A DNA stretch of 64,000 nucleotides from Jiella endophytica. GTDB lineage: Bacteria > Pseudomonadota > Alphaproteobacteria > Rhizobiales > Rhizobiaceae. Location: contig NZ_SOZD01000001.1 of NCBI RefSeq assembly GCF_004519335.1, forward strand, positions 558,001 to 622,000. Direction: 5' to 3'. This document shows positions 1 to 64,000 of this stretch, in pieces; the first letter of the stretch is position 1, and each line of letters starts with the position of its first letter. The notes beneath the pieces were generated by a model, which was not told the origin of the DNA, did not search any database, and saw nothing but the letters and a program-made list of their open reading frames with translations. The position numbers and the translations under genes are program-made.

Positions 1-553
1 GGACCAGGTCGCGAGCCTGCAGCCGAAGATCGAGGCGGCGGCGGGGCGGCCGGTCTACACCGTCACCTGGCAGAACCAGAACGAGAGCTTCTTCTCGGCG
101 CTGAATGTCGAGCGCAACGTCATGTTCATCATCCTGACGCTGATCGTCCTCGTCGCGGCGCTGAACATCATCTCCGGCCTGTTCATGCTGGTGAAGGACA
201 AGGGCCGCGACATCGCCATCCTGCGGACGATGGGCGCCACCAAGGGCGCGGTGATGCGCGTCTTCCTGATCACCGGCGCCTCGATCGGCTTTTCCGGCAC
301 GCTCGCCGGCTTCGTCCTCGGCCTCTTGTTCTGCATCAACATCGAGAACATCCGGCAGTTCTTCTCCTGGATCACCGGCGTCGTCCTGTTCAATCCGGAG
401 TTCTATTTCCTCAGCCAGTTGCCGGCCGAGGTCGATCCGAGCGAGGTGATCCTCGTCGTCGCCATGGCGATCGGCCTGTCTTTCCTGGCGACGATCCTTC
501 CCTCCTGGCGGGCCTCGCGGCTCGATCCCGTCGAGGCATTGCGGTACGAATGA
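1..553 (+). CDS. lolC: LolC/LolE-family lipoprotein-releasing ABC permease, C-terminal part
   Basis: Inner-membrane permease of the complex that extracts lipoproteins for transfer to the outer membrane. The gene enters from the left edge, in frame from base 2, so only the last 183 residues are visible. They start in the periplasmic domain and contain three hydrophobic helices (bases about 122-190, 260-330 and 450-500). The C-terminus ends in [12 protein letters not shown], the FtsX/MacB-type ending of LolC/E proteins. The stop overlaps the lolD start (ATGA), implying coupled translation. Alphaproteobacteria often have a single LolC/E-type permease, so C versus E cannot be decided here. Confidence 0.9.
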
Positions 554-1245
554 TGGCGGAAAACCATGCCCTGCGGCTCGCTGCCGTCGGCAAAGAATAT
601 CTGCAGGGCGAAAACCGTCTCACCATCCTCGATGCCGCCGAGCTGACGCTCGCGCCCGGCGAGATGGTGGCGCTGGTCGCGCCCTCCGGCGCCGGCAAGT
701 CGACGCTGCTCCACATCGCCGGTCTTCTCGACCGGCCGGATACCGGCGAGGTCTATGTCGGCGGCGTCGCGTCTGGCACCCTCGGCGACGAGGCGCGTAC
801 GGCGATGCGCCGGCAGGCGATCGGCTTCGTCTACCAGTTCCACCACCTGCTGCCGGAATTCTCGGCGCTGGAAAACGTCATGCTGCCGCAGATGATCGGC
901 GGCCTCGACCGCAAGGCGGCTTCGGCAAGAGCCCAGGAACTCCTCGACTACATGCGCATCGGCGCCCGCTCCGAGCATCGGCCGGCCGAGCTCTCCGGCG
1001 GCGAGCAGCAGCGTGTCGCGATCGCCCGGGCGGTTGCCAACTCGCCGCATGTGCTTCTTGCCGACGAGCCGACCGGCAATCTCGACCCGACCACCTCGGG
1101 CTATGTCTTCGACGCTCTGACGGCGCTGGTCCGCCAGTCGGGCGTGGCGGCGCTGATCGCCACCCACAACCACGATCTCGCCCGGCGGATGGATCACGCG
1201 ATCACCCTCGAAGCCGGCAAGATCGTCCCCCTCGACATGAGCTGA
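550..1245 (+). CDS. lolD: Lipoprotein-releasing ABC transporter ATPase LolD
   Basis: ATPase subunit (231 aa) that powers lipoprotein release together with the overlapping upstream permease. Walker A is APSGAGKST (residues about 44-52), the ABC signature is LSGGEQQR (about 148), and Walker B with its downstream motif is [11 protein letters not shown] (about 169). The usual GPSG start of Walker A is APSG here. Two adjacent ATG codons (550 and 553) are possible starts; the first overlaps the permease stop. Length and motifs are typical for LolD/MacB-type ATPases, and the permease neighbour favours LolD. Confidence 0.94.
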
Positions 1246-1517
1246 CCTTCCCGCCCCACCGCGGCCAGCAGCATCGACTTCGAAATCGGCATCGATTTCG
1301 GTAGGCGCTCCGTGTCGATCTGAAAAGACCGATAATCTGACGTGACAGCCGGCGGGCCATTCCCGCCGGTCCGCGCTCCTGTGCTTGCATAACAATCAGA
1401 TAGCCTCAGAATTGGTAGCCGGCTACGTGAAAAGCACGCCTGGCCGCCGAAAGCTGCTTGCCAATCGGAACAAAATAAGAACAAATGGCATACACACGGA
1501 AAACAGAGGTGCTTGCC

Positions 1518-1604
1518 ATGATCGCTTTCGCCAAGGACGTCCTGTCGCTCGCCGCCATTTCGAGCTTCATCTTCGCCCTCAGCCTCGTCGTCCACGCGGT
1601 CTGA
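1518..1604 (+). CDS. Small single-helix membrane peptide (28 aa)
   Basis: A 28-codon ORF in the lolD-dnaE gap. It starts MIAFAKDVLSL and then has a hydrophobic stretch ending LSLVVHAV, which fits one membrane helix. A Shine-Dalgarno-like AGAGGT sits 7 bases before the ATG. From memory, similar tiny ORFs (a short amphipathic start followed by one helix) occur in other Rhizobiales, but I cannot check this. Function is unknown. It is the only gene-like feature in the 554-base gap between lolD and dnaE. Confidence 0.55.
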   Translation: MIAFAKDVLSLAAISSFIFALSLVVHAV

Positions 1605-1799
1605 TCGCCGGAGGCGCCAAGGCGCTCCGCAGGGGCCCGCCGCGTCGAATTCTGGGGACGGGGCCGCCTTCGTCCTTTTCGCCGCGCTTCGCTGGCCTTA
1701 CCCCTGCGGGCAGGCTCATGCGCCGGTCCGCCGGCAGCCCGGCGACTAGCGGCGGCGTCTGCCGCAATTCTGTCGCCGGAAGACATTCGAGGTGTCGCC

Positions 1800-5270
<3,471 letters not shown>

Positions 5271-5412
5271 AAATATCAGGTATCTGTCGGGAAAACTTGA
5301 GAACCCATGCGAGCGGCCGCTGCCTGCCGTTCACTGCCGCCGATTTTCGGCAGTCGGTGCCGCGTCTCGCCTGACTGCGCTCACCCGACGACCGAGGGCC
5401 GATGATCGCCGG

Positions 5413-6741
5413 TCACTCCGGCGGCTGTCGCGAGATTTCCGCATCGCTCGGCTGGCGGCGACGCTTTTCGAGCCGCCCGAAGGTGATGCCGGTCTCGATC
5501 GCCTCCTTGCCGAACTTGCCCCTCAGGCTGTCGAGGGCGGCCTCCGCCTTTGCGCGCTTGGCGGCCCCCGGATCGACGAGATCGGCGGGGTCAGCCCTGA
5601 TCGCCGCGGAAAAATCGGCGCAGCCGATCCCGATCAGGCGGAAGCGCGTGCCATCGGCTTCCTTTTCGAGCAGTGCCCGGCCGACGGCGAAGATCCGGTC
5701 GGCAAGGCGGGTCGGGTCGGCGAGTTTGCGGTTGCGGGTGCGGATCGAAAAATCTGCGGTCTTCAGCTTGAGAACGATGGTCGCTGCGGCAAGATCGGTC
5801 TTCTTCAGCCGCGCCGCGACGGTCTCTGCAAGATCCCGCAGAATCGGCGTCAGGGCATCGAGCGAAGAAATGTCGGTGTTGAACGTCGTTTCGGCGGAGA
5901 TGCTTTTCGCTTCGCCGCGCGGATTGACCGGGCGTTCGTCGATGCCGCGCGACAGCCTGAAGAGCCGCCGCCCGGTATCGCCGTAGCGCTTCATCAGCTC
6001 GTTTTCTTCCATGGTCTGCAACTGGGCGATCCGCGACAGGCCGTCCCGTGCCAGCTTCTCCTCCATGGCCTTGCCGACACCCCAGATGAGGCTGATCGGG
6101 TGCTGCGCGAGAAATGCCGTCGTCTCCTTGCGGCCGATGACGGAAAAGCCGCGCGGCTTGTCGAGGTCACTGGCGATCTTGGCGAGAAACTTGTTGTGGG
6201 ACAGGCCGATCGAGACGGTGATGCCGAGTTCGTTCTCGATCCGCTTGGCGAGTTTGGCCAGCGTCAGGCTGCTCGGCTCGCGGTGCAGCGCCTCGGTGCC
6301 GGACAGGTCGAGAAACGCCTCGTCGATCGACAAGGGCTCGACCAGCGGGGTGATCTCGCCCATCAGCGCCCGCACCGACCGACCGACGCTGGCATATTTC
6401 TCCATCTCCGGCCGCAGCAAGACCGCATCGGGGCAGAGCTTCAGCGCCTTGAACATCGGCATGGCCGAGCGGACGCCGCGGATGCGCGCAATGTAGCAGG
6501 CGGTCGAGACGACGCCGCGCCGCCCGCCGCCGATGATCACCGGCCTGTCGGCAAGTTCGGGCCGGTCGCGCTTCTCGATGCTGGCGTAAAAGGCGTCGCA
6601 GTCGAGATGGGCGATCGAAAGCGTCGAGGCTTCGGGATGGCTGACGAGGCGGGGGCTGCCGCAGTGACGGCAGCGCCGACCGCCTGTCTGCTCGGTCGCA
6701 AAACAGTCGCGGCAGAAACTCGTGATGTTCACAATCGCCAT
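5413..6741 (-). CDS. dinB: DNA polymerase IV (Y-family) with N-terminal zinc-ribbon-like extension
   Basis: Error-prone translesion polymerase, 442 aa. The Y-family palm starts at [12 protein letters not shown] (D47, D49) and the second catalytic motif is [10 protein letters not shown]. Before the core lies an extension with C10-x2-C13 and C24-x2-C27, which looks like a small zinc ribbon; such extensions occur in rhizobial DinB. The gene is third in a minus-strand run after the DUF3572 and HAD-like genes (95-bp gap to the latter). No clear LexA box was identified by eye. It converges on dnaE. Confidence 0.93.
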
Positions 6742-6836
6742 CGTCGTCGCACTTGGTTCGGGCGCCGATCATAACCTTGCCGCGGCCCGGAAACGAGGGG
6801 CGCGCGGCTTGTTGATCGCCCGGCGGCGAGATTGGA

Positions 6837-7493
6837 TCAGCGAAGGATCCAGCGACGGATGATCGCCTCTGCGTCAGGCCAGTCCTTGGCGCCGAGCGCT
6901 GCCTCGGGAAGCGGCGGCAGGTGCGGGCGAAACGCGTCGTTGGCCATCAGATGCAGCATCTTCACCTCCGGCGCGCTGCGATGGACGACGGCAAGGTTCG
7001 GCGGCAGGTCGTCGACGAAGACGACCGGCCCCGGCCGGGCAGCGCAGAGCTCTGCGACGACAGCGCCCTTCGACCGCTCGGTGGCGATCATCGGATAGGT
7101 CAGCGCGTTGTCGTCGAGGTGGCGCCGACGCAGATCGTAATAGGTCGGTGTCATCGCCGTCAGGAAGACGATGTCGGCGATTTCGGAAAGACGTTCGAGG
7201 GCAGGGCGCACGCCCGGAACCAGCGGCTGGCGCGCCTCCTGTTCCTGATAGAGCTGTTCGGTGATCGCCTCGAGCCGTGGGCCGGGCAGCGCGGCGCCGG
7301 TGGCGATCGATCGGACATTGCCGGTCAGCCGGAAGCTCTCGGGATGGAGTCTTGCCCCATGCTCTTCCAGAAGCCGGCAGAACGGCGCGATGAATTCCAG
7401 CACCACTTCATCGACATCCAGAACGAGAAGTGCATTACTTCGTCGCGGAAGCGCGGCAATCTCGGGCCCTGCGGTCCTGTGCCGGGCGGTCAC
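6837..7493 (-). CDS. HAD-superfamily hydrolase-like protein
   Basis: A 218-aa cytosolic protein with HAD motifs. Motif I is LDVDEVV (D26, D28), motif II is FLTAMT, a lysine lies in ERSKGAVV, and motif IV is VFVDDLPPN. This suits a phosphatase or phosphotransferase of unknown substrate. It lies 25 bp after the DUF3572 gene and 95 bp before dinB on the same strand, so the three are probably co-transcribed. The link with DNA repair is positional only. Confidence 0.75.
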   Translation of the reverse strand: MTARHRTAGPEIAALPRRSNALLVLDVDEVVLEFIAPFCRLLEEHGARLHPESFRLTGNVRSIATGAALPGPRLEAITEQLYQEQEARQPLVPGVRPALERLSEIADIVFLTAMTPTYYDLRRRHLDDNALTYPMIATERSKGAVVAELCAARPGPVVFVDDLPPNLAVVHRSAPEVKMLHLMANDAFRPHLPPLPEAALGAKDWPDAEAIIRRWILR

Positions 7494-7518
7494 GATGGTT
7501 CACGGATGGGAAAGGACG

Positions 7519-7842
7519 TCATTCGAATTCCCGCTCGGGGCCGGCCAGCGTCTCCCGCGCCGCCTCGACGCGCTGGGGCGGAACATCCTCGGCCTCGCAG
7601 AATTCCGCGAGCGTCGGCCCATGCGCCAGGAGGAAATCGAGGACGCCCGGCAGAAAGCCGGGCTCGGCAGCGGCCCGGCGCAGTTGCGAGGGATCGAGGC
7701 CGGTGAGGGCGAGGAAGCGGGGCAGGAGCACGACATCGGCGGCGACGAAGGCGAGCGCCCTGATGGCGAGCGCTTCGGCGGCCTCGGTGTCCAACTGGAC
7801 GCCTGCGGCCTTTCGCATCCGCGGGTCGTTAACGAAAGGCAA
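7519..7842 (-). CDS. DUF3572-family protein
   Basis: A 107-aa, mostly helical, acidic protein resembling DUF3572 of Rhizobiales, with its typical core around residues 18-50 (EAAEALAIRALAF then LLPRFLALTGLDP). It has no catalytic motif, signal peptide or membrane helix. It heads the minus-strand run toward the HAD-like gene and dinB, and is divergent from divK with about 90 bp between the starts. Function is unknown; the position beside divK is a recurrent alphaproteobacterial arrangement as I recall it. Confidence 0.75.
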   Translation of the reverse strand: MPFVNDPRMRKAAGVQLDTEAAEALAIRALAFVAADVVLLPRFLALTGLDPSQLRRAAAEPGFLPGVLDFLLAHGPTLAEFCEAEDVPPQRVEAARETLAGPEREFE

Positions 7843-7931
7843 CGCATCGATTCCCGATTCTTAATGAAATCCGCTTACATAAGGTTGGGTAGACGAATTT
7901 TTGGGGCCGGTCGAGGCAGGGAGTATCGACG

Positions 7932-8303
7932 ATGGCAAAGACTGTCATGATCGTCGAGGACAACGAGCTGAACATGAAGCTGTTCCGCGATCTCCTCGTC
8001 GCGCACGGCTTCGAGACCGTGCAGACCCGCAGCGGGCTGGAGGCGATGGATCTCGCCCGCGCCCACAAGCCGGACCTGATCCTGATGGACATCCAGCTGC
8101 CGGAGATATCCGGGCTCGACGTCACGCGCCAGCTGAAGGCCGATCCGGAACTGTTCAAGATCCCGATCGTCGCGGTCACCGCCTTCGCGATGAAGGGCGA
8201 CGAGGAGCGCATCCGCCAGGGCGGCTGCGAGGCCTATATCTCCAAGCCGATCTCCGTGAACCGTTTCATGGAAGTGATTCGCTCCTTCCTCGACGACGCC
8301 TGA
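7932..8303 (+). CDS. divK: Single-domain response regulator DivK
   Basis: Cell-cycle response regulator of 123 aa consisting of one receiver domain. The acidic pocket is E9-D10, the phospho-acceptor is D53 (LILMDIQLP), the conserved Thr/Ala is in VAVTAFAM, and the lysine is in YISKPIS. In Caulobacter, DivK acts with the PleC/DivJ/CckA pathway to control CtrA. A GTG start for pleD follows 10 bp after its stop, so the pair is almost certainly one transcript, as in other alphaproteobacteria. Confidence 0.95.
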
Positions 8304-8312
8304 GGCCCGCCG

Positions 8313-9665
8313 GTGACCGGCCGCATCCTCGTCGTCGACGACATCGAGGTGAATCTGCGTCTCCTCTCGGCGCGGCTGGCGAGGGAATATTACGAGGTCG
8401 TTCCCGCCGAGAGCGGCGAGGCGGCGCTTGCGGTGCTCGCCTCCCAGCCGATCGATCTCGTGCTCCTCGACGTGATGATGCCCGGCATCGACGGCTTCGA
8501 GGTCTGCCGCAGGATCAAGGCGACGGCGAAGCTGATGCATGTGCCCGTCGTGCTGATCACCGCGCTCGACCAGCCGTCCGACCGCATTACCGGCCTCGAG
8601 GCGGGCGCCGACGACTTTCTCACCAAGCCCGTCGAGGACCTGCCGCTGATGTCGCGGCTGCGCAGCCTGACCCGGCTGAAGCGCGTCACCGACGAGCTCC
8701 TCGCCCGCGCCGAAACCGCGATGCAGCTGGTCGGCGGCGAGATGGAAATGCTCCGCGACTTCGCCTCCCGTGGCTCGCGCACGCTCGCCTATGTCGAGGC
8801 CGCCGAAGAGGGCCGCTCGATCGCCCGCCGGCTGCGGCACGAGACCGAGCTCACCGTCACCGCCGAGCCGGCAGCGTTCCTTGCGGCTGCAGCCGAGACC
8901 GCGCCCGATGTCGTCCTCGTCGACCTTGCCGCCACCGCCAGCGACCCGCTGCGGCTGATCTCGCAGCTGCGCTCCGGCGAGGCGACGCGGCTCGCCCCGA
9001 TCCTCGCACTCGCGGCGGCCGGCGACGAGGCGAAGGCCGCCCGCGCCCTCGAACTCGGCGCCAACGACTATGTCGCAAGGCCGATCGACCGCAACGAGCT
9101 CGCCGCCCGGCTCAGGACCCAGCTGCGCCGCAAACGCTATGACGAGGGCCTGCGCCAGTCGCTGCAGCAGACCATCGAGCTCGCCGTCACCGACCCGCTG
9201 ACCGGCCTCCACAACCGGCGCTTTCTCGATTTGCATCTCGGCCGCGCCGCCGCGGGGACCGACGGCTTTGCCCTGGCGCTGTTCGACATCGACCATTTCA
9301 AGCGGATCAATGACGGCTTCGGCCACGATGCCGGCGACGCGGTGCTGCGCGAATTCGGCCGCCGCCTGAAGGCCGAGATCCGGGCGAGCGATCTCGCCTG
9401 CCGCTTCGGCGGCGAGGAATTCGCCGTCCTGATGCCCGGCGCCGACGCCGAGACGGCGAGCGCCGTCGGCGAGCGCATCCGCCTCGCCGTCTCGGCCAAG
9501 ACCTTCGCGGTCGCCGGGGAGGCGCTGGCGGTGACCGTCAGTGCCGGCATCGCCGTCGCCCCCTCCGGCACGCGCCGCGACGACGTCCTGAAACGGGCCG
9601 ACGCGGCGCTCTATGAGGCCAAGCGCGCCGGCCGCAACCGCATCGGCACCGCCGAGGCCGCCTGA
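8313..9665 (+). CDS. pleD: Response regulator diguanylate cyclase PleD
   Basis: Makes cyclic di-GMP when phosphorylated. The 450-aa protein has a first receiver domain (D9-D10, phospho-acceptor D53), a degenerate second receiver domain (about 150-290), and a C-terminal GGDEF domain with GGEEF at 366-370. An inhibitory I-site RxxD (RASD) lies shortly before it. The length matches Caulobacter PleD (454 aa). Start is GTG at 8313, 10 bp after divK. Domain order and the divK neighbour make the assignment firm. Confidence 0.95.
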   Translation: MTGRILVVDDIEVNLRLLSARLAREYYEVVPAESGEAALAVLASQPIDLVLLDVMMPGIDGFEVCRRIKATAKLMHVPVVLITALDQPSDRITGLEAGADDFLTKPVEDLPLMSRLRSLTRLKRVTDELLARAETAMQLVGGEMEMLRDFASRGSRTLAYVEAAEEGRSIARRLRHETELTVTAEPAAFLAAAAETAPDVVLVDLAATASDPLRLISQLRSGEATRLAPILALAAAGDEAKAARALELGANDYVARPIDRNELAARLRTQLRRKRYDEGLRQSLQQTIELAVTDPLTGLHNRRFLDLHLGRAAAGTDGFALALFDIDHFKRINDGFGHDAGDAVLREFGRRLKAEIRASDLACRFGGEEFAVLMPGADAETASAVGERIRLAVSAKTFAVAGEALAVTVSAGIAVAPSGTRRDDVLKRADAALYEAKRAGRNRIGTAEAA

Positions 9666-9858
9666 GCCCCTATCGCCGGTGTGGATAAGCCGGAAGCTGC
9701 TACGGACACGGTTGGCACGCTCTTAACCTTCTTGCTAAAAGTTTGCCCTTCGGCGCTGCGGCGAAGTTGCAATTGAGTCGGTTCTGGGCAAGTGTTCCCT
9801 CAAGGAATTGCAGGGCCCGGCGAATTGTCGCACGCCCTCCAGTTACCCCATGGAATGC

Positions 9859-10497
9859 TCAGGTCCGCCGCATCTCCTGGGTCCCGTGGGGGGTCGGCCG
9901 GCGCCGCGCAATGGCGGTTTCCTCGTACCGTCGCACGGCTGCCGGCCGACCACTGATTCGCTCCCCGCCATCCATCGTGTTTGCTGCAGTCTCAGGCCGC
10001 CCGCCGGGGGGCTTGTTCCGCATCGCAGCGATCGCCTCGCGCCGGCGGAACGCCGCCGCCTCCTCGGCCAGTGCCGCCGGATCGCGAAAATGCTGCGGGT
10101 CGCGCATCCGCAGCGCCCCGAGGCGCAGCGCCTCCACCGCCTCCTGCGGCCACTGCCGCAGGCAGGGCGGATAATGCACCGCCTCGTCACCGCGGCGGGT
10201 CGTAAAGCGGCAGGTGAAGGCGCGCCGGCAGTCCGGGCGCCGGCAGGCCCGCACCAGCCCCTGGGCGATGGATGCGAGGGCGATGACCCCCGCCATGGCC
10301 GTCTGCCGATCGCTCGCATCGGGGCCTGGCGCCGCCTCCGGCTTTCTGCGCCCGCGCCGTCGCCTCGGCGTTTCGCGCAGGAGCCCGGCCTCGAGCAGCG
10401 CCAGCCGGCAGGCGGAGATGTGCGTCCTGGCGATCGCCATGCTGTCTGCCCGCTCTTTTGGGGTGACGGGCGGGTCGATGTCCGGTTCCTGTCGCAT
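9859..10497 (-). CDS. Hypothetical protein with cysteine-rich centre
   Basis: A 212-aa ORF beginning MRQEPDIDPPVTPK; longer upstream starts run into tandem repeats and are less likely. The N-terminal third is basic (RRRRGRRK). A central cysteine cluster, CRRPDCRRAFTC, is followed by HYPPC, which could bind zinc. The C-terminus is proline- and arginine-rich. I do not recognise the family. It sits alone between pleD (convergent) and a 1.5-kb repeat-rich region, which suggests accessory DNA. Confidence 0.5.
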   Translation of the reverse strand: MRQEPDIDPPVTPKERADSMAIARTHISACRLALLEAGLLRETPRRRRGRRKPEAAPGPDASDRQTAMAGVIALASIAQGLVRACRRPDCRRAFTCRFTTRRGDEAVHYPPCLRQWPQEAVEALRLGALRMRDPQHFRDPAALAEEAAAFRRREAIAAMRNKPPGGRPETAANTMDGGERISGRPAAVRRYEETAIARRRPTPHGTQEMRRT

Positions 10498-10598
10498 CGG
10501 CGCTCCTCTTTCGATCGGGTTTCTGGCCCTGCTGTTCGGGACCCGGCCTTCCCGGCTACGGCACGCCGTCGGTGGGCGTTGGAGCAGCCGCCCCTGGA

Positions 10599-10620
10599 TT
10601 CTCGGGACGGGGCCCGAGAA
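10599..10620. repeat. Palindrome TTCTCGGG-N6-CCCGAGAA, copy 1
   Basis: Perfect 8-bp inverted repeat with a 6-base loop (acgggg), followed by TGACG. A near-identical copy with the same flank is at 13003-13024 inside uvrB. It belongs to the family of short palindromic repeats scattered through this region. Confidence 0.8.
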
Positions 10621-10708
10621 TGACGAAGCGGCGAGGGTTGCGCTCTTTCCTGCCGGTGTCGGGCACACGGTTTCGCGTTCCCGCGCCGCGTTACGGCCGG
10701 GGGTGTTC

Positions 10709-10858
10709 TCTGTCCCGCCCTTAAGCTTTGGCCTTCGGCCTTGCTGGCGGGTCCGATTCTCTGTCCCACCCTTAAGCTTCGGCCTTCGGCCTCGCTGGCG
10801 GGTCCCTGTCTGTCCCACCCTTAAGCTCCTCGCAGAGCTCGTCGCTGGTGGGCCCCTG
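10709..10858. repeat. Three tandem copies of a ~50-bp repeat
   Basis: Units begin TCTGTCCC(A/G)CCCTTAAGCT at 10709, 10760 and 10809, giving periods of 51 and 49 bp. Units 1 and 2 share a GGCCTTCGGCC palindrome and end in GCTGGCGGGTCC; unit 3 has diverged in its second half. No convincing gene spans it. Confidence 0.7.
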
Positions 10859-11348
10859 TTGCCGCCCATCGTGCCGATGGCACTCGGGCGGCGGTGCACC
10901 GGAGGCAAGCCCTCCGTGGTAGTCACACGTTTCCGGCTCGCCTCCGGCGCACCGCGCGGCTCTTTTCTGCCTCCATGGACCGTCGCCCGCCTGATCGACG
11001 GGGTCCGGTGGCGGCTGGCTCTTCACCCGCCAGTGCCTTTTCAGCACGGCGACCTCAAGCGGACCGATCCGCGCCCGCGCCGTATTACGCGAGGGACCAG
11101 CGGCACCAGGAGGCCGTCCGGGACGCCCCGCCTCCGGAAGGCAGGACGGCGCGGAGACCGCATCGCCGGCCCGCGAACGCTCCCGGTGAGCGCCCGTGCC
11201 CGGTTCCCGTCGACTGGTGTCGGGTGGACCGGCGATGGGGGGGAGTATGGGGGTGTGATGAGGGGCGGGGATAAGGTTTTTGAGGAGGGTGAGGGAAATC
11301 AGCGGGTTAGGAGGAAACCGGGACCGAGATATCTGTGGCGGCCGAACG
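10859..11348. other. Region without recognisable gene
   Basis: High-GC sequence between the tandem repeats and the nested inverted-repeat element. Several open frames exist on both strands, but none has a credible start context, conserved motif or natural composition. A poly-G-rich stretch occurs at about 11236-11290. Confidence 0.5.
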
Positions 11349-11349
11349 A

Positions 11350-11684
11350 GGCGCCCTCTCTCCCCCTTGCGGGAGAGAAAGCGATTTCATCGTCTTGGCG
11401 AAGCCAAGCGATAGAAATCGCAAGAGAGGGGTTTCACCGGTACAGATCCGATCGCGGAGGAGGCCGCTGCTGCTTCGGCGGCAGCTCCGTCGACGGTTGC
11501 GGGGGTTTTGGCGGGGAAACCCCTCTCTTGCCATTCTCAAGGTTTGGACCTTGCTTCGCTCGGCCCAACTCCTTGGAATGGCCCTCCGCTTCGCTTGGGG
11601 CGTTCGTCACTCGAAAAGACATGCTTTTCGTCCGCTTTGCGGACCGTTCCTCACTCTCTCCCACAAGGGGGAGAGAGGGGCGCC
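11350..11684. mobile_element. Nested inverted-repeat element (~335 bp), MITE- or BIME-like
   Basis: Outer arms at 11350-11378 and 11655-11684 are inverted copies of a GGCGCC-CTCTCTCCCCCTTG-type sequence, each also palindromic. Inside lies a perfect 16-bp inverted repeat, GCAAGAGAGGGGTTTC, at 11420-11435 and 11516-11531. No transposase is encoded. The whole could be a non-autonomous element or several REP-like units. No target duplication was identified by eye. Confidence 0.55.
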
Positions 11685-11691
11685 CAGTTTT

Positions 11692-11848
11692 GCGGCCTCA
11701 CCGCCCTGGCCGCCCGGTCTTCGTCGGCCGGCGTTTGCGCTTCTGGTCGCCGGGGTCTTCGTAGGAGCTGCGGCCGGTGCGTTCGCGTCGTGGTTCGCCC
11801 TTTGACGAGAGCTCAGGAAGCTCACCATGAGGACGAGCGGGGGAGTCG
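11692..11848 (-). pseudogene. Duplicated 3' end of uvrB (fragment)
   Basis: Bases 11692-11797 match 12505-12610, the real uvrB 3' end, with 9 mismatches in 106 bp by hand alignment. After a short insertion (about 11798-11819) the match resumes to 11848. The reading frame is kept and ends in the same QKRKRRPxKTGRPGR and stop (complement 11698-11700). It lacks all of the UvrB core. It forms one border of the segment holding the toxin-antitoxin pair. Confidence 0.85.
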
Positions 11849-11990
11849 TCTTTCCCCTGTGACGCTGAGCCCTGCGCGCCCCCCTCTGTCCTGCCGGACA
11901 TCTCCCCCACGGGGTGGGGAGATCCGCGGCTTTGGGGGTGGCGTTCTCATTGGGTTCGTGGGTGGTCCACAGTCGTGCGCTCGTCCCGTC

Positions 11991-12251
11991 TCAACTGCGT
12001 CCCAAAAGGTGGTCGTAGGCCGCGTGGCTGCCGATCCAGAACCAGACGCAGTCCTCGCCGCGTCTGACGGCGAGCGCTCGGTATCGTATGCCGATGCGGG
12101 CCGACCAGAACCGTCCGACTGGCTTGAAACGCAGCGACGGATGGTCGGGATCGGCCTTGAGAAGGGCGAAGTTGCGATCGGCCTGGGCGCGGACCGGGGC
12201 GGGCAGGGCATCGTAGGCCTTCCAAAACGACGGCGCCGCATGGTGGATCAC
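11991..12251 (-). CDS. RelE/ParE-family toxin
   Basis: An 86-aa protein with the RelE/ParE fold pattern: an N-terminal helix region (SFWKAYDALPAPVRAQAD), then the strand-rich LRFKPVG, RFWSARIGIRYRALAV and VWFWIGSHAAYD. The C-terminal HxxYD-type motif is typical of the HigB/RelE-like group. It probably cleaves mRNA at the ribosome, though a gyrase-targeting ParE role cannot be excluded. The start overlaps the antitoxin stop by 4 bp. Both genes lie between the two uvrB 3' ends. Confidence 0.82.
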   Translation of the reverse strand: MIHHAAPSFWKAYDALPAPVRAQADRNFALLKADPDHPSLRFKPVGRFWSARIGIRYRALAVRRGEDCVWFWIGSHAAYDHLLGRS

Positions 12252-12448
12252 AGACGCCGCGTCCGACCGGTGTCGAAGTCCGCGAGAGCGGCGTCGGCCA
12301 GCGCGTCGAGGGCGCCGGCCGTCGCGTCCGCTTCGATGGCGGCGTCAAAGCGGTCAGAATCATAGGCGTCGAACCAGGCACGCAGGCGAACGAGGTCGTC
12401 GCCGGAGAGGGCGGCGATCTCGGCTTCGAGCTTTTCCAGTCGCGTCAT
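12248..12448 (-). CDS. Antitoxin partner of the RelE/ParE toxin
   Basis: A 66-aa acidic, helical protein (MTRLEKLEAEIAALSGDDL) resembling the short antitoxins that precede RelE/ParE toxins. The N-terminal helices suit dimerisation and possibly DNA binding, and the C-terminus would wrap the toxin. It is the first gene of the pair, overlapping the toxin by 4 bp. The assignment rests mainly on size and position. Confidence 0.7.
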   Translation of the reverse strand: MTRLEKLEAEIAALSGDDLVRLRAWFDAYDSDRFDAAIEADATAGALDALADAALADFDTGRTRRL

Positions 12449-12510
12449 CGCTTCATCTCCGCAATTCCGGCCCTAAAGCTAGCTGCAAAATCTGGGTCCC
12501 GGAAGCCGCC

Positions 12511-15500
12511 TCACCGCCCCGGCCGCCCGGTCTTGCTGGGCCGGCGTTTGCGCTTCTGGTCGCCGGGGTCCTCGTAGGAGCCGCGGCCGATGCGTTCGCG
12601 GCGTGGTTCGACAAGCTCACCATGAGGGCGGGCGGGGGAGTCGGGCGCGGCCCCTCGTCCTTCGAGGCCCATTCCGGGCACCTCAGGATGAGGGGACTGA
12701 GAGGTGGGGCGGCCGGCAGGCTTTCCTTCAGGGTGAGGGGATTGAGTAGTCGTGTGCTCGGCAGGTTTCCCCTCATCCTGAGGTGCGAGCGGAGCGAGCC
12801 TCGAAGGGCGAGGGGAAACCGGGGCGCCGGCATTCGACGGCGTCGGCTTTTTCGGCGGCGTCTTGCCGGTGGGCTTTTCGGTGCGGCCGACGGTCATCTC
12901 ATCGAGGGTGTTCTTGCGGAAGTAGCTCCCCCCACCCCGACGCTCCGCGTCGACCCTCCCCACGTCGGGGGAGGGTGAGGCGCCGCGCCCGGCGTCCCTG
13001 GCTTCTCGGGACAGGGCCCGAGAATGACGATCGTCGGGCGCCCCGGAATGACGGGTGGGGGCGGCGCGGCCCGCCGGCACCGCCGTGTCGGTGCCGGGGC
13101 CCATGTCGTCGAGGCTCGGCTTACGGAACAGCGAGGCGGGGGCGGAAACCGTGCCGGAGCCGGGGGCCTTGAGCACCTCGCCGCGGGGGCCGAAGCGCTC
13201 GTCGCCTTGCGGGGCGCGGTCGCGCTTGGCCTTGCGGCCGTGCTTGGTGCGGCCGGTGGAGGGGCCCATGACGGACTCTTCCATGGCGACGGCGTCGGCG
13301 AGGGGGTCGCCGATATCCCGCTGGTGGGGAGGTCGCGCCGAAGGCGCGGGTGGGGGGGAGACCTTTCCGGAGCCTGTGCGGGACGAGCTACCGTCGCGAC
13401 CCCCACCCCTCGTGTGGCTTGGTTGGCGCGAGGAACCCCCACCCTGGCGCGAGCCGCCTGTCTCGCCCCGTCCTGCGGACTCCCTCAAGGGGGAGGTTGG
13501 GGCGCCAGCGTCCGCGCCGCCATCCAGCGAGACGTCGCCGCCGAATTCGAGCTCCTTGGCGTTGAGTTTCTTGATCTCGTCGCGCAGGCGCGCGGCGCGT
13601 TCGAAGTCGAGGTCGGCGGCGGATTCGCGCATCTGCTTTTCGAGATGCTCGATATGGGCGCGCAGATTGTTACCGACCAGCTCGCCTTCCTTGGCCGTCG
13701 GGCCGACATCGACGCGGACGTGGTCCTTTTCGTAGTAGCTGTCGAGGATGTCGGCGATCTTCGCCTTGACGCTCGCCGGCGTGATGCCGTGCTCGGCGTT
13801 CCAGGCCTCCTGCTTCTCGCGGCGGCGGGTGGTCTCGGCCATCGCCCGCTCCATCGAGCCGGTGACCTGGTCGGCATAGAGGATCACTTTGCCGTCGACG
13901 TTTCGCGCGGCGCGGCCGATGGTCTGGACGAGGGAGGTCTCCGAGCGCAGGAAACCTTCCTTGTCGGCGTCGAGGATCGCCACGAGGCCGCATTCGGGGA
14001 TGTCGAGGCCTTCCCGGAGGAGGTTGATGCCGACCAGCACGTCGAAGGCGCCGAGGCGGAGATCGCGGATGATCTCGATGCGCTCCAGCGTGTCGATGTC
14101 CGAATGCATGTAGCGGACCCGAATGCCCTGCTCGTGCAGATATTCGGTGAGGTCCTCGGCCATGCGCTTGGTCAGCACGGTGCAGAGGACGCGGTAGCCC
14201 TTGTCGACGGTCTCGCGGATTTCGCCGAGGAGGTCGTCGACCTGGGAGCGGGCGGGGCGGACCTCGACGGGCGGGTCGGTGAGGCCGGTGGGGCGGATCA
14301 CCTGTTCGGCGAAGACGCCGCCGGATTCCTCGAGCTCCCAGGAGGAGGGGGTGGCGGAGACGGCCACCGTCTGCGGGCGCATGGCGTCCCACTCCTCGAA
14401 GCGGAGGGGGCGGTTGTCCATGCAGGAGGGCAGGCGGAAACCGTATTCGGCGAGCGTCGCCTTGCGGCGGAAGTCGCCGCGATACATGGCGCCGATCTGC
14501 GGCACGGTGACGTGGCTCTCGTCGATGAAGACCAGCGCGTTGTCGGGGAGATATTCGAAGAGGGTCGGCGGCGGGTGGCCGGGGGCGCGGCCGGTGAGAT
14601 AGCGCGAATAGTTCTCGATGCCGGCGCAGGATCCGGTCGCCTCGATCATCTCGATGTCGAAACGCGTGCGCTGTTCCAGCCGCTGGGCCTCGAGCAGGCG
14701 GCCGGCCTTTTCCAGCTCGGCGAGGCGGTGCTTCAGTTCTTCCCTGATCGATTTCACCGCCTGGTTCAGTGTCGGGCGGGGGGTGACGTAGTGGGAATTG
14801 GCGTAGATCTTCACCGACTTCAGATCGTCGGTCTTCTGGCCGGTGAGGGGGTCGAACTCCTGGATCGCCTCGATCTCGTCGCCGAAGAGGGAGATACGCC
14901 AGGCGCGGTCCTCGAGGTGGGCGGGGAAGATCTCGATGGTGTCGCCGCGGACCCGGAACGAGCCGCGCTGAAAATCCATGTCGCGGCGCTTGTACTGCTG
15001 GGCGACGAGGTCGGCGAGGAGCTGGCGCTGGTCGAGCCGGTCGCCGATCGCCATCTGGAAGGTCATCGCCGTATAGGTCTCGACCGAGCCGATACCGTAG
15101 ATGCAGGAGACCGAGGCGACGATGATGACGTCGTCGCGCTCGAGCAGCGCCCGGGTTGCGGCATGGCGCATCCGGTCGATCTGCTCGTTGATCGAGGATT
15201 CCTTCTCGATATAGGTGTCCGAGCGCGGGACATAGGCCTCGGGCTGGTAGTAGTCGTAATAGGAGACGAAATACTCCACCGCGTTGTCCGGGAAGAAGGA
15301 CTTGAACTCGCCATAGAGCTGGGCGGCCAGCGTCTTGTTGGGGGCGAGGATCAGCGCCGGGCGCTGGGTGCGCTCGATGACATTGGCGACGGTGAAGGTC
15401 TTGCCCGAACCGGTGACGCCGAGCAGCACCTGGGTCTTGTCGTGGTCGGCGATGCCGGAGACGAGGTCGGCGATGGCGGTCGGCTGGTCGCCCATCGGCG

Positions 15501-16191
15501 TATAGTCCGAGGCGATGCGGAATTTGACGCCGCCCTCGGATTTTTCCGGCCGGGCCGGACGGTGCGGCAGCCAGACCTCGCCGTTCTTGATCAGCGGGTT
15601 GCCCTCGGAGATCAGCTTGGTCAGCGCCTCGACCGTGGCGGTGACGCCGCCCTCGGGCAGGCTCTTGGCGTCCTCCAGGCTGACATCCATGCCGGCGACC
15701 GGGTTGAGCCCGGCGGCGGCGCGCTGCTTCGGGTCGGTGGTGCCGCCCATGGAAGTGCCGCGCGCCGATTTCATCGGCTTTTTGTTCGCGTTCACGCTGT
15801 CGGCGCTACGCGCCTTCGCTCCACTTGGGCGGGCTGACCGCCCGACGGCCGGTCGGCCTCGCCTCGCTTCGCTCGGGTCGGCGTCTGCGTCGTCAGCCGA
15901 CGTCGGCGTTTTCCCGGCAGCCGTCTCAGGCGCGTCGCCGGCATCGGCCGATCGCTCGGCTTTGGTCTCGGTGCTGCGGGCGATCTCATCGGCCCAGCCG
16001 GAAATCGGGCCGGACAGGCCTTCGCCCGTATCGAAACCGGCCTGCGGCGCTTCCGCAAATCCGCCTGCGGCGCGCTCGGACGCATCGGAAAAATCCGTCA
16101 GCGGCCCGCGGCGTGCCGGGGCGGAAGGATCGAAGACGGCGTCGTCGCTCGATGACGGATGGCGGGGCGCTTTGCGGGGTCGGGAAGCCAT
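12511..16191 (-). CDS. uvrB: Excinuclease ABC subunit UvrB, greatly extended
   Basis: Damage-verification helicase of nucleotide excision repair. The core (about residues 218-887) matches the 673-aa E. coli protein: [14 protein letters not shown] at its start, Walker A GVTGSGKT (about 258-265), a DESHVT helicase motif, GRAARN motif VI, and a UVR domain ([12 protein letters not shown]). A disordered N-terminal extension of about 218 aa precedes it. The roughly 340-aa tail is built largely of palindromic repeat sequence read in frame, ending in [14 protein letters not shown] and KTGRPGR, which resembles rhizobial UvrB tails. The total is 1226 aa from the ATG at 16191; longer starts run through an unrelated divergent region. 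Confidence 0.93.
12652..12693. repeat. Intergenic-type palindromic repeat inside uvrB, arm 1
   Basis: CCTCGTCCTTCGAGG... CACCTCAGGATGAGG. It is an inverted copy of 12774-12816 and of a type usually found between genes in Rhizobiales. Here it is translated as part of the UvrB tail. Confidence 0.7.
12774..12816. repeat. Intergenic-type palindromic repeat inside uvrB, arm 2
   Basis: CCTCATCCTGAGGTGC, GAGCGGAGCGAGCC, then TCGAAGGGCGAGG. It is the inverted counterpart of 12652-12693, and is in frame within uvrB. Confidence 0.7.
13003..13024. repeat. Palindrome TTCTCGGG-N6-CCCGAGAA, copy 2, inside uvrB
   Basis: Same 8-bp arms and the same TGACG flank as 10599-10620, loop acaggg. It is read in frame in the UvrB tail. 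Confidence 0.75.
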
Positions 16192-16521
16192 GGCGGAACA
16201 TATAGTGACCATGGCGTGGGCTGGGAAGGTGGCGGCGGGACCGTCCACCGCTTTGCAACCGGGGCAGGCCGTGATCTGGCATGCCACGGCCTGATTGTAA
16301 GCCGGCCTGCCGATTGCATGCATTTTGTGCGTTGCGACAAAAGCCGTCGCGTCTGGCGGGCCACCGACACGCCGGCGGACCCGGCCAGCGAGGGCGCCGG
16401 TATCCGCCACCTCAGGCCAAACCCGCTGCGAGACAGGCGATGCGGACCCCGCAGCCGGCGCGCGGGCCGGCTTTGGCACGGTGCTTGCCTCGTTGTGTTC
16501 GCAACAGCATGGGGCACGTGC
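16192..16521. other. Divergent intergenic region, uvrB / ABC transporter
   Basis: This holds the promoters for uvrB (leftward) and the ABC importer (rightward). No THI box or other riboswitch core was recognised, and no LexA-like site was convincing. An open frame runs through it from 16159 but has no start context. Confidence 0.5.
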
Positions 16522-17295
16522 ATGAGCGACAAAGCCAGGCAACTCCAGATCACCGGGCTGGCCAAGACCTTCGCCACCAAGACCGGCAGCGTTCCGGTGG
16601 TGCGCGATCTGACCTTCGACATCCACGAGCAGGACTTCGTCTCGATCATCGGCCCGTCGGGCTGCGGCAAGACGACGATCTTCAACATGATCGCCGGGCT
16701 GCTCGACGCCGATGCCGGGACGATGCGCTATCGCGGCGAGCCGGTGGACGGGCTGCGCGGCCGCATCGGCTACATGATGCAGAAGGACCTTCTGTTTCCC
16801 TGGCGCACGGTGCTGCAGAACTGCCTGCTCGGCCTGGAAATGCGCAATGTCGACCGCAGGGAAGCCCGCGAAAAGGCGCTGGACTATCTCGAGACCTTCG
16901 GCCTGAAGGGCTTCGAGAACGCCTATCCGAGCACTCTGTCCGGCGGCCAGCGCCAGCGCGTCGCGCTGATCCGCACGCTGGTGATGGATCCGGACATCCT
17001 GCTTCTCGACGAGCCGTTCTCGGCCCTCGACTACCAGACGCGGCTGCATCTCGAAGGGGTGCTGGTCGACGCGGTGGAGACTGCCGGCAAGACGGTGATC
17101 CTGATCACCCACGACGTCGACGAGGCGGTCGCCTTGTCGAAGCGGGTGGTGGTGCTCTCCGGCCGGCCCTCCAAGGTGAAGGCGATCCACGACATCGATC
17201 TCGCCAGCCATTCGCCGATCGAGTCGCGCTCCGACCCGAACTTCTCCCGCTACTTTCACCTGCTCTGCAACGAGCTCGACATCCAGACCCAGTGA
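16522..17295 (+). CDS. ABC importer ATPase, nitrate/sulfonate/NMT1 type
   Basis: A 257-aa ATPase of the SsuB/TauB/ThiZ group. Walker A is GPSGCGKTT (residues 44-52), the signature is LSGGQRQR, Walker B is [12 protein letters not shown], and the switch is ITHDVDEAV. The ATG at 16522 starts the conserved region; upstream in-frame sequence is unlike the family. It is followed 21 bp later by the permease and then the binding protein, giving a complete importer. The substrate is unknown; sulfonate, pyrimidine precursors and aromatic acids are all used by relatives. Confidence 0.9.
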
Positions 17296-17316
17296 GGCAA
17301 ACCCAGTGAGGTCCGC

Positions 17317-18183
17317 ATGAGCGTCACCGCATCGAACGAGCGCGGCGTGGCCAAGGCCGGCCCGAAGCCGCGCGCCTATTTCCAGCTGTCCGGCGACGGG
17401 CTCGGCGGCGGGCTGACCCGCGGCCTTTTGCAGCTCGTGGTCGTCGTCGCCTTCTTCGTCGCCTGGGAGCTCGGCGTGCGCTTCGGCGGCATTTCCGGCT
17501 TCCTGTTCGGCCAGCCCTCGGGGATCTTCGCCAATTTCGGCCGGATGATCATGAACGGCCAACTCTTCGTCGACACCGGCTACACCGCCCTCGAGGCGAT
17601 CACCGGCTTCGTCCTCGGCACCATCGCCGGCACCGCCATCGGCCTGTCGCTGTGGTATTCCGTCGGCGTCGCCAAGCTGGTCGAGCCCTTCGTCATCGCC
17701 ATGAACTCGGTGCCGAAGATCGCGCTGGCGCCGCTGATCATCCTGTGGTTCGGCACCGGCTATTCCTCGAAGATCGCCCTTGCCATCGCGATGACGGCGA
17801 TCGTCGCGCTGATCACCGCCTATCAGGCGGCCCGCGACGCCGACAAGGATCTGCAGCGGCTGCTGCGCTCGATGGGCGCCGACAAGCACCGGATCTTCTT
17901 CAAGGCGGTGGTGCCGTCGTCGCTGCCGGCGGTGATCGCCACCTTCCGGATCAATATCGGCTTCGCGCTGGTCGGCGCGGTGGTCGGCGAGTTCATCTCC
18001 TCCCAGCACGGCCTCGGCCACCTCGTCTTCACCGCCTCCAACCTCTACGACCTCAACACGGTCTGGGTCGGGCTGTTCTCGCTGATGATCCTCGGCTTCG
18101 CCCTCTATCACATCGTCAATTTCATCGAGCGCCGGGTGCTGCCCTGGAAGCAGGATCTCAGCACCCGCCAGGTCGCCGCCTGA
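17317..18183 (+). CDS. ABC importer permease, nitrate/sulfonate/NMT1 type
   Basis: A 288-aa inner-membrane permease with about six helices. The first is near residues 40-58 ([18 protein letters not shown]), and the BPD_transp_1 EAA region lies near residues 185-205 ([18 protein letters not shown]). It fits the SsuC/TauC/ThiX group. It lies between the ATPase and binding-protein genes on the same strand with short gaps, so one operon is likely. Confidence 0.9.
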
Positions 18184-18233
18184 GCGTGCCCGTCTCCCGA
18201 CCAACCCCTCCCAAACCAGCAGGAAACAGGACC

Positions 18234-19193
18234 ATGAAGAAACTCCTCGCCATTCTCGCAACGACGGCGCTCGTTTCGCTGACCGCTCCCGCGCTTGCCC
18301 AGGAGAAGACCGACGTCACCATCTCCCAGGCCTTCCAGTCGCTGCTCTATCTGCCGCTCTATGTCGCCATCGACGACGGCATGTTCGACGATGCCGGGCT
18401 GAACGTCACCAAGGAGAGCGCCGGCTCCGGCCCGACGGCGCTGAACTCGGTGATCTCCGGCAGCGCCGACTTCTCGCTGCACGGCCCGGAATGGACCGCC
18501 ATCGCCTTCGAGAAGGGCGCGCCGGTGAAGACCATCGCCAATGTCGTCAACGGCGCGGCCGTGTGGATCCTCGCCGACGAGGATTTCGACTACAAGGGCC
18601 CGGAAAGCTTCTCGGGCCAGACCGTCGTCGCCGGCATGATGCCGACCACCTCGACCTCGCTGTTCCTGAAGCTCCTGTCGGAGAAGGGCGTCGACAAGGA
18701 CAGCGTCAAGACCATCCAGGTGCAGATCGGCGCCGAGCCGGCCCCCTTCATCGGCGGCCAGGCGCCGCTGGCGGTGATGTACGAGCCGGGCGTCGACCAG
18801 GCGGTGGCCGAGGGCAAGAAGGTGATCCTGTCTTTCCCGAAGGAATACGGCCCCTACGCCTTCTCGACCATCATGGCGCGCAGCGACGTCGACGAGGACA
18901 AGGCGACGAAGTTCGTCGCCGGGCTGCAGAAGGCGCTGGAGACCATCCAGAAGGACCCGGCCGAGGCGGTGAAGGTCGCCCAGAAGGAGTTTCCGAACCT
19001 CGATCCGAAGGTGGTCGAGGCGGCGGTAAAGCGGATGATCGACGACGGCGTCTATGCGCCCAGCGTCGACATCACCAAGGAGGCGATGGAGACCAGCCTC
19101 GGCGTGCAGATTGCGCTGGGCAATCTCGGCTCGCAGCCGGATTTTTCGAAGTTCGTCGACAAGACTTTTATCGACAAGGCGATGGGCGAGTAG
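18234..19193 (+). CDS. ABC importer substrate-binding protein, NMT1/SsuA-like
   Basis: A 319-aa periplasmic binding protein with a Sec signal peptide cut near ALAQ-E (residues 23-24). The mature start [20 protein letters not shown] and the following [13 protein letters not shown] are typical of the NMT1/THI5-like fold. The SSLF-type sugar or phosphate loops of known families are not evident. The start is the ATG preceded by AGGAAA. It completes the three-gene importer. No metabolic gene sits beside it to reveal the ligand. Confidence 0.88.
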
Positions 19194-19333
19194 GGCCTAA
19201 AAGCCATCGCGGAATGAGGGCAGGGCCGTGCGCGAGGAGCGCGCGCCTTGCCTGTTTGGAGCGTGGCTTGCGGCAGTAGCTGCTGTTCCAGTTATAGCGC
19301 ACGTGGCGCACGTGCTGTCCAACCAGCGCGTAG

Positions 19334-19933
19334 TCATACTTGATATCGAATTGCCGATCCGCCGCTCAAAACATCGTCTGGTGACTGGTTATGAAGAAGA
19401 AGGTTTTTGATCGGATCGACGACCTCTTTTCGAAGTGCGTCATGACCGTCGATTGCCATCAGGGGTACAGTGAAGAACCAAGTGCGATTCAGCCAAGGTT
19501 TGTCGGCATTCTCCCATTCGAGCAGCCGGCCGTCAGCATGACGCGTGCAACCGCGGCTCTCCTCGGAAATCGGGCGGCCGTCCATGCCGATGGCGACCTC
19601 ATCAACTTCCCAGCCCGTGTCAAACTTCGGTGCGTAGGCGCAAGTGAGAAAGGCGCGCCGGGCATGAGCCCATGATGACGGAATCTCAGGTCGTGCCAAG
19701 TCGAAAACGAACAGAAGTTGGCTTGGCAGACGCTGCCGCCCAACCAGTTTGTGAATTTTGAAGTGATATCCTGTCCGCGAATATGCCCAGTCATCTCCCA
19801 AGTTTTCTTCAGTCGAAGCGCCAAGGGTGAGGTCCGGCGAAAACCCACTTGGAAGCGCAGCCACCAATCGATCGATCTCCGCCCACACAATTTCGGCAGT
19901 CGCAAAAGCATTGAAGATCGGGTCGCTCGTCAT
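19334..19933 (-). CDS. Hypothetical protein, partner of the PD-(D/E)XK protein
   Basis: A 199-aa ORF whose ATG overlaps the upstream stop by 4 bp (ATGA), implying obligate coupling. It has no signal peptide or membrane helix. Visible features are a W-rich middle (DDWAYSRTGYHFKIHKLVG) and an HxxGRLLEWEN segment. I do not recognise the family. Base composition is less GC-rich than its neighbours, and codon use looks atypical, so transfer is likely. It may regulate, inhibit or target the nuclease-like upstream protein. Confidence 0.65.
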   Translation of the reverse strand: MTSDPIFNAFATAEIVWAEIDRLVAALPSGFSPDLTLGASTEENLGDDWAYSRTGYHFKIHKLVGRQRLPSQLLFVFDLARPEIPSSWAHARRAFLTCAYAPKFDTGWEVDEVAIGMDGRPISEESRGCTRHADGRLLEWENADKPWLNRTWFFTVPLMAIDGHDALRKEVVDPIKNLLLHNQSPDDVLSGGSAIRYQV

Positions 19934-20619
19934 GTCGTCTCCCTCCAGAAGACTGGCTCGTTCGGGGTTGAGACCTCATTTGTCAGCGTAAAGCCCTGAA
20001 AATCGATCTGCTCGGCGCGTGTCAGAAATTCGCCCACCAGCGCACCCCAGCGTCCCTCGGCTGCCTGAGGATCGCGCGTTCGAAGCGCATTTGCCGCACC
20101 ATGAAGCTGCACCCATGTCCGCTCGACGACGTTCGCCAAGGTGGCACGCAAGCGGTATTTGGTAATCGCAACCATCACCATGGCGGTAGCGTCGGGATAG
20201 TGCGCCGCTACTGCGCGACGCTGTCGATCGATTTCAGTCTGAATGTGATCGCTGCTGACATTCCAGTCCCATTTCACCTCACCGACCAGCACAACCTGGG
20301 GGCCCGCCTCGAAGTCGAAGCGTAACAAAAAGTCTGGCTCGCATCGCGTCTGGCGGTCAGTTTCGGCCCACGATCTGTCCCTCAAACCTTCAGGCCATAG
20401 CTGGATGTGGTGGGCACAGGGAGTCCGGCCCTGAAAGGCATCGGCGAGAGTGGGACCCGAGATTTCGAGCGCGACCGCTGCGGCCGCTTTCGCGCTCATG
20501 AAGGCGAGCGGGGTGAAGACCATGGAGGTCACCCCGTCCTCGTCCTTGCCAATCTTGTGATCGCTTCTCACGTGCATAAGCACGCGACGGACGTTCTTCT
20601 GATTGAATGCGTGGAGCAT
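19930..20619 (-). CDS. PD-(D/E)XK superfamily nuclease-like protein
   Basis: A 229-aa protein with a likely restriction-type active site: E94-P95-D96 in CEPDFLLRF, followed after a hydrophobic strand (VVLVG) by E114-V-K116 in GEVKWDWN. This spacing and strand order fit the PD-(D/E)XK core. A helix with IDRQRRA follows. It has no methylase or helicase domain. It heads a two-gene unit with the overlapping 19334-19933 gene. Lower GC and isolation suggest an acquired module. A function in DNA cleavage is inferred from the motif only. Confidence 0.65.
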   Translation of the reverse strand: MLHAFNQKNVRRVLMHVRSDHKIGKDEDGVTSMVFTPLAFMSAKAAAAVALEISGPTLADAFQGRTPCAHHIQLWPEGLRDRSWAETDRQTRCEPDFLLRFDFEAGPQVVLVGEVKWDWNVSSDHIQTEIDRQRRAVAAHYPDATAMVMVAITKYRLRATLANVVERTWVQLHGAANALRTRDPQAAEGRWGALVGEFLTRAEQIDFQGFTLTNEVSTPNEPVFWRETT

Positions 20620-20731
20620 TCAGTCAACCTATACTAACGCAGTCGAAATACAACTCCTGCGCGGCGCCGGCTGTATTGCACCCTGAAAACCGGCGCGGTC
20701 GCGGCCGACCGCTCGAAGAGTGCCGCCCCCC

Positions 20732-20826
20732 TCAATCCTCCGGCAGGGCGTAGGCGATGTAGTAGTCGCCGACCGGCGTCTCGATGAAGTGATGGCCGCC
20801 GGCCTGGATGACCAGATATTCGCGGC
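20732..20826 (-). pseudogene. Duplicated 3' end of the PQQ dehydrogenase gene (fragment)
   Basis: Bases 20731-20826 match 23791-23886 at a constant offset of 3060 with three mismatches in 96 bp. In frame they encode REYLVIQAGGHHF, then I (M in the intact gene), then ETPVGDYYIAYALPED and a stop. Two of the three differences are silent and one is conservative, as expected of formerly coding DNA. An open frame extends upstream to 20998 by chance. It borders the radical SAM cassette. Confidence 0.88.
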
Positions 20827-21004
20827 TTTTTTGATATCGGGATCGAAAAGCTGCCATTTCGCGCTCAGTCAGTTTCAAACCATTGATCAGGCGGTGCGAG
20901 ACCGTCGGCAAATGGGGCCGGGAGGAGTGTGTTCGCACCGTGCATGATCGGAAGGCGGAATATCTTCGCTGGCGATACCGAGCCGCCGCCCCATGCAACG
21001 ATGA

Positions 21005-22144
21005 TCATGTCGACGCCGGCGTGAGGGGTCGTTCGGGCAGAAGGAACAGATCGGCCCAGGAGGCCCAGACATCCAGCCACATCTCGAACGATTCGTCGCT
21101 TCGGGTGAACGATCTCAATCGATTCAGGATCGTCGCATAGCTCTGCGCATAAGCGCGGCATTCCCGACAATCGATGTTCGGGGAGCAGCACTTGCCGTCG
21201 TTTTCGCTGAGGTCGACATTGTAGTGACGGTGCTTGCGCGTAAGACGATTGCCGCAGTCGAGAGGCAGTCCTTGATCGTCAAGCGTGTAAAGCCCTTCAG
21301 GTCGCGTCACCCACCGATCGTAGGCCATGTTGTAGCGAACAGTATCCGGATGACGATCCGACGCGGCAGTGATGGCTCTGCTGGCGCGTTCGAAATCTTC
21401 CCGACCCATGATGAGCCCGACCCCTTGCGCGCCGAGCCGGAAGTAGTCGCTTTCCTCTGTGCTCTGGATGGCAAGTCGCGTCAGATAGTCGTCGGTCGGA
21501 GAGAAATAGCTGAAGGTCAGCGGCACGCCATGGGCCGCGCAGGCATCTGCTACGGGTGCGATCGAGTCGATATTCGTCCGGTTGATCGTGTAGACGGCCA
21601 GAGCCCGCGCATCGCCGCTGTAGTTGCGCAGCGCCTTTTCACCATTGGATGCCCCGCGCAACGCGGCTGCGTCCGCGGTGTCGCCCCAGAGCGAGATATG
21701 GATCCGATAGCGGATGTCGGCGGGCAGGCGCTTGATACCGTTCGTAAACACCACCCCGCGCGGAATAGAGCGCTGTGCGGCGCGCAAGACGTCGGGCACG
21801 AGCGAAGGCTCAGCGCCGGCGAAGTAGCCGAAATTGACGCCGCGGCCCGCCTCGTTCGCGAAGAAATCGTCCCATCGCTCCATCGCCTTCACCTCGCGGC
21901 GCGCCTTGTAGGCAAGGCCGGAGAAATAGAGGCACCCCTCGCAGGTCAGATTACAGACGTCGGAGATGTCGTAGTTGCTCGATACGATCGTCCCGATGCG
22001 GCTGCGCATGGCGCGGTAGCGGGCCTGAAGCCTCGGGTGCTGATCCTCGCGAGCAGGACGCAGCCGAACCGGCGATGTGCCTTCCGCCATCGCGCCGGGC
22101 TGCGCTGCTGCACGAAAGCAAATGTCAGGCGCCGGATCCGACAC
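21005..22144 (-). CDS. Radical SAM protein with C-terminal cysteine cluster
   Basis: A radical SAM enzyme of 379 aa if started at GTG 22144, which overlaps the upstream TAG stop and has AAGG 7 bases before it; ATG at 22090 is the alternative. The cluster motif is C64-x3-C68-x2-C71 (CNLTCEGC), followed by the GG-like NFGYFAGAEPSL region and HISLWG. A second cysteine group near the C-terminus (GKCCSPNIDCRECRAY) could hold an extra cluster, as in SPASM or Twitch enzymes. The substrate is unknown. It is translationally coupled to the TPR/hydrolase gene. Confidence 0.8.
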   Translation of the reverse strand: MSDPAPDICFRAAAQPGAMAEGTSPVRLRPAREDQHPRLQARYRAMRSRIGTIVSSNYDISDVCNLTCEGCLYFSGLAYKARREVKAMERWDDFFANEAGRGVNFGYFAGAEPSLVPDVLRAAQRSIPRGVVFTNGIKRLPADIRYRIHISLWGDTADAAALRGASNGEKALRNYSGDARALAVYTINRTNIDSIAPVADACAAHGVPLTFSYFSPTDDYLTRLAIQSTEESDYFRLGAQGVGLIMGREDFERASRAITAASDRHPDTVRYNMAYDRWVTRPEGLYTLDDQGLPLDCGNRLTRKHRHYNVDLSENDGKCCSPNIDCRECRAYAQSYATILNRLRSFTRSDESFEMWLDVWASWADLFLLPERPLTPAST

Positions 22145-23709
22145 TAGGCACCTTGTATCGCCGAGCCGACGAATTGCCTGTCGGCCGGCTCCGGCTCGGG
22201 AAATTCGCTCGTGCGCCGTGCGACATGCCGCTCTAAAGTCGCGGCCAAAGTGCCTGCGGCGGCCATGGTTTTCATCGTACCGTGGATATCGATCGTGTCG
22301 AGGGGATGCAGGGTGACACCCGGCACGCCGCGCAGATGCTCGGCGTGCCTGCGATCCTGCGGCATTCCCGCACCGTAGAAGATGTCGATGGGATTGACCG
22401 CTTCTCGAGCCAGGAGGTGGGGGCGCAGATCGAGCATCTCGGCATCGAGCGCTTGCAGCCGCTTCGCCACCAGCTGTCCGCGTCGATCCTCGGCGAGAAA
22501 TTCGGCCGTCAGATTGCTCGGGGGAGAGAAGCACAACGTTGCGGCGGCTCCCAGATCCACGCCGTAACGCATCGCGGCGTAGCCCCCGGCCGATGTGCCG
22601 ATGGTCGTCACCGGACCTGCGCCGAGGCGAGCGATCTGTTCTCGCAGCGCCTCCAGCGTCTCATCATAACCTGCCGCCAGCTCGCTGATGCCGCGCATGA
22701 ACAGCCAGCGCCTGATGTCTGTCAGGTAGATCGTGGAGACCTCGAGCCCCGCCATGTAACGGTCGAAGACCGGAAGCGATAGCGACGCCTTCGCTGCAAG
22801 GCCAGTGAAGACGAGGACCGTGCCGCGGGAGTGTCGAGCACTGGCGATCTTGACCGCGCCGTTCCGATCGAGATCGGCCAATGGCCGCGTCGGCGGCAAA
22901 TCGGGGGGAACGAAATCCGCCTGTGCGTCGAGATGCGCCGGAAGAGGCTCGCCGAAGTGATGGAGAATCTGTGCAGCCTGTCGGCGCCGAGCGGGGTCTG
23001 CATCGAGGGGAACCGCCCGTGCGGCGTCGACTGCAAGGCGCCTCAGTTCGTCATCGGCCGGCAGCTGTCGCACATACATCAGGACGAGAAGATCGCGGCA
23101 CCCTTCGTGAGCAATTCGGAGCAGATGCCCTCGAGCATTGTCGATCCTGCCGGAGTTGATGAGATGCCGAAGCGCGAGAGCCTGATCGGTGGATTGCGCA
23201 TTCGGTACGCGCAGGATGCGATCGTTCTCCTCGGCGGCTCGATCGACGAGACCAAGCTCTATTGCTGCGCCACCCGCGATGCGCCGGGCGGTGATATTGT
23301 CGCAATCGGCAATGATCGCCTGATCGGCGGCCTTCAACGCTGCCGTGGGGTCGCCCATCCGGTTACATAACGCTGCCAGATTCACCAGTCTGTCCGCCGA
23401 CGGCTGCGGCGACTTGGCGATCGCCTTTTCGAGCCGATGCCGTCTGGCAACAAGATCTTGATGCTTCCCGTCCGGGGATGCGGAATGCTGGTGCTGTTCG
23501 TGTTGAGATAGCTCGGTTCTTACGCTCAAAACACCAGAATCCGTGCTTGCTGCAGCGACGCCAACGCGTCGCGTCAGTGTCGCATCAGTTGACGCTATCG
23601 CCCATCTTGAAAGCGCGTTGGGCTTTGCGAAAAAGCCGGCATTCACAGTCTCGCCAAGCGCGCTGAAGAGTCCCCGACCGACAATGAAACTGCGCAACGC
23701 GGATTGCAA
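22144..23709 (-). CDS. TPR protein with C-terminal alpha/beta hydrolase domain
   Basis: A 521-aa protein. Residues about 85-240 form helical TPR-like repeats (LVNLAALCNRMGDPTAALKA and similar). The C-terminal half looks like an alpha/beta hydrolase: strand LVFTGLAAK, nucleophile elbow GTSAGG near residue 372, an aspartate in NPIDIFYGAG, and a histidine in DIHGTMK. The first about 75 residues are weakly conserved-looking, so the true start may be internal. It lies about 80 bp from the intact PQQ gene's stop and overlaps the radical SAM gene, forming a two-gene cassette. Confidence 0.72.
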   Translation of the reverse strand: MQSALRSFIVGRGLFSALGETVNAGFFAKPNALSRWAIASTDATLTRRVGVAAASTDSGVLSVRTELSQHEQHQHSASPDGKHQDLVARRHRLEKAIAKSPQPSADRLVNLAALCNRMGDPTAALKAADQAIIADCDNITARRIAGGAAIELGLVDRAAEENDRILRVPNAQSTDQALALRHLINSGRIDNARGHLLRIAHEGCRDLLVLMYVRQLPADDELRRLAVDAARAVPLDADPARRRQAAQILHHFGEPLPAHLDAQADFVPPDLPPTRPLADLDRNGAVKIASARHSRGTVLVFTGLAAKASLSLPVFDRYMAGLEVSTIYLTDIRRWLFMRGISELAAGYDETLEALREQIARLGAGPVTTIGTSAGGYAAMRYGVDLGAAATLCFSPPSNLTAEFLAEDRRGQLVAKRLQALDAEMLDLRPHLLAREAVNPIDIFYGAGMPQDRRHAEHLRGVPGVTLHPLDTIDIHGTMKTMAAAGTLAATLERHVARRTSEFPEPEPADRQFVGSAIQGA

Positions 23710-23791
23710 GATCGCCGCGAGAAATCGTCATCGGCAGCGGCCGGCAGGAGGCTTGCCGGCCGTTCGACGAGCACGTGCCTCCCGCCGCCCC

Positions 23792-26077
23792 TCAGTCCTC
23801 CGGCAGGGCGTAGGCGATGTAGTAGTCGCCGACCGGCGTCTCCATGAAGTGATGGCCGCCGGCCTGGATGACCAGATATTCTCGGCCGTCCTCCTCGTAG
23901 ACGATCGGATTGGCCTGGCCGCCGGCGGGCAGCACGTCGGACCACAGGGTCTCGCCGGTCTTCTCGTCGATCGCCCGGATCAGATTGTCCGTCGCGGCGG
24001 CGATGAAGATGATGCCGCCCTTGGTGACCACCGAGCCGCCGTTGTTCGGCGTGCCGATGGAGAAGGGCAGGAAGGACGGGATGCCCCAGGGGCCGTTGCG
24101 CCTTGCGGTGCCGAGCGGGCGGTCCCACAGCGTCTTGCCGGTCGCAAGATCGATCGCCGTGATGCCGCCGAGCGGCGGCTGCTTGCAGGGAATGCCGGTG
24201 ACCGGCGCGCGCCAGCCGGCATTGACGTCGATCGCATAGGGCGCGCCGGCCTGGGGATCGCCGGCGCCTTCGGCCTTGGTGCCGCCCTCGTCGCCCGGCT
24301 GCTTCTCGTTGATCGGCTTCAGATTGCGCTCGTCGGCCTCTTTCCGGGGGATCAGCCGGTTATGGTTCGGCACGTCGTTGTAATTGGCGACGATGACGCC
24401 GTTGTCGGTGTCGACGGCGACGCTGCCCCAGTCCGAGCCGCCGTTGTAGCCGGGATATTCGATCCAGTGGCGGTCGGTGGTGGGCGGCGTGTAGATGCCG
24501 TCATAGGACGCCTTGCGGAAGGCGATACGGCAGAACAGCTGGTCGAGCGGGGTGATCCCCCACATGTCGGCCTCGGTGAGGTCGCGCTTGGCCAGCGTGT
24601 GATAGCCGGATTTCGGCTGGGTCTTCGAATAGACGTCCGGCTCGACGCCGCCCTTCGGCGCCTCGACCTCGTCGACCGGCACCAGCGGCTCGCCGGTGGC
24701 GCGGTCGAGGATGTAGATGTCGCCCTGCTTGGACGGCAAGAGGATCGCCGGGGTGGTGCCGTCGCCGTCCTTGTTAGGGAAGTCGATCAGCGTCGCCTGG
24801 CTGCCGAGATCGTAGTCCCAGACGTCGCGGTGGACGGTCTGGAAGTGCCAGGCCGGCTTGCCGGTGGCAACGTCGATGGCGACCAGCGAGCTCGCCCATT
24901 GATGTTCGGCGTCGGAACGGTTGCCGGCGTAATAGTCGACCGAGGAATTGCCGAGCGGCAGATAGACGAGGCCGAGCTCCTCGTCGGCGGTCGCCTGGGT
25001 CCACATGTTGGGGGTGCCGCGGGTGTAGGTCTCGCCCTCGGGCGGGGCGCCGGTGAGCTCGGGATTGCCGAGATCCCAGGCCCAGGCGAGCTTGCCGGTG
25101 ACCGCGTCATAGCCGCGGATCACGCCGGAGGGGGCGTCCTCGGCCTGGCCGTCCTTGACCTGCGCGCCGGTCACCGCGATGCCGCGCACGATCGCCGGCG
25201 GTGCCGTCACCGCATACCAGCCGGGCACCTTGTCGCCGATGCCCTGCCAGAGATCGACCGAACCGTTGTCGCCGAAATCGGCGCAGGGCTCGCCGGTCCT
25301 GGCGTCGACGGCGACAAGCCGGGCGTCGAGGGTCCCCTCGATGATCCGCGCGGCGCAGGCCTGATCGGCCGGGGCGTCGGGGACCTCGTAATAGGCAACG
25401 CCCCGGCAGGTGGCGCCATAGGGGATGGCATCGTCGGAGACCTTGGGGTCGTAGCGCCAGTTCTCCTTGCCGGTGCGCGCATCGACGGAGGCGAGGACAT
25501 TCATCGCCGAGCAGAGATAGAGGCTGCCGCCGACCTTCAGCGGCGTGCCTTCCGGCGAATATTTCCCCTCGGTCTTCTCGTCCGGCATGTCGCCGGTGCG
25601 GTAGGTCCAGACCTTTTCGAGCTCGGAGACATTGTCCGGGGTGATCTGGTCGAGGGGGGAGAAGCGGGTGGCGTTCGGCCCGCCGCCCCAGAACGGCCAG
25701 TTGGAGCCGACCTGCCGCTGTGTTGCCGGAGAACGGGCGGCGAGGGCGGTTCCCGAGGCTTCGGCGGCGTCGCCATTCGTCTCGCCGGAGGCCTCGCCGC
25801 CGGGCTGACCGGCCTGTGCAGCCGGCTCGCCGGGCTGTGCAACGGGATCGCCGGTGGTCGCGCCGTCCGGCTGGCCGGCAGCCGGGGCGGCGTCGCCGGT
25901 CGGAGCCGCAGCGTCCGGCTGCTCAGGCGTTGCCGCATCCGGCGCCGTCGCAGCGGGCGCGGCCTGCTCGGGTGCTGCGGGCGCATCCTGGGCAAGGGCG
26001 CCATAGGGCGAGGCGGCAAGGGTGAGGATCGTGGCGAGCGCCGTCGCCCGGCCGGTCCGCGAAAAGCGTCTGGTCAT
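23792..26077 (-). CDS. PQQ-dependent dehydrogenase, secreted catalytic subunit (Gcd/SldA-like)
   Basis: A periplasmic quinoprotein of 761 aa with a signal peptide (MTRRFSRTGRATALATILTL, cut after GALAQ). A Pro/Ala-rich linker of about 100 residues precedes the eight-bladed propeller, which starts WPFWGGGPNATRFSPLDQI. Several tryptophan-docking-type repeats (LVAIDVATGKPAWHF and similar) are visible. The closest families are membrane glucose/quinate dehydrogenases and SldA polyol dehydrogenase. Unlike E. coli Gcd, it has no N-terminal helices; those are in the separate gene just upstream. The 3' end exists twice in the window. Confidence 0.85.
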   Translation of the reverse strand: MTRRFSRTGRATALATILTLAASPYGALAQDAPAAPEQAAPAATAPDAATPEQPDAAAPTGDAAPAAGQPDGATTGDPVAQPGEPAAQAGQPGGEASGETNGDAAEASGTALAARSPATQRQVGSNWPFWGGGPNATRFSPLDQITPDNVSELEKVWTYRTGDMPDEKTEGKYSPEGTPLKVGGSLYLCSAMNVLASVDARTGKENWRYDPKVSDDAIPYGATCRGVAYYEVPDAPADQACAARIIEGTLDARLVAVDARTGEPCADFGDNGSVDLWQGIGDKVPGWYAVTAPPAIVRGIAVTGAQVKDGQAEDAPSGVIRGYDAVTGKLAWAWDLGNPELTGAPPEGETYTRGTPNMWTQATADEELGLVYLPLGNSSVDYYAGNRSDAEHQWASSLVAIDVATGKPAWHFQTVHRDVWDYDLGSQATLIDFPNKDGDGTTPAILLPSKQGDIYILDRATGEPLVPVDEVEAPKGGVEPDVYSKTQPKSGYHTLAKRDLTEADMWGITPLDQLFCRIAFRKASYDGIYTPPTTDRHWIEYPGYNGGSDWGSVAVDTDNGVIVANYNDVPNHNRLIPRKEADERNLKPINEKQPGDEGGTKAEGAGDPQAGAPYAIDVNAGWRAPVTGIPCKQPPLGGITAIDLATGKTLWDRPLGTARRNGPWGIPSFLPFSIGTPNNGGSVVTKGGIIFIAAATDNLIRAIDEKTGETLWSDVLPAGGQANPIVYEEDGREYLVIQAGGHHFMETPVGDYYIAYALPED

Positions 26078-26103
26078 CGTCAACTCCAAATCAGGTCGGG
26101 CAA

Positions 26104-26580
26104 TCAGCGGGCGGTGGGAATGATGGTGCCGCCCGGGCGCTGTCGGCGGGCGCCCGCGGACTGCGGCGCGCTCTCGGCCACCGAGGGGGCGGGCGTGCCG
26201 GAGCGCGGCGCAGCGCGTCTGGCCGCAGCGTTGCGCAGCACCGGGATCGTCAGGAGGACGAGCAGGAGGATCACCGTCGGTGCGACCAGCCGGGGCACCT
26301 GCGCCCACCAGTCGAAGCCCTTTTCCCAGAATGCCCAGACAAGCGTGCCGAGCCAGGTGACGAGATAGACCCAGACCGCCGCCATCGAGGCCTGGACGAG
26401 GAACCAGGCGGTCAGAATGAGGCCGATGCCGGCGAAGACGTAGTACCAGGAGCCGCCGAGCCAGGCGAGATAGGCGCCGCCGCCCAAGATCGGCAGGCCG
26501 AAGAGCACGATGACCACGGCGAGAACCACCACCGCCCAGTAACCCGCACCCCGTCTCGTCGTGCCGTCCGTCACGCTCAT
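26104..26580 (-). CDS. Membrane-anchor subunit of PQQ dehydrogenase (Gcd N-terminus/SldB-like)
   Basis: A 158-aa protein with four to five hydrophobic helices (about residues 14-34, 38-55, 60-80, 92-112), then a Pro/Ala/Arg-rich tail. It resembles the five-helix N-terminal domain of membrane glucose dehydrogenase and SldB of Gluconobacter, which anchors SldA and passes electrons to ubiquinone. The catalytic gene starts 26 bp later in another frame and has its own signal peptide, so this is a true two-gene arrangement and not a frameshift. Confidence 0.78.
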   Translation of the reverse strand: MSVTDGTTRRGAGYWAVVVLAVVIVLFGLPILGGGAYLAWLGGSWYYVFAGIGLILTAWFLVQASMAAVWVYLVTWLGTLVWAFWEKGFDWWAQVPRLVAPTVILLLVLLTIPVLRNAAARRAAPRSGTPAPSVAESAPQSAGARRQRPGGTIIPTAR

Positions 26581-27139
26581 GCCGCTACCCCCGTTTCAAC
26601 CGATATTGTCTGGCTTGCTTACCTCGACATAGCCCGGAGGCCTTCTCCCGCAACCCGTTGGAGGCAAGGAATGCCAAGAGGTCGCGTGGGTGGCTAACGA
26701 AGCTGAGGACGGCAGGCAGAAGCGGGAGAGCTCGATCACACGAGCATGTCAGGCCGGCAATCGCTCGCGATGGTGCTTCCGCGTCCCGGTTTGGTTCGTG
26801 GGACGGTGTGAGAGCCCGCCGATGACCGCGGGTTTCCGCCTCAAGACGATGAACGGAAAAAAGATTTCGCCGCTGAGACGCGGCCATTTCGCGGCCGGTG
26901 GCGCATTGCGACCGATGCCGGCCGAGATCCGCAACCGTTGAGAATGGCCGCGACCGGCGTCTTTCTTCCCTCCCTGCCGTCTTGATGCCTTTAGGGGAAA
27001 GATGAACCGCAGATGAACAGAGCATTTATCTATTTGAATCTGCGACATTTTGGCAAGGAACGCAATTGTTCGCCAAGGACTTTTCCCGGCCAGTTCGCAC
27101 TCGCTTGAAGAGGCGGATGTAACCACTGGGAGAAAACTT
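26581..27139. other. Intergenic region with a TGAAC-N6-TGAAC direct repeat
   Basis: No convincing gene. It separates divergent genes and must hold both promoters. The direct repeat TGAAC (27003-27007) and TGAAC (27014-27018), with an 11-bp period, resembles response-regulator half-sites and recurs in reverse orientation before two other secreted-protein genes at 36351 and 36850. Confidence 0.5.
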
Positions 27140-27823
27140 ATGAAATACCTCCAGACAACAGCTCTTGCCACGATCCTTCTCGCCGGCAGCGTCGGGCTTG
27201 GCTATGCACAGACCTCCTCGTCGACGACCGGAACCGGCGGCACGATGATCCAGGACGGTACCTCGTCCAGCACGATCGGGACCGGCGGTTCGGCGGCGAC
27301 CAGCGGCAGCGGTGACGGCTCGGGCTCGGGCTCGGGCTCGACGCTCGGCACCGGTGGCACCTCCGCAGGCGACGGCATGTCGTCCTCGTCGGTCGGGACC
27401 GGTGGCAGCGCGGCCGGCAGCGGTGACGGCTCGGGTTCGGGCTCGGCCTCGACGCTCGGCACCGGTGGCACCTCCGCAGGTGACGGCATGTCGTCCTCGT
27501 CGGTCGGGACCGGCGGTTCGGCGGCGACCAGCGGCAGCGGTGACGGCTCGGGTTCGGGCTCGGCCTCGACGCTCGGCACCGGTGGCACGTCCGCGGGGGA
27601 CGGTACGTCGTCCTCGTCGGTCGGCACGGGCGGCAGCGCCGCCGCGAGCGGTGACGGCTCAGCGGCGGGCTCGGCCTCGACCATGGGCACCGGTGGCACT
27701 TCGGCCGGCGACGGCATGACGTCGTCTTCGGTCGGCACCGGCGGCAGCGCTGCGAGCGCGGCTCAGGACGACGATTCCAACAAGAGCTGCCCTCCGGGAC
27801 AGTCCAAGAAGGACAAGTGCTGA
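27140..27823 (+). CDS. Secreted Gly/Ser/Thr-rich repeat protein
   Basis: A 227-aa protein with a Sec signal peptide (MKYLQTTALATILLAGSVGL, cut near GYAQ). The mature part is low complexity: units of about 35 residues with STLGTGGTSAGDGMSSSSVG followed by TGGSAA and a GDGSGSGS stretch. It ends with a charged tail bearing two cysteines (SCPPGQSKKDKC). No domain was recognised. Two further secreted proteins with GTGG or TTGTT motifs follow on the same strand. It may be an extracellular matrix, adhesin-like or stress-related protein. Confidence 0.75.
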   Translation: MKYLQTTALATILLAGSVGLGYAQTSSSTTGTGGTMIQDGTSSSTIGTGGSAATSGSGDGSGSGSGSTLGTGGTSAGDGMSSSSVGTGGSAAGSGDGSGSGSASTLGTGGTSAGDGMSSSSVGTGGSAATSGSGDGSGSGSASTLGTGGTSAGDGTSSSSVGTGGSAAASGDGSAAGSASTMGTGGTSAGDGMTSSSVGTGGSAASAAQDDDSNKSCPPGQSKKDKC

Positions 27824-27893
27824 GTCTACGGCTCGCGACAAACGGCCGGCTCCCGACGGGGGCCGGCCATTCCAACGAATGGGAGGCAAATCC

Positions 27894-28304
27894 ATGCGTG
27901 CCATGACCTTCATCCTCTGCGCTGCAGCGGTTACGACCCTTGCTGGCGCCGTGCCTGCGTCGGCCGGAACCTGCACCGTCCTCAAGCGAAGCGAACTCGA
28001 GCGAAATCCGAGCCTTGCCGCCAAGATGCAGGCGAGCGGCAGCAGGAGCGAGATCGAAGCAGGCGACGGAACCGTGACCGGTTCGACGACAACCGGCACG
28101 ACCGCCGGGGGTAACGGCATGTCGACGTCCGTGACCGCCGGCAACGGCCAGGTGACGACTTCGAACAGCGTTGCCGGGTCGACGACGACGCAGACGACAT
28201 CCGGCACGGGCGCCGCAGCAATGGCGTCCTCCACCGGCCCGTCAGGCCGGACGACCGTCACCGCATCGGATGGCCACTGCTATGTCATCGAAAACGAGGA
28301 GTGA
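27894..28304 (+). CDS. Secreted Thr/Gly/Ser-rich small protein
   Basis: A 136-aa protein with a signal peptide (MRAMTFILCAAAVTTLAGAV, cut near ASAG). It has two cysteines flanking the low-complexity part (GTCTVLKRSE and DGHCYVIENEE), which could form a disulfide that closes the molecule. The middle is a Thr/Gly/Ser-rich stretch. ATG 27894 was chosen over 27879 because GGGAGG lies 8 bases before it. It is 71 bp after the first repeat protein and 4 bp before the next, so at least the last two are co-transcribed. Confidence 0.72.
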   Translation: MRAMTFILCAAAVTTLAGAVPASAGTCTVLKRSELERNPSLAAKMQASGSRSEIEAGDGTVTGSTTTGTTAGGNGMSTSVTAGNGQVTTSNSVAGSTTTQTTSGTGAAAMASSTGPSGRTTVTASDGHCYVIENEE

Positions 28305-28308
28305 AACC

Positions 28309-28740
28309 ATGACCAGACTGACGATCCTCCTTGCGGGGGCGGTCGCGCTGGCCTCGCCGATTTCTGCGCGGGCCGACGATCCCGTGGTCGTTGGAAGCGG
28401 TGGCACGGCGTCGGCCGGCGGGACCTCGGCAACGACGCTGGGGACCGGCGGCGCATCGACCGACGAAGATGGCAACTACGCCGGGTCGATCGCCTCCGGC
28501 GGTTCGGCAGCCGCCGTCGAGGGGAAGACTGACAGCCGGACGCAGATCAAGGCCAAGGACGACAAGCTCGATGCGAAGTCGCGGGCCAGCGCCCAGGACG
28601 GCGGAACCTTCTCCAAATCCCGCACCAAGACCAAGATCCACGGCGACGACGCGACCAGCCGGACGATGTCGATGTCTCACGAGCCCGGCGAGAAGCCGGT
28701 CATCACCAAGTCGAACTCCGACGGAAGCAAGACGGAATAG
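28309..28740 (+). CDS. Secreted GTGG-motif protein
   Basis: A 143-aa protein with a signal peptide (MTRLTILLAGAVALASPISA, cut near ARAD). The N-terminal mature part has GTASAGGTSATTLGTGGAS, the same TLGTGG motif as the 27140 protein. The C-terminal part is Lys/Asp/Ser-rich (KAKDDKLDAKSRA, KSRTKTKIHGDD) and probably disordered. It starts 4 bp after the previous stop. Function is unknown; the shared motif suggests the three proteins act in one structure or were duplicated from each other. Confidence 0.72.
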   Translation: MTRLTILLAGAVALASPISARADDPVVVGSGGTASAGGTSATTLGTGGASTDEDGNYAGSIASGGSAAAVEGKTDSRTQIKAKDDKLDAKSRASAQDGGTFSKSRTKTKIHGDDATSRTMSMSHEPGEKPVITKSNSDGSKTE

Positions 28741-28834
28741 TTCCGCCTGCCGCCGGCGACAATCCGGCCGGGCGACGGCCGACACCTCGCCCGGCGCCGG
28801 TGTCGGCCTGCAAGAGACAGCAGGCCGTGCTGCC

Positions 28835-29785
28835 TTAACGGACCCGCATGCCGGCGGCCTCGTCGAAATGCAGCGGCTTGTCGGATTTCGGCAGCGGCGC
28901 GTCATTCGCCCCGATGGCGACGCCATACTGCCAGTCGGAGGGGCAGACCGCGACGTAGCGGGCATAGCCGCCGAGACCGCCGCCGAACTTCGGATAGCCG
29001 ATCGAGACGAGGCAGCCGGTCGCCGGCACCTTGTCGAGATTGGCGACACCCTCGGCCTGGGCATAGCCATTGTGCATCAGCCAGTATTCGCCCTCAAGGT
29101 CCGGCGTCGAATCGGTGTCGAGCGGCTCGTGGCCGTGAAACAGGATGTGGCGCTTCTCGTGCAGGAACTTCAGCGCGTCGAGGCCGACCTGCGGGAACTT
29201 TGTGAGGGTGGCAAGGGCAGGGTCAGGCCATTTCTTCGACCAGTCGGAGCGCACGAAGACCACCGACCCATCGGGGATCTCGCCGTTCTCTTTTTCCCAT
29301 GCCTCGATGTCGGAGACCTTCAGCGCGTAGTTGGGATCGTCCTTCAGCTGATCGACGATGGAGATCACCACCAGCGGGCGCAGCGTGTAGGTCGCCGGCA
29401 GCTCGTCGATCGCCGGATATTCCGGCGCCCAGTGGGCGGGCGGGTCGAGCTGGGTGCCGAGCTGATCGGTCGGCAGGTGATAGTCGGTCGCCTCGAAGCC
29501 ATGCTTCTCGTAGCTGTAGGTGTCACCCTTGGCGGCATAGCCCTCGATGTCCTTGCCGGCCTTGGCGGGAGCGAAGGTCGGATCGGCGAAGCCGGCCCAG
29601 ACCGGGATCTTCGGCGTGATCGTGTGGGTGAGGTCGATATATTTGGCGCCCTTCAGGGTCTCGTCATAGAGCGACCAGAGCCCCTTGCCGGAGGTCTCCT
29701 GAGCGAGCGCCGGGAGGGCGGCGAGCCCGACCGCGAGACCTGCCAGAGACGCTGCGGCCGCGAGCCGCCTCGATACGCGTTGCAT
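28835..29785 (-). CDS. Cyclase-family (kynurenine formamidase-like) protein, secreted
   Basis: A 316-aa protein with a signal peptide (MQRVSRRLAAAASLAGLAVG, cut near ALAQE). It matches the cyclase family (PF04199): IDLTHTITPKIPVW at the start, the metal motif LGTQLDPPAHW (HxGTHxDxPxH-like, here GTQLDPPAH), and HEPLDTDSTPD later. The first histidine of the motif is represented by DYHLPTDQLG. Family members hydrolyse amides or lactones with bound metal. A periplasmic location is unusual for kynurenine formamidase, so the substrate is unclear. Confidence 0.8.
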   Translation of the reverse strand: MQRVSRRLAAAASLAGLAVGLAALPALAQETSGKGLWSLYDETLKGAKYIDLTHTITPKIPVWAGFADPTFAPAKAGKDIEGYAAKGDTYSYEKHGFEATDYHLPTDQLGTQLDPPAHWAPEYPAIDELPATYTLRPLVVISIVDQLKDDPNYALKVSDIEAWEKENGEIPDGSVVFVRSDWSKKWPDPALATLTKFPQVGLDALKFLHEKRHILFHGHEPLDTDSTPDLEGEYWLMHNGYAQAEGVANLDKVPATGCLVSIGYPKFGGGLGGYARYVAVCPSDWQYGVAIGANDAPLPKSDKPLHFDEAAGMRVR

Positions 29786-29907
29786 GGACCAACCCCCTTT
29801 GATGGACGACAAAAACCAGCCGAGCTTAGCGATGCAGCCGCTCGCTTGGCTAGTGGGAGGTCAAGATGGCGGCATCGGCCGGCGGACGATGCGGCGCAGC
29901 TTTGATC

Positions 29908-32142
29908 TCAGGGGGTGTCGCCGGCGAGGTCGGCGGTCTCCTTGCGGGCGCCCTTCAGCGTCGTCACGATCAGCTCGGCAAAGCCGACGTCGCGCTTGCG
30001 GGCGGCAGCGAAGGCGCTGCTGAAGTTCTTGCCGATGTCTGCCGGCACCTTGCAGTGCCTGGCCTTTTCCAGCCATTCGAGCTGCGGATTGACCATGTCG
30101 TGGTCGCGGGTCCAGTTCCAGGCGTAGAGCGAAAAGGGAATCTCCGCCTCGCCACAGGTGACGCGGATGGTGAAGCGCCGGAACCCTTCCGCGGGATAGT
30201 CCTGTCGGAACATCTCGTATTCAGCCTGCGAGCGGGGCAGCATGCGGGCCTGCCTGACGACCTTGACGACCAGCGAGGCCGACAGGAACTGCAGCGGCAA
30301 CCAGCCATTCTCGGTGTCGATCCCGGCACCCGAGGCAATGTCATAGGCCCGATAGGCGAGATCGAGGGCGTCGCGATAGTGCCGGCGCTCGTAGTGGATC
30401 TGGGCGAGGGCGACCAGCGCGTCGGCGCGGCCAGTGCGCGCGGCGGCGTCGAAACTCTCCATCATCTCCTCGGGCGATCGCGGCTCGACCTGGCCGTCGC
30501 GAATGGCGATGGCGAGTTTCAGCGCGGCATCGGCGTCGCCGGCCTCGGTGGCGGCGCGCCAGTGCTCGGCGGCGCGGGCATAATGGCCGATCTTGCCGTA
30601 ACCCGGACCGGTGAGGATGCGCGCCGCGGCGCCATGGGCGGCGCGGTGGCCGCTTTCGGCCGCCCGCTCGTACCAGACGAGCGCCTCGGCGAAGTCGCGG
30701 TCGACGCCGAGGCCCTTTTCGTACATCGAGCCGAGATTGTGCTGGGCGACAGGCAGTTCGTGATCGGCGGCGCTGCGGAACAGCGCGAGCGCCCTGGCAT
30801 AGTCCCGCTGAACGCCGTTGCCGGCGACATACATGCTGCCGAGGCTGGCATCGGCGAGCGGCGAGCCGAGCTCGGACGCCCTCTGGTAGGAGGCGACGAC
30901 ATCGTTCAAGGAGCCGCCGGAAGCCTTCAGCGCCCGGCCGAGCTGGAAATGCATCCGCGCATCGTCCGGCCGCGCCTCGACGGCCTGCCGGCAGGCCGGC
31001 ACCGCCGACTTGGCATCGATCTTGTCGAAGGGCACGCCGGAGACGCCGCGCGGCCGCATCCTGTCCGCCTCGCTGGCGGCGAGACGGTCGCAGGCCTGCA
31101 CCGCCTTGCGCAGCTCGGCCATCGCCGCCGCGCCCTCGACCTTCGGCGGCGCCGACAGGACGACCTGCGGCGCATCTTCCTCTCCCATGCCGTCGAGCAG
31201 CGCTCTCGCGAAAGGCGCATAGGGGCAGTGACCGTAGAAGGAGAGATGAGCCTCCAGCGCCTCGCGGGTGCCGAGCTTCTGGGCGACGGCGAAATGCGCC
31301 GAGGCGCCGGCGCAGGAAGGCTTTTCCGGCTCGACGGGCTGGGCCGCCGCCGGCTCCTCGGGCGGGCGGCCGGCGAGATAGACGTCATTGGCGAAGCCGC
31401 CGTCGTAATAAGCGGGGTTTTGCCGGTGGTCCGAGAGCGCCAGGACACGGCGTTTCACGGCGTAGGTGATGTCGATGAGGCTCTGGTTCGGCTTCGGCAA
31501 TTCGCCGAGGAGGACGCGGGTGAACAGCGAGTTCGGATCGTGGTCGCCGTCGCCGAGCTGTTCGATCGCCGCCTGTCCGGTGCCGGCGGAGAACATCTTG
31601 AAGATCCCCGGCGTCGGCCGCGAGGCATCGAGGCCGCGGGCGCGGCCGGTGGAACGCTGGGCGACCTGCGGAAACGGGTTGTCGCGGCAGGCGTCGAGAA
31701 TCAGGATGGCGGTTCGCGCGCCGGCATCGAGGAGATCGCCTTCGATCCGGGTCTCGGGGATTGCCGCCTCGGTGATGCGCTTTTCGCCCGCGGGGCGGAT
31801 ATCGGTCGGCAAGAGGTAGTTGGTGCCGTCGATGGCGACGCCATGGCCGGCGAAGAAGAACAGCGCGATGTCGCCGGGCTCGACCTCCTCGCGCAGCTGC
31901 CGGATCATCCGCAGCATCTGCGTGCGGGGCAGGTTGGTGCCGCGCAGCACGGTGAAGCCCATGCCCTCGAGGACATTGCCGATCGACCGGGCGTCCTGGC
32001 CGGCGCGCTCGAGCTGGTTGTCCTGGCGCAGATGCTGATAGGCGTCGTTGCCGATGACGAGGGCGATGCGCTTTTCCGCAAAGGAAGAAGAGGCGAAAAG
32101 GCTGGCCATCAGAAGTGTGACGAGCGCGGCGACGAGCTTCAT
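29908..32142 (-). CDS. Caspase-like (peptidase C14) protein with Sel1 repeats
   Basis: A 744-aa secreted or periplasmic protein. The signal peptide is MKLVAALVTLLMASLFASSS, cut near SFAE. The caspase-like domain (residues about 24-270) has its dyad in FFFAGHG (H100) and LILDACRDNPF (C152). A linker leads to Sel1-type repeats (about 420-600, for example DASLGSMYVAGNGVQRDYAR) and a C-terminal region without recognised fold. Such metacaspase-like proteins often need basic residues for cleavage. It stands alone, and no obvious substrate gene is adjacent. Confidence 0.85.
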   Translation of the reverse strand: MKLVAALVTLLMASLFASSSFAEKRIALVIGNDAYQHLRQDNQLERAGQDARSIGNVLEGMGFTVLRGTNLPRTQMLRMIRQLREEVEPGDIALFFFAGHGVAIDGTNYLLPTDIRPAGEKRITEAAIPETRIEGDLLDAGARTAILILDACRDNPFPQVAQRSTGRARGLDASRPTPGIFKMFSAGTGQAAIEQLGDGDHDPNSLFTRVLLGELPKPNQSLIDITYAVKRRVLALSDHRQNPAYYDGGFANDVYLAGRPPEEPAAAQPVEPEKPSCAGASAHFAVAQKLGTREALEAHLSFYGHCPYAPFARALLDGMGEEDAPQVVLSAPPKVEGAAAMAELRKAVQACDRLAASEADRMRPRGVSGVPFDKIDAKSAVPACRQAVEARPDDARMHFQLGRALKASGGSLNDVVASYQRASELGSPLADASLGSMYVAGNGVQRDYARALALFRSAADHELPVAQHNLGSMYEKGLGVDRDFAEALVWYERAAESGHRAAHGAAARILTGPGYGKIGHYARAAEHWRAATEAGDADAALKLAIAIRDGQVEPRSPEEMMESFDAAARTGRADALVALAQIHYERRHYRDALDLAYRAYDIASGAGIDTENGWLPLQFLSASLVVKVVRQARMLPRSQAEYEMFRQDYPAEGFRRFTIRVTCGEAEIPFSLYAWNWTRDHDMVNPQLEWLEKARHCKVPADIGKNFSSAFAAARKRDVGFAELIVTTLKGARKETADLAGDTP

Positions 32143-32311
32143 CGGAAGGCGAGATCCATGGCGTCCAAGCAATGCGGCGCAACCATGGATCAAAGCTTGG
32201 CCGCTGTCACCCGCTATCGCTGGGGAAGGGCGCTGTGACCGCTAAACATTCTCGTCATCGTAAAAAGATCATGGCCCGTCTGCAGCGATCGCGGCGGCGG
32301 GCGGCGGCGAA

Positions 32312-33103
32312 CTACTTCACCGACACCGAGGTCGCCTGCAGCGTCAGCGGACCGATGGTGGTTGGGATGCGGGCATAGACGGGGACGAAGACGTCGGGCC
32401 TGGCGATCGGCGCGAACCACAGCTCGATCGTCTGGCTCTGCAGGAACTTCAGCCCGCGGGACTTGCGATCGTAACCGCTGACCGGCGCGATACGGACCTT
32501 GCAGACCGCCGCATCGCCCTTGAAGCCGTCGAGGGAGACGGCGCGGGTGCCGCCGGGCGAGAGCTTCAGGTCGAGCCGCGACCAGCCGTCATAGAGCGGC
32601 AGGGTGCGGCGGCAGACGCTGGAAGCATCGCGGGTGCGGATCATCAGGCCGCTCAGCGGATCGACCACCGAGGCGAGCTGCGAGCGCTCCACCGGGACGT
32701 AGCTCGGCTTCTCGTCCCGGGAGCGCTTCGGGCTGACATTCGAACTCGTCACCCGGCCGGAGCGGAAGCGCACGTCGCTCGTCCAGCGCTTGCCGTCGGA
32801 GGTGTAGTCGAGGCCGTAGCGCTCGGCGGCAAAGCCGCGCGAGGCGAGGGAACCCGAAACCTCGCTGGTGCCGCCGGTCTTCGACACCAGCGAGCCGAGG
32901 CCGGCCGAGGACATCCGGCCGCTGACCGAGAATCGCCGGTCGTCGATGACGGTGTCGAAGGTCGCCTTGCCGATGATCAAGCCGATCAGCGCCATGCCGT
33001 ATTCGGTGGTGACCTTCTGGCCGTCGGCAGCGCCCGCCGGAGGCCCGGACAGACAGAGGCTGCCGAGAGTGGCGATGGTGATCGCGATTCGCCTGAAACG
33101 CAT
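32312..33103 (-). CDS. DUF3108 domain secreted protein
   Basis: A 263-aa protein with a signal peptide (MRFRRIAITIATLGSLCLSG, cut near AGAAD). The mature part is beta-rich and fits DUF3108, a lipocalin-like periplasmic fold (EYGMALIGLIIGKATFDTVI, then YGLDYTSDGK). Start ATG 33103 gives a clean signal peptide; the upstream ATG at 33118 adds five residues. It is divergent from rpmB, an arrangement I recall from other Rhizobiales. The molecular role is unknown. Confidence 0.8.
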   Translation of the reverse strand: MRFRRIAITIATLGSLCLSGPPAGAADGQKVTTEYGMALIGLIIGKATFDTVIDDRRFSVSGRMSSAGLGSLVSKTGGTSEVSGSLASRGFAAERYGLDYTSDGKRWTSDVRFRSGRVTSSNVSPKRSRDEKPSYVPVERSQLASVVDPLSGLMIRTRDASSVCRRTLPLYDGWSRLDLKLSPGGTRAVSLDGFKGDAAVCKVRIAPVSGYDRKSRGLKFLQSQTIELWFAPIARPDVFVPVYARIPTTIGPLTLQATSVSVK

Positions 33104-33251
33104 GGAACTGGGCCGCAAGTCGAGAGGGGCAGGACGCTGCCGGAACGCTGCCGGCAGGAGGATGGTTGCCCGACTCTACAGCCTTGTGGCAGAGCTTGGC
33201 GAGTTGGCCGAAAGCCACAGTCGCGTGTTCCTTTGCAGGGGCCCGGCGAGC

Positions 33252-33280
33252 TTGACGCCTTTAACGATCACGACTATAGA
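33252..33280 (+). promoter_or_regulatory. Sigma-70-type promoter of rpmB
   Basis: TTGACG (33252-33257), a 17-base spacer, then TATAGA (33275-33280). It is an almost ideal housekeeping promoter about 100 bases before rpmB. Confidence 0.75.
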
Positions 33281-33383
33281 GCGCGGGATTTTCCCGATCA
33301 TGCCCGTGAAGCGATGATCGCGCCGGCCCTACCGGCGGCGCGCGCTCGAAGGGTTTGACGCCAATGCGAAAAAAGGTGATCCG

Positions 33384-33689
33384 ATGTCACGCGCTTGCGA
33401 ACTGACCGGCAAGGCCGTCCTGACCGGCAACAACGTCTCCCACGCCAACAACAAGTCGCGTCGGCGTTTCCTGCCCAATCTGTGCAACGTCACGCTGATC
33501 TCCGACGCCCTCGGCCAGCGTTTCCGGCTGCGCGTCTCGGCCCATGCGCTGCGCACCGTCGAGCATCGCGGTGGCCTCGACGCCTTTCTCCTGAAGGCCC
33601 GCGAGACCGAGCTGTCGCAGCGCGCCCGGCTCCTGAAGCGGCAGATCGCCAAGAAGGTCGCCGAGACCAAGGAAACCGTCGCGGCCTGA
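33384..33689 (+). CDS. rpmB: 50S ribosomal protein L28
   Basis: A 101-aa ribosomal protein; its N-terminus [20 protein letters not shown] and the following [12 protein letters not shown] are diagnostic of L28 of alphaproteobacteria, which is longer than the 78-aa E. coli protein. It is monocistronic between its own promoter and a terminator, and divergent from DUF3108. Confidence 0.96.
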
Positions 33690-33747
33690 TCGGCGCGTCG
33701 ATCCGCGGGACAGGGGTCTTCAAGCCATCCCGCCAAGGCAGTCGAAG

Positions 33748-33770
33748 GTGCGCCCGAGCGGCGCACTTTT
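33748..33770 (+). terminator. Rho-independent terminator after rpmB
   Basis: GTGCGC (33748-33753) pairs with GCGCAC (33761-33766), followed by TTTT. It lies 59 bases after the rpmB stop. Confidence 0.65.
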
Positions 33771-33811
33771 CGTTCGCGTCGGCCGATGCGATCATCCGCC
33801 GACAATCCGTC

Positions 33812-33843
33812 CGCTGGTTCCATCACCCAGGATAAAAAAATGT
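33812..33843 (+). promoter_or_regulatory. preQ1-I-like riboswitch covering the start codon of the precursor transporter
   Basis: Stem P1 is CTGG (33814-33817) with CCAG (33827-33830). The loop has TTC then CAT (33821-33823). After P1 comes the A-rich GATAAAAAA and then the ATG (33840-33842). CAT can pair with the ATG to make the pseudoknot stem P2. GGTTC, CACCC and ATAAAAAA match the preQ1-I pattern. AGGA (33829-33832), overlapping P1, is the ribosome-binding site. Binding would hide both, so translational repression is predicted. P1 is only 4 bp and the loop is shorter than usual. Confidence 0.6.
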
Positions 33844-34523
33844 CGATCTCGAAGATCTACGCGCTTCCGGTCGCCGCCATGGCGGTCATCGTCCTCGCCT
33901 CGAACGTCGCCGTGCAATATCCCGTCTTCGCGGAGGTGGGCGGGCTGCAGCTCGCCGACGTTTTGACATGGGGCGCCTTCACCTATCCCTTCGCATTCCT
34001 GGTGACCGACCTCACCAATCGGCGCTACGGCCCGCGCGTTGCCCGCCGGGTGGTGTTCGCAGGCTTTGCCGCGGCGGTCGCCTGCTCGCTCGTGGTGCCG
34101 CCGCTTCTCTACGATCTCGGACTGCTCGGCTTTTCGAGCACCGCCGACCGGCTGTTCCGCATCGCGGTCGCCTCAGGCGGCGCCTTCCTCTTCGCCCAAC
34201 TCCTCGACGTCGCGGTGTTCAACCGGCTTCGCCAGGACAGCTGGTGGCGGGCGCCGGTGGCCTCGTCGCTGAGCGGCTCGGTGCTCGACACGCTGACCTT
34301 CTTCACCATCGCTTTCGCGCCGGTCTTCGGCTTCATCGGATCGAACGACGATTTCGCGCTGGAAAGCGCCAGGCTGCTCGGCGTGCTCCCGGGGGAAGCG
34401 CCGCGCTGGGTCTCCTGGGCGATCGGCGACTTCACGGTGAAACTCGCCATCGCGGCCGTCGCGCTGATTCCCTACCGGGTGATCATGCAGCGCTTCATGC
34501 CCTATCAGCCGCAACCCGCCTGA
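33840..34523 (+). CDS. yhhQ: Queuosine precursor transporter (YhhQ/VUT family)
   Basis: A 227-aa inner-membrane protein of the COG1738/VUT family with about six helices (for example FAFLVTDLTNRRYG, the family hallmark, and SGSVLDTLTFFTIAF). It imports a queuosine precursor, preQ0 or preQ1, for tRNA modification. The ATG at 33840 lies at the end of an A-run that forms the 3' part of a preQ1-I-like fold, matching the expected regulation. It follows rpmB and its terminator. Confidence 0.87.
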   Translation: MSISKIYALPVAAMAVIVLASNVAVQYPVFAEVGGLQLADVLTWGAFTYPFAFLVTDLTNRRYGPRVARRVVFAGFAAAVACSLVVPPLLYDLGLLGFSSTADRLFRIAVASGGAFLFAQLLDVAVFNRLRQDSWWRAPVASSLSGSVLDTLTFFTIAFAPVFGFIGSNDDFALESARLLGVLPGEAPRWVSWAIGDFTVKLAIAAVALIPYRVIMQRFMPYQPQPA

Positions 34524-34663
34524 CTTCGACAAGGCGGCGGGGAGGGCGAGCGCCCTCCATCCGCATCACATACCGAGATTGTTCCCCACCCGTTCCAAGC
34601 CGGCGGCGCAGCGGACGGGCGGGGCACCAGCCGGGCGCCAGGGGCGTGGATGCCCGGCAAAAG

Positions 34664-34696
34664 AAGAAGGCCGGCGAGGATCTCGCCGGCCTTCTT
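34664..34696. terminator. Bidirectional terminator hairpin
   Basis: AAGAAGGCCGGCGAG (34664-34678) pairs perfectly with CTCGCCGGCCTTCTT (34682-34696) around a 3-base loop. The A/T-rich flanks allow termination in both directions, between the convergent yhhQ and SOUL genes. Confidence 0.8.
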
Positions 34697-34731
34697 CGAT
34701 TCGTCCGCTGCATGTCTTGCGAGCGCTCCGA

Positions 34732-35751
34732 TCAGCGCTCGATCTCGATGAGGATCTCGTTGCGCTTCAGGAAACCCGGCGTCCAGGGCGGATTGTAGAA
34801 GGCATATTCCGGGTCGCCGTGTTGCTTCAGATTGTTGTCCGCGAGGTAGTTATAGAGCGTCATCAGATGCTTGGAGGCAAGCGTCGCGGTGAAGTTGCCG
34901 GAAAACCGGATCGCCGCCACCCGCCGCGCCGGGATTTCCTTCAGGTGGACGTCCTGGCCGGCGGGCTCGGGCAGGCTCGCCAGCGTGAACTTCTTCGGCA
35001 TCACGAAGCGCACGGCCCAGCCCTTGGAGCGGCCTTCGCCCTCGGCGAGCTGCTGCAGGACCGGCGTGGTCATCTTGATGCGCTTGCCCGGGCGGTTCTT
35101 CGCGAAGATGTAGTCGGCGAGGGTCATGAAGCCCAGCCGGCGCGCCTTCTCGTGATAGCCGCTCTTCACGGTCTCGGCGACGATCATCGAATCATAGTCG
35201 CGGATCTCGACGGCGCCGTCGGAGCGCACGACCTCGTAGTCCGGCTCCTCGCTGTGCTCGTTGACCTTCTTGGTGATGTAATAGGCGGCACCCACGGCGG
35301 CGATCGCGCCGCCGGCGATCAGTAGGGCGGTCAGCTCGCGGTTGCGGCGATCGGGCTCCGGCTGGTAGCGGGCGGGCAGGCGGCTGCGCAGCGAGGCGAT
35401 CGCCGGGGCCGACCAGCCGGCGAGATGGCGCCTGGCGCTGTCGAAATAGTCCTCGGCGCCATGAGCGAGATCGCCGCCGGCATCCTGCAGCGCCCGCACC
35501 TGGCGGCGGGCGCGGCGGCCGGCATCGTCCGGCCAGTAGTCCGAGAGATGGGGAAGATAGCGCGAGAGACCCGTCGGCTCGGGGGCAACGCCGGGGATCA
35601 CCCGGCCGATCGCCCGGCGTGCGCGCTCGCTAGCAGACGGTGTCGGGTCGAACCGCTCGGCCACTTGTCCTTCCAGTTCCCCGATCCGCTCACTCAGCGC
35701 GCCGAGGGCACTGGCGACCTGCTCATAGGTGCTCGGTCTGTCCCGAAACAT
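34732..35751 (-). CDS. SOUL-family heme-binding protein with membrane segment
   Basis: A 339-aa protein. Residues 1-140 are helical, charged and unrecognised (possible coiled coil ALGALSERIGELEGQVAE). One helix spans about 142-160 (LTALLIAGGAIAAVGAAYY). The C-terminal 170 residues are a SOUL/HBP domain: PDYEVVRSDGAVEIRDYDSM, TTPVLQQLAE, and ARRVAAIRFSGNF. Family members bind heme or related tetrapyrroles. The domain would be anchored to the membrane. It ends at a strong shared terminator. Confidence 0.86.
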   Translation of the reverse strand: MFRDRPSTYEQVASALGALSERIGELEGQVAERFDPTPSASERARRAIGRVIPGVAPEPTGLSRYLPHLSDYWPDDAGRRARRQVRALQDAGGDLAHGAEDYFDSARRHLAGWSAPAIASLRSRLPARYQPEPDRRNRELTALLIAGGAIAAVGAAYYITKKVNEHSEEPDYEVVRSDGAVEIRDYDSMIVAETVKSGYHEKARRLGFMTLADYIFAKNRPGKRIKMTTPVLQQLAEGEGRSKGWAVRFVMPKKFTLASLPEPAGQDVHLKEIPARRVAAIRFSGNFTATLASKHLMTLYNYLADNNLKQHGDPEYAFYNPPWTPGFLKRNEILIEIER

Positions 35752-35939
35752 ATGCGAAACTCCTGACGTATCCGGCGTGTCTCATGCCGCTGCCGCAAGG
35801 CGCGGCGACGCGTCGACGGTGGTCGCCGACTGTCTGGCGATAACGCCAGCATGGCCCATTGGTTGCGCGGCGCCACCGACCGCTTCGACCGGTCTCGCAG
35901 GCCACCGACAGGAAGATGGGGCGGCGGCCGCCGATTCCT

Positions 35940-36072
35940 CCCGCAAAGGAATTTTTCTCAATCGGCGTTGCCCAACTGCAACCATGTTTCGGTTCTAGCG
36001 TTGTGGGCATATCGGGTTTTTGACCTGATACTCCAGCCAAACTTCAGGCGGCCTCTGGCCGCCTTTTTTTGT
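35940..36072 (+). ncRNA. Candidate small RNA ending in an orphan terminator
   Basis: GGCGGCC (36048-36054), loop TCT, GGCCGCC (36058-36064) and seven T form an excellent intrinsic terminator with no plus-strand gene before it. The 700-base gap between the SOUL and small basic protein genes contains no ORF to account for it. The 5' end shown is a guess; a TTGCCC at about 35969 could be a -35 element. It matches no RNA family I can name. Confidence 0.4.
36047..36071 (+). terminator. Rho-independent terminator, strong
   Basis: AGGCGGCC-TCT-GGCCGCC followed by TTTTTTT. There is no protein gene immediately upstream on this strand. Confidence 0.8.
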
Positions 36073-36350
36073 GTCGCCGGGCGTCAGAGCCGGCCCGACA
36101 ATCGGGTCGGGTTCCGGCAGGCACGCAGCATCCACGTGAGCGGAGCGCAACGATGCGCGCTCTCGCTTTTGCAATCGGCCCATGGTGCTGTCCGTCGCCC
36201 GGCTTCGTTGTTCGCGCCGATGCCGTCAGTCCGAGCGCCGTCCTGCGCCCTGCCGAGCGTGGGACGCCACGGGGGGAGACGCGCGCCGAGACCTCAGCCG
36301 AGCCGCAATGACGGGAAACGACAGGCTTTAAACGTCAGTTATGCATATCA

Positions 36351-36366
36351 TTCAGCTGGGGTTCAG
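36351..36366 (+). promoter_or_regulatory. TTCAG-N6-TTCAG direct repeat
   Basis: TTCAG at 36351-36355 and 36362-36366, an 11-bp period typical of OmpR-family sites. It lies directly before the EcfG-type promoter. The same arrangement occurs at 36850-36865 before the sister gene. Confidence 0.5.
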
Positions 36367-36370
36367 TTGC

Positions 36371-36395
36371 GGAACGATATCGTCAGCCCATCGTT
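36371..36395 (+). promoter_or_regulatory. EcfG (general stress response) type promoter
   Basis: GGAAC (36371-36375), 16 bases, then CGTT (36392-36395), matching the alphaproteobacterial EcfG/RpoE2 consensus. The predicted transcription start is about 30 bases before the ATG at 36430. Confidence 0.65.
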
Positions 36396-36429
36396 CAAAC
36401 CGCCACTGCATATCAGAAAGGTCAATGAC

Positions 36430-36675
36430 ATGCGTAACCTCCTCATCGCCGCCGTCATCGCTCTCGGCGCCAGCGTCACCGCCGGCGCAGCCGCCCAGGC
36501 CGCTGACGTCAAGATCGTCATCGGCGACCAGCACGCCCCGCACCACTATCCGGTGAAGAAGCACGGGCCGGTGGTCGTCCAGAAGGTCGGGCCGCATCAC
36601 GACTGCTACACCAAGAAGGTGGTCCGCTATCATCACGGCAAGAAGGTCGTCGAGAAGACCCGCGTCTGCCGCTGA
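36430..36675 (+). CDS. Small secreted Lys/His-rich protein
   Basis: An 81-aa protein with a signal peptide (MRNLLIAAVIALGASVTAGA, cut near AQAA). The mature 55 residues are basic and His-rich (DQHAPHHYPVKKHGPVV, RYHHGKKVVEKTRVCR) with two cysteines. It may bind metal, polyanions or the cell envelope. The EcfG-type promoter suggests induction under stress. The C-terminal VRYHHGKKVVEKTRVC resembles VVRYGGYGRYYEKVRVC of the next gene, so the two are paralogues. Confidence 0.75.
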   Translation: MRNLLIAAVIALGASVTAGAAAQAADVKIVIGDQHAPHHYPVKKHGPVVVQKVGPHHDCYTKKVVRYHHGKKVVEKTRVCR

Positions 36676-36849
36676 GGAATAGGGCGCCGATCAGGATCGG
36701 CGCCATCCCTGAGTGAAACCGGCGGCGTCGCATCTGCGGCGCCGCCGTTTTCATGCGGCAATGCCGGATCCCAGGGTCTGGCCGCGGCTCCACGCCGTTA
36801 CGTTCGAAACCACATCACGCAAACGTCGCTTGACGGCGGCGGCGCGTCA

Positions 36850-36865
36850 TTCAGATTCCGTTCAG
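36850..36865 (+). promoter_or_regulatory. TTCAG-N6-TTCAG direct repeat, second copy
   Basis: TTCAG at 36850-36854 and 36861-36865, about 60 bases before the ATG of the second basic protein. Spacing and sequence are the same as at 36351. Confidence 0.5.
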
Positions 36866-36925
36866 TCAGGAAGGAATACGAGCGAAATGTTGTGTGATTC
36901 ACCTAACGGAAAGGAAGGTGTCGCA

Positions 36926-37207
36926 ATGCGCAGTCTGATCGTCGCTACGGCCGTCGCCGTCGCAGCAAGTTTCGGCCTCGGTGCCCCGGCCGAAGCCGGC
37001 GCGGCCAGCGCCTATGTCCAGCCCGTCGGCTACTACGACTATTATGACTACAAGCCGAAACCGCGGGTCAAATACTACAAGAAGCGGGTCAAGCATCACA
37101 AGCCGTACGTCAAGTACTACAAGAAGCGTAATAGGTGTCACTGGGAGACGGTGGTGCGCTACGGCGGCTACGGCAGGTATTACGAAAAGGTGCGGGTCTG
37201 CCACTGA
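36926..37207 (+). CDS. Small secreted Tyr/Lys-rich protein, paralogue of 36430
   Basis: A 93-aa protein with a signal peptide (MRSLIVATAVAVAASFGLGA, cut near AEAG). The mature part is very Tyr/Lys-rich (YYDYYDYKPKPRVKYYKKRV) with two cysteines, and ends with ETVVRYGGYGRYYEKVRVCH. Start ATG 36926 has AAGGAAGG before it. The order of signal peptide, basic tract and final RVC(R/H) matches the 36430 protein. Function is unknown; tyrosine-rich cationic proteins can cross-link or coat surfaces. Confidence 0.72.
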   Translation: MRSLIVATAVAVAASFGLGAPAEAGAASAYVQPVGYYDYYDYKPKPRVKYYKKRVKHHKPYVKYYKKRNRCHWETVVRYGGYGRYYEKVRVCH

Positions 37208-37488
37208 CGAGAGACCAGCGGCGGCGGCGCATGCTCGCCGCGCATCGACGACATCGACCGGCGATCGCTCCTGCGGTCGCCGTTGTCGTTTCGGGCCGAT
37301 CCACGGTTGCCGCCGGACGCGGCGCGCGGCCACCGGACGGGACGCAAGGGTGGCGGTTGGTTTCTCTTTCCAACGCGGCCGCGACGTCGGGGGCAATTGC
37401 CGTCGCGGCAAAGGCCGCTAGCTAGCCGGCGGGCACCTCGGAGGGCGTCGGCGGACCGAAGAACCCGGCCGGCGCATGGGAGGAATGA

Positions 37489-37974
37489 ATGACATTTCGT
37501 CTGAAGGCGGTCGGCCTCATGCTGGCCGGCGTCGTCGCTGCCACGCCTGCGATGGCCATCGAGGTTTCGAAATCGGTCGAGATCGCCGCGGCGCCCGATG
37601 CCGTGTGGAAAATGATCGGGACCTTCTGCGACATCCAGAACTGGCATCCGGCCGTCAAGAAATGCGAGCTGTCCGATGACGGCGGCAAGAACGTTCGCAC
37701 GCTGACCCTGCCGGACGGCGCCGCACTCGTCGAGGAGGAAGTCGCGCGGGACGAGAGCGCGATGAGCTACACCTACAAGATCCTCGAGGGGCCGCTGCCG
37801 GTCGAGAACTACGAATCGACCATCGCCGTCACCGGCTCCGGCGACATGGCGACGGTGAGCTGGTCGGGCAATTTCGACGCCAAGGGCGCCAGCGACGAGA
37901 AGGCAACCGAGGTGATCACCGGCATCTACGACGCCGGCCTCTCGTCGCTGAAGGAAAAAGCCGGGGCGATGTAG
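37489..37974 (+). CDS. SRPBCC-family secreted protein
   Basis: A 161-aa protein with a signal peptide (MTFRLKAVGLMLAGVVAATP, cut near AMAI). The remainder fits the START/SRPBCC (polyketide cyclase/dehydrase) fold: SVEIAAAPDAVWKMIGTFCD, NWHPAVKKCE and SWSGNFDAKG. This fold binds hydrophobic ligands in a deep pocket. The two cysteines (CDIQ and KKCE) could pair in the periplasm. There is no clear operon partner. Confidence 0.82.
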   Translation: MTFRLKAVGLMLAGVVAATPAMAIEVSKSVEIAAAPDAVWKMIGTFCDIQNWHPAVKKCELSDDGGKNVRTLTLPDGAALVEEEVARDESAMSYTYKILEGPLPVENYESTIAVTGSGDMATVSWSGNFDAKGASDEKATEVITGIYDAGLSSLKEKAGAM

Positions 37975-38061
37975 ACCCACCCTGGCCTGATATCAGGTGC
38001 ACGGGCGCAAACCGCCTGTGCACCGGTTCCGGCTGGGCCCTTCGCTTTTCGGTCGTCTATC

Positions 38062-39543
38062 GTGACCGCGCAAGGGAGCCCGCTTTTGAGAGTCAAATTG
38101 ATCCTGCCGGCGTTGACGGAGGCCAAGAGCCCGCTTTTTCGCCCGATCAAATATTCGCTCTTCCCGCCGCTCGGCCTCGCAACGCTCGCGGCTTTCCTCG
38201 ATGACGACGACGTGGTCGAGCTGGTCGACGATCATGTCGAGGTGCTTTCGCTCGACGACACGCCCGATCTCGTCGTCATTCAGGTCTACATCACCAACGC
38301 CTATCGGGCTTATGCGATCGCCGACCATTACCGGGCGGCGGGTTGCCGCGTCGTTCTCGGCGGACTGCACGTGACGTCGCTGCCGGATGAAGCCGCGCAG
38401 CATGCCGACACCATCTTTCTAGGCCCCGGCGAGGATACGTTTCCGCAATTCCTGGCCGATCTGCGGGCAGGATCGCCAAAGCCGCGATACGTCTCGCGCG
38501 GCAAGCGCTCCATTCAAGGCCTGCCGCCGGTTCGCCGCGACCTGATCAAGCGCAACCGCTATCTCGTGCCGAACTCCATCGTCGTGACCCGCGGCTGTCC
38601 GCAGCATTGCGACTTCTGCTACAAGGACGCGTTTTTCGGCGGCGGCCGTTCCTTCTACACCCAGCGGGTCGAGGAGGCGCTGGCGGAGATCGAGCGGCTT
38701 CCGGGCCGGCACCTGTATTTCCTCGACGACCACCTGCTCGGCAGCCCGACCTTCGCAGCCGAACTCTTTTCCGGGCTGAGCGGCATGGGGCGGCTGTTTC
38801 AGGGGGCCGCGACCGTCGACAGCATCCTCAGAGGCGATCTCATCGAACGCGCCGCCGAGGCGGGGCTGCGCAGCCTGTTCGTCGGCTTCGAGACCTTCGA
38901 CCCGGCCAATCTCGCTGCCAGCAACAAGAAGCAGAACCTTGCCAAGGACTATGCGGCCGTCGCCAAGCGGCTGAGCGATCTCGGCATCATGATCAACGGC
39001 TCGTTCGTCTTCGGCATGGATGCCGACGACGCCGACGTCTTCGACCGGACGGTGGACTGGGCGGTCGAACACGGAATCACCACGGCGACCTTCCACATCC
39101 AGACGCCCTATCCGGGAACCCGGCTGTTCGCGGCGCTGGCGTCGGCCGGACGGCTGACCACCCGCGACTGGGACCTCTACGATACCCGGCACGTCGTCTA
39201 CGAGCCGGCGCGACTGACCGCGAACGCGCTCAAGGCGGGCTATGACAAAGCCTATCGAGACTTCTACGGCTGGCAGAACATCGCCCGTGCCGCGGCGGCC
39301 CATGGCGGCGCCAGACACCGGGCGAAGCACTTCTTCTATGCGGCCGGGTGGAAGAAGTTCGAGCCGCTGTGGGACCTGGTGATCAAGGCGCAGCGGCTCG
39401 GAGTGATGACGCCGATGCTCGAAGCGGTGCTGTCCAAGGTCACGCGGGACGACAATGGCAGCGGCGAGTCCTTCGGCGAAACCATCGGCTCACGGGCGGC
39501 CGTGTCCCCGCCGGCGGTGTCCGCTCCGGTGGAAAACGCCTGA
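38062..39543 (+). CDS. B12-binding-type radical SAM protein
   Basis: A 493-aa protein of the BchE/HpnP/MiaB-like class. Residues 10-130 form a Rossmann-like cobalamin-binding domain (LTEAKSPLFRPIKYSLFPP, VVIQVYITNAYRAYA); the canonical DxHxxG is not evident. The radical SAM core has C179-x3-C183-x2-C186 (CPQHCDFC), YFLDDHLLGSP and FVGFETF. The C-terminus extends past the core. The substrate is unknown. It converges on the phosphoesterase gene with a 5-bp gap. Confidence 0.85.
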   Translation: MTAQGSPLLRVKLILPALTEAKSPLFRPIKYSLFPPLGLATLAAFLDDDDVVELVDDHVEVLSLDDTPDLVVIQVYITNAYRAYAIADHYRAAGCRVVLGGLHVTSLPDEAAQHADTIFLGPGEDTFPQFLADLRAGSPKPRYVSRGKRSIQGLPPVRRDLIKRNRYLVPNSIVVTRGCPQHCDFCYKDAFFGGGRSFYTQRVEEALAEIERLPGRHLYFLDDHLLGSPTFAAELFSGLSGMGRLFQGAATVDSILRGDLIERAAEAGLRSLFVGFETFDPANLAASNKKQNLAKDYAAVAKRLSDLGIMINGSFVFGMDADDADVFDRTVDWAVEHGITTATFHIQTPYPGTRLFAALASAGRLTTRDWDLYDTRHVVYEPARLTANALKAGYDKAYRDFYGWQNIARAAAAHGGARHRAKHFFYAAGWKKFEPLWDLVIKAQRLGVMTPMLEAVLSKVTRDDNGSGESFGETIGSRAAVSPPAVSAPVENA

Positions 39544-39548
39544 GGCCG

Positions 39549-40331
39549 TCAGTCCATCGCCGTGCCGAAGCCGCGGTCGAGGCGGCGCGGCGCGACCTCG
39601 TGGAAGTCCTCGTCGTGGCTCACCTGCAGGCAGCTGACGCCGCCCGAGCGCGTGTTCACCCAGGCACCCGTCAGCCGGCCGGTGAAGACGGCGCCGGTGT
39701 CGAGCGACAGGCGGTTTTCGGTGACGGTGGGAAGCCCGGATTTCTGCGGCGTGTGGCCATGCAGGACGACATGGCTGAGGCGGCCGACATGGTTCATGAA
39801 CGGGGCGCGGATCCAGACGCAGTCGTGGCGGCGCTGGTCGGTGAGGGGACGCGACGGATCGACCCCGGCATGGACGAAGGCGAAAGGGCCTTTCAGAAGG
39901 ATCGCCGAAGCCTCACGGAGCAGCTTCAGATGCTGCGGCCAGCCCTCGGCGATCGCGCGGCGGACCTTCTCCGGCGGATCGCTCGGCGACTGGCCGTAGG
40001 AGGCGATGGTCTCGGCGCCGCCCTGGCCGAGCCAGTTGAGGATCTCCTCCATCGACAGATCGTGTTCGAGGAAGCGCAGGAGCCATTCGTCGTGATTGCC
40101 GAGGAGGAGCTTCGATCCCGGCCGTTCGGCGACGACATCGGCGGCAATGTCGAGGGCGCCGCGGCTGTCGTCGCCGCGATCGACGAGATCGCCGAGGAGA
40201 TAGATCGCCGGGGAGATGCCCGAACGCGCGGCGAGCCGGTCGACACCGGCGAGGAACCGCTTCAGGAGGCCGCTCTCGCCATGGACGTCGCCGATGGCGA
40301 CGATGTCGTCCGGCTGCGATGGATTGGGCAA
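39549..40331 (-). CDS. Calcineurin-like metallophosphoesterase (PrpE/ApaH-like)
   Basis: A 260-aa phosphoesterase with the two-metal motifs GDVHG (residues 13-17), GDLVDRG (about 47), GNHDEW (about 78), and the distal HAGVDP and HGHTP. It resembles bacterial serine/threonine phosphatases and diadenosine tetraphosphatase. The ATG at 40331 is close to conserved sequence. It is a single gene divergent from nothing close by; the specific substrate cannot be told. Confidence 0.86.
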   Translation of the reverse strand: MPNPSQPDDIVAIGDVHGESGLLKRFLAGVDRLAARSGISPAIYLLGDLVDRGDDSRGALDIAADVVAERPGSKLLLGNHDEWLLRFLEHDLSMEEILNWLGQGGAETIASYGQSPSDPPEKVRRAIAEGWPQHLKLLREASAILLKGPFAFVHAGVDPSRPLTDQRRHDCVWIRAPFMNHVGRLSHVVLHGHTPQKSGLPTVTENRLSLDTGAVFTGRLTGAWVNTRSGGVSCLQVSHDEDFHEVAPRRLDRGFGTAMD

Positions 40332-40505
40332 ATCGACCTGCCTTCGGGACTGCTTGGGCGTCAGAGCGCCGTGCGTGGAAATGAACGCTTCAACGACGCT
40401 TGAACGGACCTACGCATCGTGCTTTGCGAAAACCGATTCCGATCTTCGCGCCGGAGCCGGGCAATGGCACCGGCGGCCGGGCAGAAAGCGCGCTTTGCCG
40501 GCCGG

Positions 40506-41402
40506 TCAATAGGCCCAGGTGCGGGCCTTGGAGATCAGAAAGTCGCGGAAGACCTTCAGCTTGGCGGCGCTCCGCATCTGCTCGGTGTAGCAGAGATAGG
40601 TGTCGAAGGTCGGCATTTCCATTTCCGGCAGCACCTGCACGAGCTTGGAATGCTTGTCGATCATGTAGTCGGGCAGGAGCGCGATGCCGGTGCCGCTTTC
40701 GATGGCCGAGCGGATCGCCATCAGATTGTTGATCTGCAGGATCGGATTGCGGAACTTGCCCTCGGGCAGGCCGACCGTCTCCAGCGTGTTGAGATTGCGC
40801 AGGTAGTTCGGCGCAGGTTCCCCGAAGGTGATGATCCGGTGGCGGTCGAGATCGTCGAGGGTCTCGGGGGTGCCGAAGCGGGTGAGGTAGCTCGGCGCGG
40901 CATAGACGTGGAGATGCACGGTGAAGAGGCGCCGCTGGATGAGGTCCGGCTGCTGCGGCTGACGCAGGCGGATCGCCGCGTCAGCCTTGCGCATGGTGAG
41001 GTCGATTTCCTCGTTGTCGAAGACCAGCTGCAGTTCGAGATCGGGATAGAGTTCGAGGAACTCGCGGGCGCGTTCGGTCAGCCAGCCGGAGCCGAGGCCG
41101 ACGGTGGTGGTGACGCGCAGCTTGCCGGTCGGCTTCTCCTTGGTCTCGGTGAGCTGCATGCGCACCATTTCGAGACGCTTCAGGACGTCGTTGGCGGTCT
41201 GGAACAGGAGCTCGCCCTGTTCGGACAGGACCAGGCCGCGGGCATGGCGGTGGAACAGCGGCACGCCGATCTCGTTTTCGAGCGCGGCGACCTGCCGGCT
41301 GATCGCCGACTGGCTGAGATTGAGCGCGTCCGCCGCATGGGTGAACGATCCTGCCTCGGCTGCCGCGTGGAAGATCCGCAGCTTGTCCCAGTCGAGGGCC
41401 AT
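40506..41402 (-). CDS. lsrB: LysR-type regulator, LsrB/VtlR-like
   Basis: A 298-aa LysR regulator. The helix-turn-helix is at residues about 15-45 (SFTHAADALNLSQSAISRQV). The effector domain contains RVTTTVGLGSGWLTERAREF and RLRQPQQPDLIQRRLFTVH, which I recognise from S. meliloti LsrB and Brucella/Agrobacterium VtlR. The MALDWDKLRIF start is typical. It lies 63 bp after trxB on the same strand, as in S. meliloti, where LsrB affects oxidative stress and lipopolysaccharide genes. Redox-active cysteines were not confirmed; only one cysteine (CYTEQ) is visible. Confidence 0.75.
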   Translation of the reverse strand: MALDWDKLRIFHAAAEAGSFTHAADALNLSQSAISRQVAALENEIGVPLFHRHARGLVLSEQGELLFQTANDVLKRLEMVRMQLTETKEKPTGKLRVTTTVGLGSGWLTERAREFLELYPDLELQLVFDNEEIDLTMRKADAAIRLRQPQQPDLIQRRLFTVHLHVYAAPSYLTRFGTPETLDDLDRHRIITFGEPAPNYLRNLNTLETVGLPEGKFRNPILQINNLMAIRSAIESGTGIALLPDYMIDKHSKLVQVLPEMEMPTFDTYLCYTEQMRSAAKLKVFRDFLISKARTWAY

Positions 41403-41465
41403 GGTCGGTTGGTCCTTCAAGCGGTCCGGCGCAACGCCGGACGGGGTCCTCGTGGGCGCTGAGCC

Positions 41466-42437
41466 CTATTCGGCGGCGGCGCGGGTTTCGAACAGCGTCT
41501 GCTCGGCAAGCCACTTCTCGGCTTCGAGCGCCGCCATGCAGCCCATGCCGGCGGCAGTGACCGCCTGGCGATAGACGTCGTCGGCGACGTCGCCGGCGGC
41601 GAAGATACCCTCGACCGAAGTCCGCGTCGTCCCAGGTTCGACCCACAGATACCCGGAAGGCTTCTGCTTCAATTGGCCGACGAAGAGATCGACCGCCGGC
41701 GCATGGCCGATCGCGACGAAGACGCCGTCGACGGTGCGCTCGCTGGTCTCGCCGGTCTTCATGTTCTTCAGCCGGACGCCGTTGACCGACTTCAGCGGCT
41801 TCTCGATGCCGACGATCTCCTCGACCGCGGTGTCCCAGAGGATCTCGACATTCTCCGACTTGAACAGCCGCTCCTGCAGGATCCGCTCGGCGCGCAGCTC
41901 GTCGCGGCGATGGACGAGGGTCACCTTCGCGGCGATGTGGGAGAGATAGAGCGCCTCCTCGACGGCGGTGTTGCCGCCGCCGACGACGACCACGTCCTTG
42001 CCCCGGTAGAAGAAGCCGTCGCAGGTGGCGCAGGCCGAGACGCCGAAGCCCTGGAAGGTGTTCTCGCTCTCGAGCCCCAGCCACTTCGCCTGGGCGCCGG
42101 TGGCGATTACCAGCGCGTCGCAGCTGTAGACCGTGCCGGAATCGCCGGTCAGCCGGAAGGGTCGCTGGGAGAGGTCGGCCGAGACGATGATGTCGCTGGC
42201 GATCTCGGCGCCGACATTCAGCGCCTGCGCCTTCATCTGCTCCATCATCCACGGGCCCTGCACCGGCTCGGCATAGCCCGGATAGTTCTCGACGTCGGTG
42301 GTGATGGTCAGCTGGCCGCCTTCCTGCAGACCGGCGACGATCAGCGGCTTCATCATCGCCCGGGCGGCGTAGATGGCAGCGGTGTAGCCGGCAGGGCCGG
42401 AACCGAGAACGAGCAGATTGACGTGACGATCGGACAT
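41466..42437 (-). CDS. trxB: Thioredoxin reductase
   Basis: A 323-aa flavoprotein that reduces thioredoxin with NADPH. The FAD motif GSGPAGYTAAIYAA is at the start, the redox pair is CATC (residues about 136-139), the NADPH motif is GGGNTAVEEAL, and the second FAD motif is GIFAAGDVADD. ATG 42437 is used because it begins MSDRHVNLLVLGSGPAG; the longer start adds 12 residues. It is first in a run with the LysR gene, divergent from trkH. Confidence 0.95.
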   Translation of the reverse strand: MSDRHVNLLVLGSGPAGYTAAIYAARAMMKPLIVAGLQEGGQLTITTDVENYPGYAEPVQGPWMMEQMKAQALNVGAEIASDIIVSADLSQRPFRLTGDSGTVYSCDALVIATGAQAKWLGLESENTFQGFGVSACATCDGFFYRGKDVVVVGGGNTAVEEALYLSHIAAKVTLVHRRDELRAERILQERLFKSENVEILWDTAVEEIVGIEKPLKSVNGVRLKNMKTGETSERTVDGVFVAIGHAPAVDLFVGQLKQKPSGYLWVEPGTTRTSVEGIFAAGDVADDVYRQAVTAAGMGCMAALEAEKWLAEQTLFETRAAAE

Positions 42438-42647
42438 AACAGCCTCGCAAGCAATGCGTGTGGCAAGTGGCAACGGGAACGGTTCCGTTCAATAGACGAG
42501 GGGGTGGCGGGCTGCAACATGGCGGCAACAGGCTGTCCGTAAGGCACGGCGCGGCCCACCGGCCGAATTGCCGGCGTGCCCGCAAAGCTCTAGAGAAGCG
42601 GGTCCGCGACCCTCGCAACGGTCGCGCCGGACAGCGGAGAGCCAGAC

Positions 42648-44090
42648 ATTTTCAGAACGATCGCTCACGTCACGTCGATCTTCGGTCTCGGCCTCGCCTT
42701 TGCCATGCTGCTGCCGGCGCTCACGGATCTGACCGACAGGAACGACGACTTCCGGGTCTTCCTCGGAACCGGCTTTCTCGTCGGCGTGGTCTGCGCGCTG
42801 GTCGCCGTTGCGACCAGGGGCGAGCGGCCGCAATTCACCCAAAAGCTCGGCTTCCTGCTGGTCACCACCGTCTGGATCATCGCCTGCGTCATCGGCGCGC
42901 TGCCGCTCTATTTCTCCTCGGTGAATGTCAGCTTCGCCGGCGCCTTCTTCGAATCGATGTCGGGCCTCACGACAACCGGCTCGACGGTGATCTCCGGCCT
43001 CGATTCCCTGCCGCGCGGCATCCTTCTGTGGCGCTCGCTGCTGCAGTGGCTGGGCGGCATCGGCATCATCGGCATGGTGCTTTTGATCCTGCCGTCGCTG
43101 CAGGCCGGCGGCCTGGCGCTGTTCCACATGGAGAGCTCCGACAAGTCGGACAAGGTGCTGCCGCGGGTGAACCAGCTGACCGGCGGGCTGATCGCCGCCT
43201 ATGTGGCGCTGACGCTGATGTGCGCCATCGCCTACACCTCGCTCGGCATGTCGTTCTTCGACGCCACCAACCACGCCATGACCACCATGGCGACGGGGGG
43301 CTACTCCACCCACGACGCCTCGATGGGCTATTTCGACGACAACCGCATCCTGCTCGCCTCGACGGTGTTCATGGTGCTGGCGGCGCTGCCCTTCGTCGTC
43401 TATGTCCGCGCCTTCCTGCCGCGGCGCTTCCAGCTCTGGCGGGACCCGCAGATCGTCGTCTTCCTGGTGATCTGCCTGGTGCTGAGCTTCGCCATCGCCG
43501 TCACCCGCCGCATCGTCAACGACACGCCCTTCGGCGAGGCCCTGGTCTCCTCGACCTTCAACCTCGTCTCGGTGATCACCACGACGGGCTACGCCTCCGA
43601 GGACTATACGCTCTGGTCGAATGCGGCGATCGGCATCTTCTTCCTCGCCTCCTTCCTCGGCGGCTGCGCCGGCTCGACGGCCGGCGGCATCAAGGCGAAC
43701 CGCCTCGTCGTCCTGTTCCTGGTGGTCAGGGCGAGCTTCCGCCGGCTGGTGCGCCCGCATGCGATCATCCGGCTGAAATACGGCAATGACGACATCAGCG
43801 CCCAGACCATCCAGACGGTGACGATCTTCTTCTTCCTGTTCTTCGGCACGCTGCTGATGGGGACAGTGCTCTTGACGGTGTTCGGCCTCGACCTGATCAC
43901 CGCCTTTTCCGGCACGCTGACGGCGCTGGCGAATGTCGGCCCGGGCTTCGGCCAGATCATCGGCCCGGCGGGCAACTTCGCCTCGCTGCCGGACCCTTCG
44001 CTCTGGGTCCTATCGGCGGCGATGCTGCTCGGCCGGCTGGAACTCGTCACCGTGCTGATCCTGTTCTTCCCGTCGGTCTGGGCGGACTGA
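42648..44090 (+). CDS. trkH: Potassium uptake protein TrkH
   Basis: A K+ channel-like transport subunit working with TrkA. Four P-loops carry the conserved glycines: LTTTGSTV, MATGGYST, TTTGYASED and ANVGPGFG. The first in-frame ATG (42705) falls in the middle of the first membrane helix. The reading frame upstream continues IFRTIAHVTSIFGLGLAFAM to an ATT at 42648 with GGAG eight bases before it. I therefore propose an ATT start (480 aa). No ATG, GTG or TTG exists upstream in frame. Conventional annotation would start at 42705. Confidence 0.88.
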   Translation: MFRTIAHVTSIFGLGLAFAMLLPALTDLTDRNDDFRVFLGTGFLVGVVCALVAVATRGERPQFTQKLGFLLVTTVWIIACVIGALPLYFSSVNVSFAGAFFESMSGLTTTGSTVISGLDSLPRGILLWRSLLQWLGGIGIIGMVLLILPSLQAGGLALFHMESSDKSDKVLPRVNQLTGGLIAAYVALTLMCAIAYTSLGMSFFDATNHAMTTMATGGYSTHDASMGYFDDNRILLASTVFMVLAALPFVVYVRAFLPRRFQLWRDPQIVVFLVICLVLSFAIAVTRRIVNDTPFGEALVSSTFNLVSVITTTGYASEDYTLWSNAAIGIFFLASFLGGCAGSTAGGIKANRLVVLFLVVRASFRRLVRPHAIIRLKYGNDDISAQTIQTVTIFFFLFFGTLLMGTVLLTVFGLDLITAFSGTLTALANVGPGFGQIIGPAGNFASLPDPSLWVLSAAMLLGRLELVTVLILFFPSVWAD

Positions 44091-44098
44091 CGGCGGCG

Positions 44099-44962
44099 AT
44101 GGAACGCGCAATCCCTGAGATCGCCTTCATCAATCTCGACCGGGCGAAGGAGCGCCGGGCGCTGATGGAGGTGCAGGGCGAGCGGCTGGGGCTGGGGCTC
44201 GCCCGCTTCCCGGCCTGCGAGGCCGCGGCGATCGACGAGGAGCGCTTCCGGCGCCTCGCGACGCGGTGGGAGCGGCCGATGACGCGGCCGGAACTCGCCG
44301 CCTTCCTCTCCCACCGGGCGCTCTGGGAACGGGCCGCGCAGCACCCCAACGGGCTGATCATCCTCGAAGACGACACGATCTTTTCCACACATTTCGTCGC
44401 TGCAGCGGAAGAAGTCGCGGCGAGCGGCTTCGATCTGGTCAATTTCGAGACCGTCGGCCGGCGCAAATTCTTCCGGAAGGGCCGGACGACGGATGGTGGT
44501 CCCTTCCGGTTCACCGGGCTCGCCCGGGAAAAATCCGGGGCCGGGGCCTATTGGCTGTCGCAGAAGGGCGCTGCGCGGTTGCTGCGCACGGCCGAGACGC
44601 GGACCGCGCCGGTCGATGCCTACATGTTCGGCGTTTGCCGGCTCGCCATCGCCCAGGTGGAACCGGCCGCGACCATGCAGGTGCATCTTCTCGCCGAGCG
44701 CGGCTTCGATGTCGGGACGGCGACAGAGACGTCGATCCACCAGCCTCGCCGCAAGCTGCCGCTGACCTTCGGCAATCTGCCTTTTGCGATGCGCCGGCTC
44801 GGAACCCAGCTGACGCTCGCTCCGGTGCATCTGCGCCGTCTCGCCGGTGTCGAATTCCGGCCCGCGGCCTTCGACGACGAAGCGTTTTCGGCCGTGCTGC
44901 CGGTTTCGCGCAAGGCGCTCGCGGCGAAGCTGCGGAGCTACGAAGCCCAGAGCGCTTCGTAG
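44099..44962 (+). CDS. Glycosyltransferase family 25 (LPS) protein
   Basis: A 287-aa cytosolic glycosyltransferase. The N-terminus IAFINLDRAKERRALM is typical of GT25, and the donor-binding acidic motif is ILEDDTIF (residues about 90-97). A later GAGAYWLSQKGAARLL segment is also characteristic. It starts 8 bp after trkH and overlaps the tail of lpsB by 25 bp (convergent). A role in lipopolysaccharide core or O-antigen assembly fits both family and neighbour. Confidence 0.85.
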   Translation: MERAIPEIAFINLDRAKERRALMEVQGERLGLGLARFPACEAAAIDEERFRRLATRWERPMTRPELAAFLSHRALWERAAQHPNGLIILEDDTIFSTHFVAAAEEVAASGFDLVNFETVGRRKFFRKGRTTDGGPFRFTGLAREKSGAGAYWLSQKGAARLLRTAETRTAPVDAYMFGVCRLAIAQVEPAATMQVHLLAERGFDVGTATETSIHQPRRKLPLTFGNLPFAMRRLGTQLTLAPVHLRRLAGVEFRPAAFDDEAFSAVLPVSRKALAAKLRSYEAQSAS

Positions 44963-45984
44963 ACGGAGGCGAGTTCGTCGGCTTCGCGCTGCAGCGGGAA
45001 ATGACTTCGAACTTGCTGGAGGCCGGCATCCGCCGTCCGTGCGCGCAGTTCGGCATCGCCGAGATAGGGCTCGATGGCGGCGGCGAGCGCCGCCGAATCG
45101 CCGGTCGGGACGACCCGGCCGGTGACGCCCTCGACGATCAGCTCGGCGAAGGCCCCGGCATCGCTGGCGACGACCGGCGTGCGGCTTGCCATGGCCTCGA
45201 GAGGCGTCAGGCCGAAGCCCTCGTTGCGCGGCGGCGCCACATAGAGGTCGAAGCGGCGGAACCAGGCGGCGATATCGTCCACCTCGCCGACGAAGCGGAT
45301 GCGGTCGTTCAGCCCGGCCGCCGCGATCCTGTCCTCGAGGCCTGCCGCGAAGGCGCGATTGTCCGCCGTCACCCGGCCGGTGATCACCGCGGACCAGTTC
45401 GGATGCTGCGGGAGGAGGGCGATCATCGCCTCGACGAAGAGGTCGGTGCCCTTCTGGTGGCGGATACGTCCCGAGCAGCCGACGATCTTGCGGCCGGCGA
45501 GGGCGGCGGCGGCCTCGCCCGCCGGCATCTCACCGTCCGGCGAGAAGCGCTCGACGTCGATGCCATGCATGACCACCCGCGCCGGCGCCTTCAGATAGGA
45601 TCGGCTGCGCTCGCTGGTCGCGACGACGGCGTCCATGCGGGAGATCAGGAACCGCGTCCAGCCGGTATGATGACGCTGGGCGGCGGAGGTGAAGAGCAGT
45701 TTCAGCGGCATGCGCAGGACGTCGCGCAGGAACACGCCGGCGAGCATCTCGGTGTTGCGGCGGGCATGCCAGATGCGGAACGGCCTGCCGCGCGGCCGGC
45801 GCCAGAGTTTCGGCAGGTCTCGCCAGCGGATATGCGGCAGCGAGTCGGGCAGGCCGGGGCCCAGCGTCGCGATCGGGATGGTTCGCGCCTGGAACGGCAC
45901 CAGCTGGACGATCGTCGAAGTGACGCCGGACAGGCGGCGCTTGAAGTTGGGCGCGATGACGAGGATGTTCGAGACGTCGGGCAA
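44938..45984 (-). CDS. lpsB: LPS core glycosyltransferase LpsB/LpcC-like (GT4)
   Basis: A 348-aa GT4 enzyme that probably adds a core mannose to lipopolysaccharide. The N-terminal VIAPNFKRRLSGVTSTIVQL is what I remember of rhizobial LpsB/LpcC. The donor-site E-x7-E is in NEGFGLTPLEAMA. The position after greA matches S. meliloti, where lpsB lies near greA and lps genes. A brnTA pair separates it from greA here, only 10 bp upstream. The C-terminal 25 bp overlap the convergent GT25 gene. Confidence 0.83.
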   Translation of the reverse strand: MPDVSNILVIAPNFKRRLSGVTSTIVQLVPFQARTIPIATLGPGLPDSLPHIRWRDLPKLWRRPRGRPFRIWHARRNTEMLAGVFLRDVLRMPLKLLFTSAAQRHHTGWTRFLISRMDAVVATSERSRSYLKAPARVVMHGIDVERFSPDGEMPAGEAAAALAGRKIVGCSGRIRHQKGTDLFVEAMIALLPQHPNWSAVITGRVTADNRAFAAGLEDRIAAAGLNDRIRFVGEVDDIAAWFRRFDLYVAPPRNEGFGLTPLEAMASRTPVVASDAGAFAELIVEGVTGRVVPTGDSAALAAAIEPYLGDAELRARTADAGLQQVRSHFPLQREADELASVYEALWAS

Positions 45985-45994
45985 ATGGCGGTCG

Positions 45995-46210
45995 TTACGC
46001 GAGGTGGTCCGAGATCAGAACGCGGATGACCTCTTCCGGCGTCAGCCCGGCGCGCTTCGCTTCGGCCTCGAGCGCCTCTGACAGGCGGCGCGGCAATTCG
46101 ACCGAAAGACGGGTCGACGGCTGGTTCACCCGGCGCCCCTTCGACCAGTCGACGACGCCGTCAAGCGAGCCACCGTCATCGAAGATGGCGTCAATCTCAT
46201 GAGCCTTCAT
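45995..46210 (-). CDS. brnA: BrnA antitoxin
   Basis: A 71-aa antitoxin. The C-terminal half has ribbon-helix-helix character (RLSVELPRRLSEALEAEAKR, then TPEEVIRVLI), which binds the operon promoter. Start ATG 46210 has GAGGT nine bases before it and lies inside the end of brnT; ATG 46225 is a second option. Its stop is 10 bp from lpsB. Confidence 0.78.
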   Translation of the reverse strand: MKAHEIDAIFDDGGSLDGVVDWSKGRRVNQPSTRLSVELPRRLSEALEAEAKRAGLTPEEVIRVLISDHLA

Positions 46211-46463
46211 AGAGCCGTACCTCATTGGTTCGCGCTCTTCGCACGGAAATGAGCCGGATGGCGCCGCCCCTGCGGGTGAAGATTGCCGCCCAGTGCCTGA
46301 GACCGATCCTTCCGATCGCGATATATCTTGCTTCGTCCTGCGATTGCGCATCGAATTCCAAAAGCCTCGCGTCGTCAAAGAGGACTTTTGCTTCCTCGAA
46401 GTCGATTCCATGCTTCCGCTTGTTGGATGCGCTCTTGTCTGGATCATACTCGAAACCCATCAA
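46197..46463 (-). CDS. brnT: BrnT toxin
   Basis: An 88-aa BrnT-family ribonuclease toxin. The family hallmark FEYDPDKSASNKRKHGIDFE is at the N-terminus, followed by AKVLFDD, EARYIAIGRIG and LISVRRARTNEVRLYE, the last being the typical catalytic RRA and ExxxYE end. It precedes brnA in the usual toxin-first order, 20 bp after greA. Confidence 0.88.
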   Translation of the reverse strand: MMGFEYDPDKSASNKRKHGIDFEEAKVLFDDARLLEFDAQSQDEARYIAIGRIGLRHWAAIFTRRGGAIRLISVRRARTNEVRLYEGS

Positions 46464-46483
46464 GAACCCATCCGGAACGCAAC

Positions 46484-46957
46484 CTACTGCCAGCTGACCT
46501 CGAGGATCTCGTAGGAGCGGGCACCGCCGGGGGCGGAGACCTCGACCGTGTCACCCTCGGCCTTGCCGATCAGGGCGCGGGCGATCGGCGAGGAGATCGA
46601 GATCTTGCCCTCCTTCACGTCGGCTTCCTGGTCGCCGACGATCTGGTAGCGCCTCTCCTCGTCGGTGTCCTCGTCGACGAGCTTGACCGTCGCGCCGAAC
46701 TTGATGCGGTCGCCGGACATCTTCGACAGGTCGATCACCTCGGCGCGGGCCGTCAGGTCCTCGAGCTCGGAGATGCGGCCCTCGTTGAGGCTCTGGGCCT
46801 CCTTGGCGGCATGATATTCGGCATTTTCGGAGAGGTCGCCATGAGCGCGCGCCTCGGAGATCGCCGCGATGATCCGCGGGCGCTCTTCCTGCTGGCGTCG
46901 GCGCAGTTCCTCCCGCAGCGCCTCGAAACCGCGACTCGTCATCGGGACCTTTTCCAT
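46484..46957 (-). CDS. greA: Transcription elongation factor GreA
   Basis: A 157-aa factor that rescues backtracked RNA polymerase. The N-terminal coiled coil ([20 protein letters not shown] onward) carries the tip acidic residues in [20 protein letters not shown], and the C-terminal domain has [20 protein letters not shown]. The ATG at 46957 begins the conserved protein. carB lies upstream on the same strand with a 215-bp gap. Confidence 0.95.
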
Positions 46958-47172
46958 GGCCTCCACCTTTCCGGACCTCGCGCGACGCGCGAAGTCGACC
47001 TCATAAGGACCTCGCAGCATTGGCGAAGTCGATCAACACACACTGTGACGAGAACTGGCTCTCGACACAATAAGAAAGCTGACCCGAACGGCACCGCCGC
47101 TCCGGACCAGCAGGACTTTCAAAATGGCTGAGCTCGCCGGAGGCGCCCCTTTCGAAGGGGCGCCCGACACCG

Positions 47173-50667
<3,495 letters not shown>

Positions 50668-50952
50668 GGGGCGGTCGTCCGGTCTTTTTGCGCGCGCCAA
50701 GAACGGCCGCGCGACAAAAGCGGCGGCCGGTGCGGCGAGGGATCCTGAGGCTGAGGCCGGCTTATAGGGAAGCCGCGCCGAAGGCGAAAGGGGGCGGGGG
50801 AGGATTCCGCCTTGCATGGCCGCCACGCGATGCCGACGGGCAGGTTGCGACTATCGCGCCAAGTGACCCTGGGTTATGTTTGCCGTGGATGGCGCGGCCG
50901 ATCGCCGTGGGGTGATCACGGTCGGCCGACCTTCCCGGGGAGAGCGAATTCG

Positions 50953-53217
50953 GTGAAGCACCGCTCCAGAGATTGGGACGTCCGCCCCATTTCGCTGCGG
51001 GCGCTGCTTCTTCCCAAGGGGCTGAGTTTTCTGCTGCCCAAGGAGGAGCATTGTGTCGCAGATCTGTTTGACGCTCATCGCCGGGCACGAGAAAGAGAGC
51101 GGACCGGTGAGATCGATCGCGCCGCAATCGTCGGCGCCTTCGGTACGGACGACCCCGAGGCCATTTCGCCTCAGGTCCCGACGGTCGAAAAGGCGGTCAA
51201 TGAAGCCGCGTCCCGCGTCCGCGCAACCTGGCTTACCTACATTCTGTTCTGGACGTATCTGGTCATTTCGACCGGTTCGGTGACGCATCTCCAGATGTTT
51301 CTCGACGAGGGCGTGAAGCTTCCGGTTCTGGATGTCGATCTGCCGCTGACAGGCTTCTTCTTCGTCGCGCCGACGCTGTTCGTCGTCATGCATGCCTACC
51401 TCCTCGTTCAGCTATGGGAACTGCGCGAGCGGGCGGACGGGTGGCGGCACCTTACGCGGCATCTCATGCGAAGCGATGGCGGATACCATCAGATGCGGCA
51501 GATGCTCGATCCCTACGTGGTCCTCCAGGCCATCACGCTTCCGGCGCAATCGCGAAAGGACCGAAGGTACCGAAACATTCTCGCCGCTATCGTCTGGCTG
51601 ACGCTTGTCGCCGCGCCAGTCAGCCTTTTGGTGTTCATGCAGATCCGCTTCCTGCCCTATCAGAGCGAACCGATCACCTGGGCGCATCGCGGGCTGCTCG
51701 CCGTCGACTTGACCTTGCTTTTGATGCTCTGGGCAGGCGGGCGGTCCGGCAAACGCTCGGGACGGCCCGGCGGAAAGATCGCGGCCTGGGGTTCCAGCCT
51801 GGCTCTCGTCGGCCTGTCGGTCTTTTGCCTGGTGTTTCCCGGGGAGTGGGCGGACCGGACCGGACCACGCTGGGCCGTGCGGCAGGCGCTCGTCGGCGAC
51901 TGGGATCAGACGACCTTTCGGCACGGCGCGGAGGAACCGGGCCGTCTGGACGATCCGCTCAAATGGTGGCAGGCCGGCCTCTTCTCGAACCGCATCATGC
52001 TTACGGTGGACGATCGGGTCGTGGATCGCGACGAGCTTTGGAAGCTGGAGCATAGGGAGAACGGCAAGCCGCGAGAAGGCGTGGCTCTCGAGCCGGTCAG
52101 GTCGTTCCGAAACCGCATTTTTCGCAGCTCTCATCTTGCCCAGATCGACATGAGGCGCGTGAGCTTCGAAGCGGCGCAGCTGCAGGGGGCGTCGCTGTTC
52201 GGGGCGCGGCTGCAGGGGGCGTCGCTGATTGGGGCGCAGCTGCAGGGGGCGTCGCTGCTCGGGGCGCAACTGCAGGGGACGTCGCTGGACGGGGCGCAGC
52301 TGCAGGGGGCGTCGCTGTTCGGGGTGCGGCTGCAGGGGGCGTCGCTGATTGGGGCGCAGCTGCAGGGGGCGTCGCTGCTCGGGGCGCAACTGCAGGGGAC
52401 GTCGCTGCTCGGGGCGCAGCTGCAAGGGGCGTCGCTGTTCGGGGTGCGGCTGCAGGGGGCGTCGCTGGACGGGGCGCAGCTGCAGGGGGCGTCGCTGGAC
52501 GGGGCGCGGCTGCAGGGGACGTCGCTGGACCGGGCGCAGCTGCAGGGGACGTCGCTGGACGGGGCGCAGCTGCAGGGGACGTCGCTGGACGGGGCGCAGC
52601 TGCAGGGGGCGTCGCTTGCCAACGCTTATCTGTGGCGGACGGTTCCGCTAGAGGAACGAGGAGTAGCGTTTCGGCTTGCCAAGAGCGCAGTCGCTCCTGT
52701 CACATTGTCGGATTCATTCTCCGAGGAAACAGTCGTGCTCGACGGTCCGGCAGTTACGAAACTGATCGGGCAATGGACGGCCGGCATTCCCGACGGAGAA
52801 CGAAAGGTCGATGCCCAAAAGCGCCTCTCCATACTCTCTCCAAATGCGCTGACCCCGGATCGCGACGAGCGGATCGTCGCTTACTGGACTGCGGCCGAGG
52901 CCAACGCACCCAGTGATTTCGCTTGGGCTGCAATGAACGCTGAAGCGATCATCGCGGCAGCATGCCGGGCCAATGGGCCCACTAACTATTTCGGCGCTCC
53001 TCACGCCGCGAACGGAATCGCGACGAATGGCGTGCTCGATGGGCTACTAAGCATCGATGCAAAACGTGCGCGATCGGCTGCCCTCGTTTTGCTCGGCCGG
53101 GATTTGGGAAAGCCATGTCCCGGCGCCGAGGGTATCTCCGACAAAGCGAAAGCGCGGCTCGAAGATATTTTGGCACATGCGGATGCTACTCTGTCGAAAT
53201 CGACAGCGACCCAGTAA
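50953..53217 (+). CDS. Pentapeptide-repeat membrane protein
   Basis: A 754-aa protein. About five hydrophobic helices lie between residues 95 and 295. A soluble stretch leads to 15 tandem decapeptides at residues 408-557 (AQLQGASLFG type; two pentapeptides each), which should form a right-handed beta-helix. A C-terminal domain of about 195 residues is unrecognised. GTG 50953 was chosen because GGGGAGAG lies about 9 bases before it; the ORF extends upstream. Such proteins are often signalling or transport-associated, but function is unknown. No partner gene is adjacent. Confidence 0.8.
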   Translation: MKHRSRDWDVRPISLRALLLPKGLSFLLPKEEHCVADLFDAHRRARERERTGEIDRAAIVGAFGTDDPEAISPQVPTVEKAVNEAASRVRATWLTYILFWTYLVISTGSVTHLQMFLDEGVKLPVLDVDLPLTGFFFVAPTLFVVMHAYLLVQLWELRERADGWRHLTRHLMRSDGGYHQMRQMLDPYVVLQAITLPAQSRKDRRYRNILAAIVWLTLVAAPVSLLVFMQIRFLPYQSEPITWAHRGLLAVDLTLLLMLWAGGRSGKRSGRPGGKIAAWGSSLALVGLSVFCLVFPGEWADRTGPRWAVRQALVGDWDQTTFRHGAEEPGRLDDPLKWWQAGLFSNRIMLTVDDRVVDRDELWKLEHRENGKPREGVALEPVRSFRNRIFRSSHLAQIDMRRVSFEAAQLQGASLFGARLQGASLIGAQLQGASLLGAQLQGTSLDGAQLQGASLFGVRLQGASLIGAQLQGASLLGAQLQGTSLLGAQLQGASLFGVRLQGASLDGAQLQGASLDGARLQGTSLDRAQLQGTSLDGAQLQGTSLDGAQLQGASLANAYLWRTVPLEERGVAFRLAKSAVAPVTLSDSFSEETVVLDGPAVTKLIGQWTAGIPDGERKVDAQKRLSILSPNALTPDRDERIVAYWTAAEANAPSDFAWAAMNAEAIIAAACRANGPTNYFGAPHAANGIATNGVLDGLLSIDAKRARSAALVLLGRDLGKPCPGAEGISDKAKARLEDILAHADATLSKSTATQ
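52174..52623 (+). repeat. Coding minisatellite, 15 x 30 bp
   Basis: Fifteen head-to-tail units of the type GCGCAGCTGCAGGGGGCGTC then GCTGNNNGGG. Units are nearly identical at DNA level; variation is mostly at three codons (A/V-Q/R, A/T, and the LxG pair). It lies wholly inside the pentapeptide protein gene. Confidence 0.92.
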
Positions 53218-53358
53218 TGCCGATCGACATCGGTCGGGCGTTGGAAGCGCGGACACCACCCCAGCGCTCCGCTTCGCCCGCGCTGACACAGCCTGTCCGA
53301 GCGCCGCTGCGCCGGGCAGGATCGGCGTCGACGGATTGGCAGAGGCATCAACACGTCG

Positions 53359-53498
53359 TCATCCCGGCCCCCGAGCCGGGATCCATTCCAAATCGCCGAA
53401 GTTGGCGAACCGACCCATGCCGGCACTCGGATCATTCTGCACCGAAGAGCCGTTTTGATGCAGAGGCATGGATCCCGGCTCGGGGCCGGGATGACGAC
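53359..53498. repeat. ~140-bp element with inverted ends
   Basis: The left end GTCATCCCGGCCCCCGAGCC (53359 onward) and the right end GGCTCGGGGCCGGGATGAC (ending about 53495) are inverted copies, extended by GGATCCAT/ATGGATCC inside. The type is common between genes in Rhizobiales. No gene lies in the 367-base gap 53218-53584. Confidence 0.7.
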
Positions 53499-53584
53499 GC
53501 GGGGATGATTCCGGGCGGTCGTCGATGCGGCGTATGCCTGGCAAAACTCGCCTAGAGAAAGCTACAAATCGATGCGTGGAGGCG

Positions 53585-53842
53585 TCAGCTCTCCTGCGAA
53601 GCGTCTGCCATCTCCGCCTCCACGCCCCGCGGCGCAATCACCGCACCGTCATACGCCTCATAGCCTAGCGCCAATGCCACGCAGGCGAGCTCGACGTTCT
53701 TCGGGATCGCCACCGACTTGCCGTCGCGATGGCCCTTTTCGTAATACTGGATGACGCGCTTCTTGAGACCGAGCTTGTCGGCCGCCTCCTTCTGCTTGAG
53801 CCCGAGGCTCTTGCGCCAATCCTTGAAGCCTTCCGGGGTCAT
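53585..53842 (-). CDS. Xre-like helix-turn-helix regulator
   Basis: An 85-aa DNA-binding protein. The HTH is at residues about 5-40 (GFKDWRKSLGLKQKEAADKL, then KKRVIQYYEKG). ATG 53842 has GAGAGGCGGA just upstream; the longer frame from 53929 is Arg-rich and unlikely. The C-terminus (ELACVALALGYEAYDG) may dimerise. It could act on the palindromic operators at 54318-54387, though these lie about 470 bp away. Confidence 0.75.
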   Translation of the reverse strand: MTPEGFKDWRKSLGLKQKEAADKLGLKKRVIQYYEKGHRDGKSVAIPKNVELACVALALGYEAYDGAVIAPRGVEAEMADASQES

Positions 53843-54306
53843 TCCGCCTCTCAACTCGTTCAACTCTACGCGCGCCGTGGCCGCCACGGGCGGCTGTGCC
53901 GCTATCCCGCCGCGCCGGCGCCGTTCCATCGACGCCGCGCCGCCATGTTCACCCTGCGCCGGCCGGCGCCGCTGCTCCAGCGCCGCTCGCGCCGCGGTTT
54001 ACCCTACGCCGGCCGCCGCCGGCGCCGCTGACCCACCACCGCTTCCGCCGCGGGGCAGGCAGTTCCATTTCCCGCCCGGTCCATCCGCCGCGCCGTCCGG
54101 CAGATGCGAACGGCGCCCTTCGGCTCATGGCATCGACCATGCTCGCCCGACAGCATGCGGCGCTGTTTCGTCTGAACTCGCCAGCCGTTGCCCGGTTGCA
54201 CCATCCCGGTCGCTCCGTCTCGTTCCAGACCCAGCCTGCACAGGCCTGCAGCGCCCTTCGTGCCGCGGCGCGGGACAGATCGTCACGGACGCATGCATTT
54301 AGGTGG
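53843..54306. other. Region without clear gene, rich in GCCGGCGCCGC repeats
   Basis: It contains GC palindromes around 53910-54040 (CGCCGGCCGCCGCCGGCGCC and similar). Minus-strand frames exist but begin upstream of the predicted promoter or lack a ribosome-binding site. It could be an untranslated leader of the Xre-like gene. Confidence 0.4.
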
Positions 54307-54335
54307 CCAATATAAAAACGCACGATGTGCGTCAA
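54307..54335 (-). promoter_or_regulatory. Predicted leftward promoter
   Basis: On the minus strand TTGACG (54335-54330), a 17-base spacer, then TATTGG (54312-54307). The palindrome 54318-54332 overlaps it. Confidence 0.4.
54318..54332. promoter_or_regulatory. Operator 1, ACGCAC-GAT-GTGCGT
   Basis: Perfect 6-bp inverted repeat with a 3-base centre, overlapping the leftward promoter. Confidence 0.65.
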
Positions 54336-54341
54336 TATGGC

Positions 54342-54356
54342 ATGCACTCAGTGCGT
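54342..54356. promoter_or_regulatory. Operator 2, imperfect ATGCAC-TCA-GTGCGT
   Basis: Same GCAC-N3-GTGC core as the flanking sites. Its centre is 24 bp from site 1 and 31 bp from site 3. Confidence 0.55.
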
Positions 54357-54363
54357 TTTTCCG

Positions 54364-54392
54364 TTGACGTTGGCGCACCATGTGCGCATATT
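54364..54392 (+). promoter_or_regulatory. Predicted rightward promoter
   Basis: TTGACG (54364-54369), 17 bases, CATATT (54387-54392). Operator 3 fills the spacer. Confidence 0.45.
54373..54387. promoter_or_regulatory. Operator 3, GCGCAC-CAT-GTGCGC
   Basis: Perfect 6-bp inverted repeat with a 3-base centre, placed between the -35 and -10 of the rightward promoter, as expected of a repressor site. Confidence 0.65.
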
Positions 54393-54482
54393 TGCGGGTA
54401 CGGGAATTCCAGCGTCATTCTCGGATAAGTTTTGTCCCGTAAAGTCATCCGAGTGCAACGAATGTGGAAAGGGTGAGCTGCC

Positions 54483-54620
54483 ATGTTGGCGGATATTCTG
54501 GTCGGCCGCTCTTCTTGCGGCGGCGACCGTGACCGAGACGATCTGCATCGTCATGCGACCTTCGCCTGCGGCATCAAGTCCTTCATGAAGAGGATCATGA
54601 AGCTCTTCAGCTTCGCCTGA
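54483..54620 (+). CDS. Possible small protein (45 aa)
   Basis: An ORF starting MLADILVGRSSCGGDRDRDD and ending MKRIMKLFSFA, with AAAGGGTGAG before the ATG. It lies between the predicted rightward promoter (54364-54392) and a strong terminator (54632-54677), which together define a short transcription unit. It has two cysteines and an amphipathic basic C-terminal helix. No family was recognised. The RNA itself could be the functional product. Confidence 0.45.
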   Translation: MLADILVGRSSCGGDRDRDDLHRHATFACGIKSFMKRIMKLFSFA

Positions 54621-54631
54621 GGCGATGCGGC

Positions 54632-54677
54632 AAACGACAAGCGGCGCCGGAGGCAACTCCGGCGCCGCTTGTCGTTT
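54632..54677. terminator. Very stable bidirectional terminator
   Basis: A perfect 20-bp inverted repeat, AAACGACAAGCGGCGCCGGA (54632-54651) with its complement at 54658-54677, around a 6-base loop. It separates the small unit from the convergent carA. Confidence 0.8.
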
Positions 54678-54709
54678 CGGCAGTGTCATATGGAGAAAGA
54701 GGGCGCCGG

Positions 54710-55897
54710 TCAGGCCGCCCGCTTCGCCCGGCGCTCCTCGATCAGGTCGAAGAAGCGGCTGAAGAGATAGTGCGAATCCTGCGGGCCGGGCGAGGCTTCG
54801 GGATGGTGCTGGACCGAGAAGACCGGCTTGCCCGAGAGCCTCAGGCCGCAATTGGTTCCGTCGAAGAGCGAGCGGTGGGTCTCCTCGACGCCGGCCGGAA
54901 GCGTGTCGGCGGCGACGGCGAAGCCGTGGTTCATCGAGACGATCTCGACCTTGCCGGTGGTGAAGTCCTTCACCGGATGGTTGGCGCCGTGATGGCCCTG
55001 ATGCATCTTCTCGGTCCTCGCGCCGAGGGCGAGGGCGAGGAGCTGGTGGCCGAGGCAGATGCCGAAGAGCGGCACGCCGGCCTCGACCAGTTCGCGGATC
55101 ATCGGCACGGCATATTCGCCGGTGGCCGCCGGATCGCCCGGGCCGTTCGACAGGAAGACGCCGTCAGGCTGGTGGGCGAGGATTTCGTCGGCGCTCGCCG
55201 TCGGCGGCATGACGATCACCTCGGCGCCGAGCCCCGACATCAGCCGCAGGATGTTGCGCTTGGTGCCGTAGTCGACGGCGACGATCTTGTATTTCGGCTC
55301 GGACATCTCGGCATAACCGGCGTCCCAGATCCACGGCGTCTCCTTCCAGACGGCGCTCTGGCCGACGGCAACGGACTTGGCGAGGTCGAGACCGACAAGG
55401 CCGGGCCAGGCCTTCGCCCGCGCCTTCAGCGCCTCGAGGTCGAATTCGCCGGCCTCGGAATGGGCGATGACGGCGTTCGGCATGCCGTTGTCGCGGATGA
55501 AGGCGGTGAGCGCCCGCGTGTCGATCCCCGACAGGCCGACGACGCCGCGGGCCTTCAGCCAGGCGTCGAGGCCCTCGGACGAACGGTAGTTCGACGGGGC
55601 GGTGACGTCGGCCCGGAAGATCGCTCCGACCGCGCCGAAGGAATTGGCGGGGGTGAGATCCTCGTGATCGTCGGTGTTGGCGCCGACATTGCCGATATGC
55701 GGGAAGGTGAAGGTGACGATCTGGCCGGCATAGGAGGGGTCGGTGAGGATCTCCTGATAGCCGGTGAGGGCGGTGTTGAAGCACACCTCGCCCTCGACGG
55801 CGCCCTCGGCGCCGACGCCGTAGCCCTCGATCACGGTTCCGTCGGCAAGCACGAGCACCGCCGTGGTCTTGCGCTCAGTCCAGGCTTCGCCGGCCAT
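54710..55897 (-). CDS. carA: Carbamoyl-phosphate synthase small subunit
   Basis: The glutaminase subunit (395 aa) that supplies ammonia to CarB. The N-terminal domain begins TAVLVLADGTVIEGYG; the class I amidotransferase domain has FLSNGPGDP, the catalytic cysteine in FGICLGHQ, and the His/Glu pair in QHHPEASPGP. ATG 55897 was chosen because AAGGA lies 7 bases before it; ATG 55906 has the same AAGG too close. It is divergent from the YqeY-like gene. Confidence 0.96.
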   Translation of the reverse strand: MAGEAWTERKTTAVLVLADGTVIEGYGVGAEGAVEGEVCFNTALTGYQEILTDPSYAGQIVTFTFPHIGNVGANTDDHEDLTPANSFGAVGAIFRADVTAPSNYRSSEGLDAWLKARGVVGLSGIDTRALTAFIRDNGMPNAVIAHSEAGEFDLEALKARAKAWPGLVGLDLAKSVAVGQSAVWKETPWIWDAGYAEMSEPKYKIVAVDYGTKRNILRLMSGLGAEVIVMPPTASADEILAHQPDGVFLSNGPGDPAATGEYAVPMIRELVEAGVPLFGICLGHQLLALALGARTEKMHQGHHGANHPVKDFTTGKVEIVSMNHGFAVAADTLPAGVEETHRSLFDGTNCGLRLSGKPVFSVQHHPEASPGPQDSHYLFSRFFDLIEERRAKRAA

Positions 55898-56243
55898 CGT
55901 CGTCATCCTTGTGCATCCGTTCGTGCTGTGATCTTCGCAAGGCCTGCCCCTGCTGTGGCGGCTGCGCGCAGACGTCATATCAGTGTCGCGTCAGGCGTGG
56001 GCAAGGCATCTTGCGCAAAGTTCGCGACGTCTCTACATCCAGCCGACGCCGACGGGCAAGTGCATCCCGGCGCCGGAAGTAGTCCGGCGAGCCGATGCAA
56101 ACAGGCGACATTCAGCCTTTTCCTGCCAGGATTCTGATCGCGCCCGGCGCGATTCAGCTTTACGTCGGCCCTCAACAGGTATTGCACTACGCTCAAGCGA
56201 GCGCGCCCGGACGGCGCGCGATCGAACTCGAAAGTCAGGCACC

Positions 56244-56693
56244 ATGCGCGAGCATCTTACCGACGCTCTCAACGCCGCAGTCAAACAGCAGGACAAACGC
56301 CGGATCAGCACCCTCAGGCTGATCAACGCCGCGATCAAGGATCGCGACATCGCCAATCGCAGCGCCGGTCGCGACCCCGTCAGCGAGGAGGAGGTGCTGC
56401 AGATCCTTCTCAAGATGATCCGGCAGCGCGAGGAATCGGCGCGCACCTACGAGGACAATGGCCGGCTCGAACTCGCCGAGCAGGAGCGCGAGGAAATCGC
56501 CGTCATCCGCGAGTTTCTGCCGCCGCAGCTCGACAGCGGCGAGATCGAGCGCGCCTGCCGCGAGGCCGTCGAACAGACCGATTCGAAGGGGCTGCGCGAT
56601 GTCGGTCGCTGCATGAACATGCTGAAGCAGCGCTACGGCGGCAAGATGGACTTCGGCAAGGCCTCCACCGTGGTGAAGGGCCTCCTGCGCTAA
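56244..56693 (+). CDS. GatB/YqeY domain protein
   Basis: A 149-aa helical protein of the YqeY family, related to the tail of GatB. It has RRISTLRLINAAIKDRDI at the N-terminus and IAVIREFLPPQLD in the middle, both family signatures. A role near tRNA amidation is suggested by homology, but the molecular function is not established. It is divergent from carA, an arrangement common in alphaproteobacteria as I recall. Confidence 0.88.
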   Translation: MREHLTDALNAAVKQQDKRRISTLRLINAAIKDRDIANRSAGRDPVSEEEVLQILLKMIRQREESARTYEDNGRLELAEQEREEIAVIREFLPPQLDSGEIERACREAVEQTDSKGLRDVGRCMNMLKQRYGGKMDFGKASTVVKGLLR

Positions 56694-56797
56694 AGGAACC
56701 GCCGGGCCGTTCGGGGCGCCGGCGCAGGCAACGGCATGCCGTCCGGGACGGCGCTTTGCAGCCGTTTTGCGACGCGCCGCAAGCAACGCCGCTCCGG

Positions 56798-56826
56798 TTG
56801 ACTTCCACAGAACATCTGCCTATAGC
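56798..56826 (+). promoter_or_regulatory. Sigma-70-type promoter of the rpsM operon
   Basis: TTGACT (56798-56803), a 17-base spacer, then TATAGC (56821-56826). It is followed by a leader of about 145 bases to the rpsM GTG. Its strength and position explain independent expression of the operon. Confidence 0.75.
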
Positions 56827-56979
56827 CAGCCCATTCGCGATCACTGCGGCTGGCACGGGGCTCGAATCGAGGACCGGCCGGCCGTTTTCGGCCATGCGCC
56901 CCCGCGTGAACGAACGGGCCGACCGCCCAAGGACCAAGCGGGCCGAAATGGCCTGCCCTGACATTTTAGGAGAAGCGAC

Positions 56980-57348
56980 GTGGCTCGTATCGCTGGCGTC
57001 AACATCCCATCCGGCAAGCGCGCGATCATCGCGCTGCAGTACATCCACGGCATCGGCCCGTCCTTTGCCCGTGAGATCATGACCAAGGCGAACATCGCCG
57101 TGGAGCGCCGCGTCAACGAGCTGAGCGACGCCGAAGTGCTGCAGATCCGCGAGATCATCGACCGCGACTATCAGGTCGAGGGCGACCTTCGCCGCGAGAC
57201 CGCGATGAACATCAAGCGTCTGATGGACCTCGGCTGCTACCGCGGCCTGCGTCATCGCCGCGGCCTGCCGGTGCGCGGTCAGCGCACCCACACCAACGCC
57301 CGCACCCGCAAGGGTCCGGCGAAGGCGATCGCCGGCAAGAAGAAGTAA
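56980..57348 (+). CDS. rpsM: 30S ribosomal protein S13
   Basis: A 122-aa small-subunit protein that starts at GTG (56980) after TTAGGAGA. The start [20 protein letters not shown] and the C-terminal [20 protein letters not shown] are diagnostic. It is first of four genes (rpsM, rpsK, rpoA, rplQ). In most relatives adk and secY precede it; here a YqeY-like gene does. Confidence 0.97.
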
Positions 57349-57518
57349 GTTTTTTTGCGATCGGGCGCGGTCTGCGCCCGTTCCGAAAGACGCCTCGATG
57401 GGACAATCGCGCGGCCGGCATCGGCTGTTGCAGCCCCGAGGCGGGTCGGCGCGGATTTTCGCGCCGCAGGTGGAGCCGCCGGAACTACGGCGGTGTCGAG
57501 ATCGAACAGGAAGTTTGA

Positions 57519-57908
57519 ATGGCCAAGGAAGTCCAGCGCGTTCGCCGCCGCGAGCGCAAGAACATTTCGTCGGGTGTGGCGCATGTCAACTCGACCTTCA
57601 ACAACACGCTGATCACCATCACCGACGCCCAGGGCAACGCCATTGCCTGGTCCTCGGCCGGGGCGCAGGGCTTCAAGGGATCGCGCAAGTCGACTCCCTT
57701 CGCCGCGCAGATCGCCGCCGAGGATTGCGCCAAGAAGGCGCAGGAGCACGGCATGCGGACCCTCGAGGTCGAGGTCTGCGGTCCGGGTTCGGGGCGTGAG
57801 TCGGCACTGCGCGCCTTGCAGTCGTCGGGCTTCACCATCACCTCGATCCGCGACGTCACGCCGATCCCGCACAACGGTGTGCGGCCGCGCAAGAAGCGCC
57901 GCGTCTGA
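57519..57908 (+). CDS. rpsK: 30S ribosomal protein S11
   Basis: A 129-aa small-subunit protein. [20 protein letters not shown] and the C-terminal [19 protein letters not shown] are typical. The gap of 170 bp after rpsM is longer than usual, but no gene or terminator was found in it. Confidence 0.97.
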
Positions 57909-58130
57909 CCGCTTGATCGACCGGCGCGCCGTTCAAGGCGTGCTGGATCTGAAGCGCGGCGGCCGGGGCCGCGACGAGTTCGGGGCCGCGATTGCGGCCA
58001 TATAGGCGGGGCGCTCGGCGCTCCGCTGTTCGAGTTTCCGGAGGCAGGCTGCGGCACCGCCATGCAGCCGCCCGGTTTCAGAGCTTTCGCCACGAATGGA
58101 TGGTGGCGAGGAAACTGAGAGGCATTCCCC

Positions 58131-59165
58131 ATGATTTCCAGCAACTGGCAAGAGCTGACGAAGCCGAACCAGCTTGTCTTCAAGAACGAGAACGCCCGCA
58201 ACAAGGCGACCCTCGTCGCCGAGCCGCTCGAGCGCGGTTTCGGCCTGACGCTCGGCAATGCCCTGCGTCGCGTGCTGCTGTCGTCGCTGCGCGGCGCCTC
58301 GGTGACCGCCGTCCAGATCGACGGCGTCCTGCACGAGTTCTCCTCGATCCCGGGTGTTCGCGAGGATGTCACCGACATCGTCCTGAACGTCAAGGAGATC
58401 AACATCGCCATGCAGGGCGAGGGACCGAAGCGCATGGTCGTGCGCAAGTCGGGCCCGGGCGTCGTCACCGCTGGCGACATCCAGACGGTCGGCGACATCT
58501 CCGTCCTGAACCCCGAGCATGAGATCTGCACCCTCGACGAGGGCGCCGAGATCCGCATGGAGTTTACCGTCAACACCGGCAAGGGCTATGTCCCGGCCGA
58601 CCAGAACCGCGCCGAGGATGCGCCGATCGGGCTGATCCCGGTCGATTCGCTGTTCTCGCCGGTCAAGAAGGTGTCCTACAAGGTCGAGAACACCCGCGAG
58701 GGTCAGGACCTCAACAAGGACAAGCTGACGATGACGATCGAGACCGACGGCTCGATCTCGGGCGAGGACGCCGTCGCCTATGCGGCGCGCATCCTGCAGG
58801 ACCAGCTCTCGGTCTTCGTCAACTTCGAGGAGCCGCAGCGCGACGTGCGTCCGGGCGCTCCGGGGGCGGCGGACGACCAGATCGCCGAGCTCGCCTTCAA
58901 CCCGGCGCTGCTCAAGAAGGTCGACGAGCTGGAGCTTTCGGTCCGCTCGGCGAACTGCCTGAAGAACGACAACATCGTCTATATCGGCGATCTCATCCAG
59001 AAGACCGAGGCGGAGATGCTGCGCACCCCGAACTTCGGCCGCAAGTCGCTGAACGAGATCAAGGAAGTGCTGGCCTCGATGGGCCTGCACCTCGGTATGG
59101 AAGTGCCGTCCTGGCCGCCGGAGAACATCGACGACCTGGCCAAGCGCTACGAAGACCAGTACTGA
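58131..59165 (+). CDS. rpoA: RNA polymerase alpha subunit
   Basis: A 344-aa subunit that assembles the polymerase core and contacts activators. The N-terminal domain has [20 protein letters not shown]; the C-terminal domain has [20 protein letters not shown] and [13 protein letters not shown]. The length is slightly above the usual 336-338 owing to an acidic/Gly linker ([11 protein letters not shown]). It lies 222 bp after rpsK. Confidence 0.97.
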
Positions 59166-59330
59166 GACATCGCACCCGGCTGACCCTCACGGTTGGCCGG
59201 GCGCTTCGGCGTGACGTGAACGTGGCGCCGCAAATCATTCAAAGGCACGGCGGCCCGTCATCCGGCGGGGACGCAAAGATACCGACCTCCGGCGCAAAGC
59301 CGGCTCTTTCGAGACCAAGGAAACACCACC

Positions 59331-59753
59331 ATGCGCCACGCCAATCGCGGCCGTAAGCTCAACCGTACCGCCAGCCACCGCAAGGCTATGTTCGCCAACA
59401 TGGCGGCTTCGCTGATCGAGCACGAGCAGATCGTCACCACGCTTCCCAAGGCGAAGGACCTGCGTCCGATCGTCGAGAAGCTGATCACCCTCGGCAAGCG
59501 CGGCGACATGCATGCGCGCCGTCTGGCCGCTTCGCGCCTGCGCGACGAGGCCGCCACCGCCAAGCTGTTCGACACGCTGGCCGGCCGCTATGCCGAGCGC
59601 CAGGGCGGCTACTGCCGCGTCCTCAAGGCCGGCTTCCGGCGCGGCGACAACGCGCCGCTCGCCGTCATCGAATTCGTCGACCGCGATCCGGAAGCGCGCG
59701 GCGCCGCCGACCGCGCCCGGCTCGAAGCCGAAGGCGCCGACGAGGCCGCGTAA
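59331..59753 (+). CDS. rplQ: 50S ribosomal protein L17
   Basis: A 140-aa large-subunit protein. [20 protein letters not shown] is diagnostic. It is last in the operon and is followed by a terminator. Confidence 0.97.
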
Positions 59754-59782
59754 GCGCGAGGCGTTTTCGAGACAGCATTCGT

Positions 59783-59811
59783 GAGGGGGGCTTCGGCTCC
59801 CCTTTTTCTTT
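59783..59811 (+). terminator. Rho-independent terminator of the rpsM operon
   Basis: GGGG(GG) stem, CTTCGGC loop region, CCCC and then TTTTTCTT, 30 bases after the rplQ stop. Confidence 0.75.
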
Positions 59812-59903
59812 GCCCGGAGCGACTGCGAACGGCTCGGAGAGCGCCGGAACGGCAGCGGACGGCGACCGTTTCAAACCGTGACGAGCGGCAGTGGAGGCAG
59901 ACG

Positions 59904-60920
59904 ATGGCGGGCGAGCGGGTCCTTTTGACGGGCGCCAGCGGCTTCATCGCAAGGCATATCGCGCTTCTTCTTTTGGCCGAGGGATACCGCGTCCGCGGCA
60001 CCGTGCGCTCCCGCGACAAGGGCGAGAGGCTCGAGAAGCTGCTCGGTGCGGCAGGCGCGGCGACCGACCGGTTCGAGCTTGCCGAGGCCGATCTCACCCG
60101 GGATGCCGGCTGGGACGCGGCCGCAAAGGGATGTGATTTCGTCTGCCACACCGCGTCGCCGCTGCCCGTCCGCCAGCCGAAAGAGCGGAACGCGCTATTG
60201 CCGGCCGCACGGGACGGAACGGTGCGCGTCGTCCGGGCCGCGGCGAAGGCCGGCGCGAGGCGCCTTGTCCTGACCTCCTCGGTCGCGGCGGTGGCCTACG
60301 GCCATGCCGGGGAACGCAAGGAGAGCTTCTGCGACAGCGACTGGTCGAATGTCGATTCGCCCGAGATTTCCGCCTACGCGATCTCCAAGACCCTCGCCGA
60401 GCAGGCCGCCTGGGAGGTGGCGAAGGGCGAGGGGCTCGCAATGGCGACGATCAACCCGTCGGTTGTCGCAGGTCCGCTTCTCGGCGAGGATCCGGGTGCC
60501 TCGGTGAGGCTCGTCCTGATGATGATGAGAGGCAAGCTGCCGGTCGTGCCGAACGTCTCCTTCGGCGTCGTCGACGTCAGGGACGTCGCCAGGGCGCATG
60601 TCGCGGCGCTGACCGCAGAAGCGGCGGCGGGGCGTCGCTTTCTGGTCACGGCGGGGCCGCTGACCCTGATGGAAATGGGGCAGGCGATCGCCGAGGCCGT
60701 GCCCGAATGCCGGGGCAAGGTGCCGCGCCATGTCGTGCCGGATGTCGTCACGCGGCTTGCCCGCCGCATGATCCCCTCGGTACGGGCCGTGCTGCCGGAG
60801 CCCGGGCGCCGCTCGATCTTCGTCACCGATCCGGCGCGACGGATTCTCGGATTCGACCCGGCCGACCCGCGCCAGGCGATCGCCGAGACCGCGCTGAGCC
60901 TGCAGGGCAGGGTGTTCTGA
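59904..60920 (+). CDS. NAD(P)-dependent epimerase/dihydroflavonol-4-reductase-like protein
   Basis: A 338-aa extended short-chain dehydrogenase. The dinucleotide motif is LLTGASGFIARHIA (TGxxGxxG-like), with HTASPL, a serine in VLTSSVAAVAYG, and the YxxxK pair in AYAISKTLAE. The RS at VRGTVRSRDKGE suggests NADP preference. Members reduce aldehydes, ketones or flavonoid-like carbonyls; the substrate cannot be told. ATG 59904 follows GGAGG. It appears as a single gene. Confidence 0.85.
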   Translation: MAGERVLLTGASGFIARHIALLLLAEGYRVRGTVRSRDKGERLEKLLGAAGAATDRFELAEADLTRDAGWDAAAKGCDFVCHTASPLPVRQPKERNALLPAARDGTVRVVRAAAKAGARRLVLTSSVAAVAYGHAGERKESFCDSDWSNVDSPEISAYAISKTLAEQAAWEVAKGEGLAMATINPSVVAGPLLGEDPGASVRLVLMMMRGKLPVVPNVSFGVVDVRDVARAHVAALTAEAAAGRRFLVTAGPLTLMEMGQAIAEAVPECRGKVPRHVVPDVVTRLARRMIPSVRAVLPEPGRRSIFVTDPARRILGFDPADPRQAIAETALSLQGRVF

Positions 60921-61322
60921 CGGTACCAGGACATTGGCCGCCGCACCTGCGCCCGGCGGTTCGAGGCGCCGCAGCTGGGGGCGACACAGCCGCTCTGCGA
61001 CTGGTTGGCTGGCGGATTTAACCTTCTCGGAAAAACGCGCGAAAGCCTCGCGACACCGTGATTTACGCAGCGTAAGTTTTGGTGTTAAGGCTGAGCCCAG
61101 CGAAAACGGCCAGTGTGGCCCAAATGATATCGTCACGCCTGGGGCGACGTGCGATATGCGCCGCACATTCGATTTTCGTCCGCAACGAGGCAACCAAATT
61201 CGGCTCTGATCCTTTCATGTCATGAACGGGGCAAAACGCCACAACATTGTGGCAGCGTTTACGCGGTTGAAACAATCTTCATGAATGATGCGAGAACAAT
61301 GAACACGACTGGCCGGAGTACC
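60921..61322. other. Intergenic region without recognisable gene
   Basis: It holds the promoter of the following small peptide gene. GATTTACGCAGCGTAAGTTT (around 61059-61078) contains a short palindrome, TTACGCAGCGTAA. Nothing else firm was seen. Confidence 0.5.
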
Positions 61323-61451
61323 ATGCGTCGCACCCTCCTCACTCTTCTTGGCGCCATCGCCGCTTTCGGCGTGTTGACGGCGAGCTACGCCACGGCGGAG
61401 CTGCCCACCGAAGGCGGTGCCAGCGCGATCGTGAGCCAGGCCGGAAACTGA
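61323..61451 (+). CDS. Small secreted peptide (42 aa)
   Basis: A 42-codon ORF with an obvious signal peptide (MRRTLLTLLGAIAAFGVLTA, cut near SYATA). It leaves a mature peptide of about 17 residues, ELPTEGGASAIVSQAGN. GGAG lies just before the ATG; upstream ATGs at 61281 and 61299 would add 8-14 residues. A strong terminator follows 30 bases after the stop. No family was recognised. Confidence 0.6.
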   Translation: MRRTLLTLLGAIAAFGVLTASYATAELPTEGGASAIVSQAGN

Positions 61452-61480
61452 AGATCCGGCGACAATCCGCTTTCGATGTA

Positions 61481-61506
61481 AAAAGGGGCCCGCGAGGCCC
61501 CTTTTT
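61481..61506. terminator. Rho-independent terminator after the small peptide gene
   Basis: AAAAGGGGCC pairs with GGCCCCTTTT around a CGCGA loop, and a T-run follows. Confidence 0.8.
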
Positions 61507-61671
61507 CGTGCCATTGCTCTGGTCTATCCCGGCGTGACGCCACCGGCGGGACGATCGCGAGTCGATCGTTCGGCGGGTGCGCCATTCGAGATGGCGGGCG
61601 CGGCCTTCCCCGTAGCAGCGGGAGCAGGGCGGCGGGTCCGCGCATGATCGCGACAGTCCCTGCGAGGCGAA

Positions 61672-63255
61672 ATGAAGCTGAAACTCCTGGCGCTTGCGGC
61701 AGTCCTCTTCGGCGGTACGGCCTTTGCCGTCCCGGCAGTCATCAATGAAAATGCGCCCTTGCATCATCTGCTGGCGCCGCTCGTGCCGCAGGAGCCGGTG
61801 AGGCTGACGCCCGGCGACGATTCGCTGAGGGAAGGGCTCGGCCTCGACGACGAGCCGCGCTGGCAGGCCTCCGACGCTCCGGCTCCGACGCTGGTCGCGG
61901 CGCAGGGTTCCGAAACCGGCGCGAGCGCGCAAAGCCGGGTTCCGCAGTCGCAGGCGGAGATCAAGCTCTCCTTTGCACCATTGGTGAAGGCGACGGCCCC
62001 GGCGGTGGTCAATGTCTATGCTGCCCGGCAGGTCTCCTCGCGCCGCTCGCCCTTTGCGGACGATCCGTTCTTCGGCCAGTTCTTCGGCAATCGCTTCGAT
62101 TCGCCGCCGCGCATGGAGCAGTCCCTCGGCTCCGGCGTCATCGTCGACAAGTCCGGGTTGGTGGTCACCAACAATCACGTCGTCCAGGGCGCCGACGAGG
62201 TGAAGATCGCCTTCGCCGATGGCCGTGAGTTCGAGACCAAGGTCCTGTCGAAGGACGCGACCGTCGACCTCGCCGTCCTCAAGATCGAGGGCGGCGACGG
62301 GCCGTTTCCGATTATTCCGATCGCCGATTCGGACGATCTTCAGACCGGCGATCTGGTGCTCGCCATCGGCAATCCGTTCGGCATCGGCCAGACGGTGACC
62401 AACGGCATCGTCTCGGCGCTGGCGCGCAACCATATCGGCGTCAACGACTTCGGCTTCTTCATCCAGACCGACGCGGCGATCAATCCGGGCAATTCCGGCG
62501 GTGCGCTGATCGACATGTCCGGCCAGCTGGTCGGCGTCAATTCGGCGATCTATTCGCGATCGGGCGGCTCCAACGGCATCGGTTTTGCCATTCCCTCAAA
62601 CATGGTGGCGACCTTCGTGCGCGCAGCGAAGAACGGCGGCCGCTTCGAGCGGCCCTTCGTCGGCGCCGATTTCGCGCCGGTCACCCCGGACATCGCCGAG
62701 GCCCTCGGCCTCGACCGGCCGTCCGGCGCGCTGGTCCGCTCGATCTATCCGAACGGACCCGCGGAAAAGGCCGGGCTCAAGGTCGGCGACGTGGTGATGA
62801 AGGCCGAAGGCCGGGAGATCGCCACCCCAGACGCCCTCGACTACCGCTTCGCGACCCTCGGCATCGGCAAGACGGTGAAGCTCGACGTCCTCTCCTCCGA
62901 CGAGACCGAGCATCTGTCGCTGGCACTTGAACAGGCGCCGGAAAAGCCGGCCCGCGACGCCCGCGACATCTCCGGCCGCAACCCCTTTGCCGGTGCGACG
63001 GTCTATAATCTGTCGCCGCGGGTCGCCGGTGAGTTCCGCCTGCCGCAGGACAAGACCGGCGTCGTCGTCGCCAAGGTGGCGCCGCGCTCGCTGGCCGCGC
63101 GCTTCGGTCTTGAAGCCGGCGACATCGTGCTGGAGGTGAATGGCGAGAGCGTCGATTCGACCAAGACCCTCGATGCCATTGCCGGCGAGAACTATCGCGG
63201 CTGGCAGTTCGACATCGAGCGCGACGGCCGCCGGCTGACCCAGGTCGTGCGCTGA
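61672..63255 (+). CDS. degQ: Do/DegQ-type periplasmic serine protease (HtrA)
   Basis: A 527-aa protease-chaperone with a signal peptide (MKLKLLALAAVLFGGTAFAV). The trypsin-like domain has its triad at H169 (NNHVVQ), D199 (VDLAVL) and S275 (GNSGGA). Two PDZ domains follow (about residues 345-425 and 445-527). A disordered segment of about 70 residues separates the signal peptide from the protease domain. The rarA gene starts 1 bp after its stop, a common pairing in Rhizobiales. Confidence 0.92.
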   Translation: MKLKLLALAAVLFGGTAFAVPAVINENAPLHHLLAPLVPQEPVRLTPGDDSLREGLGLDDEPRWQASDAPAPTLVAAQGSETGASAQSRVPQSQAEIKLSFAPLVKATAPAVVNVYAARQVSSRRSPFADDPFFGQFFGNRFDSPPRMEQSLGSGVIVDKSGLVVTNNHVVQGADEVKIAFADGREFETKVLSKDATVDLAVLKIEGGDGPFPIIPIADSDDLQTGDLVLAIGNPFGIGQTVTNGIVSALARNHIGVNDFGFFIQTDAAINPGNSGGALIDMSGQLVGVNSAIYSRSGGSNGIGFAIPSNMVATFVRAAKNGGRFERPFVGADFAPVTPDIAEALGLDRPSGALVRSIYPNGPAEKAGLKVGDVVMKAEGREIATPDALDYRFATLGIGKTVKLDVLSSDETEHLSLALEQAPEKPARDARDISGRNPFAGATVYNLSPRVAGEFRLPQDKTGVVVAKVAPRSLAARFGLEAGDIVLEVNGESVDSTKTLDAIAGENYRGWQFDIERDGRRLTQVVR

Positions 63256-63256
63256 C

Positions 63257-64000
63257 ATGGGCGATCTCTTCGGCGAGGATCAGGAACGCAGGCCAACACC
63301 GCAGCCGAAAGGCCGGAGCGAGGCCGGCGAGCGGCGCAACGACCGGCCGGAACCGCCCCGGCCGCTTGCCGACCGCCTGCGTCCCCGGAAACTCGCCGAA
63401 GTCGTCGGCCAGGAACATCTGACCGGCGAAGGCGGCGCGCTGACCCGCATGCTCGCCAACCGGAGCCTCGGCTCGCTGGTCTTCTGGGGCCCGCCCGGCA
63501 CTGGCAAGACCACCGTCGCGCGGCTGCTGGCGAGCGAGGTCGACTACGCCTTCGAGCAGATCTCGGCGATCTTTTCCGGCGTCGCGGACCTGAAGAAGGT
63601 GTTCGAATCGGCCCGGCTCAGGCGCCAGAACGGCCGGGTGACGCTGCTCTTCGTCGACGAGATCCACCGCTTCAACCGCGCCCAGCAGGATTCCTTCCTG
63701 CCGGTCATCGAGGACGGCACGGTCATCCTCGTCGGCGCGACGACGGAAAATCCGTCCTTCGAATTGAACGCCGCGCTTCTGTCGCGGGCAAGGGTGCTGA
63801 CCTTCCGCTCGCTCGGGCCGGACAGCCTTGGCCGGCTGCTCGTCCGCGCCGAGGAGGAGACCGGCAGGAAACTGCCGCTCGACGATGCCGCGCGGGGGCT
63901 TCTCCTCAGCCTTGCCGATGGTGACGGCCGGGCGGTGCTGACGCTGGCCGAAGAGGTCTGGCGCGCGGCGGGCGAGGGCGAGACCATGGACCCCGAGACG
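63257..64000 (+). CDS. rarA: Replication-associated recombination protein RarA (MgsA), N-terminal part
   Basis: A AAA+ ATPase acting at stalled replication forks. The window ends inside the gene after 248 codons. Walker A is GPPGTGKT (residues 78-85), Walker B is [10 protein letters not shown], sensor 1 is [10 protein letters not shown], and the start MGDLFGE with the [16 protein letters not shown] segment is characteristic. It is translationally linked to degQ by a 1-bp gap. Confidence 0.93.

Follow-up and report, generated by a model that had tools for sequence, protein, structure and literature searches.

The 3' end of uvrB is best read as a hotspot of gene turnover in the family of Jiella endophytica, mostly without a recognisable integrase and with a cargo rich in defence genes; in many related bacteria, small and often anti-viral cassettes appear to have been gained and lost recurrently behind this gene, with some swaps leaving the old gene end in place. 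In the window (the 64,000 nt stretch of J. endophytica DNA analysed here), a repeat search of positions 9000–26000 revealed that the uvrB 3' end at 12505–12610 is repeated at 11692–11797 (106 nt, 92% identity). uvrB itself is an intact minus-strand gene with its stop codon at 12511–12513, the distal copy is an orphan, and about 0.66 kb of cargo lies between the two. The components of the locus are given below, with related genomes referred to by our numbers (e.g., G007).

12511–16191, minus strand: uvrB, 1226 codons when counted from the probable ATG (start codon picked to match the ORF of G007); its C-terminal tail is long and variable
12505–12610, minus strand: proximal (functional) uvrB 3' end, one repeat copy, 82–97% to the uvrB ends of other Jiella genomes and G035
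12248–12448, minus strand: antitoxin-like ORF of 66 aa, the first cargo gene, called antitoxin from position only; relatives follow uvrB in G073, G013, G160 and G120
11991–12251, minus strand: ParE-like toxin ORF of 86 aa (Pfam PF24732, E 2.9e-5, at the cut-off)
11798–11938, minus strand: older uvrB tail ahead of the distal end, starting at repeat R or slightly before it
from 11924: dispersed repeat R, GATCTCCCC...GGGGGAGATGTCCGGCAGGACAGAGGGGGG
11692–11797, minus strand: distal orphan uvrB end, the presumed scar of the resident end
11350–11691, minus strand: ancestral uvrB flank, about 10 bp and then element A with inverted ends, which we read as MITE-like

The cargo behind uvrB in the window is a putative toxin-antitoxin (TA) pair of the ParDE/RelBE type, the toxin being assigned at the Pfam cut-off and the antitoxin by position. 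The 66 aa ORF had no match in Pfam, PADLOC or NCBIfam, and the ParE-like protein had no PDB sequence match. Relatives of the toxin at E 1e-12 are present in 31 of 297 family genomes, its own included. Whole or partial, this TA family is found behind uvrB in four other genera; it follows uvrB in G160, in G013 (after another ORF) and in G073 (where the toxin is shortened), while G120 has only the antitoxin, so uvrB-TA neighbourhoods occur elsewhere. The search for a donor carrying the TA unit of the window found none. A degenerate uvrB end suspected ahead of the G013 pair was dropped, as its best score was 28 against null maxima of 26–28. A tRNA target was also rejected, the sole tRNA of the window lying at 30602–30690.

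Doubled uvrB ends recur in other species and genera, which supports a repeatable process at this site. At an alignment score of 48, 6 of the 70 other genomes of the family had a second uvrB end within 1.5 kb, whereas none of 216 3' ends of other genes at the same loci was doubled (Fisher p 1.8e-4); the census covered 76 of 77 genomes, G131 being excluded because it has no terminal motif. All second ends begin in the last 133 bp of uvrB, and the remnants reach back from the stop by 30 (G151), 53 (G084), 93 (G118), 104 (G008), 105 (G005), 107 (G135) and 133 bp (window). Across these seven genomes the direct repeats, with starts between −30 and −133 as counted from the stop, have no single fixed core with respect to the gene, and this spread in length argues against one integrase core. 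Short remnants in G069 (~13 bp, by eye) and C22 lie outside the count of seven, and the marginal scores of G154 (35, null 28) and G067 (31, null 25) were left uncounted. G005, G008 and G135 each have a diverged second end (80–88%), located 175–365 bp before a low-GC ORF and with other DNA between the ends. G151 carries a clean 30 bp direct repeat (29/30) around a 0.7 kb low-GC insert, a repeat that looks like a pair of att sites. The low-GC islands of G001, G004, G006 and G009 yielded no clear second uvrB end, their best scores of 23–35 falling within the range of null maxima (22–35), and the score of 35 in G009 is on the opposite strand.

The orphan of the window aligns to 133 bp of its own gene end (81.5% identity over 151 columns), and in comparison with G008 the homology extends back to about position 11938, the start of a dispersed repeat. 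Since the orphan and the DNA after it are colinear with the uvrB end and flank of G007, G008 and G005, it looks like the old resident end. The cargo-free genome G002 also lacks part of the shared flank, and so may represent a deletion.

A fixed core-gene flank with changing cargo is evident across the family: uvrB is constant, the DNA after it differs in most genomes, and the first 160 bp are common to a few genome pairs only. In 34 of 76 genomes, 6 of the 8 Jiella genomes among them, low-GC ORFs (some likely spurious) start no more than 3.5 kb past the uvrB stop. In a sample of the J. endophytica genome such ORFs follow 6 of 678 gene stops; this background comes from one high-GC genome, and the uvrB figure may be too high for genera of lower GC. 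Of 36 proteins of the low-GC cargo, 18 (in 13 of 27 genomes) matched PADLOC at E 1e-5 or better, compared to 2 of 20 proteins (from 21 chosen ORFs) encoded more than 3.5 kb away at the same loci, the controls being of normal GC and the cargo of low GC. A subset of the low-GC ORFs was searched in each of 27 of the 34 genomes (i.e., without G152, G167, G128, G036, G158, G031 and G136), and the matches include retron II-A (twice), AriAB, dCTP deaminase and others. Pfam searches of 20 cargo ORFs of relatives detected one Phage_integrase, in G117, 2 kb downstream of uvrB, and no direct repeat of at least 20 nt was found in the 6.8 kb around it.

A second gene-end duplication is present at the PQQ dehydrogenase gene, where the same repeat search found the gene end at 23788–23886 repeated at 20728–20826 (99 nt, 97%). 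With gaps allowed, the copies extend to 23782–23886 and 20723–20826 (105 columns, 96%) and have abrupt borders. The dehydrogenase is an intact minus-strand gene (stop codon 23792–23794), the distal copy is an orphan, and the cargo is about 2.96 kb.

23792–26308, minus strand: membrane-bound PQQ dehydrogenase, glucose/quinate/shikimate family (Pfam PF01011, E 5.7e-218; NCBIfam TIGR03074, E 3.6e-252)
23782–23886, minus strand: proximal PQQ-dehydrogenase 3' end, repeat copy (repeat search)
22144–23709, minus strand: cargo ORF of 521 aa (Pfam TPR_16, E 0.0023, below the cut-off) with a GTSAG (GxSxG) motif
21008–22048, minus strand: cargo radical-SAM-like protein with a CNLTCEGC motif (PDB SkfB, E 0.00095; NCBIfam and PADLOC matches weak, below the cut-off)
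20723–20826, minus strand: distal orphan PQQ-dehydrogenase end, in frame inside the ORF 20732–20998
19930–20619, minus strand: ORF after the distal end, weakly related to the PADLOC candidate defence family PDC-M15A (E 2.1e-6)
19334–19933, minus strand: companion ORF of 199 aa, with no family match (Pfam, PADLOC, NCBIfam)

Judging by its motif, the 521 aa ORF is perhaps an alpha/beta hydrolase. The radical-SAM-like protein had no Pfam match, and the ORF at 19930–20619 matched neither Pfam nor NCBIfam. Among the 58 family genomes with a match to the PQQ end (three candidates scored per genome), that of the window is alone in having it doubled; four others have two matches each, on separate contigs. 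The radical-SAM-like protein has no relative at E 1e-20 in the remaining 296 of 297 family genomes, and a pattern search of genome contigs detected no close relative, the best plasmid match being 36%. The PQQ end itself matches 79 plasmid records at 60–90% identity, and the best 10 of these fall under annotated PQQ/glucose dehydrogenases (6), under no feature (3) or in an unannotated record (1). The stretch between the PQQ gene and uvrB is also variable in relatives.

The sequence-only reading had noticed both duplications, and they are real (uvrB 92%, PQQ 96–97%), with one copy closing an intact gene and the other an orphan. Its remark that neither insert has an integrase is supported, none being recognised by Pfam and NCBIfam in six cargo and neighbouring ORFs. 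The repeat length it gave, about 100 bp, is too short for the uvrB orphan, with its 133 bp alignment. Its broader idea, a general insertion route, survives in part: the doubled end recurs at uvrB in other species and genera, but a class of such insertions across the genome was not borne out by an 800 kb sample, and a core sequence common to the borders of the two loci did not rise above shuffled sequences. A gene 3' end repeated within 8 kb occurs in 0 of 676 gene-like ORFs from 800 kb of the same genome and exactly twice among the 38 such ORFs of the window, which is more than chance, though the two loci were picked for this feature.

The explanation we favour, with a confidence that is about even, combines a homologous joint inside uvrB with an illegitimate far joint, the old end being left as a scar. 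Incoming DNA, consisting of a uvrB 3' end and a small cargo, would recombine by homology with the resident uvrB, placing the left joint inside the gene, and uvrB would thereby always receive an intact end. The far joint would be illegitimate, or formed via short dispersed repeats, and could fall anywhere nearby; if it fell within the resident copy of the end, part of that copy and its flank would persist as an orphan. In the window, the incoming end would have carried the TA pair; the far joint would sit in the old tail, at repeat R or close to it, and account for the scar at 11692–11938. Repeated rounds would produce layers. The sequences themselves show the duplication, its recurrence at uvrB, the uneven remnant lengths, the cargo rich in defence genes and the colinearity of the orphan with the flanks of relatives; the homologous nature of the left joint, the illegitimate nature of the right one and the order of events are what we infer. 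Several observations sit awkwardly with this scheme. Random right joints should leave longer copies too, unless these were lost by recombination; no donor of the TA unit was found; a sliding-identity comparison of uvrB among Jiella genomes gave no clear breakpoint; the cargo-free G002 may be a deletion; and there remain the att-like repeat of G151 and the phage-type integrase of G117. The PQQ insertion may also stem from this route, a proposal from a single example.

Site-specific integration would treat the uvrB or PQQ 3' end as attB, with the cargo carrying a copy as attP, an integrase supplied in trans and the orphan as attR. In its favour are the exact restoration of the gene end, the near-perfect 30 bp direct repeat around the 0.7 kb low-GC insert of G151, the PQQ copies with their abrupt borders, and the integrase gene of G117. 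Against it, the repeats start at different points, well-conserved copies included (30, 53 and ~100 bp), no direct repeat of 20 nt or more was found around the G117 integrase, the cargo of four Jiella islands has no aligned second end at score 48, the two loci have no common core, and the window uvrB end had no match in phage records and the G151 end none in phage or plasmid records. We consider this reading unlikely; of the earlier suggestion that a cassette was moved in trans, the att-like appearance of G151 is what speaks for it. Intragenomic rearrangement, in which dispersed repeats (R, A, B and others) duplicated or moved a gene end and trapped cargo between the copies, appears equally improbable. 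The window orphan does start at or near R, the second ends of G005, G008 and G084 come after element-B-like repeats, that of G118 is preceded by a short repeat also present in the window tail, C22 has an ectopic piece of the uvrB end flanked by R and A, and G084 resembles a tandem copy of end and flank. Against this, G151 and the PQQ pair have no such repeat at the joint, the cargo varies by species and frequently has a low GC content, and R is part of the normal uvrB tail in relatives; while R is a dispersed repeat with 13 hits in the 800 kb sample, the remaining four motifs had 0 to 3 hits there, and B had none.

The two loci could also have unrelated histories, uvrB being the product of a hotspot and PQQ a one-off gain of a radical-SAM-like pair, and to this we assign a likelihood just short of even; it is compatible with the scar explanation. 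The doubled PQQ end was not seen in the other 57 of 58 genomes with a match, the radical-SAM-like protein has no relative at E 1e-20 elsewhere in the family, and the borders of the loci are unrelated; yet two duplications lie 12 kb apart with none in the 800 kb sample, which is suggestive within the limit given above, and the PQQ-uvrB interval varies in relatives. Quite improbable, in our estimate, is a scheme in which the 3' end of a gene serves as its address label and a recombination system acting in trans circulates small end-tagged cassettes, the tag healing the host gene at each landing; uvrB would then be a family-wide landing site for defence cassettes and PQQ a second address of the same system.

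Some integrative elements and CIMEs use the 3' end of a gene as attachment site. Such elements, and the E. coli defence islands with integrases (PMC10121019), resemble the present loci in having cargo between direct 3'-end repeats and an intact gene, but differ in that the searches here recognised no integrase among the cargo, there is no fixed core, and the repeat length is variable. For the core defence hotspots cDHS1 and cDHS2 of Pseudomonas aeruginosa, which it calls enigmatic, PMC10250203 suggests transfer by homologous recombination via conserved flanks, with no mobile-element scars expected; here, another kind of scar, the remnants of host-gene ends, marks the joints, and the site (a uvrB end), the host family and the small cargo (~0.3–3 kb) are different. 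Another published set of hotspots resembles uvrB in showing turnover beside core genes, many without recognisable mobile elements, and its abstract mentions no gene-end scar. Homology-facilitated illegitimate recombination, as outlined in PMC3240628, has one homologous and one illegitimate joint like our proposal for uvrB, but was measured in the laboratory, with a very low frequency, in conjugating E. coli, whereas the uvrB case is deduced from genome scars. Among the papers listed by a literature search, no title or beginning of an abstract describes gene-end scars at a uvrB hotspot. For the question of how integrase-free defence hotspots arise (cf. PMC10250203), the host-gene remnants that this hotspot seems to leave at one fixed gene end could allow past exchanges to be traced, both in their order and in their joints. 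The genes immediately behind uvrB in this family are also a simple place to search for new defence systems.

Two minus-strand genes of the window have a second copy of their 3' end nearby, as the sequence-only reading had proposed, and in each case the copy in the gene is the end of an intact ORF:

11692-11797, repeat of the uvrB end plus 6 bases past the stop
12511-12513, minus strand, uvrB stop (ORF end)
20723-20826, repeat of the last 92 coding bases of the PQQ dehydrogenase gene, its stop and about 10 more bases
23792-23794, minus strand, PQQ dehydrogenase stop (ORF end)

Three substitutions and a slight difference in length separate the PQQ dehydrogenase copies. Behind uvrB, the cargo consists of a small ORF (antitoxin-like by position) and then a ParE-like toxin ORF (Pfam scan), together the TA pair; the PQQ dehydrogenase cargo encodes a radical-SAM-like protein and a protein of 521 aa that has a GxSxG motif. 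The same reading saw no integrase in either cargo, and none was recognised among the cargo and neighbouring ORFs scanned with Pfam and NCBIfam. Past the distal PQQ dehydrogenase end is a two-gene unit (19334-20619), one gene of which weakly matches the candidate defence family PDC-M15A. At 27221-27753 an ORF start is overlapped by a direct repeat (about 198 columns, 76%), and a 49-nt sequence occurs in two tandem copies (94%) at 10706-10805, beyond the uvrB flank.

The idea that the two loci exemplify a general design was not upheld. Exactly these two 3' ends are repeated among the 38 gene-like ORFs of the window, and the genome-wide search that had been suggested, run on stretches totalling 800 kb of the same genome, found none of 676 gene-like ORFs with a 3' end repeated within 8 kb. 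Nor is there a shared core at the borders: the uvrB and PQQ dehydrogenase repeats, their left joints and their right joints are mutually unlike. The PQQ dehydrogenase end was matched in 58 of 297 family genomes (three candidates scored per genome), with side-by-side doubling only in the window's own genome; four others have two matches each, on different contigs.

The more interesting locus is uvrB. A second uvrB end lies near the first in three of the ten genomes of the genus (the window's own, G005 and G008; G numbers denote family genomes and L numbers loci from them). The addition of uvrB 3' regions from 60 more family genomes brought the number examined to 77, of which 76 encode KTGRPGR, the conserved C-terminal motif of UvrB, or a close variant. 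In seven genomes (the window's own, G005, G008, G084, G118, G135 and G151) a second end clearly outscored the shuffled controls. With the own genome left out, and at least 1.5 kb downstream and a score of at least 48 required, second ends were found in 6/70 genomes, versus 0/216 for other gene 3' ends at the same loci; 2/196 gene 5' ends reached the cut-off, both just above it. The window's genome has a further uvrB-end segment elsewhere (C22:128400-131500, L069), about 2 kb long, with parts matching the uvrB end and flank; a short insert interrupts it, and repeats R and A lie at its borders. It lies downstream of a gene we take to be PqqE-like and carries an 88-aa ORF and another, presumably DUF559-like.

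The DNA following the uvrB stop is unlike in most genomes (the first 160 bp are common to only a few pairs) and often low in GC. A low-GC ORF (at least 90 aa, GC below 0.53, starting within 3.5 kb of the stop) was present in 34/76 genomes, some of these ORFs probably being spurious; in the own-genome sample such an ORF followed 6/678 gene stops. PADLOC profiles, applied to low-GC cargo of 27 of the 34 genomes, matched 18 of 36 proteins, in 13 genomes, at E 1e-5 or better, and nothing at that cut-off in the other 14.

PADLOC matches in uvrB cargo, by genome
G006, G132: PDC-S28
G009: beta and cll
G011, G111: retron II-A
G012: NsnA/GmrSD-like
G025: dCTP deaminase
G026: PDC-S33
G069: AriAB
G074: dGTPase, weak
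G107: OLD/Gabija-like protein
G134: RmrA/capP-like
G155: DarT

In G004 and G093, Pfam revealed NACHT domains as well. Of 20 control ORFs at the same loci, each over 3.5 kb away from uvrB, 2 had matches (a cyclase domain and mad2), which supports a defence-rich uvrB cargo and leaves the odds of the explanations considered below unchanged. The TA family of the window also occurs 3' of uvrB in G160, G013 (with another ORF in between) and G073 (with a truncated toxin), and G120 has the antitoxin alone; toxin relatives are found in 31/297 family genomes, the own genome included. A small ORF after uvrB in three genera, which we take to be GIY-YIG-like, was seen at L057:8259-8546 (G005), L112 (G084), L055 (G003) and L146 (G167), with repeats resembling element B beside it in G003, G005 and G084.

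The window's orphan end is followed by the flank that G007, G008 and G005 have after their uvrB end. It is preceded by a uvrB-tail piece of the kind found in G008, G004 and G005, whose start coincides with the dispersed repeat R or lies slightly ahead of it. Because of these neighbours, the orphan looks like the resident uvrB end with its own flank, in front of which the TA pair and the proximal end would have arrived. G005, G008 and G135 each carry a diverged second end, followed after a few hundred bases by a low-GC ORF. Repeat-rich DNA separates the two ends, and in G005 the GIY-YIG-like gene lies there too. In cargo-free G002 the shared flank begins within 140 bp of the uvrB stop; since part of it is missing, this state could be a deletion.

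Measured from the stop, the remnants of the seven genomes reach back 30, 53, 93, 104, 105, 107 and 133 bp, and at four Jiella islands no clear second uvrB end was found. If one integrase core were at work, a common start would be expected; recombination, with a homologous joint in uvrB and a free far joint, is therefore favoured, at roughly an even chance. The homologous joint would leave the gene intact every time, and the free joint would produce the spread of lengths. Against recombination, second ends cluster near the uvrB stop, no breakpoint is visible in uvrB, and G151 has a 0.7-kb stretch of low-GC DNA flanked by a 30-bp repeat that resembles attachment sites. That repeat speaks for site-specific movement, which is nevertheless improbable given the varied starts. 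Furthermore, the phage-type tyrosine integrase gene that G117 has 2 kb past uvrB (L132:3373-4470) is without a direct repeat of at least 20 nt nearby, the window's uvrB end is unmatched in phage records, and that of G151 in phage and plasmid records. Repeat-driven rearrangement is also considered unlikely.

Hotspots without recognisable mobile elements that recombine at flanking core genes are already known (PMC5635113), as are core defence hotspots (PMC10250203; PMC10121019). By term counts, uvrB has zero mentions in the main text of the latter two, and no paper on a uvrB-end hotspot appeared among the titles and abstract starts listed. For the P. aeruginosa hotspots it was argued that recombination would not produce mobile-element scars (PMC10250203), whereas the gene-end remnant described here is another kind of mark. 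The novelty seems to lie in the site, in how broadly it recurs across the family and in the host gene-end remnants.

The UvrB C-terminal tail (window 12511-13500 and L053-L062) contains in-frame repeats, some of them palindromic, that differ between species and are reminiscent of Rickettsia palindromic elements.
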